From the NCBI GenBank assembly GCA_900155495.1, contig FTLJ01000124.1, positions 1-64,000 on the forward strand: a stretch of DNA of 64,000 nucleotides, written 5' to 3'. The translations under genes were made by a program, and so were the position numbers. Source of the DNA: Porogramme epimiltina. Lineage: Eukaryota > Basidiomycota > Agaricomycetes > Polyporales > Polyporaceae. The notes under the pieces are model-generated. The model was not told the DNA's origin. It was given only the letters and a program-made list of their open reading frames with translations, and did no database searches. Within the stretch, counting starts at the first letter, position 1; each line of letters starts with the position of its first letter. Of the stretch, positions 1-64,000 are shown in pieces.

Positions 1-633
1 CCCCTACCCGCCCCCGACCGACTTCACCCCTGGGGGGATGCCCCCGCCCCACCCACAAGGCCCGCCGCCGCCCGGGCACCCCGGCGGGCCACCACAGCAG
101 CCTGACCCGTCGCGCCAGGGGGCGGGCTCGTCGGGGCGCACGCTCAGCCAGAGCAAGCGGGCAGAGCAGAACCGCAAGGCGCAGCGGGCCTTCCGCGAGC
201 GGAGAGACCAGTACGTCCCCCCTGACCACCGTCAACGTCTCGACGACTTTCGCTCACGCCCGTCCCACTCCCCGTCCTCTCCCGCGTCGCGCCCACGCCC
301 TGCCGCAGGCACGTCAAGACGCTCGAATCGCGCTCGCAGCTGCTCGACGCCGCGCTCGCGTCCGCCGACGAGGCGAACCGGCGGTGGGAGGAGTGCCGCA
401 CGATCGTCGATCAGCTCCGGATCGAGAACGCGACGCTCCGCGCCGCGCTGCAGGCCGCACAGTCCCAGATCATGTCCGCCAACCCCAACGGGTCGATGTC
501 CGACCCTGGGGCGCCCGTGAACGGCACAAACGGGGCGGAGGTCTCTCCGACGGGCGAGCACCACCCAGGGGGGCCGGGGGGAGGCGAGGATGGCGGGGAG
601 CTGGGGGGGAAGGATGGGCAGGAGAAGAAATGA
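1..633 (+). CDS. Yap/Pap1-type bZIP transcription factor, 3' part
   Basis: The 5' end lies outside the window. The first exon is open from base 2 and ends at 210; an intron at 211-308 (GTACGT...GCAG) joins it in frame to 309-633. The joined protein has a Pro/Gly-rich stretch, then a basic region (NRKAQRAFRERRDQ) followed by heptads running HVKTLESRSQLL to LRIENATLRAAL, so the basic region and zipper meet at the splice. The NxxAQxxFR signature is that of fungal AP-1 factors (Yap1/Pap1), which bind TTAC-type sites in the nucleus. After the zipper comes only a Gly-rich tail ending GQEKK. No C-terminal Cys-rich domain of the Yap1 redox-sensing type follows, so an oxidative stress role is not supported from this part. 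Family call is firm; target pathway unknown. Confidence 0.85.
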
Positions 634-1088
634 GGGGCTGTGGAACGCCGTGCATGTGGTGTCGCACCTTCTTCGCATCTTGGTCTCGCGCCGTGTTCCT
701 TCGTTGGGCAGCGCGACGAGTGCCTTCCGCTCAGCGCTGGGCCCTTACGGTAGTTGTTATTTCTCGTCCCCGTAGTTGTTCACGCGAACGAGTCCCTCTC
801 TGTTTCTCCCTGTATCTCGAATACGAAGTTGTAACATACTCGCAACGCCCCTGGATGCAACCTTAAGTCCCGTAGATCAGCTTCGCGGCAGACTGTGCAC
901 GTTCAAAACTGAACATCAGTGGCCGGCTGGCGGACCGGGACCCAAAGGCCAACGCCGCCAGGACCGAGGACTTGATGATGATGTGGCCACTGGCCGGGGC
1001 AGAAAGAGCGCTCGCAAACACGGCGAACGACGACGACGCCACCCGTCTTCTCCTCCCCCCACCGCCGACGATCCCTAACGACCCCGCC
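634..1088. other. Intergenic region between bZIP gene and PHS1
   Basis: 455 bp between two genes in the same direction. It should hold the 3' UTR of the bZIP gene and the promoter of the dehydratase. I see short open frames in several frames but none with protein-like composition, and no clear TATA box. Confidence 0.5.
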
Positions 1089-2124
1089 ATGGCAAAGATA
1101 GAAGAAGTCGACACGACCCCGCCGCCCAGCGCACAGCCCAAAAAGAAGAGAGGTGAGCCCACTCCTCCCAGCCTGACCGAACCCGAGAACATGACACGAC
1201 ACGCCTCCTCCCCTCCCCCGCACCAGGCCCGCCCCCACTCATCAAGTACTACCTCGTCCTCTACAACGTCCTCTCCGCGCTCGGCTGGGCCTCCGTGCTC
1301 CTCCACACCGGCGCCGTCGTGCTCGGGCTCGCCCCAACCACGCTCCCCGCGCCCTCCCCCTCCTCCTCCCTCGCCGCGCTCCCGCCCGCGCTCGCGCACC
1401 TCCTGCGCCGCGCGGCGGGCGCGTACGCCGCCGTCGGCGCGCAGACCGCGCTCGTGCAGAGCGCCGCGGCGCTCGAGGTCCTCCACGTCCTCCTCGGCTG
1501 GGTGCGCTCCCCGCTCGCGACGACGCTCATGCAGGTCTCGAGCCGCCTCTACCTCGTCTGGGGCGTCACCGCGCTCTTCCCGCAGGTCCGTCTTTCTCCC
1601 TTCTCCCCCACCCCCTGCCCTTCCTCCCCCTTCCTTCACCCCCCTTCCTTCGCCTCCCTAACCCCCTTATCGCGCCCCCGCCGACCCGCCTAACCCGCCC
1701 CACACAGACGCACACAAACCCGCTGTACGCCTCGATGGTCCTCTCCTGGGCGCTCACCGAGGTCGTCCGCTACGCCTTCTACGCCTGCGCCCTCCTCGGC
1801 GCCGAGCCCCGCGCGCTCGTCCGCCTCCGCTACACCCTCTTCTACGCCCTCTACCCCTCCGGCGCGGGCTCCGAGGCCTTCCTCATCTTCGCGACCCTCC
1901 CGCGCCCCCTCAGCGCCGCCACGCTCCTCAGCGACGCGCACGCCGCGGGGCGCGCGGCCCTCTTCGCCATCTGGTGGCCTGGTGAGTGCTTCCCCTACCT
2001 TCTGTGTCGTAAGGGAGAGAATGGTTGCTCATTCGCGCGTACAGGGTTGTACGTGATGTACACGCACATGATGAAGCAGCGGCGCAAGGTGCTCGGGGGC
2101 GCGCGCAAGGCCAAGACGGCCTGA
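1089..2124 (+). CDS. PHS1: Very-long-chain (3R)-3-hydroxyacyl-CoA dehydratase (PTPLA/HACD family)
   Basis: Four exons: 1089-1152, 1227-1585, 1708-1981 and 2045-2124, all joined in frame. The protein is about 260 residues and mostly hydrophobic, fitting a multi-span ER membrane protein. It performs the third step of very-long-chain fatty acid elongation, dehydrating 3-hydroxyacyl-CoA. Family landmarks are visible: LIKYYLVLYNVLSALGW in the first helix, SWALTEVVRYAFY, and RYTLFYALYPSGAGSE. In the last, the Tyr of LYP and the Glu seven residues on match the spacing of the catalytic Tyr149/Glu156 pair of yeast Phs1. The short charged N-terminus (MAKIEEVD...PKKKRG) is likely cytosolic. The C-terminus (KVLGGARKAKTA) is basic but not a classical KKxx signal. 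The start is the first ATG that splices into the conserved helix. Confidence 0.93.
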
Positions 2125-2348
2125 TACTCCCGTCGCGCCGCCTCCATCCGTCTCACAGACTGCACACGGAGCTCCACTCGAGCAATTAGGCCTCCAAAAT
2201 TCCATACATATTAGGTGCGTCGCCGCAATGGAGCTCGGGTAGGCTGTATGCGTCCATACTGAGGCGGCGTATGTAGGCTACATGCACGTATCAATGCGAG
2301 ATCCGTATAACCTGCCACCCCGTCGACCGGACTCTTGTGCGCGAGCCT

Positions 2349-4419
2349 TCAGATTTCCGCCGTCCCAGACGCGTGCGACGGGGCCTGCGTGGGCGGGTTG
2401 TTGATGCTCGGCGCGAACCCGACGCGGCCTTGGTAGTCGAAGACCGTGTACCCTGCGTGGCGCGGAGCGTGAGCGTGCGTGCAGCGAGCCGAGGAGCGGG
2501 CGGGCGGGGGGCGCACTCACAAGACTTCAGGAATTCCGCGCCGACGATCGCGAGATCCGACGGGAAGGAGTCGGCGCTGAGTGCAAGGATGCCTCCAACG
2601 CAGCTCCTGCGTGTTGGTGGCGGCGGGTGGCGGTGGCGATGATAGCCACGCGTCAGCTCTGAGTGTATGCGTGATGCGGAGAGGGAGGGGAACGCACGAT
2701 GGGTCGCCCTCGACTGTTCCTAGGTTGAAGTCGGCGGGGTAGATGGCGTACGTCTGTCCGCTGAAGCCGAGCGAGATGGTGGGTGTTGCGTTGGTGCCAC
2801 ACGGGAATGTGTAGAACCCTACCCGCAGCGCAGGGACTGGTAAAGACAAGGAACAGTTGTGCAGGGAGGCTACTCACCTGGCCCATATTGTGTATCGGCG
2901 GCCTTCGACCCTGGGATCTGTTGGTTGGGTGTTAAATGGCTGACTGATGTTCAAACAGCGAATCAGCACGGCGTCGCTGCGCACCATGTCGTAGACGCTA
3001 TTGGCAACGCTGCTGGGGAGGTATATCAGCGTGGTGCCGGTGTCGATGGCCTGTTTCACACATGTGTTCAGCGTCGAGTAGGATGTTGGAGTAAGGAAAA
3101 TGCACTTACCGCCGTCAGGTTCGCGGAGAGGGTGCTTGTGTCAGCGCTGCTTGGGGATGGCTGCACGGACAAGCCGTCCATGCCAATGGACCAGTAGGTC
3201 TATACATTGCATGTGAGTACACGTTACCAGCGTAGAGTGATTCTTGGAATAGCTTACCCGTGATACCAGCTCGTGCCAGTCTACTTTTCCCTGCGCCTTC
3301 GAGGCGTCATAACACCCAAAGCAAATCTAGTGAAGCCAAGTGTCAGCGAGCACCCGGCACCGAGCCGCTGTCCGAGAACCCCGACTCACCTCGGAGCCTT
3401 GCTCCTTCTTCCTCGTCATGTACACCGAGAAAGCAGCTTGGTCAAGCCTTTTTTGCTCAAGGAGGTTCTCAAAGAACGTCGGCTTCCGGGAGACAGCAAT
3501 GCTCCCGAACGCAAGCCCGAGGAGCCCACTCGTCGGCCCACTGTCAAAGTCCTCCGACTGACGACGCGCGGCGCAGAACGTCTGGTTGGACACGGTCAGC
3601 TGCCCTACGGACACGACGTCCTCTGCGAACCTGCCCGAGACGTCGCCTTTGGCCTGTGTGACGGGCGGATGGTTCGTCAGCTCCCTTCCACACGATGCCC
3701 CTTCCCCTCGACTCCTGGACTCACGTAACCAACAGCACATTTCGGTCCCGTATCCTTGAACGTCGAGCTATCCTCTGGCATGAACTCGGTCTGGGGGCAG
3801 CTCGCGCACCGAGCGGGGACCCAGAGATCTGACGATCCCGTGTCTATGATGACGTCAAGCGCCTGGGCTGGCGTTCCGAACCCCATGGAGCCGTAGTACT
3901 CGATGTCGAGGGTGCCGGAGATGTAGTCCGTGAGGGGCATTGTCTGCCCACTGGTCCCCAGCTTTGGCTTCGGACCCGTCGTGTTGAAGACACCGGGGGT
4001 CCCGGTCGTGTTGGCGCTCCCGCCGTGGAGAACATGTGTGGAGTCGGGACCGCCGACAGCGGGCTGGGCGAGGAAGGATGGGGGCTTACTGAAGTTGCCG
4101 TAACCGGCCTCGGGGTGGGTGTCGGGGTTCAAGCCGATGCCTGCGAGGAACTGGTCTGCGTTGGCGTACTTTTCCAGGATTTCCTTGATCTCGCGGGTCT
4201 ACAGAGGCGTGGGTGAGGCCAAATTATGCAAGGGGGATGCTGGCGACTCACGACAAAGGTCGGATCGAATGTGGCATTGCCCGACGTGGTAAGGCGGCTT
4301 CGAGGATCTAATCTTCGAAATTCGAGACGAAAAGAGGAACCAGCCTGTTGAACGGGGGAAGAATGGGCGGCGAGGCCGAAGAAAAAGAGGGAAAGAGGGG
4401 CTAAAGAATGGCTAGGCAT
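2349..4419 (-). CDS. Secreted pepsin-like aspartic protease (family A1)
   Basis: Read on the minus strand from the ATG at 4419; an in-frame upstream TTG was rejected. The protein starts MPSHSLAPLSLFFFGLAAHSS, a secretory signal peptide, followed by a propeptide-like region. The mature enzyme shows both catalytic motifs: DTGSSDLWVPA near 3835 and AIDTGTTLIYLP near 3040. The C-terminal IVGAEFLKSWYTVFDYQGRVGFAPS block is joined across an intron (acceptor near 2465). At least six short introns divide it; the inner small exons around 2640-3340 are less certain. These enzymes cleave proteins at acid pH outside the cell or in the vacuole. A Ser/Pro-rich end (NNPPTQAPSHASGTAEI) follows the last fold element; no GPI signal is evident. 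It is convergent with PHS1 and divergent from the GH16 gene. Confidence 0.9.
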
Positions 4420-4514
4420 GTGGAAACACGAAAGCAAGGTCTATGCGCTAGGCACGACCGCAAAGCAAAGGGGGGAAAAGGAAGGGGGCAGGGGTTGACA
4501 CTGGCGGAGAAGGG

Positions 4515-4520
4515 TATATA
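4515..4520 (-). promoter_or_regulatory. TATA box of the aspartic protease gene
   Basis: TATATA flanked by GGG and ACTACCC, about 96 bp before the start codon at 4419. Position fits a fungal core promoter. Confidence 0.45.
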
Positions 4521-5017
4521 ACTACCCTGCGGCGTTGGAGGCTGGCAAAACACCGTGCGGCGTCGAGGACCGAGGATTCCTAGACACCTTCCGTATTGGG
4601 CGACATTCTAGGAAATAGGCTGCCAGATGGGATCGAGATCGAGATTGGCTCTGCCGAGGAGGGGACTCGTCACTCGCTCTCCTCCGCGGAGGCCGCCATT
4701 TCACATTGCACAACTTGCCTTCACCTTCTGTTTTTCCGTCTTGAGCGATGGGCGACGGGGATAAGGCGCCGATGGCTGCCTGTTGGTTCGACTCGTGGCG
4801 CTAAACGCCTTCCATTGGAGGCGTCGTGCGTGCCACGGCGTGCTCCTCTCCAGCTCTCCCGTCGGCTGCGTGTCCGTCTCGCAGACACTCTCCGATCTCT
4901 CCTCTGCCGTCTTGTGTGCGGAAACGAGGAGTGGCGAGGCGGGCGATGTCAGCCTTCTGTTCGCGAGCCACCGGTAGTCTGCCTAGACGGGGCTGCACGA
5001 CACAATGGAAGGCATCG

Positions 5018-5024
5018 TATATAT
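5018..5024 (+). promoter_or_regulatory. TATA box of the GH16 gene
   Basis: TATATAT, 100 bp before the ATG at 5124. Confidence 0.45.
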
Positions 5025-5123
5025 TCGCCGCCGCCGCCTTCGCGTTCCTGCTCTGCGCCCGCCCGCTCCTCCGCCAGGCTGCCACCCGACCCCACCAAAT
5101 CCTCCCAGCCAGCTTTTCTTACC

Positions 5124-6388
5124 ATGCGTACTATGCACGCTCTTCTCACGCTCCTTCCGCTCCTCATTTCTTCTGCTAGCGCCCATTTCGTCCTCGCCGA
5201 CTCTTATATCGGCCGCGACTTCCTCTATTCCTGGAACTGGGAAACCCTCGATGACCCCACCCATGGCCGGGTCAACTTTGTTGACCAGCAAACTGCTCTC
5301 AACAACAACCTCACCTACGGTGCGAGTCTTCTTGTCCGGCCGTCCCAGCGATCTGACTGCGCATATAGCCAGCAACAATAAGTTTGTCATGCGCGCCGAC
5401 TTTCAGAACAACGTAGAACCCAACTCGCGGGGCCGAAACAGCGTCAGGATACAGTCCCACAAGGCCTATGACGAGTCCCTCATCATTCTCGATCTCCAGC
5501 ACATGCCCGAGGGCTGTGCGACCTGGCCTGCCTTCTGGTCTCTCAGTCAGAAGGGCCCTTGGCCTCACGGCGGCGAAGTCGACATCATAGAGGGTACGTT
5601 CAGTTATTGCAAAACATGAAGTCTATCTCACTCGCGGCGACAGGCGTCAACCGCCAAGTCGGAAACCTGGCGTCCTTGCACACCTTACCCAACTGTAACA
5701 TGCCCGACCAGCGGTTCATGTCAGGGTGAGTCTCCTCTCTCGCGCGCCCCTCGAACCGCGGGGCTCACCTCCGCACCAGCATGCCCACATCGGACGTCTG
5801 CGACACGAACTACAACTCGAACCAGGGCTGCGGCGTCGTCTTCCAACAGACCTCTTCCTATGGCGCGGCGTTCAACGACGCGGGCGGCGGCTACTACGCC
5901 GTCGCGCGCACGCGCGCCGAGGGCGTCCGCGTCTGGTTCTGGTCCCGCTACGACCCCACCGTGCCGCCCGAGGTGCGCGACCCGACGCGCGGCGGGTTCC
6001 CCTTCGGCGCGCCCGAGGCGATCTCGCCGAACGGCGCGTGGGGCGTCCCGGACGCGTTCTTCCCGACGTGGGACAACTGCGGGTACGACGGCCACTTCAA
6101 CGCGCACGCGCTCGTGTTCGACTTGACGTTCTGCGTGAGCCCTCATGTGGTTCTGTCGTTGGTGCGTTGGCTAACGTTGCTTTGTGACGGCGTAGGGCGA
6201 CTTCGCGGGCTCGCAATATCCTTCGTCTGGATGCCCAGGAGACTGCGTGGACTGTGAGTGTCGTTCCAGCGAAGTGCGCATGCCGCTCACCTGTATTACT
6301 CCTCCATACAGATGTTAACAACAGCCCATGGGCCTTTGCTAACGCGTACTGGGAGGTCAACTCGCTTCACGTGTTCACCCCACTATAA
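5124..6388 (+). CDS. Secreted GH16 endo-beta-glucanase
   Basis: Six exons: 5124-5319, 5369-5593, 5644-5725, 5780-6134, 6196-6253 and 6312-6388, in frame throughout. The product is about 330 residues with a cleavable signal peptide (MRTMHALLTLLPLLISSASA). GH16 hallmarks are a WNWETLDDPTHGRVNFVD start, WPAFWSLS, and the active-site strand GGEVDIIEG near 5570-5593, with the E-x-D-x-x-E spacing for nucleophile and acid/base. Long loops (CGVVFQQTSSYG, CGYDGHFNAHALVFDLTFCGDFAG, CPGDCVDYV) are typical of fungal subfamily-1 laminarinase-like members acting on beta-1,3/1,6-glucan. It likely works in the wall or outside the cell, in wall remodelling or glucan use. There is no linker, binding module or anchor. 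The splice after GG at 5593 completes the IIEG motif. Confidence 0.92.
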
Positions 6389-7586
6389 TGTGATACTATT
6401 TGGCGGTCCGGCGCACCAGGCGCCTAGAACTGCTGCCTCAGTCTTCCTTTTATACCACCGCGCCACCTCCTCCGCCGCTTACTTCCTCCCGCGATACCTA
6501 CAAACTCCCTCCTCACGACGCGAACGATGACGTACGGCGTGTCTGGCTTGCATAACGCCAAATGAATATAATTATCCATTTACGATCCCTCCCTGGCTGC
6601 ACATAGTCAAGCACATTCGACTGGACTGAAAGTTTGAAAATGCCCATGAGCTTTGAAGGATTCTGGACGAACGTCCTTGATGGGGATCTATCAACTTGCA
6701 ATCAGTTGTAAGGCTTATGAAAAGCTCATTAAACGACTAGCTCAAGTCAAGCCAGTAATACATCAATAGTTGGTGGACTAATTGTCGGAGTGTCAACTCT
6801 TCAGGTTAGGTTTAGACTCCGCTACAACTCGGCGCTTACTCTGTTGTGAGGGTGTTGACGTTGAAGCCGACAAGTACTATCATGACGTACAAGCTTCGTA
6901 TACCTTTGCGCCTTCTCGATGGTGGGATTCAAGCGCCAGCGACATCTATCACAGGACTAGGTTTCCATGTCGGCATGGGCATGGCATGTGAACCTTAGAA
7001 GGCAACACCGGTGTGACTCTGTCATCTGCCGGCCGGCAGTACTCCAGCTGCACGAGGCTCTTGTGGCAAAGGAGGCAACTCGAGGTACTTTCCGTATATA
7101 CCGGGGGAGAGTCCATTTTGATTGATCGGGCATTCTACAGCATGGTGCCGAGCCGGGTCCATCTCAACTGTGGGGTCTGGTCTAGAGTGTACCCACCTCA
7201 ACTGTGCCCCGTCGAAGATCGCAATTTGAACGGCCTTGTCTCGGCGTGGTGGGTGCAGTAATCACTGCGCCCCGAGTCCGCCGAGAACGTCTCAAGGCCT
7301 CACAGCATGGATAGGGGGCGACCGGAGTCATGACACCCCATCGAACATCTCGACTTGGATCGCGTGATGTAGCTTGCCTTTCTCACCAACTGCCTTTAGT
7401 TGGCGCCTTGGAGCCTTCTAACCTTTTACTTCGCAGTACCCCCATGCACATCAATACCCCGTATCACGGAGGCGGCGTCGTCACTCGCTGCGGTGTAAAC
7501 CTTGTATATGCGCTCCCTGCTCCGGTGGCGGAGGTGGACAGAACCTCTATCCTCTTCCCGCTCCACCAGCTCTAAACCTCTCCTAC
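6389..7586. other. Intergenic region before the GtaA-like array
   Basis: About 1.2 kb, more AT-rich than the genes to the left. It marks the change from single-copy genes to the repeated array. Open frames here (such as 6782-6991) lack protein-like composition. GTATATG at 7503-7509 is a possible core promoter element for gene A. I see no further structure. Confidence 0.4.
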
Positions 7587-10500
7587 ATGCTTCTATACGT
7601 GCTCTCGGTCGTTCTCATCGCCGCGCCGCTGGTTTACGGTCAACGCGGCACCGCCCAAACATTTTTCCCCGCAAGCATCCCCTTGGCCGTGCGCACTCCT
7701 TACCTCAGCACATGGCAGAATGCCACGGACGGACAACCACCTCTTTCGTCCTCATGGCCCGTTTTTTGGACCCAGAACGTACGTAGAGCCATATTTTTCA
7801 TTGGAGCAGCGGTGTTGAAGCGTTTCTAGGCGGTCATGGAATGGACTGGGAGCATTAGGGTGGATAACTTCTCCTACGCCTGGCTTGGTCTCGATGCACC
7901 TCGTAGCAACTCAAGCCTCACGATTCCAGTCACAAACGTGCAGATCACGCCCACTCGATCCATATATGTGATGACGGCGGGCCCGATGAATATCACTGTT
8001 ACTTTTTTGTCCCCCATTGAGGTAAACATCCTTCCCAGGCGGCTCTTGCTCTACGATTACTCATGCCCCATGCACCGCGTGACGTGGCAGCCGTCGGATT
8101 TTGTCAAGCAATCTATGCCGTTCTCATACCTCTCTGTTGAGGCAACCTCTCTCGACAACAAAGAGCACTCGGTGCAGTTTTACTCCGACATATCTACAGG
8201 TGAGCGTCATAGTAGTCACAGCCACCTCTCTCCTGGCTTCGACTGATAGTTGCCTACGTATAGAATGGGCTACGGGTAATAGAGCCCAAGCTATTCCCAC
8301 ATGGAAAGGGGGTCAATTAGTGGGATCTAGTATTTATCATCAGATATCCATTGTCAGCCCGGCCACCACGGAGACCAACAATCAGATGCCGGACGGCACA
8401 GTATACTACGCCATGCCACAAGTGAGCGTTCATGTCATTTTTGTGGCCAGCGATAGCGCTTACATTGGTGGCTGTGATAGGGTTCCGACGTAACATGGCA
8501 GGTCAATGACCCGGTCACTGCTCGTCACCAGTTTATCAACAGTGGCAGGCTATTGAATACTCAAGCAACGCCAGGTGTAACTAACATATCCTCGTAAGCC
8601 TTACCCCACTCTACGAAGCTTTGTTGATGTAGGCCTGACGATTCTTACAGAGGCCTCACAGTTTTTGCGTTCTCTATCGACCTACAGGGTATTACGAGCA
8701 CTGCGAATCCGGTGACGTGGTCAGTGGGCTACGTCCGGGATCCCTCCATCGTCTTTCAGAACGCCACGGCTGGGACAGAGAAGCGGAGGCCGTACTTCTT
8801 TACCCAATATTCGACCGTCGAGTCAGCGGTGAGTCTCATTTAGAGCACGGAGAATTCGATGTTGATACTAACACACTGTGCAGATCGATGCATTCGTTCA
8901 GGATTTTTCTGCAGCTTCCGATCGGGCACAAAGCCTTGATGAGAAGATCATTAGTGACGCAGGAAAGATATCCTCGAACTATGTAGACCTAGTATCGTTA
9001 GCGGCGCGACAGGTGATGGGTTCAATGGACATCACCGTCCTAGAGAGTGACCCTGGAGGGGGTGTGGATGGATCAGACGTCAAGATCTTCGTGAAGGATA
9101 TTGGTGGTTCGGGGTGAGTATCTTCAGTCAAGTGGCGGTACGATTAACACGAGTGTTCTGACTTCATGGATGTATTGTTTCCTTAAGGCGAGTCAACGCG
9201 GTGGAAAGGATCTATCAAGCATTCCCGGCCTACCTTTACTTCAATGCCTCGCTTTTATCGGGGATTCTGAGGCCAATGCTTCAATCCCAGGACTTATTGA
9301 CTAATCAGCAAATTCCACTGACCGATGTTGGCAAGTGAAGGCGGATTTATAATTGTGGAACTCCTGAACTTATTCTTTTTAGGAGGGAGTTATCCTTCTC
9401 CGTCTGCGGGCCGCACAAGTAGTGTCGCCGTAGGTGTAGACGGTGAGTGATAGTACAGCATCTCAGCTTGTAGCATTCTAACCGATTCGTAGATGCGGGA
9501 ACCATGCTTATCGCCATGTATGCCCATGCTCGGTTTTCGGGCGACAATTCTCTCCTCGTCCAACATGTATGATATGCCCCTCTGTGCTTTCGAGGACGTG
9601 CCACTCAATTTCTGCCAGTACGCATCGGCTAAGCGCTGGGCTAATTTCCTTGTACAAACGGTATCGAACCCGAGTGAATTCGCGAATCAGTATGGCTTTC
9701 TTTCCTCTGAGCATTATCTGTGACTTACATGACTATCAGAGTTCCTGCAGATCAGTTGACAAAGAATTTCACAAACCTTTACCTGAAGGGGGTCATCGGA
9801 GTCCAGGCTATGGCCGAGATTAGTCGTGTGACTAGAAACAGTGACGACATGCAAACGTATGGGGTAAGTGTCTATATTTTTCACTCCATGGGCACTATAT
9901 CTTCTGACAGTCTTTTCCTGCAGAAGAATGCGTCGACATTGATGAACCAATGGTTATCCTCTGCACTCACCTCTGACGGACAACGAATCCTCGGTGTCTT
10001 TGGAGATAGTAGCTCTTGGACGTTAGCATGGAACCTGTACGCCGACCGTGTCCTCGGGACGAACCTGGTCCCGGCATCGGTGAGGCAGAGTATATCTGTT
10101 GTCGTTTCGGCACATTCATTGTATTGGCACAGGTGCTCGACGCTCATACAAAGTCCCTAGCGACCCGTCTTGCCTCTGGTATGTCTTCAACACCCATTGG
10201 CAATAACCACGCTGATCAGTAGGGTCTAGCCCCCAAATTTGGTCTCACTGAGGACAGCTCGGAGTCGATAAAAGCCAGTACCGGTTAGTTGTTGTGCACT
10301 GAAATCTTGGCGTGATTACATCATACATGAACTGCCTACAGTATATACCTTGTTCGCCGCGGCCGTTGTGACGGACACGAATGTTCGCGACATGCTAATG
10401 CAAGGAGTTTGGAACAGAGCAAACTCTAACACAACCATCGGAGCGTTCCTGGACATCTACCAAAATGACGGGACAGGGATTCTTGACACCAATGGAGGTG

Positions 10501-11336
10501 CAGGGTACGTGGTTCCTCAGATTGGAAAATGTCCCTGTGACACTTAATCTTACGGCTATTAGGTCAACTGTGGGCTCAATGTTCTCGCTTCTAGCCTTGA
10601 GGTGAGCCCCCACTAACAATTTGAATGACATCACGACAGCTCATTCTGTATATCTAGCCTTCCCAACACAACGATACCCAGCTCAACAAGTGGAACTCAG
10701 CCTCCAGGGTCTTCGAATGGGCCCACGCCCGGCGCTGGGAGTTCTTCCCAAGCGGCGAATTCAAACACTGGGGTCATTGTCGGCAGCGTCCTTGGCGGAG
10801 TTGCGGTGACCGCGATCGCTGTCGCAGGCGTGATCTTTGTTCAGAGACGCAGACGAGCAGCAAGTCCAAGGCCCGCAAGTAGGATGTTCATCACGGAGAA
10901 TGTGGTCGAGAAGCCCCCTTCGCTCTCTTTGGAGAGTGGAAGCGGTCGCCCAAGCAGCGCATATACACATGACAACGCCACAAATCCGAGCTCTGCTATA
11001 CCGCCTCATCGAGAGTCCACCCCACCACGGATGACGAAGGCCCAAGAAGTCGAGCTAGCCAGTGCTCGCGGGGGTCCGTCACACAATTACAGGGAATCCC
11101 TGGTCACGGCGGCAGCAGTGGCAGCGTCTTGGCATCCAGTCGATACCACGAACACGCGGGAGTCGTCCGACATTTTGGGGTCCAGTTCCGGCTATGGTTC
11201 AAGCACGGCGGCCCTCTCGACATCGGCAACAGATGACGTAGTAGGGCTTCGAGCGGAGGTGCAGAACCTGCGACTGGTGATGGAGCAGATCAGAGGGGAG
11301 CGTTTCGAGTCACCGCCTGTGTACCAGGAGGACTAG
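7587..11336 (+). CDS. Membrane-anchored glutaminase A-like protein, copy A
   Basis: About 18 exons, roughly 900 residues. Signal peptide MLLYVLSVVLIAAPLVYG, then TFFPASIPLAVRTPYLSTW. The ectodomain matches the fungal GtaA family: N-terminal domain (DUF5127) to about residue 330 (EWTGSIRVDN, MTAGPMNITVTFLSPIE), then six-hairpin/DUF1793 parts (AARQVMGSMDITVL, VKIFVKDIGGSG, VERIYQAFPAYLYFNASLL, NLYLKGVIGVQAMAEISR, GVFGDSSSWTLAWNLYADRVLGT, VVTDTNVRDMLMQGVWNRANSNTT). Known family members hydrolyse L-glutamine outside the cell. A transmembrane helix follows (VIVGSVLGGVAVTAIAVAGVIF) with RRRR on the cytosolic side. The tail of about 165 residues has a heptad stretch (LRAEVQNLRLVMEQIR) and ends SPPVYQED, a PPxY motif. 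All exons are open, so it looks functional. The intron at 9331-9382 has a GC donor. Closest relative in the window is copy E. Confidence 0.88.
9331..9382 (+). other. GC-AG intron in copy A
   Basis: The exon ends ...CCGATGTTG and the intron begins GCAAGTG and ends TTTTAG. Splicing here restores DVGGSYPSPSAG, which aligns with the other copies. A frame-keeping GT donor was not found nearby. Confidence 0.6.
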
Positions 11337-11673
11337 GGCTACTGAACATGTATTGAATGGACAATTTACCAGGGTTTGGTAGATGCTACCACAGGAGCTT
11401 CAACCTCAGCTACACTGGGATGAGTCGGACACTCAGGATTCTGAAACAGCGCTTCTGCTTGCAATCAGCTGGAAGCGAACACACCACAATACGGCGAGGC
11501 ACATGTTCATCATCAGTACGACAACTTCAGATATTTGAAGAGTATTTATTAAACCCGTGCAGTATCCACCTAATATTGGCCCCATTCATCGGATCGTAAG
11601 TTGGGGTATTCATACAAATGCAAGTAAAGAGTGACAAAAAGAGCGGGAAAGACCATCAACAGCCGGGCACCAG
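11337..11673. other. 3' intergenic region between convergent copies A and B
   Basis: 337 bp between the stop codons of two convergent genes. It should hold both 3' UTRs. Nothing else is recognised. Confidence 0.5.
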
Positions 11674-14600
11674 CTAGCCGATGTACTGCGGGGGCGCATC
11701 GTGCTCCCGCTGCGCGCGCATCTCGTCCATCTGCTGCCGGAGGCTCTGCATTTCCCCGCGCAGGCCGGATACGATAACGTCTGTAGGGGTAAACGGGGCG
11801 GAGGAGGAGGTATCGGAGCGCGTCGCGGACAACGACGGCCGCGTGCCTGAGCTCGAGGTGGTCAGAGCAGGCATCGACGGGTAGCTGCGAGAGGCGTTCC
11901 GCGCGGCCTCTTCGGCCTTGGAAACTTGAGAAGGGAACGTCGTATTGCTAGCATGGGGATCTGCAGGTGGGAGGGGAGTGGGAAACCCAGATATGTCGGC
12001 GGGGTAGGTAGGCTGCAGTAACGGCATGCTTGGCTGCGGTGATTGTAGTGGGGTCGGAGCTGCGTCGGCCTTGTACTCATAGCCGGCGTCCCCGTTCTCG
12101 AGGCCGTGCGGGTGACGTCTCCGCCGGAGGTATACGAGAGCGCCGACGGCGATGGCCACGACGACCACGCCGCCGATGGCGGCGCCTGCGATCGCGCCGA
12201 CTTTCTTCTTTGAACCGGTAGATGTACTGCTTTCAGACCCCGAATTTGGCCCACCGGGACTCGAGACGTTGTGGGAGCCTAGGGTCACGTTCGGGACACT
12301 ATGCGGAGGGTAGTGCACTTACTATAGTGTAATATAGAGAGAGATAGAGAAGAACTCACGTCAGAGCCAGGTGGGCGAACATCGCACCCAGTGCAGGGCT
12401 GCAGAAGTGATCACATGGACGTGAATATGTCAACCGGAGTGGATCCTTATAGTGGTAAAGGCACCGGCTTACCCAGCCATTCCGCCTTGCCCATTGCCGT
12501 TGGCATTGTTGAACTGGGCAGGGACACCGCCTCCTGTCCCGTTGAAGTTTGCTCTCGTCCAAGCACTCGCAATGAGCTGGTCGCGCACTCCGCTGTCTGT
12601 CACGATAGCCGATGTGAAGAGTAGCCATGCTGGATGAAGAATTAGACTAGTGAGAATGTTGAGGTAGAACATTTTCGTACGCATGCTAGCCGTGTTTACA
12701 GCTGTGCTGTCAATAGCGAGGCCGAATTTAGGTGCTGAGGTCGGATTAATGTCGGTTCACACGAAAATCGAGGAGAAGGAGAATTCACCGGAGTTGAGTA
12801 GGGTCCCATAGTACTTTGTTTGGTTGTCCAGTACCTGTGAATCTCAAGTCAGAAACAGGATAAGTGCAATTGCATGATAAATTCTCACAGATTGAGACAG
12901 TAGCCCCGTTCCTAGGAGTTTATCCGCATAGAGGTTATACATGAGCGACCAAGAGCTCTGGTCACCAAAAACGCCAAGAATATGCGACTGATCAGATGAG
13001 AGGGCAGCTGCTGTCCACGAGTTGAGAAGTGCAGAAGTCTGATTCTGTATTTTGCGAAGTTAGTCGACAGGGAGCATCATACGAATAGGGATACAACAAC
13101 CCCCACCTGGTATGTATCAGCGTCAGTGTCTTTCCCCAGGGCTCGACTAATCTCCGCCATCGCCTTCAAGGCTATGATACCCTTGATGGCAACGTTTGTG
13201 GTGTTGACCACATTGTCTCCATCTGCCGACACTCTTTTGACGTGAATCGTGAGCAAGGGAACAACAAGTAACGACCGCAGATATACCCACTGGTCTTGCG
13301 CGGTGATAATATTCGTTCCCAGGTATTTTGCCCAACGAGTGAGGAGGCTATACTGTGGCACGTTTCAGTCTACAACTAGAGTACGTATGATATCGCGCGG
13401 ACATGTTGGTCGAGGAGGTTAACGTCACCCGAAGTTCTTGCATAGGCGTAGAGCATGGTAAGCATATTTCCAGTTTCTGATGCATACTGTGTTAGCGCAA
13501 GCTATGCAAGGCCCATAGAGGTAATACACACGTTCAACGCCTTCCCTAGATGAAGCACCCGGTACGTCGGCAACGGGATAGATCAATCCTAATATGAATG
13601 TAAGTCGTGTGTCCGTGAGCAAGAGAACAAGATACGACGTGCCGAGATCTTGTGAAGCATAAGCTTGATTCTGAATATCATCCTGGGACTCTAAGAGCGG
13701 CGCAAGAGCAGCCCCTCCAAGCGACGCGTTCATGTACAGGAGTGCTGGGAATGCTGCGTACAATCGTTCTACGGGATTGACACGTCTGTTTTGGGAAGTG
13801 AAGGTAAGAATCATGCGACTAGGATGAGCTTTGAGAGGAGAAAGACATACTGAGTACTTCCTATGTCCTTGACGAAGGCCTTTACATCCGATGAATTGAC
13901 GTTCCCACTCGAGTCACTGCCTACTGTAATCTCCAGAGAAGCCATGGTTTGACGGGCCGAGAAGGATACTAGGTCGACATAGTGTGACGAGATCTTCGCT
14001 GCGTCACCGATTATCTTATTATCCAGTGCGACAGCTCGATCGTGGGCGGCGGAGAAATCGGCCACAAAGTCGTCAATCTGTGCGAGACCCATCATTAGGA
14101 GCGTGCGATATGGTGTAAACAATCAAACGTACCGCATCAGAAATGCGAGAGTATTGTGTGACGTAGTACGGGCGGCGAGTTTCCTTGGTGCCGGCTGAGG
14201 TCGTGTATTCAATTGTGGGATCCCGCACCAAACCGATCGCCCAGGTCAAGGGTGAAGCCGTTGACTTGATTGTACCTAGGTCCCTCGAGAATGCAGCCAC
14301 GGAGAAGATCCTAAAGTACACAGTGGAAGATATGAGTGAAAGAGCACAACCTATAGTAATTGCGGCACCTACCCAGCAATGGGCCCGGTGTTAGTGTCCT
14401 GCTGGTTTGTTAGGCTTCCATTATGAATGAATTCGAGACGGGTAGGGATATCAGCTCCGATGCCCCATGTGAGGTCAGGGCCCTATCGAATTAATAGACG
14501 TCAATATATGCGAACCGTCAGGTGAAACGAGGACTCACCATGGACGCGGCGTAAAAGATGGTGCCATCTTCTGCTTGGTTGTTGAACTCTTGGAATGGCT

Positions 14601-15361
14601 CTGGGTCATGCATCTTAATCTGACAGTACATAGTAGAGCCGGTGCTTGTCTGACTCCAATCGACGATACTCGACCTGTTCCCGGATACCCATTCTATAGG
14701 ACAGTTCTCAACGAATAGTGACTTTCAATATGAAGAGACCCCTTACCCGCTGTGATGTCTGTGTAGACCTGTACCGAATGTGAATTCCCGTCAAGGGAGG
14801 TCGCCTCAAGGGAAACGTAAGAGAAGGGGAGAGATTGTAGGACAAGGTTCGATGGCTTGGTGTCGAAACATAGTCAGTATATAGCGGATGGGTTATCATA
14901 TATATGAACTTACTTCAATCGGTGAGAGGAATGTGACAGTGAGGTTCATTTGGCCTGCTGTGATAGTAAATATGGTCCGTGTTGGAGTAAACAGTGTGCC
15001 GGTCACGGTTGCATTCATTTCTGGGTCCATTGTATCGATACCTCCAAGCCAGGAGTATGTCTTCCCGTCCACACGAATCTTGCCCCTCCATCCTAACATC
15101 GAACCTTGCTGTATATCGATGTCAGGTACTTCCATACGGAATGAAAGTCCCTGCACTCACCGCTTGGAGTGTCCAAAACAGAGGGAGTGTGGTGGATACT
15201 GGGTCACTTGTACTTGAGCTTGCCTCCCACGCGTTCAGGTAGGGCGACCGGACGGCGAGCGGGATACTCCCAGGAAAGAATGTCTGCGCTGTAGCTTGAA
15301 CATAGCTGAATAGTAGTAGTTGCGCAAAGGAGACCAAGGACAGAGACAAAGCACATCGCAT
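11674..15361 (-). CDS. Membrane-anchored glutaminase A-like protein, copy B
   Basis: Minus strand, start ATG at 15361. Signal peptide MRCALSLSLVSFAQLLLFSYVQA, then TFFPGSIPLAVRSPYLNAW. The GtaA domains follow in the same exon order as copy A: GWRGKIRVDGKTYSWLGG, MTVTFLSPIE-type strand, LTWAIGLVRDPTIEY, ARQTMASLEITVG, VERLYAAFPALLYMNASLGG, VAIKGIIALKAMAEISRALG and SDSGVRDQLIASAWTRANFNGT. Then come a Ser/Gly linker, a transmembrane helix (VGAIAGAAIGGVVVVAIAVGALVYL), RRRR, and a Pro/Ser-rich tail. The tail has a heptad segment (GLRGEMQSLRQQMDEMR) and ends APPQYIG, a PPxY motif. One intron (13589-13642) uses a GC donor (GCACGT) at the position seen in copies A and E. Frames are intact. Expected role: type I surface protein with an extracellular amidase-type domain. 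Confidence 0.87.
13589..13642 (-). other. GC-AG intron in copy B
   Basis: The exon ends GATCTCG, the intron starts GCACGT and ends ATATTAG. Splicing gives QDLGLIYPVADVPG, aligned with the GC-AG intron site of A and E. Confidence 0.5.
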
Positions 15362-16226
15362 CGCGACAGACGGCGGTGCGCGGGGGAGAGAGGAAGGATG
15401 AGGGGTACTACCCGCCGGGGGGTTGACTTTGTCTCACAATCGCCGAGAACCTTACCAGAAGCCGACGGCGGGCTGCGACAGATGGTTGCGGTCAAATTGC
15501 ACCCCGCCCCTATATCGTGAAACGCCACCGGCCATCCGTGGGTCAATTCGATGGCAGCTCTCGGCTCCCCGACTCCCGAGACACAGGGGATAGAACTTGT
15601 TAAGATGGCTGCATATCTTGACACGTTCCTCTGCGACGCCTAAATGAAATGAACGTCCGACAATAGGGAACAAGGGCATACGAGTACAAATCAGCGCGAG
15701 CAGGTAGATGACGTACGGATATTCCCGACTGACTTCGCTTGCGGGTGCTCGTGCAGCGCGAACCCTGCAATCGATACGCGCCCAGTGTGAAAATCTCTTT
15801 TCGGACTTATCCATCGACAGCTTGAAGTTCACCTTTGCGATGAGAATAGCGTAGTGTGTTCTTGTTCATGAAGCTGCCTTTTACGGGCCATCAAACACCG
15901 GGGAGTGGCAACCGACTTCTTCCAGTTCCTTCCTGCCCAAGACCGAGATAGCAGCGCAACGAGCCAACGAAGGCCGCTGATTTCAACGCATTCCATTTGT
16001 AGCTCAAAGTCCCTAATGTATTCCTGTCAGCAAAGTACTATACAGTCATCGGGTGCCGCGCTCACATTGTGAATACGCGCGCCGAGCACACCGAAAGTCC
16101 GAATTTCGTCAAGAGCCTCATGGGAACAACCGCAATGATTGATGAGAAGTCCGTTAGAGTCCGCGCCCGCCCGCAATATCCCCGCCCAAGCTCCTTCCGC
16201 ACGCCCCTCGACCACTGCCGTTCCGC
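15362..16226. other. Intergenic region between copies B and C
   Basis: 865 bp upstream of copy B and downstream of copy C. CTATAT near 15507-15515 is a possible core promoter element for copy B. No protein-like frame is present. Confidence 0.4.
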
Positions 16227-19200
16227 CTAGTCCTCATCGGACGCAAGGCGGCCCGGGCGACTACGAACGGCCTTGACGGGCCCGTCGCCATACAGCGCGC
16301 TAACGTCGGAGGGGGAGAACACGACCGCAAAAGAACCGGATCGCATGGGTGATGCGACGGGTTCTGGGCGGCCATGCCGAGGGGATCGTGGGCTTTCCAG
16401 CCCCGCGCCTATGGATACGGGAACATCCACGGCGAGCTGGCGCTCTGGCCTCTTCGAGGGCATTGTACCCTCTTCTTGTTGTGTGGGGTTTCCTTGAACC
16501 GAGTCGGCGCTGGACTCTAGGTAGGAGAGAGAGTCCGGCTCTGTGGAGTGTTGGCTGCACAGGGTTGGGAGAGGAGGCGCTACCGGGTCAGAATGCGCAT
16601 GTGTAAGGATGATGAATTTGTCTCGGCGTCCACTAGTGCGCTTCCGGTAGGCTCGACGTCGGACGTGGTACAGGCACGCGGTCACTGCGATAATGAAGAA
16701 GACAGCGCCGCCGACCGCGCCGGAAACAATAGTTGCCACATCGTTGGCTTTGTATGAATGAGAGGCTGTGGGGCTGGGGCTATTCGGAATTATCGGCGCG
16801 GGAACTTCGATTCTCTTGCCCGGGATGCTGTAATGGCATTTATTTAGGTCAGGCGAACATCCGTACGGTCGACGACGGGCCACCTACGTCAAGGCTAGGT
16901 GAGCAAAAACTGCTCCAAGACTGGGCCTGCAGGGAAAACGTAGCTACGGTCAACCTCGAGGTCCACAGGTGGACACAAACGGGACAATAGTCCTACCCGG
17001 CTGCACCGGCTTCTCCATATCCTGATCTGCCATCGTAGATATTTGGAAGCGGCCCTTGAGTGGCATTGAGATTTGCTCGCTCCCACGCATGTTGAATTAG
17101 CTTGTCGCGCACTGTCTGGTCCGTGACCACAGCAGAGGTGAACAGAGTCCACGCTGGAGTCCAATTTAGATGGTTTCTGGATGATTGACACTCAACCATT
17201 ACCTAGGTTTGTAGACTGTCCTGGACTGCTATCGATGGGGAGGCCGAAAGGGGGAGCTTGGTAGCAACCTGAGGTGTCAATGCATATAGTCAACATGACA
17301 ACTAGCGACGCAGCGTACCTGAGTCTAGTAGAGTGTCGTAGAATTTGGTCTGGTTGATCAGGATCTGACACGAGTGGACATAAGTTTTATGTACACAAGA
17401 CTGTCATATGCGGCTTACGTCTTGGGGGATTATACTCGTTCCGAGGAGGCGATCCGCATAGATATTGTACAACAAAGACCAGGATTGATCATTGCCGTAG
17501 AATCCGAGTAGATGTGACCCGTCGGCGCTAGTAGCGAGCGATTGCCATGCGCCAGAAAGCGCAGTGGCTTGATTCTGCAGGAATCTCTCCATTAGCCTCT
17601 TGAGCTTGGTTGAGTGATCGCTGTACGCACACCGAAAAATTCCGCGTCCGCAGCATTCCCCAATGTATTACTTATTTCCGCCATAGCCTTCACACCGATT
17701 ATGCCCTTTACGGCGAGATTAGTCATGTTCGCAAACGGCTCGTTGTCCGCAGAGCGTCTGAAAGTGCATAGCATGAGAACCCATCCAGCGACCAAGTGGG
17801 AGAACGACTGACTGGTCTTGAGGGGCGAGTGCGTTGTCGACTAAGTACATTCCCCAACTTTTGATGAGATTGTACTAGTTTACAATACAGACATGTCAGA
17901 GTCCGGAAAGCGCGCCATAATATGGGACATACGTATTTCCAAAGCAGTGTTCCGTCTCCCGATACGCGTGCGTAGGCATACATCATAATCAGCATGTTTC
18001 CTGACTCTGTAGGATTTTGAGGGAGTTGTCTTGAAGATGTGAGATAAAACTTACGTTCAACGCCTTCCTCCATATCCCATTGGGGGCCGGAGGCCGTAGG
18101 GTACGAAGAACCTGTTCAGCATTGTCAAAATGATTGAACGAATCCCAGTTGAGTGGCGTTACCTAGGTCTCGCGCCGCCAGATGCGCCGTTGCGGAGCCG
18201 TTTTGAGACTCAAGCAGAGGTTTTAACAACGCAGCACCGAGAGAGGGGTTGAGGTACAAGAACGCAGGGAATGCCGCGTATATTCGTTCTACGGGGTTGA
18301 CTCGTCTGACCCATGTCAGGTGATAAGTGGCTAGGCGGGACTATAAAACGTACCCGGATGTGCCTATATCCTTCATGAAGACTCTGACATTTGACGCATT
18401 TTCGTCGTTGCTGAGACCGTCGAGGACGGTGATGTCCAGGGAGCCCAATACCTGGCGCGTGCAGAGGGATACTAGATCGGCGTATTCCGGCGATATCTTT
18501 CGAGCATCACTTATAATCTTCTCGTCTAGCGTCGTGGCGCGGACTTGCGCGGCTGGAAAGTCGGCGAGGAATGCATCGATCTGCAATAGTGTGCTCAGCT
18601 ATATGAGAGCTCGCTATTGAAGGTAAACATCTCGTACCGCGTCGGGCACACTACTATATTTTATGAAGTACGGCAGCTGGTTTACCTTGCCGGAAGGCGT
18701 CGTGTACGAGACCGACGGATTACGCACAAATCCTACAGCCCACGTAATAGGTACAGAGGACTGTACCTCCCCCAGGTCTAGAGAGAACGCAGACACTGTG
18801 AAGTTGCTGCAGGCACATTGAACATTTGGTAAGTGTTGGAGGCTCGTGTATGAAAATACTCACGGACTGATAGTTTCGGAATATGTGAAACTCTTGTTTC
18901 TCAACATCCCTTTCTCACTGAACCTCTGGTTAGCCCAAGACGGTGTGTCAATTTGCCACGCCATATTTGGGCTCTAGGTGGCGCACAATGAGAGACGTTA
19001 TGGCGTAACGGCTTAGAAAAGGGCTCACGGAAACCATAGCGTAATACCCCTTTCCATCTTGCGCTTGTTGGGCAATTTCGATATTGGGCTGAGGGTCTTC
19101 GAGCTCGACTTCGTGATAGTGGCTGTAGTCGGAGTGGGAAGTATTCCATTTAACGACGCTAGAGTCGTCGCCCGAGACCCATTCTACATACCTCTCAATA

Positions 19201-19812
19201 CTTGATAATGACGAGAGACAATATGCTACTTACGTGCGGTGATTTCTGAGTAGAGTTCGATGTGATGAGCTTGATTATGCCCCGACTTCACGATGACAGT
19301 TACATAGGAGAATGGTAGGGACTGGTTGACGATGTTGGATGGCTTAAAATGACGTTCGTCGGCGAGCTAAGGGCAGATAGTTGTCAAGACTCACCTCTAT
19401 GGGGGACAAAAATGTGACAGTGAGATCCACAGGTCCGGCTGTCATGTTATATACGGATTTTGTCGGCGTTATTTGAATCCCGTTAACTTTCGCAGGTGTA
19501 CTGTTGGTGGATGGCCCCATCCAGGTGTAGTCACCCTCGTTCCCGTCGATTCTAATCCTGCCTCCCCATCCTATACGGTGCTGCATAAAGATCAGAATAT
19601 GTCCTTAAAAATGAAAGATGACGCACCGTTTGATTCCAAAACATTGCCGAAGAGTTAGACAGAGGGCCGCTTTCAAATGTGCTAGGTTGCCATACATTCA
19701 TGTACGGAGAGCGTATGGCGAGTGGGATGCTAGCTGGATAGAATGTCTGAGAACTAGAAGGCGAGAATAATGCCGCGAGAAACAGAGAGAAAATGGATCT
19801 ACTGGACAGCAT
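16227..19812 (-). CDS. Membrane-anchored glutaminase A-like protein, copy C, with divergent tail
   Basis: Start ATG at 19812. Signal peptide MLSSRSIFSLFLAALFSPSSS, then QTFYPASIPLAIRSPYMNVW. The ectodomain is a complete GtaA-type fold by motif order: WGGRIRIDG..YTWMG, MTAGPVDLTVTFLSPIE, ITWAVGFVRNPSVSYTT, CTRQVLGSLDITVLDG, VERIYAAFPAFLYLNPSLGA, LAVKGIIGVKAMAEISNTLG, LLGFYGNDQSWSLLYNIYADRLLGT and QTVRDKLIQHAWERANLNAT. The transmembrane helix is ATIVSGAVGGAVFFIIAVTACLY with basic residues after it. The tail differs from its neighbours: no LRxEVQxLRR heptads and no PPxY; it ends RPGRLASDED. The intron homologous to the GC-AG introns of A, B and E has a normal GT donor here (18112-18162). Frames look intact. 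Confidence 0.86.
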
Positions 19813-20699
19813 GATGTCTCGAAAAGGCTTCAAATAGAGGGGGTGATAGACGGTGTACGAGTGGGTGAAGTGGGTGTCCGGCAATGAACCATTTGGATTT
19901 GGGTACTCACGGCACTGGAACCCTCGCCCACAAAGCTCTGCTGTACACCAGATTTCCAGTCTCCATTTCAGAGCCTTTCCATGCTTCGATCGACTCGCCC
20001 TAGAGGGTATCCTGCATCCAAGGGAACCGTGAGATGAAAAACACAGGTTGGTGGACAATACCCACGTATGTAGCTTGATTGAGGCGGCGTATCTCGTGAT
20101 AGAAGGCTAAGCCCTAAGTCTATTCGCCATAGCGCCGCATCTCTATCAAAAGAAGCTCTTCGTTAAGTATGGAAAACTGTGGTATACCAAACATACATAC
20201 CCTGAGTATATACGATGAAATCGGAGCCACTGTCCCGGGCCCCCGGTCCAATGGTGTCGTGGCAGGGAGGTGCATTCGCATAGCTAGCCTAAGGAGTTTT
20301 TCGAAAGGGCGCAAAGAGCGATATACGAACACATGGCGGCCAGAATTGTAGAGAGCGTGAAACGGTCATATAGAGTGAGTCTCAGTGCATTGCCCGGGTA
20401 ATTCGCGCCAAAGGATGAGCGGAGTTCCGAGTCGGTGATTCGGCAAGCTCAACGTCGATGCTTCCATAAATGGTGTAAAGCGCACGTGATAGCATGTATT
20501 GCGCGTTGACGGAATTTTTGATCAACACTTTGGAAGCTTGCATTAAGTTATAGTCTCAACAAAGATCCGAGATACTTGCCTCCGACAATTTGAACGGTCG
20601 TTGTTGTACTACAAGCAATACAGATGAGGGTGGAAGTAGACTGCCGGAACACATTGTTCAGGCTACAGTATCATACCAGCATGCGGTCTTACTAGTACA
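19813..20699. other. Intergenic region between copy C and D1
   Basis: 887 bp holding the promoter of copy C and the 3' flank of D1. From about 20580 it matches the 3' flank of D3 (near 28790-28870), sharing the string GGAACACATTGTTCAGGCTA. No gene seen. Confidence 0.5.
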
Positions 20700-22017
20700 C
20701 TACCATGTCGCGTACTGCGGTAGCTGATCGAAATGGGCAGCGTTCAGCTCCTGCACGACTCTCCGCAAGTCCTGCACCTCCTCTCGTAGTCTAGCCACTA
20801 CATCTTCTGTCGCAGACGAAGCACCCGTCACTGTGACAGATCCATCTGGGATAGACCTATCTGAAGTGAGTGACCGCCGACCGCTGACGGCAAATGCCGC
20901 TCGACGAGATCGCGAAGGGAGAGGTGGCGACAAGGGGTCGGCTGTGACGAGTGACGCGCGCGGCCTGGATCTAGGGAGAGGAGCAGAAGTGGACAGCCTG
21001 ATTTTCTGCGCCTTGGGGAGAGGCGCAGGCGTATGCGGCTGTGTGACGGCCACCGGCGAACTGGAAATCGTTGCGAGGTGCGATGAGAAGGCGTCTTGCT
21101 CGCGGCTGGTGGCTGATCTCGTCTCGAACCATGTTTGGAGAGTGTTGGACGGGTTCTCAGCGGCGAATGAAGCGCGCTTCCGTGAACGTCGGTAGAGGAA
21201 CACCACACCCTGAGTGATGCCAGCGACCACGGCGACGCCGCCAAGGATGCCGCCGATGATAATACCGGAAATCGGAGCTTTTCTGCCTTCGGTGGGTGCG
21301 CTACCGTCGGCTCTGTCAGCTCGGTTGGTCCCGCTGGCCCCGCTGGTCCCGTTGGTACCGTTGGTCCCGTTATTTCCACTGATGCTCTCACTGTTTCCTC
21401 CATCACCTCCGTTTCCTCCGTTTCCTCCTACCCCACCGTTAGTACCATCGCCACCGTTCCCTCCGTTTCCGCCTGTTCCGCCATTCCCGCCATTCCCGCC
21501 TATTCCGCCGTTTTCAGCACCCCCTCCACCGCCTCCACCTCCGCCGCCTCCACCGCCTCCACTATCACCACCCCTCCCTCCGTTCCCGGTGGCAATTGTT
21601 TCCCCACTCTCCCCATCTCCGTTTTCACTCTGTCGGATATTCTTCCGCTGTTCACCGGGACTTATGAGTGATATAAACATGTTTCACGTCGATCATAGTG
21701 TGCATGTGAGTAATCCAAAGTCCTTAGATAATATTTTGCATATGGTCACTCACATAGAGCCAAAGTGCGAAAATATTGCATCAAGGTTCGGTCTATAAGG
21801 ATTGTAAGGATGAAAAGAGGTCCCTCATTCGGTATAGCAGGACTCACCCTGCCGCGCCTTTAACGGATTGGTCGTCGTACCGTATTTTCGGAGGGCGAGT
21901 GGACAAGGGTACACCAGCAGGGAAGAGATGTTGGCCAACAGCTCCTTGGCTGGCGAGAGCGAGAGCAAAAGAGGTAAGTAGGAAGAGCCTCACAGGGATG
22001 GCCTTAGAAGACACCAT
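20700..22017 (-). CDS. D1: signal peptide, Gly/Asn-rich ectodomain, TM helix, conserved tail (enzyme-less GtaA derivative)
   Basis: Three exons: 21848-22017, 21754-21792 and about 20700-21667. Exon 1 gives the signal peptide MVSSKAIPVRLFLLTSFALALASQGAVG, then HLFPAGVPLSTRP, a recognisable form of the GtaA mature start, then KGAAG. Exon 2 (GPNLDAIFSHFGS) is homologous to the 39-40 bp penultimate exon of the full-length copies. Exon 3 encodes a long Gly/Asn-rich region (21389-21587), tandem NGT sequons, a transmembrane helix (ISGIIIGGILGGVAVVAGITQGV), FLYRRSRKR, the motif SNTLQTWFETRS, then LREEVQDLRRVVQELN and the end LPQYATW. About 370 residues. No catalytic part remains, so it cannot be a glutaminase. 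A wall-embedded sensor or receptor is an inference. Confidence 0.75.
21389..21587 (-). repeat. Gly/Asn-rich tandem repeat coding region of D1
   Basis: About 66 residues made of [11 protein letters not shown] and GGDGG units, with a run of 14 Gly. At DNA level it is an impure repeat of 9-18 bp units rich in CCTCC and CCGTT on the plus strand. Confidence 0.8.
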
Positions 22018-22079
22018 GCAGCTAGATAGTAGGTACAATAGTATGGAAGAAAGTGGCGGTAATTCGGCATCTTACCGCT

Positions 22080-22260
22080 TCATATAGCATTGCACCATGA
22101 TTCCACGAACACTCACCACGCTATCCAAATCCTCGGCTCAGGTCGGATGGAGATCGATTGTTTGTGGCGTATAGTTAGAACTATAACACTAGAAACTCCT
22201 ACTGGAGTGCAACCCTATAAATGCGGTTGAGTGCCATTCGCTGGTGATTCGCGCCATGTA
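22080..22260 (-). promoter_or_regulatory. Class I promoter block of D1
   Basis: Contains CTATATGA (on the minus strand, 22081-22088) about 64 bp before the ATG at 22017. The block is strongly similar to 30407-30600 before D3, including AACTATAACACTAGA or its close variant and CCTATAAATGCGG. Conservation of noncoding DNA between duplicates may simply reflect recent copying. Confidence 0.5.
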
Positions 22261-23099
22261 TCTACCATACCTTCGTAACTTGAGCTGCGTACAGTTTGCA
22301 TTCGATTTATGCATCCGGTTAGTATGATATGGTGCAGAAATAGGGAAACGCCAGCAATCCCAATGGGATACAGGACGACTTGCGACTAATATGCGGCCTA
22401 GGAATGACGCTTCCGCTGCCGAGACTGCTGCTGTGCGGCAGAACGTTCTCGTTTGCTGGACTCAGGTCTCCCAGATTGCCTCAAATCGAATGGTGTCCGA
22501 AGGGCGTCTCATCCTAGGATGAAAAATGTCGTGAACGTCAACTATTTTTTGATACTTACGCCTCCCCATCTACCACTGCCACCAAGCGAGGATCGTAGTC
22601 AGTGTGTCAACGACGGGGTGTGTGCAGCGTGATATTACCGCGCGATGATACCCCGCCCATGGAAGCCACGAGGATCCCAGCGAAATCTGGCGGGTTTCTG
22701 GAATAAACTGCGACCGAAAAGCTGACGGTTACTACCTCAATCACTGCCTCAAGACATGAGGTAATTTGATACACACCTGCGGAAAGTCAAGTTTAGAATA
22801 CGGTGCGGGAAGCAAGCGGATATTACATACTCAGTGGACGACGAGCGATGATACCGAACGCCTTCGACTATCCTAGGGTGAACAGCTTCTGTACAAGCAA
22901 ACGGTTCTGTGACCTATTTATGTTCGAAGCGTGGGCTGTTCAGCGAATGTTCAGAAAGCTGGACTGCTCAAATGCCGACTTATCCCCGAAAAGCCCTTGA
23001 GAAGACAGATGCATTTTCAGCGTGTTTATAGGAACAAATGCATTGCACCCTACGAAGAAGCCAACGCCTGCCCCTCCTCGGCGTTAGCCCTCAAAAATA

Positions 23100-23280
23100 G
23101 CCCCGCATGTGGGAGCTGGAATGCACTTCTCAACGCCCGAACTGGAGCGCATAGACGGTAATAAGAAGTGTTTTTACAGCACGTTTCCCAGCGCATTCAG
23201 TATGCCGCATGACCTTCTTCATGATCGAGTTGTCCTTGTTGGTGGTAGCTATGGAGAAGGTAGGTCAGCATGAGAGAACA
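23100..23280 (-). pseudogene. Decayed fragment of an unidentified duplicated gene (copy 1)
   Basis: The minus strand reads NKDNSIMKKVMRHTECAGKRAVKTL before a stop. A second copy at 31390-31540 reads INKDSPITKEVML... and shows GKRAIETVTIAVDGPQLGD in a shifted frame. The pair suggests an old coding sequence that has lost its frame. I do not recognise the family. Confidence 0.3.
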
Positions 23281-23329
23281 CCGCACGCAGTTGGCTCGAT
23301 GTACCCATAGTGAGAGGTTGGATTTGACC

Positions 23330-23600
23330 TTGCTCTCGAAAATCGACGAGCTAGTCGAATGAACGCGAAACATATTATGCCCAATGTGCCCGGATGTGTT
23401 AGATCTTGCTTCTGGCTCAAGGCAAACGAATACGAACCATCAGAGTTACGTATGCTATGCGGCTTCCTTCAAAGGGCTCCGTTCATTGTCCAGATGTCCG
23501 AGTTTCTCGACTCTCCACGCCATGGAAAGGGACGTCAGAGGCGCAGGAGGCTGCATCGTAATTCGTGATTGTAGTACTCAGGTAGTAGTGGTTACGATCG
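23330..23600. repeat. Spacer repeat R1, copy 1
   Basis: The first of three diverged copies (others at 31600-31860 and 35345-35640). Shared landmarks are a TATGC(G/C)CA(A/C)(T)GTG string, an AACGTATGCTAT-like string and GGAGGCTGCATCGTAATT. The minus strand of the better copies is partly open (LSYLDTLRIVRDAHLAFIDE), which suggests a relic gene. Confidence 0.45.
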
Positions 23601-23617
23601 TCGGACCCTGATCATCT

Positions 23618-23780
23618 CTAGAGTAAAAGTTCGAGAGTGTTCAGCATCCCCTTTCCAGCCGCACTGGAATTATTCTGCGCCGTTGGTAGAGGAGAACCCC
23701 TGTAGAGGTGATGGTGAGTTGTAACGACAGCACACAGCAAAACCAAGGAGACCGTCAGCCGAATTTCGGCGCCTATTCCA
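23618..23780 (-). pseudogene. Relic of a GtaA-type transmembrane/tail exon
   Basis: The minus strand can be aligned by eye with the transmembrane-coding region of copy E: a GTCTCCTTGG-TTT... stretch followed by CTCTACCAACGGCGCAG. Only short similarity remains and the frame is not kept. The parallel sequence near 31866-31950 supports it. Confidence 0.25.
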
Positions 23781-25233
23781 CAGTCACCCTCTCTCTCTCG
23801 TTTGCCCTGCCCGCTCGCCTCGACCTTCTTCCATATCGAAACGTCGACCAACACCTGCTAAGAACCCTCCAAAGCCTGTCCCTTCGGAGCAAACATTACG
23901 TACAGAAGACGTCAGGGCGTTACTGTGGTCGGGCCATGCGCAATTTCGCGTGCATCAGTGTACTCTGGGGGTGAACGTATGCGATTGCGTAGAGGACAAC
24001 GACACAATGTGAGTACCATCATTTTATCGTAACCCCCCTGTACCACGAAAATCGTGTGCACTGACGACCTATCCCCTTCGCAATAGCATGAATCCTTGGA
24101 TCAGGTTGCTGGTCAGTGGTGATACATAGGTCCACCACCTAGTAGTAGGAAAGATCGAGATTGAGGTGTGTAGGAAGTGGTAGAACCATAGTAACGCGTT
24201 CAAGTGAGTCTTCGTTTCGGATCATTAACTCGAGGTGGCCGAGAGACTAGCATGGTCCTTGACATAGATAGCGCAAACGCTCTCAAGAAGCTCAGGTGAT
24301 TGCCACCCCCTAGGCTATCGCATCCTCGGACAAGTGGAAGGAAATCGCTGCTTCTAGCAAAAAAGCACTTCCCTATTGCTACATCTGTGAGTATGTTCGT
24401 CTCTTCCTCGTGAATCCTCTCTGTTCCATTTTGGCATCGTCCTCCCACTCCCTCTGTCGCGTGCCACAGGCGTTACGATTCGCCAAGCGCTACTTATCGC
24501 GCTGTGATTCTGTGCGTTCCATTGCAGCCTGTTCATTCGGCCACTTCTAGAACTTCACGATTCCGCATTCTCGTGTCCCCTTCTGCCGCACTTTCGCTAA
24601 TCTAGAGACTCGAGGACGTGCCAGAGGGTGAGAACGAGGAAGACTTCGACACTAACTCACCCGCGGACATCCCTGAGACCACTGTCAACCTAGCGACGAT
24701 CGTAAATAGGGAGCAGCCAAACACGGGCGACTCCAGCAGCAGGGAGCGCGACAGGCTTGGGTATGGGGCCGACATGACGGGCGCAAGCCACCTGGGACCT
24801 CTGCGGAGAGCGGATGACGTCGTCCGATGTCATCCGTACCAATCGTCAGTTGGTCGCACTAGTACTGTGGCCGTTTCTATGTGAGAACATTGTCTATATG
24901 TCTCTGCCAACCAATTCAATGTATTTTGTGCTCATACAAGGCATGAATCCTGTGTGTCTATGAACAGCATACTTCGCTCGGGGAGTCAATGGGACCTCTC
25001 CTAAGAGCGAGCAGAAATGCGGCTGGTTGCAAGGGTATGGTAGGGGATACACGCAAGGAACGTAATCGTACGAGAGGGATGGAACCGTACGGTAAGGAAC
25101 GACGGCGTACACGAAGTACGAGACCAAAATGGGCACCAAGGAGTGACTAAGTAGCAAAGATACCACAAACGAGGCCGATATGTCCGAAACTACACCATTG
25201 TCCTACATGTCATGTGCTGGCTCTCATACTACA

Positions 25234-26983
25234 CTATGCCTCGTACTCCGGGAGGCGGTCGAAACCCCGCTCCATGTTTATTTGCTGCACGGCTCTCCGC
25301 AAGTCCTCCACCTGTTCCCGTATCCCGATCACGTCGTCTGTCACCGACAGCGATACGGGGGCTGAGGAAGAACCGTCTGAGGTGGTCATACTATCCGAGA
25401 TGAGTGACTGTCGTCCAGAGGGATGTACCTGCGCTGCTCGAGGATGACCGGGTGGAAGGAGATATGGCAACGAGGTAGTAGTCGCTGTGATTTGCGACAC
25501 GCGTTGCCCGGTGGATCTCGGAAGAGGTTGCGCAGAAGAGATGGATGCTCTCTCTGCATTGGCGAGAGGTGGCGGCGAATGCAGTTGTGTGGTGTACGCT
25601 GAGCCTGGGAGCATCGCGAAAGAGGACGTCTCGGAGAAGGTGTCTCGGTCGCGATGTGACGTTGATCTTGTCTCGAACCAATCTTGGAGGGTATTGGAAG
25701 GTTTTTTTAGAGGATATGCGTTCCTCCGTGAACGTTGGTAGAGGAGGGCCGTAACAATGGCGACCAAGGCCACGCCGGCAAGGACAGCGCCGACGATGAG
25801 AGCGATGATGGACGCTTTCTTGTCACCGCTGTTTCCACCGCCATTATTGTTATTCCCGTTGTTTGAGTTCCCTGGGAGGATTGTGCTTGCAACGTTGGGG
25901 ATACTGGTGAGCGTGGTGCTTACAACGCTCGTGCTCGTAACACTAGTGATGCTCGAGCTTGTTGTGCTTGCAACAATGCTTGTGGTACTCGTGCGTACGG
26001 TGCTCGTCCTTGCGCTGGCAGCGGTTGCACTTGCAGTGATTGCACTATTCGAGCTTGCAGAAATTTCGGTACGCGTGCTTGCGGTGGTGCTCAGCGAACT
26101 GCTCGGCGGGAAAGTTGGAAATGCGATTGCGTTTCCTCCGCTTCCTCCGCTTCCACCTATTCCGCCGCCTTCCGAGCTTCCGCCTTTTCCACCGCCTCCA
26201 GCGATTGCGCCACTGCCTTCGGCGATTCCTCCGTTTCCTCCGCTTCCTCCGATTCCACCGTTTTCACCAGTTCCACCAGCGCCTCCATTTCCACCAGTTC
26301 CACCGTTAATGCCAGTTCCACCGTTTCCGCCATTTCCACCAACTCCACCATTGATACTGCTTCCGCCATTTCCGCCATTCCCGCCAACTCCACCATTTAT
26401 AGCATTGCCACCGTTTCCGCCATTTCCGCCTGCCAATCCATTGTCTACGATAGAAAGACTCCGATTGGGTGTTATCGACGCTTTCCGGCGGCTGATGATG
26501 GGTATACTTGTCACCTAGAAGTCCTGAGTATGGTGGCAGATGTGACTTACGTCAGGACGAGGCGTGAAAAAACCGCACGAAGGCTTGTGCTGAGTGTGGA
26601 TTGCGAAGGTCAGATAAAGTTGCTCCCACTTATTATGGTTGGGCTCACTGGTCGGTAGCCGCACTAGAAGCTGTGTTATCCTTGGCGTGGTAGCTCGTGA
26701 ATGCGCTCGGAGCGGAAATTCTCTCTTCCATTGCCCATGTTTCTTGAGTGAATTTGTCACGGACGGTAGTGATCGCCATGCTTGTTGCCCTGAACATTAG
26801 CCATGATGACGGTAGATGACTGCTGTTATTTGTAGCTTTTTGCGATGTGCTCGAGCTTGAAGAGCAGGAAATCAAGGGTATGCTAGCAGGAAAGAGCTCT
26901 TGGCCAGTGAGCACTCTGTGAGCGAGACCAATTATGAGAGAGACAAGCAGGAGCCGCACGACGGCGGTCACGGAGTGCGACAT
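25234..26983 (-). CDS. D2: signal peptide, Gly-rich and Ser/Thr-rich ectodomain, TM helix, conserved tail (enzyme-less GtaA derivative)
   Basis: Start chosen at the ATG at 26983 ([24 protein letters not shown]), because D4 and D5 start at the same place and a TATA-like element lies 58 bp upstream; an earlier in-frame ATG at 27100 is less likely. Exon 1 (26649-26983) gives ELFPASIPL, then [20 protein letters not shown], where the GtaA start runs straight into the GtaA end. A short exon and a long last exon follow. The ectodomain has about 100 residues of Gly/Asn repeats (26130-26430) and a Ser/Thr-rich stalk (about 25900-26106). Next come the TM helix ([24 protein letters not shown]), [33 protein letters not shown] and the end LPEYEA. 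About 530 residues. The stalk-and-helix layout recalls Wsc/Mid2-type wall sensors, but there is no sequence homology to them. Confidence 0.75.
26130..26430 (-). repeat. Gly/Asn-rich tandem repeat coding region of D2
   Basis: About 100 residues, built on GGNGGNGG with inserts such as SINGGVGG and TGINGGTGG, a near 39 bp higher-order unit in places. It is the longest Gly-rich region in the family. Confidence 0.8.
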
Positions 26984-28887
26984 GCAGTGAGACGGTGTAG
27001 GATTCCAGGAGTAAGCGTTTGGACTGAGGACATCCTCGCCTTTCATAGAAAAATCTACTCCAACTCGATGAAAATTTACAAGGGGCTTCGAGTGCTCCAT
27101 CTTCTGTGGCGCGCAGCTCGGAAACGTAAAGTTCCCACTGAAGCGCCACTTTATGGACGTTTTTGAATCTCATTCGTTGGTGATACGCCGTATCGTCGCC
27201 GGGCAGTAGAAAACACCTTGAATGTGTACGAGAAATCAGATCTTCTATTGTGATACAATGATAGACCATTTCCCTAGATCGCTTCCGGTACTTAGCCTGA
27301 CGGGTCATCTATGAATGTAATTAGCATCGAGTCTGCAGTAGTACTTCTCTCCTCCTACCTGCCACTTCCAAACGGGATTAGCTGTAAGCATCCTAGTAGG
27401 CGTGCAGTCTTACCGAAAAGTCTGGGGAGAGGGATACGCAATGTCACAGGGCGAGGATATGCCTACGATGAGGACTGGATGAGTCCCGTAAGGCTGCGAA
27501 GGCATCTCTGCAAACCTTCGGCGGAGAAACCAACTGTTTCCGCCGTTATCACCGTCACGAATGAGTATGCAACTGTTTATCAACTTGCGGGAGGCTAAGA
27601 TTATAATCCATCGCACTGGACGCACAGAAGTGATTGGAGTTTAACTGGGTCCCCGTCGAGTTGTACCAAATTCTCTATAGACAGTCAGGAATATGACCCA
27701 TTTGAATCTGAAACGTCGGTAAGTTAGCGAATATACGGGTGGCCTGTTCAAATTACTACTTACTACTAGGGAACCCTCAGGGGAAAAGCATCTCACTGCA
27801 GTGCGGTCATGATTACAACCATATCGCCGGGTTTGATCCCAATCAATATAGCCCGCCGTGGGTGAGAATCGCCGCACTATGAGATGCCGGGATAGGAAGA
27901 GTAGGAGATAAATCTGTAGTGTGGCGCAGGCGAGCAATCTGGTAACAATCATCAATGGATGTGAAGGGCCGGCGATATAGTCCAAATAGATAACTAGATA
28001 CCTGGATGTCAGCACTGCAGGAGCCTTAACGACCGTGTGATTGATTCACAGACCATACATGATAGCACTCACATAAACGGCCATCTTTCTAGCGCGAGTA
28101 CGCCGGTGATTGTAGCCATTTTTGATTTTTCGTGTTCGACGCATCTAAAATATGTGATGAGCTTTCCGTACCAGTTATTTCCATGGCTCCCTCAACCTGA
28201 CCTCGAAGCGGCCTACGACTCCGCAAGGTTAACCGCCGACATAGTTTGCAATTGGAGGACTCAGGATAAGGTTATATGTATTCGCTGCGCCGCTCACGAT
28301 CCTGTCATCGATCATGTTAATAGCCTAAACATGAGTTTCTCCATAGTGTTATGTCAATGGTGAATAGGAGGGATCCAAGATTTTGTGCCACTGGTGGAGG
28401 AACGTGGCGAACGCTGGCCTGGGTGACTCACTTGGCAAAAACATGATTATATAAGCAACGGTGGGACAAGTAGGGCGCTTAGGGGACTTACTAATTAGCC
28501 TGCTGCAACTCAAACTTTCCGGGCCCTCAGTCCTAAAACACGGCTAGCAAGTTCGTGTAACTAGCTTTAGAAAGGGTCAGATGAGGGTGCAAGCAAGAAA
28601 TTACAAACAGAAGGCATACAAATGACACCTAGAAATGTGGAGAGCGTCGAACTTCAGTAACATGGAGTGCATTGTCTGTGGCAATTCACGGTTGCGAGGC
28701 TGGAGTCGGATGAGTAGAGTTCCACACTTCGACTCACGGAGCTTGCTTTATGACCTCGACTATGTTCAGAAATGCTTGTCTCCGACATTTTGGGCAGTCG
28801 TTGTACTATGGCAATATGGATGAAGTTGGGAGTAAATTTCCGGAACACATTGTTCAGGCTACTTGTACTATATGATGCGTTCTTGTA
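26984..28887. other. Spacer between D2 and D3
   Basis: About 1.9 kb. 27.0-28.5 kb parallels the upstream regions of D4 (34.15-34.75) and D5 (37.43-39.0). It contains a TATA-like TTCTATGAAA (minus strand, 27041-27050) for D2 and one copy of the spacer element with TGATTATATAAGC (28446-28458). From about 28790 it is the D3 3' flank. No intact gene recognised. Confidence 0.45.
28340..28490. repeat. Spacer repeat R2, copy 1
   Basis: Shares GTCAATGGTGA, then TTTTGTG, GGCAAACGCTGG-like and TGATTATATAAGC with copies at about 34600-34750 and 38840-38980. The most diverged of the three. Confidence 0.45.
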
Positions 28888-30346
28888 CTATGCTGCGTAC
28901 TGTGGAATGCAATCTCTGAATCGAGCAGCATTCGGCTCCTGAACGACTCTCCGCCAGTCCTCCACCGCCTCTCGTAGTCCAGCCAAACCTTCTGTCGTTG
29001 ACGACGCATCCGTTACTGTGACAGATTCGTTGGAGATAACTTGAAACCTATTTGAAACGAGTGAAGGCTGCCGCCCGATGGAAAATGCCGTTCGACGAGA
29101 TCGTGAAGGGAGAGGTGGCGACAAGGGGTCCGTGGCGACGAGCGAAGCACTCCACCTGGGTCCCTGGAGAGGTTGAGCAGAGGACAGCCCGATTTTCTGC
29201 GCCTTGGAGAGAGGTGCAGGTGCATGTGACTGTGCGACGGCCAGTGTTGCGAGATGCGATGAGAAGGTGTCTTGCTCGCGGCTGGTGGCTAATCTTGTCT
29301 CGAACCACTCTTGGAGGGTGTTGGACGGGTTCTTAGCGGCGAACGAGGCGTGTTTCCGTGAACGTCGGTAGAGGAAGACCCCTCCAGTGATGGCAGCAAC
29401 CACGGCGACACCCCCAAGGACGCTGCCGATGATGACAACAGAAACCGGAGCTATCCTGCCTTTGATGGGTGCGCTCCCATCGTCTCCGCTGGTTCCGTTG
29501 GTTCCGTTGGTCGCGCTGGGTCCGTTGGTCGTGTTGGTTCCATTGGGCGCGTTAGTCGCATTGTTTCCATTGATCCCTCCACCCCATTTGTTGCCTCCGT
29601 TTCCACCTATCATGCCACCCCTACTATTTTCACCATTTCCGCAATTTCCGCCGTTTCCACCGTTTCCTTCATTCCCGCCCATTCCACCGCCCCATCTACC
29701 GCTCCTTCCTTCACCGCCTCTGCCGCCTCCGCAACTTCCACCATCACTACCCCCACCGTCGATTCTTCTAATCATCTCTCCATTTTCTCTATCTTCGTTT
29801 TCACTTCCACTCTGTTGAGTATTCTCCCATTGCCTACTACTGGGTCTGGTGAGGGATATAAGCGTGTTCCAAGCCAACCACAATGTACACGTGAGTATCC
29901 AAGAGTGCTTGTGTGCCTGGTCACTCACATCGAGCGAAGGTGCGAAAGTATTGCACTAAGGTCGGGCCTGAATGTGTTGTAAGGATAAGAGAAGTACACC
30001 TCACTTGCTGTGGTAGAACTCACCCTGCCGCGCCTTTCGCGAATTCATCGTCGTTGGTGTGATGGTCCGTGAACGTGCCGGGGGCGGTATTGCTGGCTGC
30101 CCTTCCCCATACCCGAAGAAGTTCGTCACGGACAGTGTTATTATTCTTGTCCTGAATCGCTGCTGTGACCACAAGCCATGGTGACGGCAGGAGACCGCCG
30201 GTATGTGTAGCCTTGTACCATGTTTTCGGGGAATGAACGGGGGAAGGGACAAGAGCAGGGGGGAGGTATTGTCCAAGAGCTCCTTCGCGGGCGAGAGCGA
30301 GGACGAGAGAGACAAGTAGCAGGAGGCGGACAATGGAAGACACCAT
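28888..30346 (-). CDS. D3: signal peptide, Gly/Asn-rich ectodomain, TM helix, conserved tail (enzyme-less GtaA derivative)
   Basis: Start ATG at 30346: MVSSIVRLLLLVSLVLALAREGALG, then QYLPPALVPSPVHSPKTW. Within the same exon the sequence passes to SPWLVVTAAIQDKNNNTVRDELLRVWGRAASNT, which matches the last GtaA segment of copies A and E (VVTDTNVRDML..VWNRANSNT). This is the clearest view of the internal deletion. Exon 2 is GPDLSAILSHLRS. The last exon gives a Gly-rich part (29571-29754), clustered NAT/NGT/NTT sequons, the TM helix (VVIIGSVLGGVAVVAAITGGVFLY), RRSRKH, SNTLQEWFETRL, LREAVEDWRRVVQEPN and the end IPQYAA. About 450 residues. D3 is the duplicate of D1 but keeps more of exon 1. Its tail heptads are weakened (DWRRVVQEPN), and its final motif is IPxY. 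Confidence 0.75.
29571..29754 (-). repeat. Gly-rich repeat coding region of D3
   Basis: About 60 residues of GGGRGGEG, GGMGGNEGNGGNGG and similar units, more mixed than in D1 and D2. Confidence 0.7.
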
Positions 30347-30406
30347 ACAGCTCGGTAGTGCTATAGGATGGGAGGAGAGACAGTTAATCAAGCCCTTGTA
30401 GTACGC

Positions 30407-30600
30407 TCATATAGCACTACACCGTGGTTTCACGAACACTGCGAGTCGTCACGCTATCCAAGCCCTCAACTCCGGTCGGACGGAGATCGAGTGTTTGTGG
30501 CGGACAGTTAGGACTATAACACTAGATATTCCTACTGGAGTGCCACCCTATAAATGCGGATGAGTGCCATTCGCTAGTGATTCGTACCCGCCATCGATCA
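30407..30600 (-). promoter_or_regulatory. Class I promoter block of D3
   Basis: CTATATGA on the minus strand (30408-30415) sits 62 bp before the ATG at 30346, the same spacing as D1. Upstream sequence matches the D1 block. Confidence 0.5.
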
Positions 30601-31389
30601 TACCTTCGTCACTTGGCTCGCATGGAGTTTGTAAGCGATTTGTGCCTCTGGTTAGCGCAATACAATGCAGAGTAGGAGCGCACGAGCAACCCTGATGTGC
30701 AACAGGATGACTACGAGGTCGAGCAATGACGCTTCTGCTCCAGAGATTGAAGTTATATGGCGAAATATTCTCGTTTACTGAGCTCGGGTCGCGATAATTG
30801 CGTCCAAGGATCATCACGTCACACGATTAAAAATATCATGATCTTTGATGCCTACGCCTCCTCCTTTACTGCCGCGGAGTGAGAATAGCGGACAGTGTAT
30901 GCAGCTAATATAGTAATATTAGTGTAAGGATACCCTGCCCGTGGAAGATGTGAAGACTCGAATGAAGTCCGACAGGTTCCTGGGACAACTCGTCGAGCGA
31001 GAAGCTGACGGTTGCTATCTTACTCACTGCCTCGAGACATAAGGTGATCTGATACGTACCTGCGGAGAATGCGGTGCGCGAAGCAAGTGAATTCTACTTG
31101 GCCAACTGTGGGCAATAATGACAAGTCCTTTCGACTATCCTAGGGTTGACAGCTTCCGAGTATGAAAAACACCTCTGTGACTCGTTGAAAGTCAAAGCGT
31201 ATATTGTTCAGAGAATGTGTGGGGTTCGGAAAAGCTCAAATGCTGACTTACCCGCCAGAATGCCTCAAGAAGAAGGATGCATTGTAGTGTGGTTATGGGA
31301 ACAAACACGTCGCACTCTACAAGGCCGACGCCTGCCACGCCTCCGTGTCAAAATCGGCGAAAACAGCCCCAAGGGTAGAAGCTGAGATG

Positions 31390-31540
31390 CACTTACCTTG
31401 CAATCCCCGAGCTGGGGCCCATCTACTGCGATGGTAACTGTCTCGATTGCCCGTTTCCCGCGGGTGCGCCACACGTAGCATGACCTCCTTCGTGATCGGG
31501 CTGTCCTTGTTGATAGCTGTGGAGAAAGCGGGTCAGCATG
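31390..31540 (-). pseudogene. Decayed fragment of an unidentified duplicated gene (copy 2)
   Basis: Partner of 23100-23280. The minus strand reads INKDSPITKEVML, then the homologous GKRAIETVTIAVDG in another frame, so one copy or both carry indels. Family not recognised. Confidence 0.3.
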
Positions 31541-31599
31541 GGAGCACTCCATACGCAGCTGATTGAATAGGATAACGGTAATCGGAGGCGTTAGACTTG

Positions 31600-31860
31600 G
31601 TCTAGCTCTAGGATATCGACGAGCTCGTCGACGAATGCGAGGCGAGCATCACAGACTATGCGCACTGTGTCCATATATGTCAATGCGAATACGCACCATC
31701 AGAATGACGTATGCTATAGAGCTGCATTCGAAGGATTCAGTTCACCGCCCATGTGTTCCAGTTCCCCAATTCTCCGCGTCATGGATGAGGTGAAAGCGCA
31801 GGAGGGTGCATCGTGGTTCGGGATTGCACTAGTTATCGTTGTAAGATGCATCTTTTAGCT
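31600..31860. repeat. Spacer repeat R1, copy 2
   Basis: Partner of 23330-23600 and 35345-35640. The minus strand ends ...RDARLAFVDELVDILELDQV before a stop, the longest protein-like remnant of this element. Confidence 0.45.
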
Positions 31861-31865
31861 TCTTC

Positions 31866-31950
31866 TGCTACCGTTGGTGGAGGGAAGCCCTTGCGAAGGC
31901 GACGGGGGCAATAGTAGTACCACCAAGGACGCCGTCAATGGAAGCTTACT
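31866..31950 (-). pseudogene. Relic of a GtaA-type transmembrane-coding segment
   Basis: The minus strand reads GACGGCGTCCTTGGTGG followed by an Ala/Val-coding stretch, close to GGCGGCGTCCTCGGCGG in copy E, which encodes the start of its TM helix. Only about 80 bp is recognisable. Confidence 0.3.
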
Positions 31951-32610
31951 TACTTGAGCTGAGTTTATTTGAATCGCTCCCGGTGCGTGCTCTCCCGCCG
32001 TTGCCTCTGTTTTCATTCCGTCTCATTCCATTCTGTCCAAGAGGCGTTGAGCGGTATTATCACGTTCTGCTGGAGGCTGAGTGTAGGCAGCCTGGTTGGT
32101 TCTCACTAATCGGCCCTCCGGAGGAAGTTGAAGCTTGTAAGGATGCTACGGACACTGTTATTGTGTTTAGTTGTATTGAGTATCAGGTTGCGATTCACAC
32201 CACCATGCTATAGGTAGGACGTCTTGCGTTGAACGTTGAAGTTGGAGCGACGCGACGCAAGTCCGGACGCGTCTGACGCGCGGGCAACGGATCCTTCGAT
32301 GATCGGGAAAAACCAACTCGATGTCAGGTGATATTCACCATGACGTCATACAAAGTTCGACTCTGATGGGCGTCCCATTGATCGCTGGTAAGCTCTTGAA
32401 GCTTGAAGCGTGAGCAGCAACCAGGCTCGGATTAGTAGGGTACGTCTCATAGATATATAGGAAGAACGTGATCGTATGAGAGGAAATAAATAGTAAGGAA
32501 CTACGATACAAAACAAAAGCGGGTACTAAGGAGGGAACTGCTACATACAAGATAATTATATACAGAACTGAATCATTGTCCTACGTATGATGCACTGATT
32601 CTCCACTACA

Positions 32611-34140
32611 CTATGCTTCGTACCCTGGGAGGCTGTCAGAGCGCCGGACACTGTTCAGTCGTTGCAAAACCCTCCGTAATTCCTCCATCTGCTCCCGTAT
32701 CCCCATCATGTCTTCCGTCGTAGCCTGAGACAGAGACAGCCTGGGGGCTGAAGAAGACCTGGCTGGAGTCGCAACGTCGGAGATGATTGACAGCCGGTGG
32801 GAGGCAGGTGTCACCTGCAGGGGCCGACCAGGGGGGAGGAGATATGGCAGTGAGGTAGTAGTCTCTGTGATGAGCGATCCCCGAGGCCCGAATCTAGGAA
32901 GGCATTGTGTAGGAAACGGCACTGCTAGCGATCTCTCCGCGTCAATTAAAGGTGACAACGAGTGCGATTTTATGGTCCCTGGGTTGGAGGGCGTTGAGAG
33001 AGACGACGTCTCGGAGAGTGTATCTTGGTTGTAAGGGGATGTCGACCTTGTCTCGAACCAGTCTTGAAGAGTATTGGATGGTTTCTTCTCGGTAGGAGCA
33101 GCGCGCTTCCGTGAACGCTGGCAGAGGAGGAATACAACGATGACGGCCACGGCCACGCCACTAAGGACGGCGCTGATGATGAGAGCAGTGATGGAAGCTT
33201 TGTTACTTGTGCTGTCGTTGTCGTCTCCGTCTCCGTCTCCGTCTCCGTCTCCGAGTCTGTTCCCGTTGTTCCCACTGGTTGGGGTGCTTGAGATGACCGT
33301 GCGTGTGACGCTTACGACGCTCATGCTCATGATGCTTGTGCTTGATGCGGTGATGTTTGTGTGGGCTCCGTCATTCCCTCCTGTTCCTCCTCCGGGAATT
33401 CCTACGCTTGCGTTTCCACCGTTCCCAGCGTGGATACTGTTCTCGTCGTTCCCGTTCCCGCTGTTCGTGACCGTGATATTCCCGCCGTTCCCGCCTGTCG
33501 CGTTCGGATTATTGATCTGCACGCCGCTACCATTTGCATTGCCGCCGTTCCCGCCGTTTCCACTTGTCACGTTATTTATAATCGTGTCAAGATCTTCTCT
33601 GACAGAAACATTGGACGATATGGACAGGTTCCGGCGACTAAGCATGGAAATGTTAGTCACTAAAAAGTCTTGAGAATCACGCGATAGTTTGCTTACGTTA
33701 ATACTAGGCGCGAGGATTTTGCACAGGGGCTCGTCCTGAAAATGGGGAAGCTGGTCAGAGACAGAGCGTCTCGCTCGCTGTGATTGTGCCTACCGTGCGA
33801 TGCTGTTGGTGGAGACATTTAAAGACGTCTCGGGATTGACGTGATAGCCTGCGGATTTGCCCGGAGTGATATCACTCGCTGCTATTGCAGGCATTCCTGG
33901 GGTAAACTTGACACGGGCTGCGGCATTCGCCACACTCGTTCCTCTGAGCGTAGACCATGTCAACGGTAGATAACTGCTCCAATTTGTATTTTTGTGCAAT
34001 GCACTGGAGCATAAGGAGCGGGCGACAAAGGGGACGCTAGCAGGAAAGAACTCTTGACTAGTTGTTGCTCTGTGAGAGAGACAAATTATGAGAGAGACGA
34101 GCAGGAGGAGCCGCACGACGGCGGCCACGGAGTGCGACAT
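32611..34140 (-). CDS. D4: signal peptide, Gly/Asn-rich ectodomain, TM helix, conserved tail (enzyme-less GtaA derivative)
   Basis: Start ATG at 34140: [21 protein letters not shown], then EFFPASVPFVARSL. Exon 1 runs on into LPLTWSTLRGTSVANAAARVKF, the same fusion as in D2 and D5. The short second exon (TSPCAKSSRLVLT) and a last exon starting near SRRNLSISSNVSV follow. The ectodomain is Gly/Asn-rich (33375-33561), then Thr/Ser-rich, then a GDGDGDGDDND acid run from a perfect hexanucleotide repeat. The TM helix is ITALIISAVLSGVAVAVIVVFLL, followed by [35 protein letters not shown] and the end LPGYEA. About 460 residues. Closely related to D5; the class II signal peptide (MSHS) and promoter are shared with D2 and D5. 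Confidence 0.75.
33223..33252. repeat. Perfect hexanucleotide microsatellite in D4
   Basis: Five copies of GTCTCC on the plus strand. In the minus-strand gene this encodes alternating Gly-Asp just outside the membrane. D5 lacks it at the matching place, so the length changed after duplication. Confidence 0.9.
33375..33561 (-). repeat. Gly/Asn-rich coding region of D4
   Basis: About 62 residues with GGNGGN units interspersed with sequon-like NAT, NIT and NAS. Confidence 0.65.
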
Positions 34141-34196
34141 GGAGTAAGACGGTGTAGAATGGCAGGAGTAAGTGGCTGAGCCGGGGGCATCCCAGC

Positions 34197-34206
34197 CTTT
34201 ATAGAA
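34197..34206 (-). promoter_or_regulatory. Class II TATA box of D4
   Basis: TTCTATAAAGG on the minus strand, about 60 bp before the ATG; the same string is 60 bp before the D5 ATG, and a mutated form is before D2. Confidence 0.5.
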
Positions 34207-34599
34207 AAACTCAGGCCAGCCATATGGGAGCTCACCGTGTCGTAAATTTCCCCCATTCCAGGAGGATGGGTGGGCTTCATGTGCTCTGTCTTTCGTGGCG
34301 CACAGACAAAAAACTTGAAGTTCCCACTGAACCGCCGCCCTATGAAGCTCATTTGTCAGTGCTTCACAGTGTTGTCACCGAATCATGGTAAACACGTTGA
34401 ACGTGTATGGGAGACCAGTTTTTCCATCACGATACGATGCCAGGCAGCTTTTAGATCTCCTCCATTAAGAAGAGTCGTCGCTGTGTGATGGGTCGTCTAT
34501 GATTGTAGACTTTACCCTTTCGTAGGGTGCTCGGGCTTCAAGACGAGTGCCTGTATGATTTCTGAGCTTGAATGCGTTAAGAGGCGGAATGCAAGTCGT

Positions 34600-34750
34600 G
34601 CCACGGTGCCACGTCAATGGTGAGCAGGAGGCATTCAAGGTTTTGTGGAAGAATTTGGCAAACGCTGGTTCAGGTAGCCGCCGCGAGTCATTGGCGACAT
34701 TCCATGATTATATAAGCGGCAACGAGACCAGGTAAGCGCCCTACTGGTGC
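34600..34750. repeat. Spacer repeat R2, copy 2
   Basis: Near-identical to 38820-38980 over GTCAATGGTGAGCAGGAGGC and TGATTATATAAGCG. Confidence 0.6.
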
Positions 34751-35086
34751 TGACCGAATTTTTCTCTGATTTTCTCTAATCCCCGACAGAGAGAAGTCTG
34801 CATATCGAAAGGCGACGTATATGTGATGCATATGAGGTGCAGCCTAGTGCACAGCCAAGGAGATCAACACTGCCGCCGCTTTAAAGGCAGTGGGAGTTTT
34901 CGTTGGCCACCGCTCACTGCGGGCTATGTCCATGACACATGTAGCAACCACTAAATCGGGAGTCGCTGTGCTGATTCTTCAACAAAAACATCCATTATGT
35001 GGCCTATACTGAGGATCGCGTGACCGCAAACGCCAAACCCCGATAAATTGTCTATGCAGTACATCCAGGGTACCCCAGGCGGCCTC

Positions 35087-35340
35087 TCAGAAGCCCTGAT
35101 CCTCCTGGTACACAGGCGGTGGCTCAGAACGTTCCTGTCTGATCCGCTCCATCACCCGCCGTAGGTTCTGCACCTCAACTCGAAGTCCTACTACGTCATC
35201 TGTCGCCGGTATTGAATGAATTGCCGTACTTGCATCATAGTCGAAGCCGGCGTTGAAGTGAGCAGGCAAGTCCTGTGGGCTTGCGATCTCCGATCCGGGT
35301 ACGGATAGACTCAAAATGCCTGTACCCGACCCGTGGCATA
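35087..35340 (-). pseudogene. Truncated copy of the 3' end of GtaA-like copy E
   Basis: The minus strand encodes PQDLPAHFNAGFDYDASTAIHSI, then TDDVVGLRVEVQNLRRVMERIRQ and the end PPPVYQEDQGF, almost identical to the tail of copy E (39338-39540). The homology ends at about 35300-35340 where the sequence switches to repeat R1. There is no membrane helix, ectodomain or promoter. It is a duplication breakpoint product rather than a gene. Confidence 0.75.
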
Positions 35341-35344
35341 CCTT

Positions 35345-35640
35345 ACTCATCGATAAATGCCAGGTGAGCATCACGAACTATGCGCAATGTGTCCAGATAT
35401 GACAATGCGAATACGCACCATCGGAATGACGTATGCTATAGAATTGCCTTCGAAGGGTTCAATTCACCGCCCAGATGCTCCAATTCCCTGATTCTCCGCG
35501 TCTTGGACGGAGGCTGCATCGTGATTTGGGATTGCACTGAAGCTTGTAAGTATGCTACGGACACCATTGTTGCGTTGGGTTTTGTGGGGAAGCAGGTTGC
35601 GAGTCCATCATGCTATGGGTAGGACGTCTTGGGACTCGAG
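35345..35640. repeat. Spacer repeat R1, copy 3
   Basis: Partner of 23330-23600 and 31600-31860. The minus strand reads LSYLDTLRIVRDAHLAFIDE and, after an in-frame stop, TRRIRELEHLGGELNPSKAIL on the upstream side. Suggests a decayed unknown gene. Confidence 0.45.
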
Positions 35641-36037
35641 AACAGTGAAGTTGGTGCAACACCGTACAGTCAGGCTCAACGAGTCATCATGCATCAGCGC
35701 TCAGCCATGGTGCCGCGTGATTGCCATATTTGGTACTGAGTTTAGCGCGGGTCAGCCCGCTTCAACAAAAATGCGTGTTTCCCATCTCTTATGCAAACGG
35801 CTGTAGCAGAGTAGCAACTAGGCTCGTATTAGCAGGGTGCGTCTCATAGATATATGTGAAGAATGTAGTCGTAAATAAATAGTAAGGAACAACAAATGTA
35901 CACCGGATAGTACGATAGAAACAAAAGCGGATACCAAGAAGGCAAGGATGCGACTCGGAGAACTGACACATACAAGATAAATACATACAAAATCGCGCCA
36001 TCATGTCCTACGTAGGATACGCCGATTCTCCACTACA

Positions 36038-37427
36038 CTATCCTTCGTACTCTGGGAGACTGTCGGGGCGCTGCACCCTGCCATTCAGTTGTTGCACAAC
36101 CCTCCGTAATTCCTCCACCTGCTCCCGTATCCCCATCGTGTCTTCCGTCGCGGACAAGGACAGACTTGGGGCTGAAGAAGACCTGGCTGGAATGGCAACA
36201 TCGGAAACGAATGACAGCTGGCGAGAGGCAGGTGTCACCTGTACCGCTTGGGGACGGCTAGGGGGGAGGAGATATGGCAGTGAGGTAGTAGTCGCTGTGG
36301 CGAGCGATGCCCGATGCCCGGATCTAGGAAGGGACTGTGTAGGAAACGGCACTACGTATACTAGCGATCTCTCCGCGTCAATTAAAGGTGACGGCGAGTG
36401 CGATTTGATAGTCCCTGGGCCGGAGGCCGCTGAGAGAGACGACGTCTCGGAGAGGGTATCTTGGTTGCAATGGGAGGTTGACCTCGTCTCGAACCAGTCT
36501 TGAAGAGTATTGGATGGTTTCTTCTCGGTAGAAGCAGCGCGCTTCCGTGAACGCTGGTAGAGGAGGAACACAACGATGACGGCGACGGCTATGCTACTAA
36601 GGACAGCGCTGACGATGAGTGTGGCGATGGAAGCTTTGTTACTTGTGCTGTCGTTGTCGTTTCCGTCTTTGTTCCCTCTGTCCCCACTGGTTGGGACGCT
36701 TGAGATACTTGTGAACGTGATGCTTACAATGCTCGTGCTTGTGATGTTTGTGTTTGCAGGCTTCTTTCCAGATCCACCATTCCCTTCTGTTCTTCCTCCG
36801 CCATCTCCTATACTGACGTTTCCTCCCTTCCCACCGTTCACGCCGTTCCCGGCTGTCACTGTGTCATTTGAGAAACTTCTTCTGACAGAAACATTGGACG
36901 ATATTGACATGGTCCTGCGGCTAAGCACGAGGATGCTAGTCAGTGAGGAGTTTTCAAAACCAGATGGTACTGGTTTACTTACGCCAGTCGGATTAGGCGC
37001 GAGGACTTTACACCAAGGCTCGTCCTAAAGATGGGAAGATGAGCAGAGAAGGGCATCTAGCTCTCTGCGATTGTGCTTACCCTACGATGCTGTTGGTGGG
37101 AGCATCAAAAGACGTCTTGTGGTTGACGTGATAGCATGCAAATTCTCCCGGAGTGGTATCACTCGCTGCTATTGCGCGCATTCCTGGGGTAAACTTGTCA
37201 TCAGTCGTAGCAATCGCCACACTCGTTCCTCTGAACATTGGCCATGACAATGGCAGGTGCTTGATGGTATGTGTAGTTTTGTGCAATGCGCTCAAGCATA
37301 AGGAGTGTTTGACCAAGGGGGTGCTAGCAGGAAAGAACTCTTGACTAGTTGTTACTCTGCGAGCGAGACCGATTATGAGAGAGACGAGCAGGAGGAGCCG
37401 CACGGCGGTGGCCACGGAGTGCGACAT
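36038..37427 (-). CDS. D5: signal peptide, short Gly-rich ectodomain, TM helix, conserved tail (enzyme-less GtaA derivative)
   Basis: Start ATG at 37427: [25 protein letters not shown], then EFFPASTPLVKHSL. Exon 1 continues LPLSWPMFRGTSVAIATTDDKF, the class II fusion. The second exon is TSLGVKSSRLIRL; the last exon begins RRTMSISSNVSVRRSF. The Gly-rich part is the shortest of the family (about 28 residues, 36767-36853), followed by a Thr/Ser region. The TM helix is IATLIVSAVLSSIAVAVIVVFLLY, then [34 protein letters not shown] and the end LPEYEG. About 410 residues. The cytoplasmic part is nearly the same as that of D4 while the ectodomain differs in length, so the two parts evolve at different rates. 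Confidence 0.75.
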
Positions 37428-37483
37428 GGAGTTAGACGGTGTAGAATGGCAGGAGTGAATGGCTGGACCGGGGGCATCCCAGC

Positions 37484-37493
37484 CTTTATAGAA
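37484..37493 (-). promoter_or_regulatory. Class II TATA box of D5
   Basis: TTCTATAAAGG on the minus strand about 60 bp before the ATG at 37427. Confidence 0.5.
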
Positions 37494-38819
37494 AAATTCA
37501 GGCCGGCGTTATAGGCACTCACCGTGTCGTCAATTTACCCATTCCGGAAGAGTGGGTAAGTTTCATGTGCTTGGTCTTTCGGCGTACAGTCCGAAAACTT
37601 GCAGTTCTCACTGAAGCGCCACCCTATGAACCTCATTTGTTGGTGCTTCACTGTGCCGCCACCAGACCGTAGCAAACGCTTTGACTGTGCACGGCAAACC
37701 AGGTTTCCCATAACGATACAATGTCAGGCTGTTGTTTAGATCGCTTCCGGTACTAAGTCGTCGCGGCCTGATGGGCCGTGTATGATTGTAGACTTCGACT
37801 CTGCATTGGTATCTCACTCCTCCGATCCGCTACTTCCAATTTGGATCAGTTATAATCATTCTAGTAGACTGCATTAACTCTTACAGAAGGACCTAGATAA
37901 AATTGTACACGATGCCGCAGGGCGAGGATATACCTGCAATGAGCACATAGTATGAGTCTCGCAAGACATCCCCGTAAGCATTCGGCGGAGAATTAGGTTG
38001 TTTCTGCCGGCGCCGTGATCACTGTCCCTCATGAGCAGGTAACTTCTTACCTACTTGCGGCAGGCCAAATTTAGAATCCATCGTGCGGGATGAATGGAGC
38101 GGATTGGTGTTTCACCGGGTTCCCGTTGAGTTGTTCTGGTCAACTTCTATGATTGGCTCCGCGCGAGCGTTTTCTCTATGGATAGGTAGTCCGATTGTAA
38201 CCATTCTAACCTGAAGCGTCGGCAAGTTAGCAAATATGCGGACGAACTGTGTTGAAATCCAGTGCAGTCATAGAAACAACATATCGCGAAGTATACGCTT
38301 AATTTGCATAGCCTGCTGTGAGCGAGAATTGCCACGAGAGGAGATAAATCCAAACCGAGGCGGCACAAGCAACACATCTGATCATACCCACCAATGGATG
38401 CGAAGGGTCGGAGATGATGTAGTCCAAATAGACAAGTAGATACCTGCATGTAAGCACAAAAGACTTAGCTATGTGATCAATTTATCGCCCATAGCACTCA
38501 CCCGAGCGGTCATCTTTCCAGAGCGAGTGCTCCAGTGGTAGCGGCCGATTTTCAAGCTGTTCCGCCGTCGGTAGAGACTCGATCTAGCGTTCAACGTAGA
38601 ACCTGCAATTCCATAAGGAGCCCAGCCTCAGAGGTCTTTGAAAGTGGAAGCGTTTCTATGACGCATTGTTCATTAAAGAGCCGAGTAGGTGCCTTGGCAC
38701 CATAACTCGTGATCGGATACTGAGAAGTTGCGACGACACGCCAATAATATTGCACTTTGGTAGGGCGAAGACAAGAGTGCGTATGATTTTCGCGCTTGAA
38801 TGTGTTAAGAGGCGGAATG

Positions 38820-38980
38820 CAAGTCGTGCCACGGTGCATGTCAATGGTGAGCAGGAGGCATTCAAGGTTTTGTGGAGGAATTTGGCAAACGCTGGGTCAG
38901 GTAGCCGCCGGGAGTCATTGGCAACATTCCATGATTATATAAGCGTCAGCGAGACCAGCAGGGCGCTTAGCTGGAGCCTG
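38820..38980. repeat. Spacer repeat R2, copy 3
   Basis: Matches 34600-34750 closely and 28340-28490 more weakly; includes TGATTATATAAGCG. Confidence 0.6.
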
Positions 38981-39337
38981 GTGCCGATCGAATTTTTCTC
39001 TGATTTTCTCTAACCCCCGACATGTGACAGCAGCTCGAGACAAGTCTGCATATCGAAAGGCGACGTATATGTGATGCATATGAGGTGCAGCCAGGTGCAC
39101 AGCCAAGGCTATCGACGCCGCCGCTTAAAAGCTAAAGGCAGTGGGACCTTTCGTTGGCCACCGCTCGGCGCTCATTGCAGGCTATGTCCATGTAGCAACC
39201 ACTAAACCGGGAGTCGCTGTGTCGATTCTTCAACGAACACATCCAGTGTATGGCCTATACTGAGACTCGCGTTACCGCAAACGCCGAACCTCGATAAATT
39301 GTCTATGCAGTATATCTCGGGTACTCCAGGTGGCCTC

Positions 39338-42300
39338 TCAGAAGCCCTGATCCTCCTGGTACACAGGCGGTGGCTCAGAACGTTCCTGTCTGATCCGCTC
39401 CATCACCCGCCGTAGGTCCTGCACCTCAGCTCGAAGTCCTACTACGTCATCTGTCTCCGGTATTGAATGAATTGCCGTACTTGCATCATAGTCGGAACCG
39501 GCGTCTAAGCGAGCGGGCAAGACCTGCGGGCTTGCGATCTCGACAGGATGCCAAGATGCCGCCACTGTTGCCGCTGCGCCTAGGGAACCCTTCGAGTGCG
39601 ACGACGGACTCCTGGAAGAGCCAGAATAGAACCTGCTCGTGCTGGCCGACCCAGTTTCTTGGGTCCTCGTCATCTGGGAAAGCGACGGGGGTCTCCCCCT
39701 CATGGCCTCGGTAACAAACAGCGTCTGATCTGCGTAACCTAGACGTACTGCACGCCTGCGTCTCCGAACAAAGAAGATCACGGCAGCGACAGCAGTCGCA
39801 GTCACCACAGCTCCGCCGAGGACGCCGCCCACGATAATCCTAGTGTTTGATCTAGGAGTGCCATTACCAAGTCCATTAGGGGGTAGCTGAGGTTGAAGAC
39901 CAGTCGTTTGGTTGGATATAATTTGGTTGGAAAGACTAGATTACACGGAGTGAGCTGTAATGATAACATTGAACTTGTTCCCAGGAACTCACGTCAAGGC
40001 CAAATGCGAAAACATTGAGCCCACAGTTGACCTGCCATAACATTGAGTATAAATGGATACATGCCAGTCAGACGAATCACGCACCCTGCAGCTCCATTGG
40101 CAGGAAGAGTTCCAGTGCCGTTATTGTTGTAGATGTCCAGTAACGCTCCAATAGTCGTGTTGGAGTTTGCTCTGTTCCAAACTCCTTGCGTTAACATGTC
40201 GCGAACATTCGGGTCCGTCACAGCCGCCGCGGTGAACAGGAGAGATGCTGTGAGCAGTTCATGTAAGGGCATATGGAACATGAACATATGAGGACCGACC
40301 AGTGCTGGCCTTGACCGGCTCTGTGCTGTCTTCGGCGAGGCCGAAATTCGGACCTAAACCGTGCCGGTCAGTGTTGTCCGTATTTCTAATTATCGACATT
40401 TGAGATATACCAGAGACAAGGCGGGTCCCCAGGTACTTTGTATGACCGTCGAGCACCTAGGTCAATATATAATCAGTCTGATAGAACAACCACAGAATAT
40501 ACTCTTCCTCACCGATGTCGGGACTAGATTCGTCCCGAGAAGAAGGTCGGCGTACAGGTTCCATGCTAACGACCAAGAACTACTGTCACCGAAGGTACCG
40601 AGGATTTGCTTCCCGTCCGAGGCGAGTCCTGTGGATAACCATTGGTCCATTAAGTTCGAAGCATTCCTCTTTCATGAAAAGAGAGTAAGAATAGAGTTCA
40701 TGGGGCGGGAAATATGGACACTTACTTCATACGTTTGCATGTCACCATCGTTCCCAGTCACGCGGCTGATCTCGGCCATAGCCCGAATCCCGATGACGCC
40801 TTTCAGGTAAAGGTTGGTGGAATTCCTCGTCAATTGGTCTGTGGGTATTCTAGCATTGGAGTAAGATAGGGATTGTGTGCAGAAGAAAGAAACCCATACT
40901 GATTCTCGAATTCATTCGAGGTCGATACCGTTTGCACGAGGTAATCCGCCCAATGTTTCGCCAACACATACTGATAGATATTGAGCGATATGTCCTGGGA
41001 TGTACAGAGAGGGGCAACATACGTGTTGAATGAGGAGAGAACTATCGCCCGAAAACCGAGCGTGCGCATACATGACGATAAGCATAGTTCCTGCATCTAC
41101 GAATTGGTTAGAATACTACAAGCCGAGACAATGTGCTATCACTCACTGTCTATCCCCGTGGTCCCATCATTTGCGCGGCCCGCAGATGGAAATGGGTACG
41201 ATCCTCCTAAAGGGGGTAAGTTCAGGGGTTCCACGAATCTACATTCACTTGCCAACATCGGTCAGTGGATATTGCTGACTAGTCAAAGTGTCTTGTGATT
41301 CAAGCATTGGCTTCAGAATTCCGGATAAAAGCGAGGCATTGAAGTAGAGGTATGCTGGGAGCGCTTGATAGATCCTTTCCACGGCATTGACCCGCCTTGG
41401 GGATACAGTCAATCCATGTCAGAACATTAGAGAGTGAAATGGAGGCGTACCCGGTCGTGTCACCACCAATATCCTTGATGAAGATCTTAACGTCAGACTC
41501 ATTCAAACTCCCGCCTCCGTTGCTTTGCAGAACGGTGATGTCCATCGATCCCATCACCTGTCGTGCCGCTAATGATACTAGGTCCACGTAGTTCGAGGAT
41601 ATCTTTCCTGCATCATTGATGATATTTTCGTCAAGACTTTGTGCTCTATCTAGAGCCGCTGAAAAATCCTGCACAAACGCATCGATCTGCACAAGTCAGT
41701 GTCAACGTCTGTATCACCGTGGTCTGAATGGGACTCACTGCCAATCCAATTGTCGAGTACTGAGTGAAAAAATACTGTCTCCGAGTCTCCACGATACCAG
41801 AGGCGTTTTGAAAGACGATGGATGGATCTCGGACATAGCCCACCGACCACGTCACCGGATTTGCCGTGCCTGTAATATCATGTAGGTCGATGGAGAACGC
41901 AACTACTGTGAGGCCTCTGTAAAAATTGACAGGCTTGCATCATGAACAAAACTTCGTCGACGGGGTAAGGCGTACGAGAGTATAGACGCTGAACCTGGTG
42001 TTGCCGGAGTATTCGTTAGTGTACCATTGTTGATGAACCGATGACGAGCGGTGATCTGGTCGTCGACCTGCCATGTTACGTCGGGACCCTATCGCAGCCA
42101 CCAATGTTAGCATTAGCATTGCACACAGATAGACGTGAACACGCACTTCCGGCATAGCGTAGTATAAAGTACCATCGGACATCTGATCGTTGGTCTCCGT
42201 GCCCTCTGGGTTGACGATGGATATCTGATGGTAAATACTAGATCCCACGACTTGGCCACCTTTCCATGTCGGAATATCTTGACCCCTGTTGCCAGACGCC

Positions 42301-42973
42301 CATTCTATACGTAGGTGTTCGTTAGCCTGGTAATCAATTGACAACGGCATTGCCCTCACCTGTGGATATATCGGAGTAAATCTGAACAGAATGTGCCGCA
42401 CCATCGAGAGAAAATGCCTCAACAGAGACGTACGAGAATGGCATGGACTGCTTGACCAAATCCGATGGCTGCCACGTCACGCGACGCATGCGGCATGAGT
42501 AATTGTAGAGCAGGGGCCGCTAGGGAGGGATACTTACTTCAATGGGGGATAAGAAGGTAACAGTGACATTCATAGGGCCAGCCGTCATCACGTATATGGA
42601 TCGAGTCGGGGTAATCTGCATGTTCGTAGGATGGATGACCAAGGTCGGGTTTGTGCGAGGCGCGTTTAGTCCAAGCCAAGAATACGAGATGTTATCCACC
42701 CGGATGCTCCCTGTCCATTCCATGACCTCCTGAAATGTAGTTTCATAACGCTGCTTCAGTGAAAAGCATGGCGATGCGTACCTTCTGTGTCCAGAACACA
42801 GGCGACGAGACCGAAAGGGGGGACTGTCCATCTGCAGCATTATGCCATGTGCTGAGATAAGGGGTGCGCACGGCCAAGGGGATGCTAGCGGGGAAGAACG
42901 TCTGAACAGTGCTACGTTGACCGTAAGCCAGCAGTACAACGTTGAGGATGACGGAGAACGTGTAGAGTAGCAT
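39338..42973 (-). CDS. Membrane-anchored glutaminase A-like protein, copy E
   Basis: Start ATG at 42973. Signal peptide MLLYTFSVILNVVLLAYG, then TFFPASIPLAVRTPYLSTW. It follows copy A exon by exon: EWTGSIRVDNISYSWLGL, MTAGPMNVTVTFLSPIE, ARQVMGSMDITVLQSN, SDVKIFIKDIGG, GVIGIRAMAEISRVTG, FGDSSSWSLAWNLYADLLLGT and VTDPNVRDMLTQGVWNRANSNTT. The TM helix is IIVGGVLGGAVVTATAVAAVIFF, then RRRRR. The tail shares VAASWHPV with copy A, then DDVVGLRAEVQDLRRVMERIRQ and the end PPPVYQEDQGF (PPxY). All exons are open. A GC-AG intron lies at 41207-41252. Copy E is the sister of copy A but lies on the other strand at the far end of the array. Confidence 0.88.
41207..41252 (-). other. GC-AG intron in copy E
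   Basis: The minus strand reads CCGATGTTG then GCAAGTG and ends CTTTAG. Splicing restores DVGGSYPFPSAG. Same position as the GC-AG introns of copies A and B. Confidence 0.6.
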
Positions 42974-44211
42974 AAGCCGAGGTTTGGAGGGCAGCCAGTG
43001 TCCAAGGGAGCTGGGAAGTTTTTTATCTGGCCCTGTAGGGCGATAAATGTGTTAACGAGGTTCAGACTGCAATGACTCACAACAAGGCTGTGGCCACACG
43101 GGGCCGTGACCGCCCCAAGCAGTCCATACGCTGCCTCTGTGATATGAGGTGAGGTGAAGTCAAGGAATTTGTTTCACCTGCCACGATTGTATTGATGAGC
43201 ATGCCAGTATTGCGAAGTGAGAGGTTGAAAAGTTCACACCACGCCCACGCGCTGGCAGCTAGAGGCAATTCATATCGAAGCTAGGCTAAGGTACTTGGAG
43301 ATGCTACGACTTTGGTCGTCCTCTCTTTCTCCCGCGATTTGAGCACAAACCACGTTCAAATGCCCTGTGAGGAAGCAGGCTGTGAGGTCCTCTCGACGAA
43401 GCGCAATGATCATTGATGACTGGACCAGCGTGTTGAGATAAAGCTGTACCGTGACGGTCTTCGATGGGCGGCCGAACAACGGCGCAGAGGGGATGGCTCC
43501 GCTCTCGATCGGACCCAGGATCCTGCTGTAGGACGACAGATTAGTCGAGACTCTCCTTCGAATGCTCAATGGAACGTGCCCAGTTTGCCACGAGAGCTTC
43601 GCAAGACTTTCAAATCCTGCGGGACGTGCGGTGGTCATGGCGCTGCCACCTCAGTTATTAACAGCACACCATGTTCCGTGCGGTGTTAATATTGATGCTC
43701 GAGTTTGTGAGAGATCTTGGTAAAACTGGAACGCGGTCGCCGAGCTGAGGGTGCAAGGATATGCACGACTAGTAGGCATGTTAGATGTTGATTGAGTTAA
43801 CAAGAGCCGCCTCCCAAGAATCGCTGTTTTGGAGCGGAGTTTGATTTGGATTGAAGCTAAAAGTGATCACCCCTGACTCCGATTACTAGTTAATTGATTC
43901 GATCGTCCGCACAACACATGAAAACCCGCTCGAGAGGTGGTGGCATAGCCCACCTAGTGCTGTCCGCTGAGGTCTGGCTCCATATTCACCTATTCATTGC
44001 AGTGAATGGCGGTGGATGCCTGCGCACCGCCGGCCAATGCCATCGTGGTTCGGCAAGGAAGTCGATGATACAAGCGTTCTATTTCGCCGCAATCCATCCG
44101 AGACTTGCCGCCAGCTAATCAATGCACTACCCAGCCACCTTGAGGCAGTCATTTGATGAACCTCCTGCGAAGGTTTCATGTACATAGCAAGGCATAAGAA
44201 TCGCGGGTACA
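42974..44211. other. Intergenic region between copy E and the SDR gene
   Basis: About 1.2 kb with the promoter of copy E (GATAAAAAAC on the minus strand near 43020) and the 3' flank of the SDR gene. A minus-strand ATG frame of 122 codons (43270-43638, MTTARPAGFESLAK...) has moderately protein-like composition. I recognise no family, so it is only a possible small or broken gene. Confidence 0.4.
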
Positions 44212-45200
44212 CTACGAGGGGCTTGTCTCTTTTATCGCGTGGCCAACCTCATCCTTGGTGTGCTCCCAGAGTCGCTGCCGTTTGTCCTTGTCTTCACACA
44301 GCGGCGACTTCCCAAGATCTTCCCCTCGGCTTCCTCGCCTGGCTACACCATCCCTGCTCTGGAAGAGCGCATATAGCGTGTACTCTCCGCATTCTTCTGG
44401 GGATGTTGTTATTGGGTAGAGAAGCCCCATGAGAAGCGGACTAGCAATACGCATCGTCCAGTGCGCCTTTTCGAGTAAGTCGGTGCGAACAGCCCCGGGA
44501 TTGGTGTGAATGAACGCGATCCCAGGGTTTTGCTCTGCGAATGACTATGTTCTCCGATCAGCTGATGATGCAATACGGCCTAGCAAACTGAACAGCGCAC
44601 CTGCATCGCCAAGTCTGTGTAAGTTGGTCCCGCGTTCCCCGGGTGCGAAGCGATGTAGTTCTTCCTCAGGCCGAGGTTGTCAATGTCGAACGAGACTCCG
44701 TTCCCCGCGCCCAACACCGACATCGCCTTCGCGTCCTCGCCGGCATCGCGTGCGCGACGCAACAACGGAAGCAGGTCGTACATCCACTTCCAGCGGGCAT
44801 AGTAGTGCACGGCGAGGCGGCGGTCAAGCCCTTCCGTCGTCTCCTCGCGTCCCTTGAGGCTCATGAACCCCGCCGTGATGACGAGCAAGTTCACCTTGGG
44901 CAGGCGGGTAAGGAGCGCCGATGTCGTCGTGTGCACGTTCGCCATAAGCGACATGTCGCACGCCACGAACTCGTGCGCTGCGCCGGGCACGCTGGGTGCG
45001 GGAAAGCTGGAGAGCACAGCGCCCGCGGTGGCCTCGTTGCGCCCGACGATGATGATGTGCGCATTGCCTTTGGTGTAGCGCGCGAAGGCTTGCGCGGCGG
45101 CCTTGCCTATGCCAGCGGTCGCGCCGACGAAGATAGCGACGGGAAGGTAGGAGGGGGAAAACGCTGCATTGGCAGCACGAACGAGGGCAAGCGAGGGCAT
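44212..45200 (-). CDS. Short-chain dehydrogenase/reductase-like oxidoreductase
   Basis: Two main exons. The first ends at MQ near 44601, and an intron (GTGCGC...CATAG) joins it to SFAEQNPGIAFIHTNPGAVRTDLLEKA. I start at the ATG at 45200 (MPSLALVRAANAAFSPSYLPVAIFVG), the usual beginning in basidiomycete relatives; an in-frame ATG at 45236 would add 12 residues. The Rossmann nucleotide site is VGATAGIGKA, followed by VGRNEATAGAVL, CDMSLM and LVITAGFMSLKG. The normal catalytic Tyr-x3-Lys is not seen: the place where it would fall reads YTDLAMQSFA, with no Lys at +4. That variant is common in this fungal subgroup, so chemistry and substrate are uncertain. About 300 residues, cytosolic. An out-of-SDR function is possible. 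Confidence 0.82.
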
Positions 45201-45236
45201 ATCTAGATGAGTGAGTTCGGGCGCGGCTTCGTGCAT

Positions 45237-45632
45237 ATATGCGTCCTCACAACGTGCCGATTTTACGGAGGCCTCGTCATACAGCAGTCAACTTGCCGCA
45301 GCCGGCTGGCGCTTCCATGACGCGGCCTCACGGCCGGTCATAGACGGCTAGTAGAAACTCTGCTTCGGTGTCCGAATTACAGTCCAGCAGAAGCTGGACG
45401 ATTATGTCCATCATATTCGAGTACTCGATTACATCGCCATCTTTTGTCTGTTTCAAGTTAGGACGCCTCTAAAAGAACCCAGTGGCACGCTCATTTCCCC
45501 TCGAGACCTGATGTAACACCGAACTTGAGTTAGATTAGAGCCCAAGGAGAGGTGCCTGGAACGGAACTTACGTTAACTCCCCCCGAGACCCGACTATATG
45601 CCACTTAGCACCGAGCAACGTAGGGGGTTTGT
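45237..45632. other. Intergenic region upstream of the SDR gene
   Basis: About 400 bp; ATATATG sits just upstream of the SDR start. It is the 5' flank of one gene and the 3' flank of the next. Nothing else is seen. Confidence 0.4.
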
Positions 45633-46868
45633 TCAACCTCGAACATTGCCGGAAGGGTACGCCCGAGAGCAAGAGGCCACAGATCCATATTCCAGAGAGG
45701 GAAGGCGGAACTTTGAGGGCCGGCGTTGAACATGGCAAAGGGGATGCACAGTAGATGTCCAGTCGCCAGTCATTTGATTTGGAGGTCTAGCACAAGAGAC
45801 TGTACTGGGGAGCATGTCGGAAGCAGAGAAGACACTTGACGCCATAGGCTTGCCCAAGACAGCCGGAGATACTGTTGAAACTGGCAAGCTATGAGGAACC
45901 GTGTCGATACCGTCCGACTGAGGCGTCTTCGTGTCTCCATCCAAGCCATCGTGTGAAGATAGAGTGGCAAGTAGCTGTCGTGCCCGGTCGAGCAGGGGCA
46001 ACAAGGCCGGCGGCGGAGTGCGGTTTGCGGAGGAATTGTGATTGATGAACTGTTGCTCCGGCCCAGAATCGAGGGCAGGTTTTGTTTTCTTGAAGCGACG
46101 AGTAGTTGTCAAGAGTGGGGAGCACCCTGACTCGAGAGATAACTTGCGCTTGACGGTGGGACGCACATCCTGAACAGCATGATCAGTAACACGTAGAACA
46201 AATCGTCACCCAGTATGTATCCACGTACTTCGATAACATCCCCCGTTCCTTGAGCATCGAGAGCTTGTCTTGAAGACGCGACAACCTTGTTGAACATTCT
46301 AGCTTGTACCGCATTGGAATTGTCGCCCTCGGTGTGTTGAATGGCCGATTGATTCCAGGAGACACCGTACGCAGGAGTAGAATCTTGTGGTAGCATTGTT
46401 GAGTCAGAAACAGGACTGCGAAGAGCACTACCAGCCGGTCGGTCAGCAGAACCAGATAGACGGACAATGGCAAGCTCCGGAGATGGAAACTCGGGGCGAT
46501 GGGAAATAGTGTCTAGCTGAACCGGAAGCCCAGTATCCAGAGTTTCAGCTTTGAGAGGGAGACTAGCAGTCCAAACGAACGCAGAATTGGCCTTGTCCTT
46601 GATGTCACCGGAGACACTCAATAAGTATCGCATAGGAGCGTTTAAGACGAAGTAAACTCACCAGTGCCTCCGCACTGTGCACATCCCCAATACGGCCCTC
46701 CAGGGTATTGATCCACATCTCCAACACCAATATATGCTCCCTCTGAGTTGAAATTTGTGTGACTAGGGCGGATACCTGGGTCTGAAGTCCGGAGATTTGA
46801 GCAGCTTGGTCCCTAGAGAGCTTTTCGAAAAACTGCCGCCTGAGAGCTTGCACGCGTGCTTCGTCCAT
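45633..46868 (-). CDS. Hypothetical protein with N-terminal coiled coil
   Basis: Start ATG at 46868 and three exons joined in frame: MDEARVQALRRQFFEKLSRDQ to HSAEAL, then DKANSAFVWTASLPL to GDVIE, then DVRPTVKRKLSLESG to the stop at 45633. About 370 residues. The first 65 residues are heptad-rich (AAQISGLQTQVSALVTQISTQ, LEMWINTLEGRI) and should form a coiled coil. The rest is Ser/Pro/Thr-rich and likely disordered, with a basic patch (VKRKLSLES, TRRFKKTKP) that could be a nuclear import signal. I recognise no domain family. Gene order next to the DUF6697-like gene gives no functional hint. Confidence 0.6.
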
Positions 46869-47397
46869 TGGGAGTCAATGTTGAGAGGGGTTGAGCGAGA
46901 AGAAACTCTCAGAGAACTAGAGCAAGTGCGGAGAAGGATGGTGAATGATAGAGAGCCGGGTTGCATGCGCCCGTCACAAAACCCCGCGTCGTCTGAGCTC
47001 TAGCCCGGGTAGACGCTGAGCAGCAGGTCAACGTGGGCCGGGACGAGCCGATGTAATGACGTCATCCGATTTGGAGGGAAAACGACATGGTGTGGGTAGA
47101 CATACAGTAACGTTAACATTAGCAGCAGCATATATAGAACGTAAATGTATGATTATTGTGCAATGGTGAGCTAGGAGCAGTGTTAAGCGGTGATAAAATA
47201 GGAATAGTGTTGGAGAGTAATGAACTAGGAATAGTAGCAAGGGAGCACGATGACTTGTATGCTAATGCATTAGCATCGAGGAATGTAGAGTCCACCTGAT
47301 ATCTTCGGTCAGCGGGAAGGCTCGTAGGTAAGCATGGGTATAGATGCCACGTTCTAACTGGAAATGGTCGGACTCTTCGTCTCCTTTGTACGCGGTC
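46869..47397. other. Intergenic region between coiled-coil gene and DUF6697-like gene
   Basis: About 530 bp holding the promoter of the coiled-coil gene and the 3' flank of the upstream one. It is AT-rich near 47100-47250. No protein-like frame. Confidence 0.4.
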
Positions 47398-50300
47398 TTA
47401 CCGTCTTGGCGCGCACGCAGATAGCTTGTCAGCGATGTTGCGAACAAGGTCCACGTCAAATCCAACACACTTCATGCTCCAGAGGAACATTTGCTATAAA
47501 GAGAATACCGAAGTGAGATGGCAGGCAAACAGTCGATGCACATTCGTGAACCAACCTCATCACCATCCTCGTATGCCTTGATCACCTCATGAATTTCTAG
47601 ATTCTTGTAAGTGTTCTGCCTGTTATTGATAGCGAGGGTCTGCTCTATGGCCATGGGGGTTCGGCCCAACTCCCTGCGCATCACGATGCGGACCCTAACG
47701 TCACGATGCTTCTTGATGATATCCGCGGCCCATTTCTTTTTCACCTTGACGAGGGAATCAGTGTCTCGACACGGAATCGACGATAATTCCGTGCACTCAC
47801 CGACTCGTCGCACGCCTTGTACTCGGCAATAGATACCGGCGTAGTGCTCGCCAGCTCGTACTCGCCGACATACCGGAACCGTGCCTCCCGCAATCCCACG
47901 AACACCCGAAGCCGCCCCGCCTTCCACACCGGCTCCTTGTTCACGCGGCACAGGAAGCCCGGAAAGCCCGGCTCCGTAGGAAGATGCGGGTCCGTCGCGC
48001 ACGTCGGAAAGATGAATGCACCCGCGCCGACCGTCGACTCGGAGTAGATCCCCCGTGATTGCCCGCCAAATTGGACGCTCATAAAATGGCGGTCGACGGT
48101 GAGGTCGCGCAGCGTCGGGTCGAGCACGACATTGTACGGCTGGCAATCACCGAGCCGCGCGTACGCCGCTGCATCCTCCATGACGGGTAGCCCGAGCTTG
48201 ACCCTCACACCGGAGACAGTCACGAGGTTCTTGCGCTCGCGCTGTGATGAAGTCATTAGCAAGGAGTCTGCATACATGCTCTAACGCAATCGCACCTTGA
48301 CTTTGACTGAAGGGCCCGTGACTGGAGTTGAAGAACCTGAGGCTGAAGTTGAAGTTGACGGATCTGCGACAGGAGCCGTAGGACTTGCACCCTGAGCCGA
48401 AGGGCTCGCATCTTGAGTGGAAGGACCAGCGACTGGAGTGGAAGTACTTGCGCCCAGAGATGAGGGGCCCGTGGCTGGAGCTGAAGGACCCGCGACTTGA
48501 GTCGAAGAACCTGCGGCTTGAGTCAAAGGGTCTGTTACTCGAGTCGAGGGATCTGCGGCTTGAGTCGGAGAACCCGCGGCTTGAGTCGACAGAACTGCGC
48601 CTTGAGTTGAAGGGTCTACGGCCGAAGCCGATGGGCCTACGATGGGGGTCGATGAACTGACGGCAGGAGTCGACGGATTGACAGCTGGAGTCGAAGCATC
48701 AGCGGCTTGTGTCGAAGAACCCGCGTCTTGAGTCGGAGGAGCTGAGCCTTGAGTTGAAGGACCTACGGCTGAAGCCGATGGACCTACGACGGGAGTCGAT
48801 GGATCCGCGGCGGGAGTCGACAGACTGACAGCTGATGTCGAAGCGTCCGCGGCTTGAGTCGAAGTATCTGCGACGGGAGCGGAAGGCTTCGCGCCCTGGC
48901 TCGAGGAATCTGCGGATGGAGTTGAAGGACCCGCGCCTTGAGTCGGAGGGCCCGGCTGAGGGGTTGATTTTGGCTGGGACTCCGGCATAGACAAAGGGGG
49001 CGAGGATTGTCGCAGTGCCTGGAAGATGGCCTCCACCAGAATCGGATCCGCTTCAGTGCCAAGGAAGGGCACGACGGGAGGTTTTGAAGGTGAAGCCGAA
49101 GACGCCCGGTTCTTGAGAAGGATGAAGTTGGCAGGTGAAGACGGCGAGTGCTTCACTTCTTTCTTGATGACCAGACGAATGGGGGAGGCCTTGGGGTTCG
49201 CCGAACGAGCACCGCGAGGTGTACGACGAGGTCCTGGGGTGCCCGAAGCTCCTGCTGTAGATTGGCGTGCGCGCGAGGTCGTCTTTTTGGTTGTGGGAGA
49301 GGAGCTTGACTTGACGGGTGGAGGGGGAGGCTCGCGCGGAGGAGTGGAGACATACCGCTCGCGCACCTCACCGGTGTAGGACAGCTCACGCGAGTGCCGA
49401 CGGACGTGATACACAACCTCCTCCATTCCTTGCCCTCCTGCCGCCAGGCCATCCTGCACCGAAGTTCCGTCTGCCTGCGAGCCAGAGACTGGTGGATTTG
49501 GCGGTTGAGTGGGGGCGTTCCCTGCCCCAACATCTGAAGAGCGTTCTGCTACAGCGGCGTTGGGTCCGGTGGGCGGGTCCACGACCATTGGACTAGGTTC
49601 CCTGGTGGAAGGCGGCGGGGTCAATTCTGACTCTTGAGATGCGCGCTCCCATGCATCGCCCTGCCCTTCGTCCTCCTCCTTAACGTCACCGTCATCTTCT
49701 TCATCTTCTTCCATAGCATCTCCGTCCTCTTCATCTTCCTCGACTATTGTTTCTTCTCGTACGACCTCTCGCTCCTTACCCTTTCTTGACGGAGCCGAGA
49801 TGGATATCTCCGAAACCGGGGTATATCGCTGGCGCGTCCGCGGAGACAACTTGGGAACGACGACTTCTGGCACGGTCCGCCGCCGCTTCGACGGTCCGCG
49901 GGATGGGCGTAGCACAGGCACAGCAGGCCTAGAGCGAGAATCTTCTTCATCCGAAGACTCCAACTCGTCCACTTCTGAAGAGGAAGCCGGGGCGGCGCGC
50001 TTTCGGGGAATAGCCTTCTATTTGATGCACATGACGAAAGGATGCTTGAGATTGTGCTTCGTGAAAGGGAAATGGGTCATTGTGCCGCTTACCTGCGTCC
50101 GCGCCCGCCTAATGCCCCCCCTTGTTCGGTTCGCAACTGCAGCCAACGTCTCCTCATCGCTGCTCGCCTCCGTCGAGCCTTGTTGAGGTAGCTGTCGAGG
50201 TAGGACAGCGCCAGAGGGTGTCCCAGCATTGGAAACGGGGGGCGTCCTGAGTCCAATTCCTCGAGGTATAGAGGCTTTTACAGGTGGGGTGGTTTTCTAG

Positions 50301-50574
50301 AAGCATACGTTGCGGCATTAGCAAAAGCAGGCTCCACAGGGTAACGCACAAAACCACATACCTCGATTTTGGGTGTTTTCGAGGGACCAGCCTGCGCCGG
50401 GCGCTCACCAGTGGCGCATTTGCAGGTGTCGAGGCGTCGCTGGAGCAGTCTGATCTGCCCCTTCAGTCGGAGTATTTCTTGCGCCTGCTTTTCGGAGCAG
50501 TTTTCGTAATGTTGGTACCATGACCGGACGAGTTCTAGGTCGTTGCTGAGGGCAGGGTCGGCGTCGGCGTCCAT
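47398..50574 (-). CDS. DUF6697-like protein with coiled coil, acidic region and Ser/Thr/Pro heptad repeats
   Basis: I join six exons into one gene. Exon 1 from the ATG at 50574 gives a coiled coil (MDADADPALSNDLELV..EILRLKGQIRLLQRRLDTC). The second exon ends RARTQ, and the third starts KAIPRKRAAP and carries a basic region, an EEDEEDGDAMEED acid run, a basic TPGPRRTPRGARS region and about 28 heptads. A 57 bp intron (GTGCGATTG...TCACAG) then skips a stop at 48281 and enters RERKNLVTVSGVRVKLGL. The C-terminal part has RHFMSVQFGGQSRG, PGFPGFLCR, RVFVGLREARFRYVGEYEL, WAADIIKK and MFLWSMKCVGFDVDLV, ending at 47398. It resembles DUF6697, a basidiomycete domain of unknown function. If the intron near 48281 is not used, these are two genes. 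Confidence 0.6.
48340..48940 (-). repeat. 21 bp minisatellite coding for about 28 Ser/Thr/Pro heptads
   Basis: Degenerate 7-residue units such as AADPSTP, VVGPSAS, AVGPSTQ, GAGSSTQ and VAGPSAP. The pattern is small-Ala/Val-(D/G)-P-S-T-(P/Q). Unit length hardly varies although the bases do, so frame is preserved. Confidence 0.85.
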
Positions 50575-50963
50575 GCTTATGGGTGGTAAGAAGATCAAAA
50601 AGCGTGGGAACTTCAGATCCGAACGCCCCGAGAAAAGCAGATCCCGGCAGTAGCCGCCCCGTTTCCGCATGCTCGAACAATGCATGTACGATCATACCAT
50701 GAGTGTTTGCATTCGGAGGCTGAGCAGGAGCAGCAAGTTCGGGAGCAAGTTGCGAGTAAAGTTCTTTCACCGAGAGCGTCGCGTCCCACCATTACCACAG
50801 GAGCGAGTCTGGCTCAGACCCAGGGATAGGCTTCTCAGTAATCTGCAAAAACGCACTGTAAGATACTCGATCCAAACGAGTTAATGTACTTCTACCCTCA
50901 AGAGAGTCAAATATAAGAACTAATGTAGAGCACCTCTACTTCCGACCCATTACGAGTCGTACC
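50575..50963. other. Intergenic region between DUF6697-like gene and PAQR gene
   Basis: About 390 bp with the promoter of the DUF6697-like gene and the 3' flank of the PAQR gene. Nothing recognised. Confidence 0.4.
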
Positions 50964-52876
50964 CTAAGCCAGGCACGTCTGTCCAATCCCCTCCTTCATC
51001 ACCTCCATCCCCTGCTTGTGCAAGCTAATCGCGAGCACGATGCACACGTGCCAAATCGCATGCGACCCGCCGCCGAGCCAATCGAGCCAACGCAGGGACG
51101 GCCAGCGCGTGGCGAGGATGCACTCGGGAAAGTGCGTCGCGTAGAACACGAGACCGATGATGTACGACGCCAACGAGGGCGCGATAGGTGCGATGTACGC
51201 AAGCATTGCGCGGATGGAGTGTAGCCGCCAGAGCTCCATGAGCGGGGCAAGACTGCTGAACGCGAGCGAGAGGAAGAACGCTATGCGCCACATCTTGGCG
51301 CAGGACGTCAGTCGCATAGGTCTGTGCGGGTCACGGCTATCACATACCTTGTACTCGCGTTGGTTGAACCATTGAGTGAAGGGTAAGATGGTTCCCGAGA
51401 CGCCTATGGCAAAGCATAGCAACAAAAACCCGTTACGAGTGGACTGCTGGCACTCGAAACCGTAGTACACTACGGTTCCAACGCTCGCGCTGATGAGCCT
51501 AGGGGCATGGAGATATTGAGCTACCAGGAAGGCGCAAGAAGTTGAGTGTGGAGCTTACCAGCCAATTCCAACGTAGTCCACACGAGCACACAGTTCCATG
51601 CCTTTAGGGTGAGCGCATCCCGCCATGGTGTGCCAAAGTGCGCTAGTGAAGAGACAAAGCAATGCAAAAACGCCAAACGTGACTTGTGCAGGTTCGTGAG
51701 GGCCGGACGTGTGCGTGTCGTAAGATGGAGAGAAACGGAACCATGCAAAGGACCAGAGCAAGAAGGGTATCAAATGCGTGTGGATATTCACTGCGTAGCG
51801 AGTCAGAGAGCAAAGTAGATGCGCAGATAAACGAGCGACGCACGAGTTTCATTGTGCAGAGCAAAGAGGGAGAGAATCAAACGTGGCCATTCGTGTAACG
51901 GGATGAACCTGGAAAGGTAGCTTAGCGAAAGTAGCATAAGAGGGACGCACGTTGCTCACCGATAGCCTCCTTTCACGAAATGGTTGTTGCGCCACTGTTC
52001 TGGAAGGTCGACGTACTGTATCAGACGAGACCCGTTGAGGGATCGCTTCATCGCCCGCGCTATCTCAAGCGCGGCCTTCTCAAGCGTCTCCTCACCACTC
52101 CGAATGTCGGAGGAGATATCGGCCACAAAATGGGACGAGAGGATCTTGTCGAGCAGAGTGGAGAGGGTTGTGCTTGGCGCGAAGGAGGATAGATACATGG
52201 TTGGGGCTATGTCCATGGACGAGAGGTGTGCTTGTAATGACTGGAGGCGCGTCGACAATGTTGGCACGTAGTCGAGCGGTCTACGGAAATCTATGTCGGA
52301 TATGCAGGAGCGGACGTCGTCTAGTCGTGAGCGAACATCGGAGAGGTTGAAGTCGGGGAGGTGAGAGCGGACGACGTCTGGAACGTCAGGGAGATGCGAG
52401 CGCATGTCCACGAGGAGGGGGCCATCCGGGATGTGCACGTTGACGATCTCTTCGACAGAAGGGACGCCATCAATGTTGAAGAGGTCGGGGAGATGGGAAC
52501 AAACGTCCTCGCGGATTGAGCGGAGCATCTCCAGCCCGTCCTTCGCCCATGCCCGGGCATCGTCAATGGTCGTCTCTCCCTTTGCCACGAGAGACTCTGC
52601 GGAGATGGGGGACTCGAGGAGAGCGAGGCGGTTCTCGAGATCGGCGAGATATGAAAGGACATGGAGTCGGAGTGAGGCGAGGGCGGGAGCAAGGGAAGTG
52701 AGGGAAAGATCGAGGGCTTCGACTGAATGCGGCAGCTGGTGGCATGGCTGAGGGAAACGGCCACCAGTGATGGTAGACTGCCTGCGTCTTGAGGTCGCTG
52801 GGGGGCGGAGGAGGGCATCAGAGCGGTGCTCCTCAACCGCTGTTGTCGTCGATGTAATGGCCGCAGTCGTTGCCAT
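50964..52876 (-). CDS. PAQR/ADIPOR-type seven-transmembrane protein with long N-terminal extension (Izh-like)
   Basis: Start ATG at 52876 (MATTAAITSTTTAVEEH). The first exon of about 306 codons is soluble and amphipathic (LDLSLTSLAPALASLRLHVLSYLADLENRLALL), without a signal peptide. Introns then lead into the membrane part: PEQWRNNHFVKGGYRFIPLHEWPR, LHNETLNIHTHLIPFLLWS, SALWHTMAGCAHPKGMELCARVDYVGIGW, and at the end GGGSHAIWHVCIVLAISLHKQ. The His of ALWHT and the two His of SHAIWHV are the zinc-binding set known in this family. Homologues are adiponectin receptors and yeast Izh proteins, which act on lipid signalling and zinc homeostasis, with probable ceramidase-like chemistry. The long N-terminus recalls Izh3. 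About 540 residues. Confidence 0.88.
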
Positions 52877-53416
52877 CGTCTTGTCCGGAACTGGGGAGGA
52901 GGGAAGCAGAGATCAAGGGGAAAGCATGGACAGGATAAGTGAAGCAAATGGCACTAGTGCCAGGAGGGGCGGGTGGCAGACGTGATGAACGAGGCTCAAG
53001 AACCCGAACCGCGAGAGGCTGAACGCCGAGCCCCACGCCCAAAGTGGACCAGGCAGCTGGAAATAATAAGCTCGGCGCGGGACAGCCGGCACCTATCCGG
53101 GTCCGTTATGTCAGCACCGCATGTGATCGCGTCAAGGTCGCTCTTCCCAGAGTCTGAGCGCGCCACCTCTTTGTCTTTCGGGTTTCAACCTCTCGGTTTA
53201 GAAGCATTACTTTACTAATCCTAGTAAGTCTCTACGCACGCTCCCACACTTGGTACGTTATCGGCTGGTCGCCGACAGGATGATTGAACGCAAGACTAAC
53301 GTACCTCGGCTGCCACAGGACACGTAGCCCTTAGAACGGATAAGTCTCCTAACAATTAACGGCGCCGGTCAAGACGACGAGTCAACTGCCTATTGGACCT
53401 CTCCCTCGTACATCTA
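52877..53416. other. Divergent intergenic region between PAQR and peptidyl-tRNA hydrolase genes
   Basis: 540 bp between divergent starts; both promoters must be here. No clear TATA box or gene is seen. Confidence 0.4.
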
Positions 53417-54091
53417 ATGTCCCAACACTTCCTTGTCGCTGGACTGGGGAACATAACCCACCCAATGACGAGACATAGGTAATATGTATCGTCATTACTT
53501 CCACATAGGATTCTCCAAAACTTACCTATTTTCCAACCAGCATCGGCCACCATGCTATCGAACTCTTAGCAGCTCGACTAGGAGTACACCTAGGCTCCGA
53601 CCGCTCAGGTCATTCCGTAACAACAAGCACGGCAGTTGGACCCGACACTGTCACCCTCACCCTTTTCAAACCAAGTGAGCGCCCATCATTTTCCTCTGTT
53701 CGCGAGCTGACCTTGACGTCACTTCTCAGGAGCGCTGATGAATATCTCTGGTCGGCCAATTGCTCAGATGTTACAAAAAACAGCTGTTGACCCTACCCGT
53801 CTGATTGTTATCCACGACTCGCTCGATCACAAGCCATGCACGCTCTATCCGAAGTTCGGCGGCTCGGCTAACGGGCACAACGGCGTGCGGAGCACCATCG
53901 CAGCATTGGGGAACAACTCTGAGTTCCATCGCCTTCGCCTTGGTATTGGTCGCAGTGTTGACATAACCGACTACGTCCTCGGCCCCTTGTCCCCCCAGGA
54001 ACGGGAGTTCTGGAGCACAAATGGCCCAGGTTCCGAACTTGTTTGGAAGGGGTTGCTCAAGGTCATAGAGAAGAGCATGTCGACGCGATAA
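53417..54091 (+). CDS. PTH1: Peptidyl-tRNA hydrolase (bacterial-type Pth family)
   Basis: Three exons: 53417-53478, 53541-53674 and 53730-54091, giving exactly 185 residues. It frees tRNA from prematurely released peptidyl-tRNA, probably in mitochondria. Motifs fit the family: FLVAGLGNITHPMTRHSIGHHAIELLA holds the catalytic His after TR, KPRALMNISGRPI corresponds to the KPxTYMNxSG block, IHDSLDH carries the catalytic Asp (HDELDL in bacteria), and SANGHNGVRSTIAALG matches the GxxGHNGLxS loop. The short start (MSQH) leaves no visible import signal. An upstream in-frame extension was not found, so the exact targeting is open. Length is close to the usual 190-200 residues. Confidence 0.92.
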
Positions 54092-54580
54092 GGACGGGGT
54101 CAGCATAACAATGCCAGTGCGTTTATAGCGGCTCTGGAGTGCATGCGGCCCGGTTTCTGATTATATGGCACCACCCTGCATAGGCCATCATGAGACCTTG
54201 TTATTATGAGCGATATCAATGCCTTATCCGCGCGCCCTTCGATTCCGAGGCCTTCTGATGGTTCCGTCCCGCCCGAGCCATGACGGTATAGAAGCCGTCG
54301 CTGTCCGATGGGCTCTCCGTCGCGCTTCTGCCGTCGGTCACTCTGCCTTCTACGGCGGGCGATGTACGTGACCCGCCCGACAAACACTCCACAACAGGGC
54401 GAAGTCATAGGTCACGCGTGCACATATGCCGAGTTTCTCGCTGACCGTGCATGTGCTGCACGAGCCTTCGCGAGGTCGCGTATCGACCGACAACGGGCTC
54501 GTCCCCCCACCGGCGGGGGTACTTAAGATGCACGGAGAAGTATCGGCTCTTGCGAGGCTCGCCCGCTAGCTCTCAGCACT
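54092..54580. other. Intergenic region before the GH92 gene
   Basis: About 490 bp holding the 3' UTR of PTH1 and the promoter of the GH92 gene. No convincing TATA box; no gene. Confidence 0.4.
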
Positions 54581-57500
54581 ATGGCACCATCGGCGCTCTG
54601 GGTCCTCGCTGCCGTAGTAGGTTTGGTGTATGCCCAACCTTCGCCTCAAGTCCAGAAGCGCATTTCCGCCGCCATCAAGGCCGCGGGGACTTCGAACTCG
54701 ACGTCCGTCGATTACACTCAGTTTGTGAACGTCTTCATCGGGACGGACAACTTTGGCGATGTCTGGTAGGCCGTCTTGCACTCAATTTCATTAATTTTGA
54801 ATGAATGCTCAGCGGGATCTTCTCTCCACGGCAGCCCCGGCGCATCTATACCGTTTGGTATGGTGTGTGCATATCCCGTGCTTCTCCCCCTTCACGCATG
54901 TTAATCAGGCCGATCCTTTGTAGGTCAAATTCTCGACGGATCTAACGGGCTATGCCCCCGCAGGTCCGTATCTGTGGCTAGCCTTTCGCGGGTAGTCTAT
55001 TGAGCGTCGCGTGATTTAGGATACGTTACCGACCCCACCCAGAAGATTCGGGGCATCAGTCCGCTACATGACAGTGGTACTGGTTCCTCTCTTGGTATGG
55101 CTACCTTATCTTAAAACTTTAAACAGCGTCTGATATGCTCACGGGGACCCATAGGAACCTACGGCAACTTCGAAATCATGCCCATGTTCTGCCCCGATGG
55201 ATTTAACTCATGCAACGTCACGCTCGCGACTCGTGAGCGTTTCAGAAAGAACAACACCGATGTACGCTTCGCTCCAGCAATTCTGGATAATACCTTTGAT
55301 CTGACGAGTCTGTAGGATGCCTCCCCAGGCTACTTCTCCCAGACCCTCGATAACGGGATTAAGATGGAGGCGACCTCGACACGCCGCGCAGGTCTGGAGC
55401 GGTTCACGTTCCCAGGAAACCAAAAGCCATATTTCGTGCTCGACCTTGCAAACGACCTGCCCGCATCGTTTATGGGAGGTCGTATGGACATCGATCCAGA
55501 CCAGGGTAGGATCACCATTGGAGGTCGCTGGGGCTCTAGGTCGGTCCACTAAGTTCATCTGGTTTACTCGTAGCTAAAAAGTATCCTTTTTCAGCTTTGG
55601 ACCCGGCTCCTACAGCTACCAGGCCTTTGCATGCTATGATATCCTCGATGGCGGAAAGCAGAAACTGAGTGAATACGGTGTCTGGACCGGGATGACCTCG
55701 TAAGTTATTCCCGCCTAGATACACTCCGTTGCTGACGCGTATCGCCCGCACATAGCGAGGACTTCGACGCGAAGGGCCTTGGGGTCAAATCCTTAAATCT
55801 CTCTAGGAACCTCATCGGGGGTGTCTACGAGTCTGGTGCACTGTTCTCGTACGCAGGCAACCCAAAGCAGATCAACCTCCGCGTCGGCGTCTCGTTCGTC
55901 TCCACCGACCAAGCCTGCGCGAATGCGGAGAGCGAAGTCGGCGATTCCTCCTTCGAAGCCATCATGGCGCAATCGAAGGCTCTTTGGAACGAGAAGCTTA
56001 GCAAGATCGAGATCGACTTGAAAAACACCCCTGCGAATGTCACGGAGATGCTTTACTCCTCCCTTTACCGTGGTTCCTTGACTCCCGTATGTGCAAGGCC
56101 TCTCCCTACCAGTCTTCTACTGACTCTGTCCCCAGAACAACGCTACAGGGGAGACGCAAGGCCCGTTTGCGGGAACGACATCCTTCTACTTCGACTCCCT
56201 CTACTGCAGCTGGGACACCTTCCGCACCTTCTACCCCCTCATGTCGCTCCACTCGCCCGTCGAGTTCGCCCAGATCGTCGACAACTACATCGACGGCTGG
56301 CGCAAGCTTGGCTGGATGCCCGAGTGTCGCGCGAACAACCTCCCAGGCTGGACACAGGGCGGCTCCAGTGGCGACCCTATCGTCGGCCACTTTGCGATGA
56401 CATACCACAACGAGGCCGCCGCGCTGGGCATCGACCTCGAGGAACTCTACTCGGCCATGCTCGCCGATGCGGAGCTCAACCCGCCCGAGTGGAACACGCT
56501 TGGCAGGGAGGTCGATGTTTACAAGTGAGTTGGGTGGATCTATGAGCTCCAGTGCCAGCTTACTTACTCTCCGAACAGGGCCTACGGATACGTGCCGTTC
56601 GGGGTCCTGGACAGTATGAGCACGGGTCGGCAAACTCGTGAAGGCAGCCGTACGCTTGAGGTAACTACCAAGTGGCATGACATCCTTTGAGGGTACATGA
56701 CTTACTGTGTGCGTTTACAGTATGCCTTCGAAGACTTTGCACTCCGCCAAGTAGCGTTGCTCCTTAACAAGACCGACGATGTTGCCAAGTACACGAACAG
56801 ATCACTCGTATGCACTCTATCATGAAGTTGCCTCATGCTCAGTTCGCTGATGAACTATCTCAGTTCTACCGAAACGTCTGGGACCCGAGTGTAGTGAGCG
56901 ACGGCTTCCACGGTACGTCTGCACAGCCTAATGTTCTGCTCCTGGTGTGCTAAAGCTCCTTTAGGTTTCGCACAAAAGCGTCGCCCAGATGGTACCTTCG
57001 CGTACACCGACCCCATTGACTGCTCGCCCAACGACAACAACACGAACCGCGAGTGCTCCCTGCAGGGAGACAACGTCGTTGGCTTCTACGAATCCTCGTC
57101 CTGGGAATACAGCTGGTTCGCGCCGCACGACACCGCTCACCTCATTGAGCTCATGGGAGGAAACGTACGTCCTCTCTGTAGCCTCGCATCATGATCACAA
57201 CATCTGAAACACGGCCGACTTCACAGGTAACGTTCGTGAAGCGCCTCGACCACTTCTTCAACGAAGGGTACTACCTCGCCGGCAACGAGCCGTCCTTCCA
57301 GACCCCCATCGGCTACCACTACGCGAACCAGCCCACCCTCTCCGTCGACCGTGTGCGCGAAGTCGTCTTTGAGAACTTCGACATTAGTGGGTCGCATGCT
57401 GTCTTCTGAAGCGTCCGGGAGCTAACGCCTTTGTAGCTCCCGCCGGACTTCCCGGCAATGATGACCAAGCTGCCATGGCCACACTGCTCGCTTTCCATCT

Positions 57501-57910
57501 CCTCGGGCTCTACCCAGGTGTGTCCCCCCCTCGCCCTGCTTCACGGTATTCATTGAAAACTTATGCCCGCCACAGTGCCCTCAACGTCCCAGTTCCTCAT
57601 CCTCTCGCCCTTCACCCCCAAGTTCACGATCCACAACTCCTACCTCGGCGTGAGCACGACGGTCACCGCACGCGGGTTCGACGCGCGCTCGGTGCAGAAG
57701 ACGATCCCCAAGGGCGCCGTCGCGTACGTCGCGAACGTGACCGTCAACGGCATCCTCCAGCCGAACCGCTGCCACTTCGACTTCTACGACGTCTTCCGCG
57801 TCGGCGGCGAGGTCGTCCTCGACCTCACCGCGGACAAGGATGCCGCGAACAGCTGCGGCGCGGGCCTGCCCGAGTCAGTGTCGACGGGCGGGTTTGCGGT
57901 CGCGAGGTAG
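54581..57910 (+). CDS. Secreted GH92 alpha-mannosidase
   Basis: About 13 exons, roughly 800 residues. Start ATG 54581 with signal peptide MAPSALWVLAAVVGLVYA. The N-terminal beta-sandwich begins VNVFIGTDNFGDVW and continues after the first intron with PGASIPFGMVKFSTDL and HDSGTGSSLGTYGNFEIMP. The catalytic (alpha/alpha)6 barrel contains SLYCSWDTFRTFYPL, EYAFEDFALRQVALLL, VVGFYESSSWEYSWFAPHD with the conserved acid Glu, and PAGLPGNDDQAAMATLLAFHLLGLYPV with the Asp region. GH92 enzymes are calcium-dependent exo-acting mannosidases, usually alpha-1,2, that trim N-glycans. With a signal peptide this one acts outside the cell or in the secretory path. It ends STGGFAVAR with no anchor. Introns are all short and in frame. 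Confidence 0.93.
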
Positions 57911-58120
57911 TCATCGCGCGGGGGGGAAACAGTCTCGCGAATGGTGTACGAATAGTGTGCGGTAGCAGCAGACGAAAAGCGGGTCGTGGACGTCAGATAG
58001 CATTGGTTCATAGCAGATCGTACAGAGGGGAATAGAATGGAAGAACTACACAATCCGATACATGACCGAGCAGGAGACATCCAAGCGGGAGCATCGAGAT
58101 ACAAAAAGGAAGCGTGAAAG

Positions 58121-60303
58121 TTAGGACGTCGATGGACCTGCACCGAGGTCCAGATGTGTGGGCGGATGGATGATAAGCACACCAGAATTATTAGGGTCAG
58201 TACTGACGTCAATGTGGTAGCTGTAAGTATCGTGTAAGCACGACGACCAATGAGGGGAGAAAGGTGATTGCGTACTCGGACATGGCTCCAATTATTGCGA
58301 GTTTCAGTGCCGGTATGCCGTTCTTCGAGTGGTTACCGCGCCCAGTGATAATGCGCAGTTCCGGTGTCTTCGTGACAATAGAGTCGTAAAGAGCTTGTTC
58401 AACCTTCTCGATGGCCTCTGGTACCTTCAGCCTGTGAACGTCGATGGTTTGAGGCTCAGGCTTCAAGTTGTGCGCTGCACACAGGCGTGGCGGTTGGTGC
58501 TTATTCTCTCCTACCTAGCCCATAGAAACACTCACCATGATAGAACCTCCTTGCAGCCTTTGCATGCAGCTCCCTCGTCTCCTGCAACGCGCGCTCCATC
58601 TCGTGCTTCAGCCTGAACGCCTCCCAGTGGTTACGTTCGCGCCGCGCGGTCTCGAACTCGCGTTTGAGACGCGTTCGTCGCTTGTCCGCCTCGTCCGCAT
58701 CATTCCTAAACGATTCCGCGCGTCGAATGACTTTCTGCCGGTCTCCTGCATACGAAATGACGCTCTCCGCGGGAGTGTTCTCGCCCGAGCCGGCTTCAGT
58801 CTGTTCGTACGCAGGGGGCGGTTCCGTCCCGCTAAGACGGCTCGCGCCAATGTCCGAGGAGAGGCGCGGTTCGGGCATCCGCATCCGTTGTTTCTCATCC
58901 GCAGCCGAGCTGATGAACTGCGCGGGTGGAACGAGTCCTGGACTTGGCTGGGGCGTGTTGATATCTGGGAGGAGCTCGGGGTGGAGGAGTTTGGCCTTGA
59001 CTTGAGCGGCATCGTCGAGATCCTGGTCGCGCTCATGAACACGGAGCGGAATGGGGATTGGGTTCACGTCGGAAAGCTCCCTGGACGCGACGCTTGGAGT
59101 GCGTCCGGATTCGTCCAAGACTCTAACAGGAGGCAGGGACACTGGAGTGGAGGGTCGATTTGCGGGAGTAGTGAGACCTGACTTGACGGGTTCAGGGCTG
59201 AAGGCGTTGTTTGGGCGGCTGGTATCGCTAGTTGGAGTGGTGAGCCCAGAACGGTCTGAGTGCCCGCGGAGGCTAGAACCAACGCTGCGCTCATCATCGG
59301 ACAAGACAGGCTTGGTCGGCCGCCTTCGCTCGATGTTGTCAGGTATCGCAGGGATGCTGATGTATTCGAGTTCGGGACTGCTTGCGCGAGGGAGAGGTGC
59401 GGGGGCGGGCATGGGAACGGGCATGACGGGAGGGGAGAGGATGGGTGGGGAGAGGATTGGGGGTGGCAGCGGAATAGAGGAAGAGGGAGGGCTAAGGATG
59501 GAGCGGATAGCTACTGGTGTAGTGCCCCGGATCGGCCGTGAGGTTTCGCGCGTGAGAGGTCGTGATTGAGAGACGAGGGGGATGGAGAAGGTGACAGAGG
59601 GTGTCGCGCGTGAACTTGAAGTGCCGGAAGTGACAGAGCCTTCGCGCGGCGACCGTATGCTCGTGGACGTACTGGAGCCGGGGGGCGCATCCGTGTCGGT
59701 TTCAGTTGAACGATCGGAGAATGCTCCCGGTACGCGGAGCGCGGGTCGACGCGGGAGCCCAGAATTGGCAGACGAAGGCGGGCGGTTGGGCGCGGATACG
59801 TCTGTCAGAGGCGGGCTCTGCACAGGCACGCTCCGCGCGGTTGAGGACGTCGCGTGCGATGCCGGTATTTGGTAGTACTGCGCGCGCGACGACGGCGCGG
59901 CAGACGAGGAGGATACGACCGAGCCGGAGGATATTGTTTGACCAGTGAATTGGCGTAAGAGGGGGTAGATGACGGTATGGCGGACGCCGCGCATGAGCCT
60001 CCGGAAACGTCTATCGGAGGCCATGTCGACCCCGACGTCGGAGAGCAATATGCCCATGAACGTCCAGAGGACGACGATGAAGAGACGAATCCAGCTGGAG
60101 GTCCATAGGAGATCGACGAGGAGGCGGAAGCCATAGGCGACGTAGGGATCGAGGGAGGCAGGATATTTGGAGATGAAGTGGTGGAGGACCGCGCCCTCCC
60201 AGAGACCGACGAGAGAGCCGTCGACCCTATGATTGTGGTGGGTGACGTTGTCGATGAGAGCGCGCAGCCCGAGCCCAAGGCCGATGGCGATGATGTTGTC
60301 CAT
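58121..60303 (-). CDS. Membrane protein with disordered middle and C-terminal Smr domain
   Basis: Start ATG at 60303 (MDNIIAIGLGLGLRALIDNV). Residues about 60-95 hold two hydrophobic segments (YGFRLLVDLLW, WIRLFIVVLWTFMGILL). A long Ser/Pro/Arg-rich region follows (to about residue 490), then a basic helix (RTRLKREFETARRERNHWEAFRLKHEMERALQETRELHAKAARRFYH). An intron leads to AHNLKPEPQTIDVHRLKVPEAIEKVEQAL and LRIITGRGNHSKNGIPAL, the Smr domain. A last exon adds DYHIDVSTDPNNSGVLIIHPP and the stop at 58121. Smr domains bind or cut nucleic acids (MutS2, PPR-SMR and Cue2-type proteins). The DVHRL (for DxHG) and GRGNHS motifs are kept, with Arg in place of Gly after His. A membrane-tethered Smr protein could act on RNA at the ER or nuclear envelope; that is inference. 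Confidence 0.82.
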
Positions 60304-60817
60304 TTATCATGCCCGGAGCGTTGCTGGTCGTGGAGAGCGGTGGGGGGGAGCGGAAGAGGCGGCGAGCGCGACCCCGACAATGTCCTCTTTCTTCGCCTCG
60401 TGGGCCCACGTTCTCCCACGCCAGCGTCTTCACGCGCACGGACCGTGACGGGCGCTAGAGTGACATTATATCACGTCACTGTCACAATCCCCTCAATGTG
60501 CCTCGAGTCCAGGCCTCGCTGTTTCCGTTTTCCGTGCACACACACACGAGCTGTTACGCCGATCCCGTGTAGACGGATACTGGTACCTTGAGAGTTGAGA
60601 GCGCTTTGATACAGGAGTACTAGTCCCGTACAAGTAGGTCGCGCTACTGCGCGAGCTTAGCGCTTCCGAATTTCGCCCGAAACAACCCAGCTTTATTGTT
60701 CTGAGCACTTGAGGCAATCTCGACCGCCGTGTCGGCAAGGGTAATGTATAGATACAGCTCGTAGTATAGTAGTATACAGTGTAAGGTATATAAAGCCTTG
60801 CGTCCGGCGCAAGCCCC
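60304..60817. other. Intergenic region between F-box gene and Smr gene
   Basis: About 510 bp upstream of the Smr gene and downstream of the F-box gene. TATATAAAG at 60787-60795 reads on the plus strand, where no gene follows; its role is unclear. Confidence 0.4.
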
Positions 60818-62581
60818 TCAACAATCACCCCCATCACACGCGAGATCGAGCACCTCCACCCTTCCCGTCACGTCCCCAATAGCAATACGACCCACCGTAT
60901 CCTCGAATGCCGTCGACACCACGATATACTTCTTCCACAGTATCTCGTGGATATTGCACCGCCTAGAGTAAAGGGAGTCTTTGCATAACTGCAGCTCCGC
61001 CGTCCGTTGGCTGGCACCCCGCTCCTTCAAGCCTGCTGGCTGCTCCTCGGGTGGTCCTCGCCTAACAGTGAAGCCGACCAGGCAGCGCGCCGGCGTACGT
61101 GAGTGCCGCATAGTGACGTTCCGCGTCTCGGTCCAGAAGCCCTTCCCACTTGGGCCGACGCGTAGGTCGCAGCACGACGGCGCGACGCTCACAACGTCAG
61201 TCGGCCGCGAAGGGAATATGCATGGTATGCGATCCACAGCTGCCTCGGATGTCTTTTCTTCGGCTGAGCCAGCGTCGCTCAGCACCGCCTTGGGATTCGG
61301 GAAAAAGTCATACTGGTGAAGTGTCTCGAACCCGTCGTCGGAGAATCGGGACAGGACTGTGACGGGTTCGGCTGGCCAGTCCGGGAGGTCGTCGGAAGGG
61401 GCTAGGGACGTATTGCGAAAGACGATTGTGGAACTTGACGCCGGTACGTCCACCTCTATGTATGCGCCCCCATTCACTAGTGAGGAGTAGGAGGCTCGTA
61501 CGCCTTTCCACGTAGGTGCCACAGTAACTTCAAACCCTCGTTGGCGGACGATGAGCAGATATCGATGGATAGCCTTGACCGCGAGAATCTGGTTGTCCTA
61601 CAAAGTTTGTTCGTGAGTACTCCCGCGGTCATAATGTCCGCTGTCTTCACGAACGCACCGGAACTTCCGCTAATGACGCCTTGCCGAGCGGCTTCACAGT
61701 CGTGGGCGCGCTCAAGAAGCAGACGTGCATGGGGTCTCCAAACACGAGGTAGTCGTTATGCAGGAGGTGAAGGGGCATGATATCTTGCCGCTGCGCGCGC
61801 AGCTCTGACTTGCAGTAGAACCGGCCGTGGAACTTGTCAAAAGAGAGTGACCGACATTCCACAACCCCTGGACTAGGGGGAGGAGGGGGGCACAGTCAGC
61901 TTCCACAAACCAGTCGCAATGCAAGATAGAGGAATACGACTCACGCGTAGGGATGCGCGCTGATGTAGGAGACAACGACCTCGCCCCGTGGGTCATCGTT
62001 CACCACCACCTGCTCGATCCGCTTCGCCGCCACCCACTCCGCCACACGGTACGCCTCCGATTCGCCAAGGGGGACCTCCCACGCCGTAAGCACGCGCCCT
62101 ACCGCAGTGAGGAGGTACCGTCCATCTCCACCGGGAAGGAACGCGACGTGGGAGACGGAGGTCTGGTGCTCGTCGGGCAGCTGGTCGTCGCGGTATTGGG
62201 CCGCGGAGAACTTGACGATGGCTCGCGCGCGGGGGTGCGCGGCGTTCCAGTTGTCGTGGAAGCGGAGGGCGTGCACCGCGCGGGCCTCCAGATGTTGTGC
62301 AGTGAGCCCTTTGAGGTCTGCGACGCTCGCGGCGGGGACGGGGAGGCCCTGTCGTATTACATGTCGCTTGATGGCGTCGTACCAAACCCAGCGCAGCTTG
62401 CTCATCATGCAGAGGCGTTTGGAAGTCTGTTTGTAACCGTGAGCGGTTGGACATTGTGGCAAGAATGTGCACTCACTTTGCGAAGCGAGAGGATGTCCCT
62501 CACGTCAACGAAGCTGAAGATATGGAGGACTACATCGTCAGGGAGGGCTGCGAGAGATGCGCGTCGGCTTGCAGGCAGCAT
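60818..62581 (-). CDS. F-box protein
   Basis: Start ATG at 62581 (MLPASRRASLAALPDDVVLHIFSFVDVRDILSLRK); the codon before the apparently longer frame is a TTG and was not used. The F-box spans the first intron: LPDDVVLHIFSFVDVRDILSLRK joined to TSKRLCMMSKLRWVWYDAIKR. The C-terminal part is large and beta-rich (HVAFLPGGDGRYLLTAVGRVLTAWEV, VVVSYISAHPYA, YDFFPNPKAVL, RIAIGDVTGRVEVLDLA) and may be a degenerate WD-like propeller. Such proteins recruit targets to SCF ubiquitin ligases through Skp1. About 530 residues. The junction between the third exon (ending near 61660) and DNQILAVKAIHRY is not clear to me. Substrate unknown. Confidence 0.8.
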
Positions 62582-62906
62582 TGTGAGGGGGGTGAAAGAC
62601 GGAATGGAGAACGGGACGGCGGCGGGTTGTCTTGTATGCTGCCCGCTTGAAGGCTCTTCACGGGCCGGTGCATGAAACAAGGCCTTCCGTACTCGGACAT
62701 ACCCACGTGCCCAATTGTTGACTTAAACCTAAGTATTTACGGGGGTTACTATCGCCATTGTTATCACCGGCAGTAATTACCAGCGTCCAGCGACGAGCGT
62801 CATCGTCTCTCCCAGTCTCAAACAAGCATCCTTCCATACTCGCCTACGGACCTTTATTACTCCCCTCCTCTTCCGCGCCTTGCACTCAACACGAGTGTAG
62901 CTTCGA
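62582..62906. other. Divergent intergenic region between F-box gene and TAF12
   Basis: 325 bp between divergent starts; both promoters must be here. No TATA box is clear. Confidence 0.4.
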
Positions 62907-64000
62907 ATGGCATCCAACCCGCCTTCACAACCACTGCTGCCAAACACAGCGTCGCAGCAAAGCGCGACGAACATCATCACCGCGCTCGGAAATGCGTTCA
63001 AGTCGCAAACAGGAGACCCGCTCCCGGGCGAGCATATCGCCCAGCTGCTCATCGCGAACATGAGCCAGCTGGGGGAGCTCGCGAAACAAGGAAAGCTCAC
63101 ACAGCAGCAAATCGGCCAGGTACGCACAATCCCTTGTTGGCATTCCGCCACAGTTGTCTGCCGGACCCCGTACGCTTTGATTCGACTCCGACATCCACTT
63201 CTACAGCTTAAACAATATGCGGACAAGCACAAAGCAGCGACAGCTGCTGCCGCTGCAAATACTGTTACCCCACAGGTACGCCGCGTCGTCCTTTCTCTCC
63301 ACTACGTTACTGATCCTCCGGCTCGCGCGCACTTATGACACACCAGCCGCAACAGGCCCAACCCGGGCAGCAGCCACAGCAACAGCAGGCTGCCGCGACA
63401 TCCAGCGCGGCCGGCACACCCACGGCGACCACCACGCCTGTGGCGAACCCAGCGTTCAAGACGACTCTTCCAGCCCCCTTCCTCAGCGCACAACCCGCGA
63501 ACGTGGGCCAGTATGCGGTCAGCCAAAACCCGACCGTTACCCCGACGACGGCAGTACCGTGGCAGCCAGCTCAGCAAGGCCGGCCGTCGCTTACTGGAGG
63601 AATTGCAGCTGGGCGGATTACAGGTGCGCGCTGTTTCTATCGGGCAGATGGGGAGGGCAAGGGTGACGAGCCGAGGCGACAATAGGTGCACCGCCCCAAG
63701 TGACCAAGCAGGAAGACTTGACGTTAAACTTGGATGACGGCCGGACACGGAGGAAGAACACGCCTGGCGACCAGAGCATGCGCAGGTCGATACAGGACCT
63801 CGTGTCGAGCATTGACCCTAACGTGAAGATCGAGCCTGAGGTTGAGGACGTGAGTGTCTTGGCTTGCGCAATGGCCGCTCCGACGTGACGGTCCTCTTTT
63901 CAGCTGCTTCTCGACATCGCGGACGAATTTATCGACTCGGTGACGAACTTTGGGTGCCGATTGGCGAAGCACAGGGGTGGGGATACGCTAGAGGTGAAGG
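62907..64000 (+). CDS. TAF12: TFIID/SAGA subunit TAF12, 5' part
   Basis: Exons 62907-63119, 63207-63275, 63347-63623, 63686-63849 and 63904 onward; the gene runs off the window. The N-terminus ([31 protein letters not shown]) leads to a Gln/Pro/Ala-rich linker ([19 protein letters not shown]). The histone fold begins at [25 protein letters not shown] and continues after an intron as [32 protein letters not shown], the strongly conserved TAF12 fold. TAF12 pairs with TAF4 in TFIID and with Ada1 in SAGA and acts in the nucleus. The missing 3' end should hold the last helix of the fold (LQLHLER-type). Frame and motifs are clean, so the call is firm. Confidence 0.95.

Follow-up and report, generated by a model that had tools for sequence, protein, structure and literature searches.

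Five membrane-anchored paralogues without the catalytic middle, derived from a GtaA-like gene in Porogramme epimiltina

The window, by which we mean the whole stretch of 64,000 nucleotides analysed here, contains full-length genes of the glutaminase A-like (GtaA) family and five shorter genes, D1 to D5, on the minus strand; the locus raises the question of whether the short genes descend from an enzyme gene and, if so, what their products could do once the catalytic part was gone. The D array spans positions 20700-37427, outer ends that agree with the coordinates of an earlier, sequence-only reading, and its setting is given below; no RNA families were found within the window at gathering scores.

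7587..11336, plus strand: A1, full-length 18-exon GtaA gene with TM and PPVY tail, start codon chosen by eye
11674..15361, minus strand: A2, full-length 18-exon GtaA gene with PPQY tail; PF17168 at residues 110-339, PF16335 at 346-694
16227..19812, minus strand: A3, full-length GtaA gene with TM, without PY motif at the end, start codon chosen by eye
22017-20700, minus strand: D1, exons 22017-21848, 21792-21754 and ~21660-20700; 389 aa model, intron-2 acceptor uncertain
26983-25234, minus strand: D2, exons 26983-26649, 26589-26551 and 26491-25234; 543 aa
30346-28888, minus strand: D3, exons 30346-30024, 29967-29929 and ~29845-28888; 439 aa model
34140-32611, minus strand: D4, exons 34140-33794, 33735-33697 and 33637-32611; 470 aa
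35087..35377, minus strand: relic of a GtaA last exon between D4 and D5, tail PPPVYQED
37427-36038, minus strand: D5, exons 37427-37081, 37024-36983 and 36920-36038; 423 aa
39338..42973, minus strand: A4, full-length 18-exon GtaA gene with TM, coil and PPPVY tail, start codon chosen by eye

The predicted three-exon frames, re-assembled from the models, are intact and without internal stop in all five D genes. Each gene has two GT-AG introns; intron 1 measures 55-59 nt and intron 2 measures 59-62 nt in D2, D4 and D5, and the intron-2 acceptor of D1 and D3 is ambiguous, with several AGs that leave the frame open. Exon 2 is 39 nt long in four genes and 42 nt in D5; by the model coordinates, exon 1 is longer in D3 than in D1 by 153 nt (51 codons). 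The FPAxxPL start behind the signal peptide, described in the sequence-only reading, was found again as FPAGVPL in D1, FPASIPL in D2, FPASVPF in D4 and FPASTPL in D5, and in degenerate form (PPALVPS) in D3.

The candidate parents belong to a large gene set, with 26 GtaA loci modelled in this genome, complete or partial; degenerate-looking copies (L067, L071) occur elsewhere in the genome, and a tail-less subfamily (L064/L065) has similar FNPASVPLAVRSPYL starts and other exon lengths. A4 is the next modelled gene upstream of D5 and shares 75% DNA identity with A1 on the opposite strand; the region of the relic (34540-35290) is 86% identical to positions 38768-39541 at the 3′ end of A4. Many Agaricomycetes are represented among the full-length relatives listed; 89 of the 120 listed relatives are long, and 85 of these 89 end in a PPxY/LPxY-type tail. 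Since A3 and L062 have no standard PY motif, members of the family can do without one. The description of fungal GtaA proteins as secreted amidases needs revision on both counts: A1-A4 carry a TM exon, and the parents of the D genes are membrane-anchored too, not simply secreted; and, in the accessible part of PMC9668830, a Streptomyces relative of this DUF family is reported to lack glutaminase activity and a glycoside hydrolase activity is proposed, so that the GtaA-like parents may be glycoside hydrolases rather than amidases. No solved structure was related to GtaA by sequence at E<=0.1.

Compared exon by exon, D exon 1 represents GtaA exon 1, with signal peptide and FPASIPL, fused to exon 16, the last catalytic exon; D exon 2 corresponds to GtaA exon 17, which is 39 nt long in A1-A4, and D exon 3 to the TM/tail exon 18. 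The claim that the D genes keep GtaA-like ends, a short penultimate exon included, without a catalytic middle of roughly 570 residues is borne out: 570 residues are missing relative to A2 and 576 relative to A1, and what is represented of the six-hairpin domain is roughly its final 62 residues. Pfam scans covering whole D3 and D5 and the N-terminal parts of D1, D2, D3 and D5 (D4 left out) gave no match to PF17168 (DUF5127) or to GtaA_6_Hairpin (PF16335), and the genome-wide lists for both models held no D coordinates; in the D proteins scanned, the Pfam models miss the GtaA remnants.

These remnants were detected with exon profiles built from 21 GtaA copies, with 2000 shuffles as controls. The exon-1 profile with signal peptide scored 27.1 bits in D5 and D2, 25.7 in D4, 16.4 in D1 and 11.3 in D3 (best shuffle 8.5); its mature part scored 19.1 in D5, 18.5 in D2, 13.8 in D4, 10.1 in D1 and 4.0 in D3 (best of 2000 shuffles 11.8). 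D2, D4 and D5 thus beat all shuffles even without the signal peptide, and the mature exon-1 homology of D1 and D3 is not significant per copy. The profile of exons 16+17 scored 43.5 bits in D3, the best-preserved remnant of the last catalytic exon, 24.5 in D2, 10.1 in D5 and 9.2 in D1 (best shuffle 9.3), and found no match in D4; exon-16 homology is not significant per copy in D1, D4 and D5. D2 aligns with both GtaA exon 1 and exons 16/17, the alignments overlapping at SWLMF. A whole-genome search with D3 exon 1 (E<=1) returned 11 matches, the five D exon 1s and six others (E 0.0018-0.05), one of them A1, all overlapping GtaA exon 16; five of the six were placed there by coordinates. Homology of the D genes to GtaA is therefore above chance for the family, not for every copy, and descent from GtaA in the N-terminal exon, exon 16 and the 39-nt exon 17 was found for the family as a whole. 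The possibility raised earlier, that D exons 1 and 2 have no homology to GtaA, falls for the family, although some single copies score at shuffle level.

The membrane-proximal end tells the same descent. The D5 tail used as query finds the A1 tail (E 7.7e-4), an LRxEVxxLRR coil register is common to D and GtaA tails, and [PL]PxY occurs in 24 of 26 tails compared (4/5 D, 20/21 GtaA); the TM helix, coil and PY tail of the D proteins are homologous to GtaA exon 18. The A1-tail match, the common coil register and the position of the D clade inside the GtaA tree lead us to reject the idea that an unrelated TM gene supplied D exon 3. Because A1-A4 already carry a TM exon and most long relatives a PPxY/LPxY-type end, the membrane anchor of the D proteins was inherited. 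At E<=0.01 the D5 TM and tail found the five D genes and two weak GtaA tails in the genome; at E<=10, 22 of 23 matches, the relic among them, were tails of D or GtaA genes, and the other lay on contig C367 (E = 1). In another tail search 25 of 27 matches fell at D or GtaA loci, one being the degenerate copy L067; the remaining two lie on C109, one in a degenerate-looking GtaA (L071, by eye), the other at C109:69882. No further D-like genes appeared among the best-scoring candidates in the genome. Two other ENA contigs carry open frames closely related to D4 (92%) and D1 (94%), and protein searches yielded no further D relatives among the matches listed.

The ectodomains, which had been thought to take the place of the catalytic middle, lie elsewhere: they are an expanded juxtamembrane linker within the last exon, not at the slot of the lost part. 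Tandem repeats occur in D1-D4, with the longest GGX-repeat ectodomain in D2, and none was found in D5 at the threshold used. Structure prediction, proposed earlier for the ectodomains, gave AF2 models of low confidence (mean pLDDT 42.9 and 57.5), in which the Gly-rich part of D2 came out disordered (single-sequence model of exon 3, pLDDT about 30). A folded ectodomain of polyglycine-II type, considered for the GGX repeats, is unsupported by this model, and the sole solved structure listed at E<=1 matches at chance level (E 0.59). With a single TM, an ectodomain of 14-28% Ser/Thr and 1-9 N-glycosylation sequons (nine in D4) and a conserved tail, the D proteins could be read as sensors of wall stress of the WSC/Mid2 kind, a glycosylated wall stalk joined to a signalling tail. 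Mid2-type sensors are marked by a Ser/Thr-rich, strongly O-mannosylated ectodomain that is coupled to Rho1/PKC. The available part of PMC9148135 states that Cryptococcus neoformans keeps most components of the wall-integrity pathway, the sensors excepted, which leaves an open slot for basidiomycete sensors. However, the whole-protein scans of D3 and D5 contained no cysteine-rich Wsc domain, the ectodomains of D1 and D3 are rich in Gly/Asn and not in Ser/Thr (S+T 14%), and the apparent restriction to one lineage, among the matches listed, would be unexpected in a core sensor; we consider this reading rather unlikely.

D1-D5 form one clade (support 1.000) that joins A1, A4, L047, L049 and L051 with 0.945; this position and the profile scores confirm the earlier claim that they are enzyme-less paralogues derived from a GtaA-like gene, with both enzyme domains gone. 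The reverse order, a small ancestral D gene into which the catalytic part was later inserted, would explain the common ends and nothing further. It is exceedingly improbable, since the 21 GtaA copies behind the profiles have both end modules as parts of full-length enzymes, similar starts recur in the tail-less subfamily with different exon lengths, and full-length relatives span many Agaricomycetes, D-type genes beyond this genome being confined, among the matches listed, to the two ENA contigs.

Duplicated DNA blocks link D1/D3, D4/D5 and D2/D5. Promoter conservation among the D genes is weak: identity over the upstream 250 bp is 0.76 for D1/D3, against 0.65 for intron 1 and 0.61 for the downstream flank, and 0.82 for D4/D5, against 0.80 and 0.79; between sub-clades two of six pairs equal the shuffles, and the other four reach 0.47-0.58 against 0.41-0.43. 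TM plus tail gave dN/dS values of 0.33-0.55 in all ten D pairs (Fisher p <= 3.3e-3), and exons 1+2 gave 0.40-0.79, with three of ten pairs not significant at 0.05, the pairs not being independent in either case; exons 1+2 are under weaker constraint than TM plus tail. Judged by intact frames and dN/dS, D1-D5 appear functional. Their interpretation as decaying, functionless by-products of GtaA tandem duplication could draw on the weak constraint of exons 1+2, the relic within the same region and the degenerate-looking copies elsewhere, yet five intact frames despite pS of up to 0.68, the dN/dS of TM plus tail and the two relatives with open frames make it improbable.

That TM plus tail is the more constrained of the two parts compared, that the coil register is common to D proteins and enzymes, and that the GtaA set is large would also suit regulatory pseudoenzymes, which would pair with full-length GtaA through the coil or compete with it for one WW-domain ligase, thereby adjusting how much enzyme is present at the surface. 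D tails end in LPxY (four of five) or, in D3, IPQY, in contrast to PPxY in most enzyme tails; and all five D tails, as well as P0001 and P0002, retain an NTLQxWFETR juxtamembrane motif, whereas neither WFETR nor NTLQ was seen in 22 GtaA models or the A1-A4 last exons (A1 checked for WFETR only), and among the 120 relatives listed one or the other string turns up somewhere in the sequence of 2. This distribution suggests a partner specific to the D proteins, and a regulatory role is unlikely.

The explanation that we prefer, and regard as probable, is that an ancestral enzyme gene was cut in frame and its remnant duplicated, and that the products are non-catalytic, mucin-like surface proteins whose turnover is governed by a WW-ligand tail. 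It is well supported that a gene of the A1/A4 type, encoding a membrane-anchored GtaA-like ectoenzyme, lost exons 2-15 in frame, joining exon 1 to exon 16 around a common W-x-x-F stretch and eliminating DUF5127 together with most of the six-hairpin catalytic domain; equally well supported is that this single ancestor was then duplicated in tandem beside A4, roughly as D1+D2, D3+D4 and D5, while the last-exon linker grew into the stalk in which repeats are visible in D1-D4. The products would be single-pass surface proteins with a disordered, glycosylated stalk, reusing the signal peptide, TM helix and cytoplasmic coil of the enzyme and ending in an (L/I)PxY WW-ligand. As far as the accessible text of PMC1557994 goes, LPxY counts as a degenerate form of the PY motif and is linked to Rsp5, and an Rsp5/Nedd4-type ubiquitin ligase may set the surface level of the D proteins. 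Their role is most likely at the wall or surface without catalysis, wall-spanning and structural or sensor-like, the specific sensor, decoy or signalling functions put forward in the sequence-only reading being hypothetical. More tentatively, a single deletion step could have turned an ectoenzyme into a lineage-specific surface family that, with its own NTLQxWFETR and the inherited tail, controls the parent enzymes or senses the wall.

The D array clearly exemplifies how an enzyme gene can be stripped of its catalytic part, probably in one in-frame deletion, with what is left being duplicated and apparently kept under selection. In Agaricomycetes, GtaA-like proteins commonly have a membrane anchor together with a conserved coil and PPxY-type tail, which suggests surface turnover controlled by a WW ligase; no mention of such a tail on GtaA-like proteins was found among the matches listed from the open-access literature, which also yielded nothing on tandem transmembrane glutaminase A of basidiomycetes, on Mid2-like transmembrane proteins of basidiomycetes or on PPxY in Agaricomycetes. 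Basidiomycete wall sensors being poorly known, as far as the available part of PMC9148135 shows, five genes of stalk-TM-tail design offer testable material. The layout itself, once thought undescribed, has a counterpart in the same genome: gene L069 on contig C367 combines ectodomain, TM, basic stop-transfer, coil and an HPPPRY end, and differs in its unrelated ectodomain and in that no GtaA sequence was seen in it. D2, D4 and D5 resemble the WSC/Mid2 sensors (PMC9148135, in part) in their single-pass design, Ser/Thr-rich stalk and cytoplasmic tail, and differ in the Wsc domain, missing from the D3 and D5 scans, and in a tail of coil plus LPxY; with the PY-motif clients of Rsp5/Nedd4 ligases, four of the five D proteins have the C-terminal LPxY in common. 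The closest system is the membrane-anchored Agaricomycete GtaA (DUF1793-DUF4965-DUF5127), to which the D proteins correspond in the signal peptide with its FPASIPL start, in the last catalytic exon and the 39-nt exon 17, and in the TM helix, the cytoplasmic coil and the PY-type motif at the C-terminus, and from which they depart, in the proteins scanned, by the loss of DUF5127 and GtaA_6_Hairpin matches and by their long last-exon ectodomain and NTLQxWFETR motif.

The five enzyme-less genes D1 to D5 lie on the minus strand between the full-length GtaA-like genes A3 and A4, and the three-exon structure proposed for them by the sequence-only reading is borne out on sequence, with open frames in five of five models. 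Exon 1 supplies the signal peptide, a start resembling FPASIPL and a small remnant, and exon 2 measures 39 nt (42 nt in D5); exon 3 encodes the ectodomain, a TM helix, an RSRKR-type stop-transfer, PSNTLQxWFETR, a stretch rich in Ser and Pro, a small heptad helix and the C-terminal motif (LPQY, LPEY, IPQY, LPGY and LPEY among D1-D5). The sequence gives no unique choice of intron-2 acceptor in D1 and D3. PSNTLQxWFETR is invariant across the five; two D-like proteins from ENA contigs, both with open frames, keep NTLQxWFETR with a variable S. The first (P0001) is 92% identical to D4 with gaps of six residues, and its C-terminal IGRAHV is presumably adapter sequence; the second (P0002) is 94% identical to D1 with gaps of five residues and extends to the LPQY end. 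Searches of a protein database of annotated genes, with the best ~8000 candidates scored per search, found no D relatives beyond these two; the same database contains Agaricomycete GtaA proteins (120 of 320 matches listed), and the D genes are provisionally regarded as lineage-specific. In the TM and tail region, dN/dS (Nei-Gojobori) was 0.33-0.55 and pS exceeded pN in all ten D pairs, which are not independent (Fisher p 2.0e-10 to 3.3e-3); for exons 1 and 2, dN/dS was 0.40-0.79, with p<0.05 in seven of the ten non-independent pairs.

Descent from GtaA was traced in a genome of 41.9 Mb and 926 contigs. At E<=1, D3 exon 1 matched itself, the four other D exon 1s and only six further places (one of them A1); these are individually weak (E 0.0018-0.05), yet all six overlap GtaA exon 16, the last catalytic exon, through residues 52-101 of the query. 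A profile of GtaA exons 16 and 17 built from 21 genes scored 43.5 bits for D3 and 24.5 for D2, against a best score of 9.3 among 2000 shuffled D sequences; D5 (10.1) and D1 (9.2) stood at the best-shuffle level, and D4 did not match this profile. For D1, D4 and D5, exon-16/17 descent is argued from how similar the D genes are to one another in DNA (72% along the gene between D1 and D3, 78-80% between D4 and D5, and 67-73% between D2 and D4/D5). The exon-1 profile including the signal peptide gave 25.7-27.1 for D5, D2 and D4 (best shuffle 8.5); without the signal peptide, D5 (19.1), D2 (18.5) and D4 (13.8) exceeded the best shuffle of 11.8, and D1 (10.1) and D3 (4.0) were not significant.

In D2, the exon-1 and exons-16+17 profiles both align, overlapping at SWLMF; GtaA exon 1 reads ..SSWPVFWT at its end and exon 16 ..AWLLFTSA at its start, and the junction is therefore placed at the shared W-x-x-F. 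In some genes a short similar DNA stretch lies around the W codon on both sides, and the exact junction base is not fixable. The stretch missing from D amounts to 570 residues vs. A2 and 576 vs. A1, in agreement with the roughly 570-residue catalytic middle reported as absent; about 62 residues of the GtaA six-hairpin domain (PF16335) remain.

The genome holds a large GtaA set, with 76 exon-level matches to PF17168; spliced alignment gave models for A1-A4 and for a further 22 loci, some only as fragments. A1, A2 and A4 have 18 exons, and A3 has 19 with an uncertain 3' end; the start codons of A1, A3 and A4 were chosen by eye. A2 carries PF17168 at residues 110-339 and PF16335 at 346-694, its best relatives among the matches listed (120 of 320) being Cerioporus, Lentinus and Polyporus proteins at 56-58% identity, which probably puts the fungus in the Polyporales; the exon 8/9 boundary of A2 (13643, minus strand) shows an apparent GC-AG intron. 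A1 (7570-10866, plus strand) and A4 (42989-39742, minus strand) are inverted copies on either side of the cluster, with 75% DNA identity across 3.3 kb. Elsewhere, L064 and L065 form a GtaA subfamily that lacks the tail and whose exons differ in length, and L064 ends in a hydrophobic stretch, which we take to be as in GPI-anchored proteins; two further GtaA copies (L067 on contig C196, L071 on contig C109) look degenerate by eye.

In a midpoint-rooted FastTree phylogeny of 25 sequences (270 columns, exon 16 through the end), D1-D5 formed a clade with support of 1.000 and the topology ((D1,D3),(D2,(D4,D5))), joined to A1, A4 and the loci L049, L051 and L047 with support of 0.945. The tree and the DNA block similarities suggest that a D pair was duplicated. 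The D genes are read as the product of a single event followed by copying in tandem. One further feature lies within the cluster:

35087-35377, minus strand: GtaA last-exon relic situated between D4 and D5, its tail frame (PPPVYQED) open

Since the DNA around this relic (34540-35290) shares 86% identity with the 3' end of A4, a unit reaching from D5 to A4 appears to have been copied and then partly lost.

Among the tails compared in this genome, [PL]PxY occurs in 24 of 26 (4/5 D and 20/21 GtaA), the exceptions being D3 (IPQY) and the GtaA locus L062. A3, outside this set, also ends without a PY motif; at 16227-16883 (minus strand) its TM is present and its cytoplasmic tail ends LASDED, unlike its neighbours. 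Of the 120 relatives listed among 320 matches, 89 are long, with 820 residues or more; in 85 of the long ones, [PL]PxY falls inside the final 25 residues. The Agaricomycete membrane-anchored GtaA-like proteins (P0003-P0122) share a conserved C-terminal sequence on the pattern LRxEVENLRRVMQEIRxERxEPPPEY, possibly a general feature that has been overlooked. An excerpt of PMC1557994 links LPxY, as a degenerate PY motif, to Rsp5. As the full-length GtaA parents already carry the anchor, and as the PY tails are shared and LPxY is linked to Rsp5, the D proteins, which have lost the enzyme, would retain its delivery apparatus and its probable apparatus for turnover.

By our cut, the last-exon ectodomain measures 102-227 residues in D; an eye count for A1 gives about 37. 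Tandem repeats of 9, 12, 15, 18, 27 or 45 bp occur in D1-D3 and of 6 or 18 bp in D4; none was found in the D5 ectodomain at score 40. A low-confidence structure model renders the D2 ectodomain as disordered. We favor a mucin-like stalk at the surface or wall whose turnover would be regulated; the functional part of this proposal is all inference, and the same proteins could instead act as sensors or as regulators of the GtaA enzymes, both open rivals to the stalk.

GtaA is the name of the Aspergillus oryzae glutaminase gene. The parents, initially described as secreted amidases, are anchored in the membrane here, and a DUF-family study, in its excerpted text, proposes a glycoside hydrolase role for the family (PMC9668830). 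The same excerpts report no glutaminase activity seen and weak beta-galactosidase activity for a Streptomyces relative, and include the A. oryzae glutaminase gene in the reference list (PMC9668830). The layout, for which the sequence-only reading knew of no described family, is in itself not unique: the genes of locus L069 (contig C367) share the plan of TM, coil and PPxY with D, and their ectodomain, of the QAFDGTWHD type, is unrelated.
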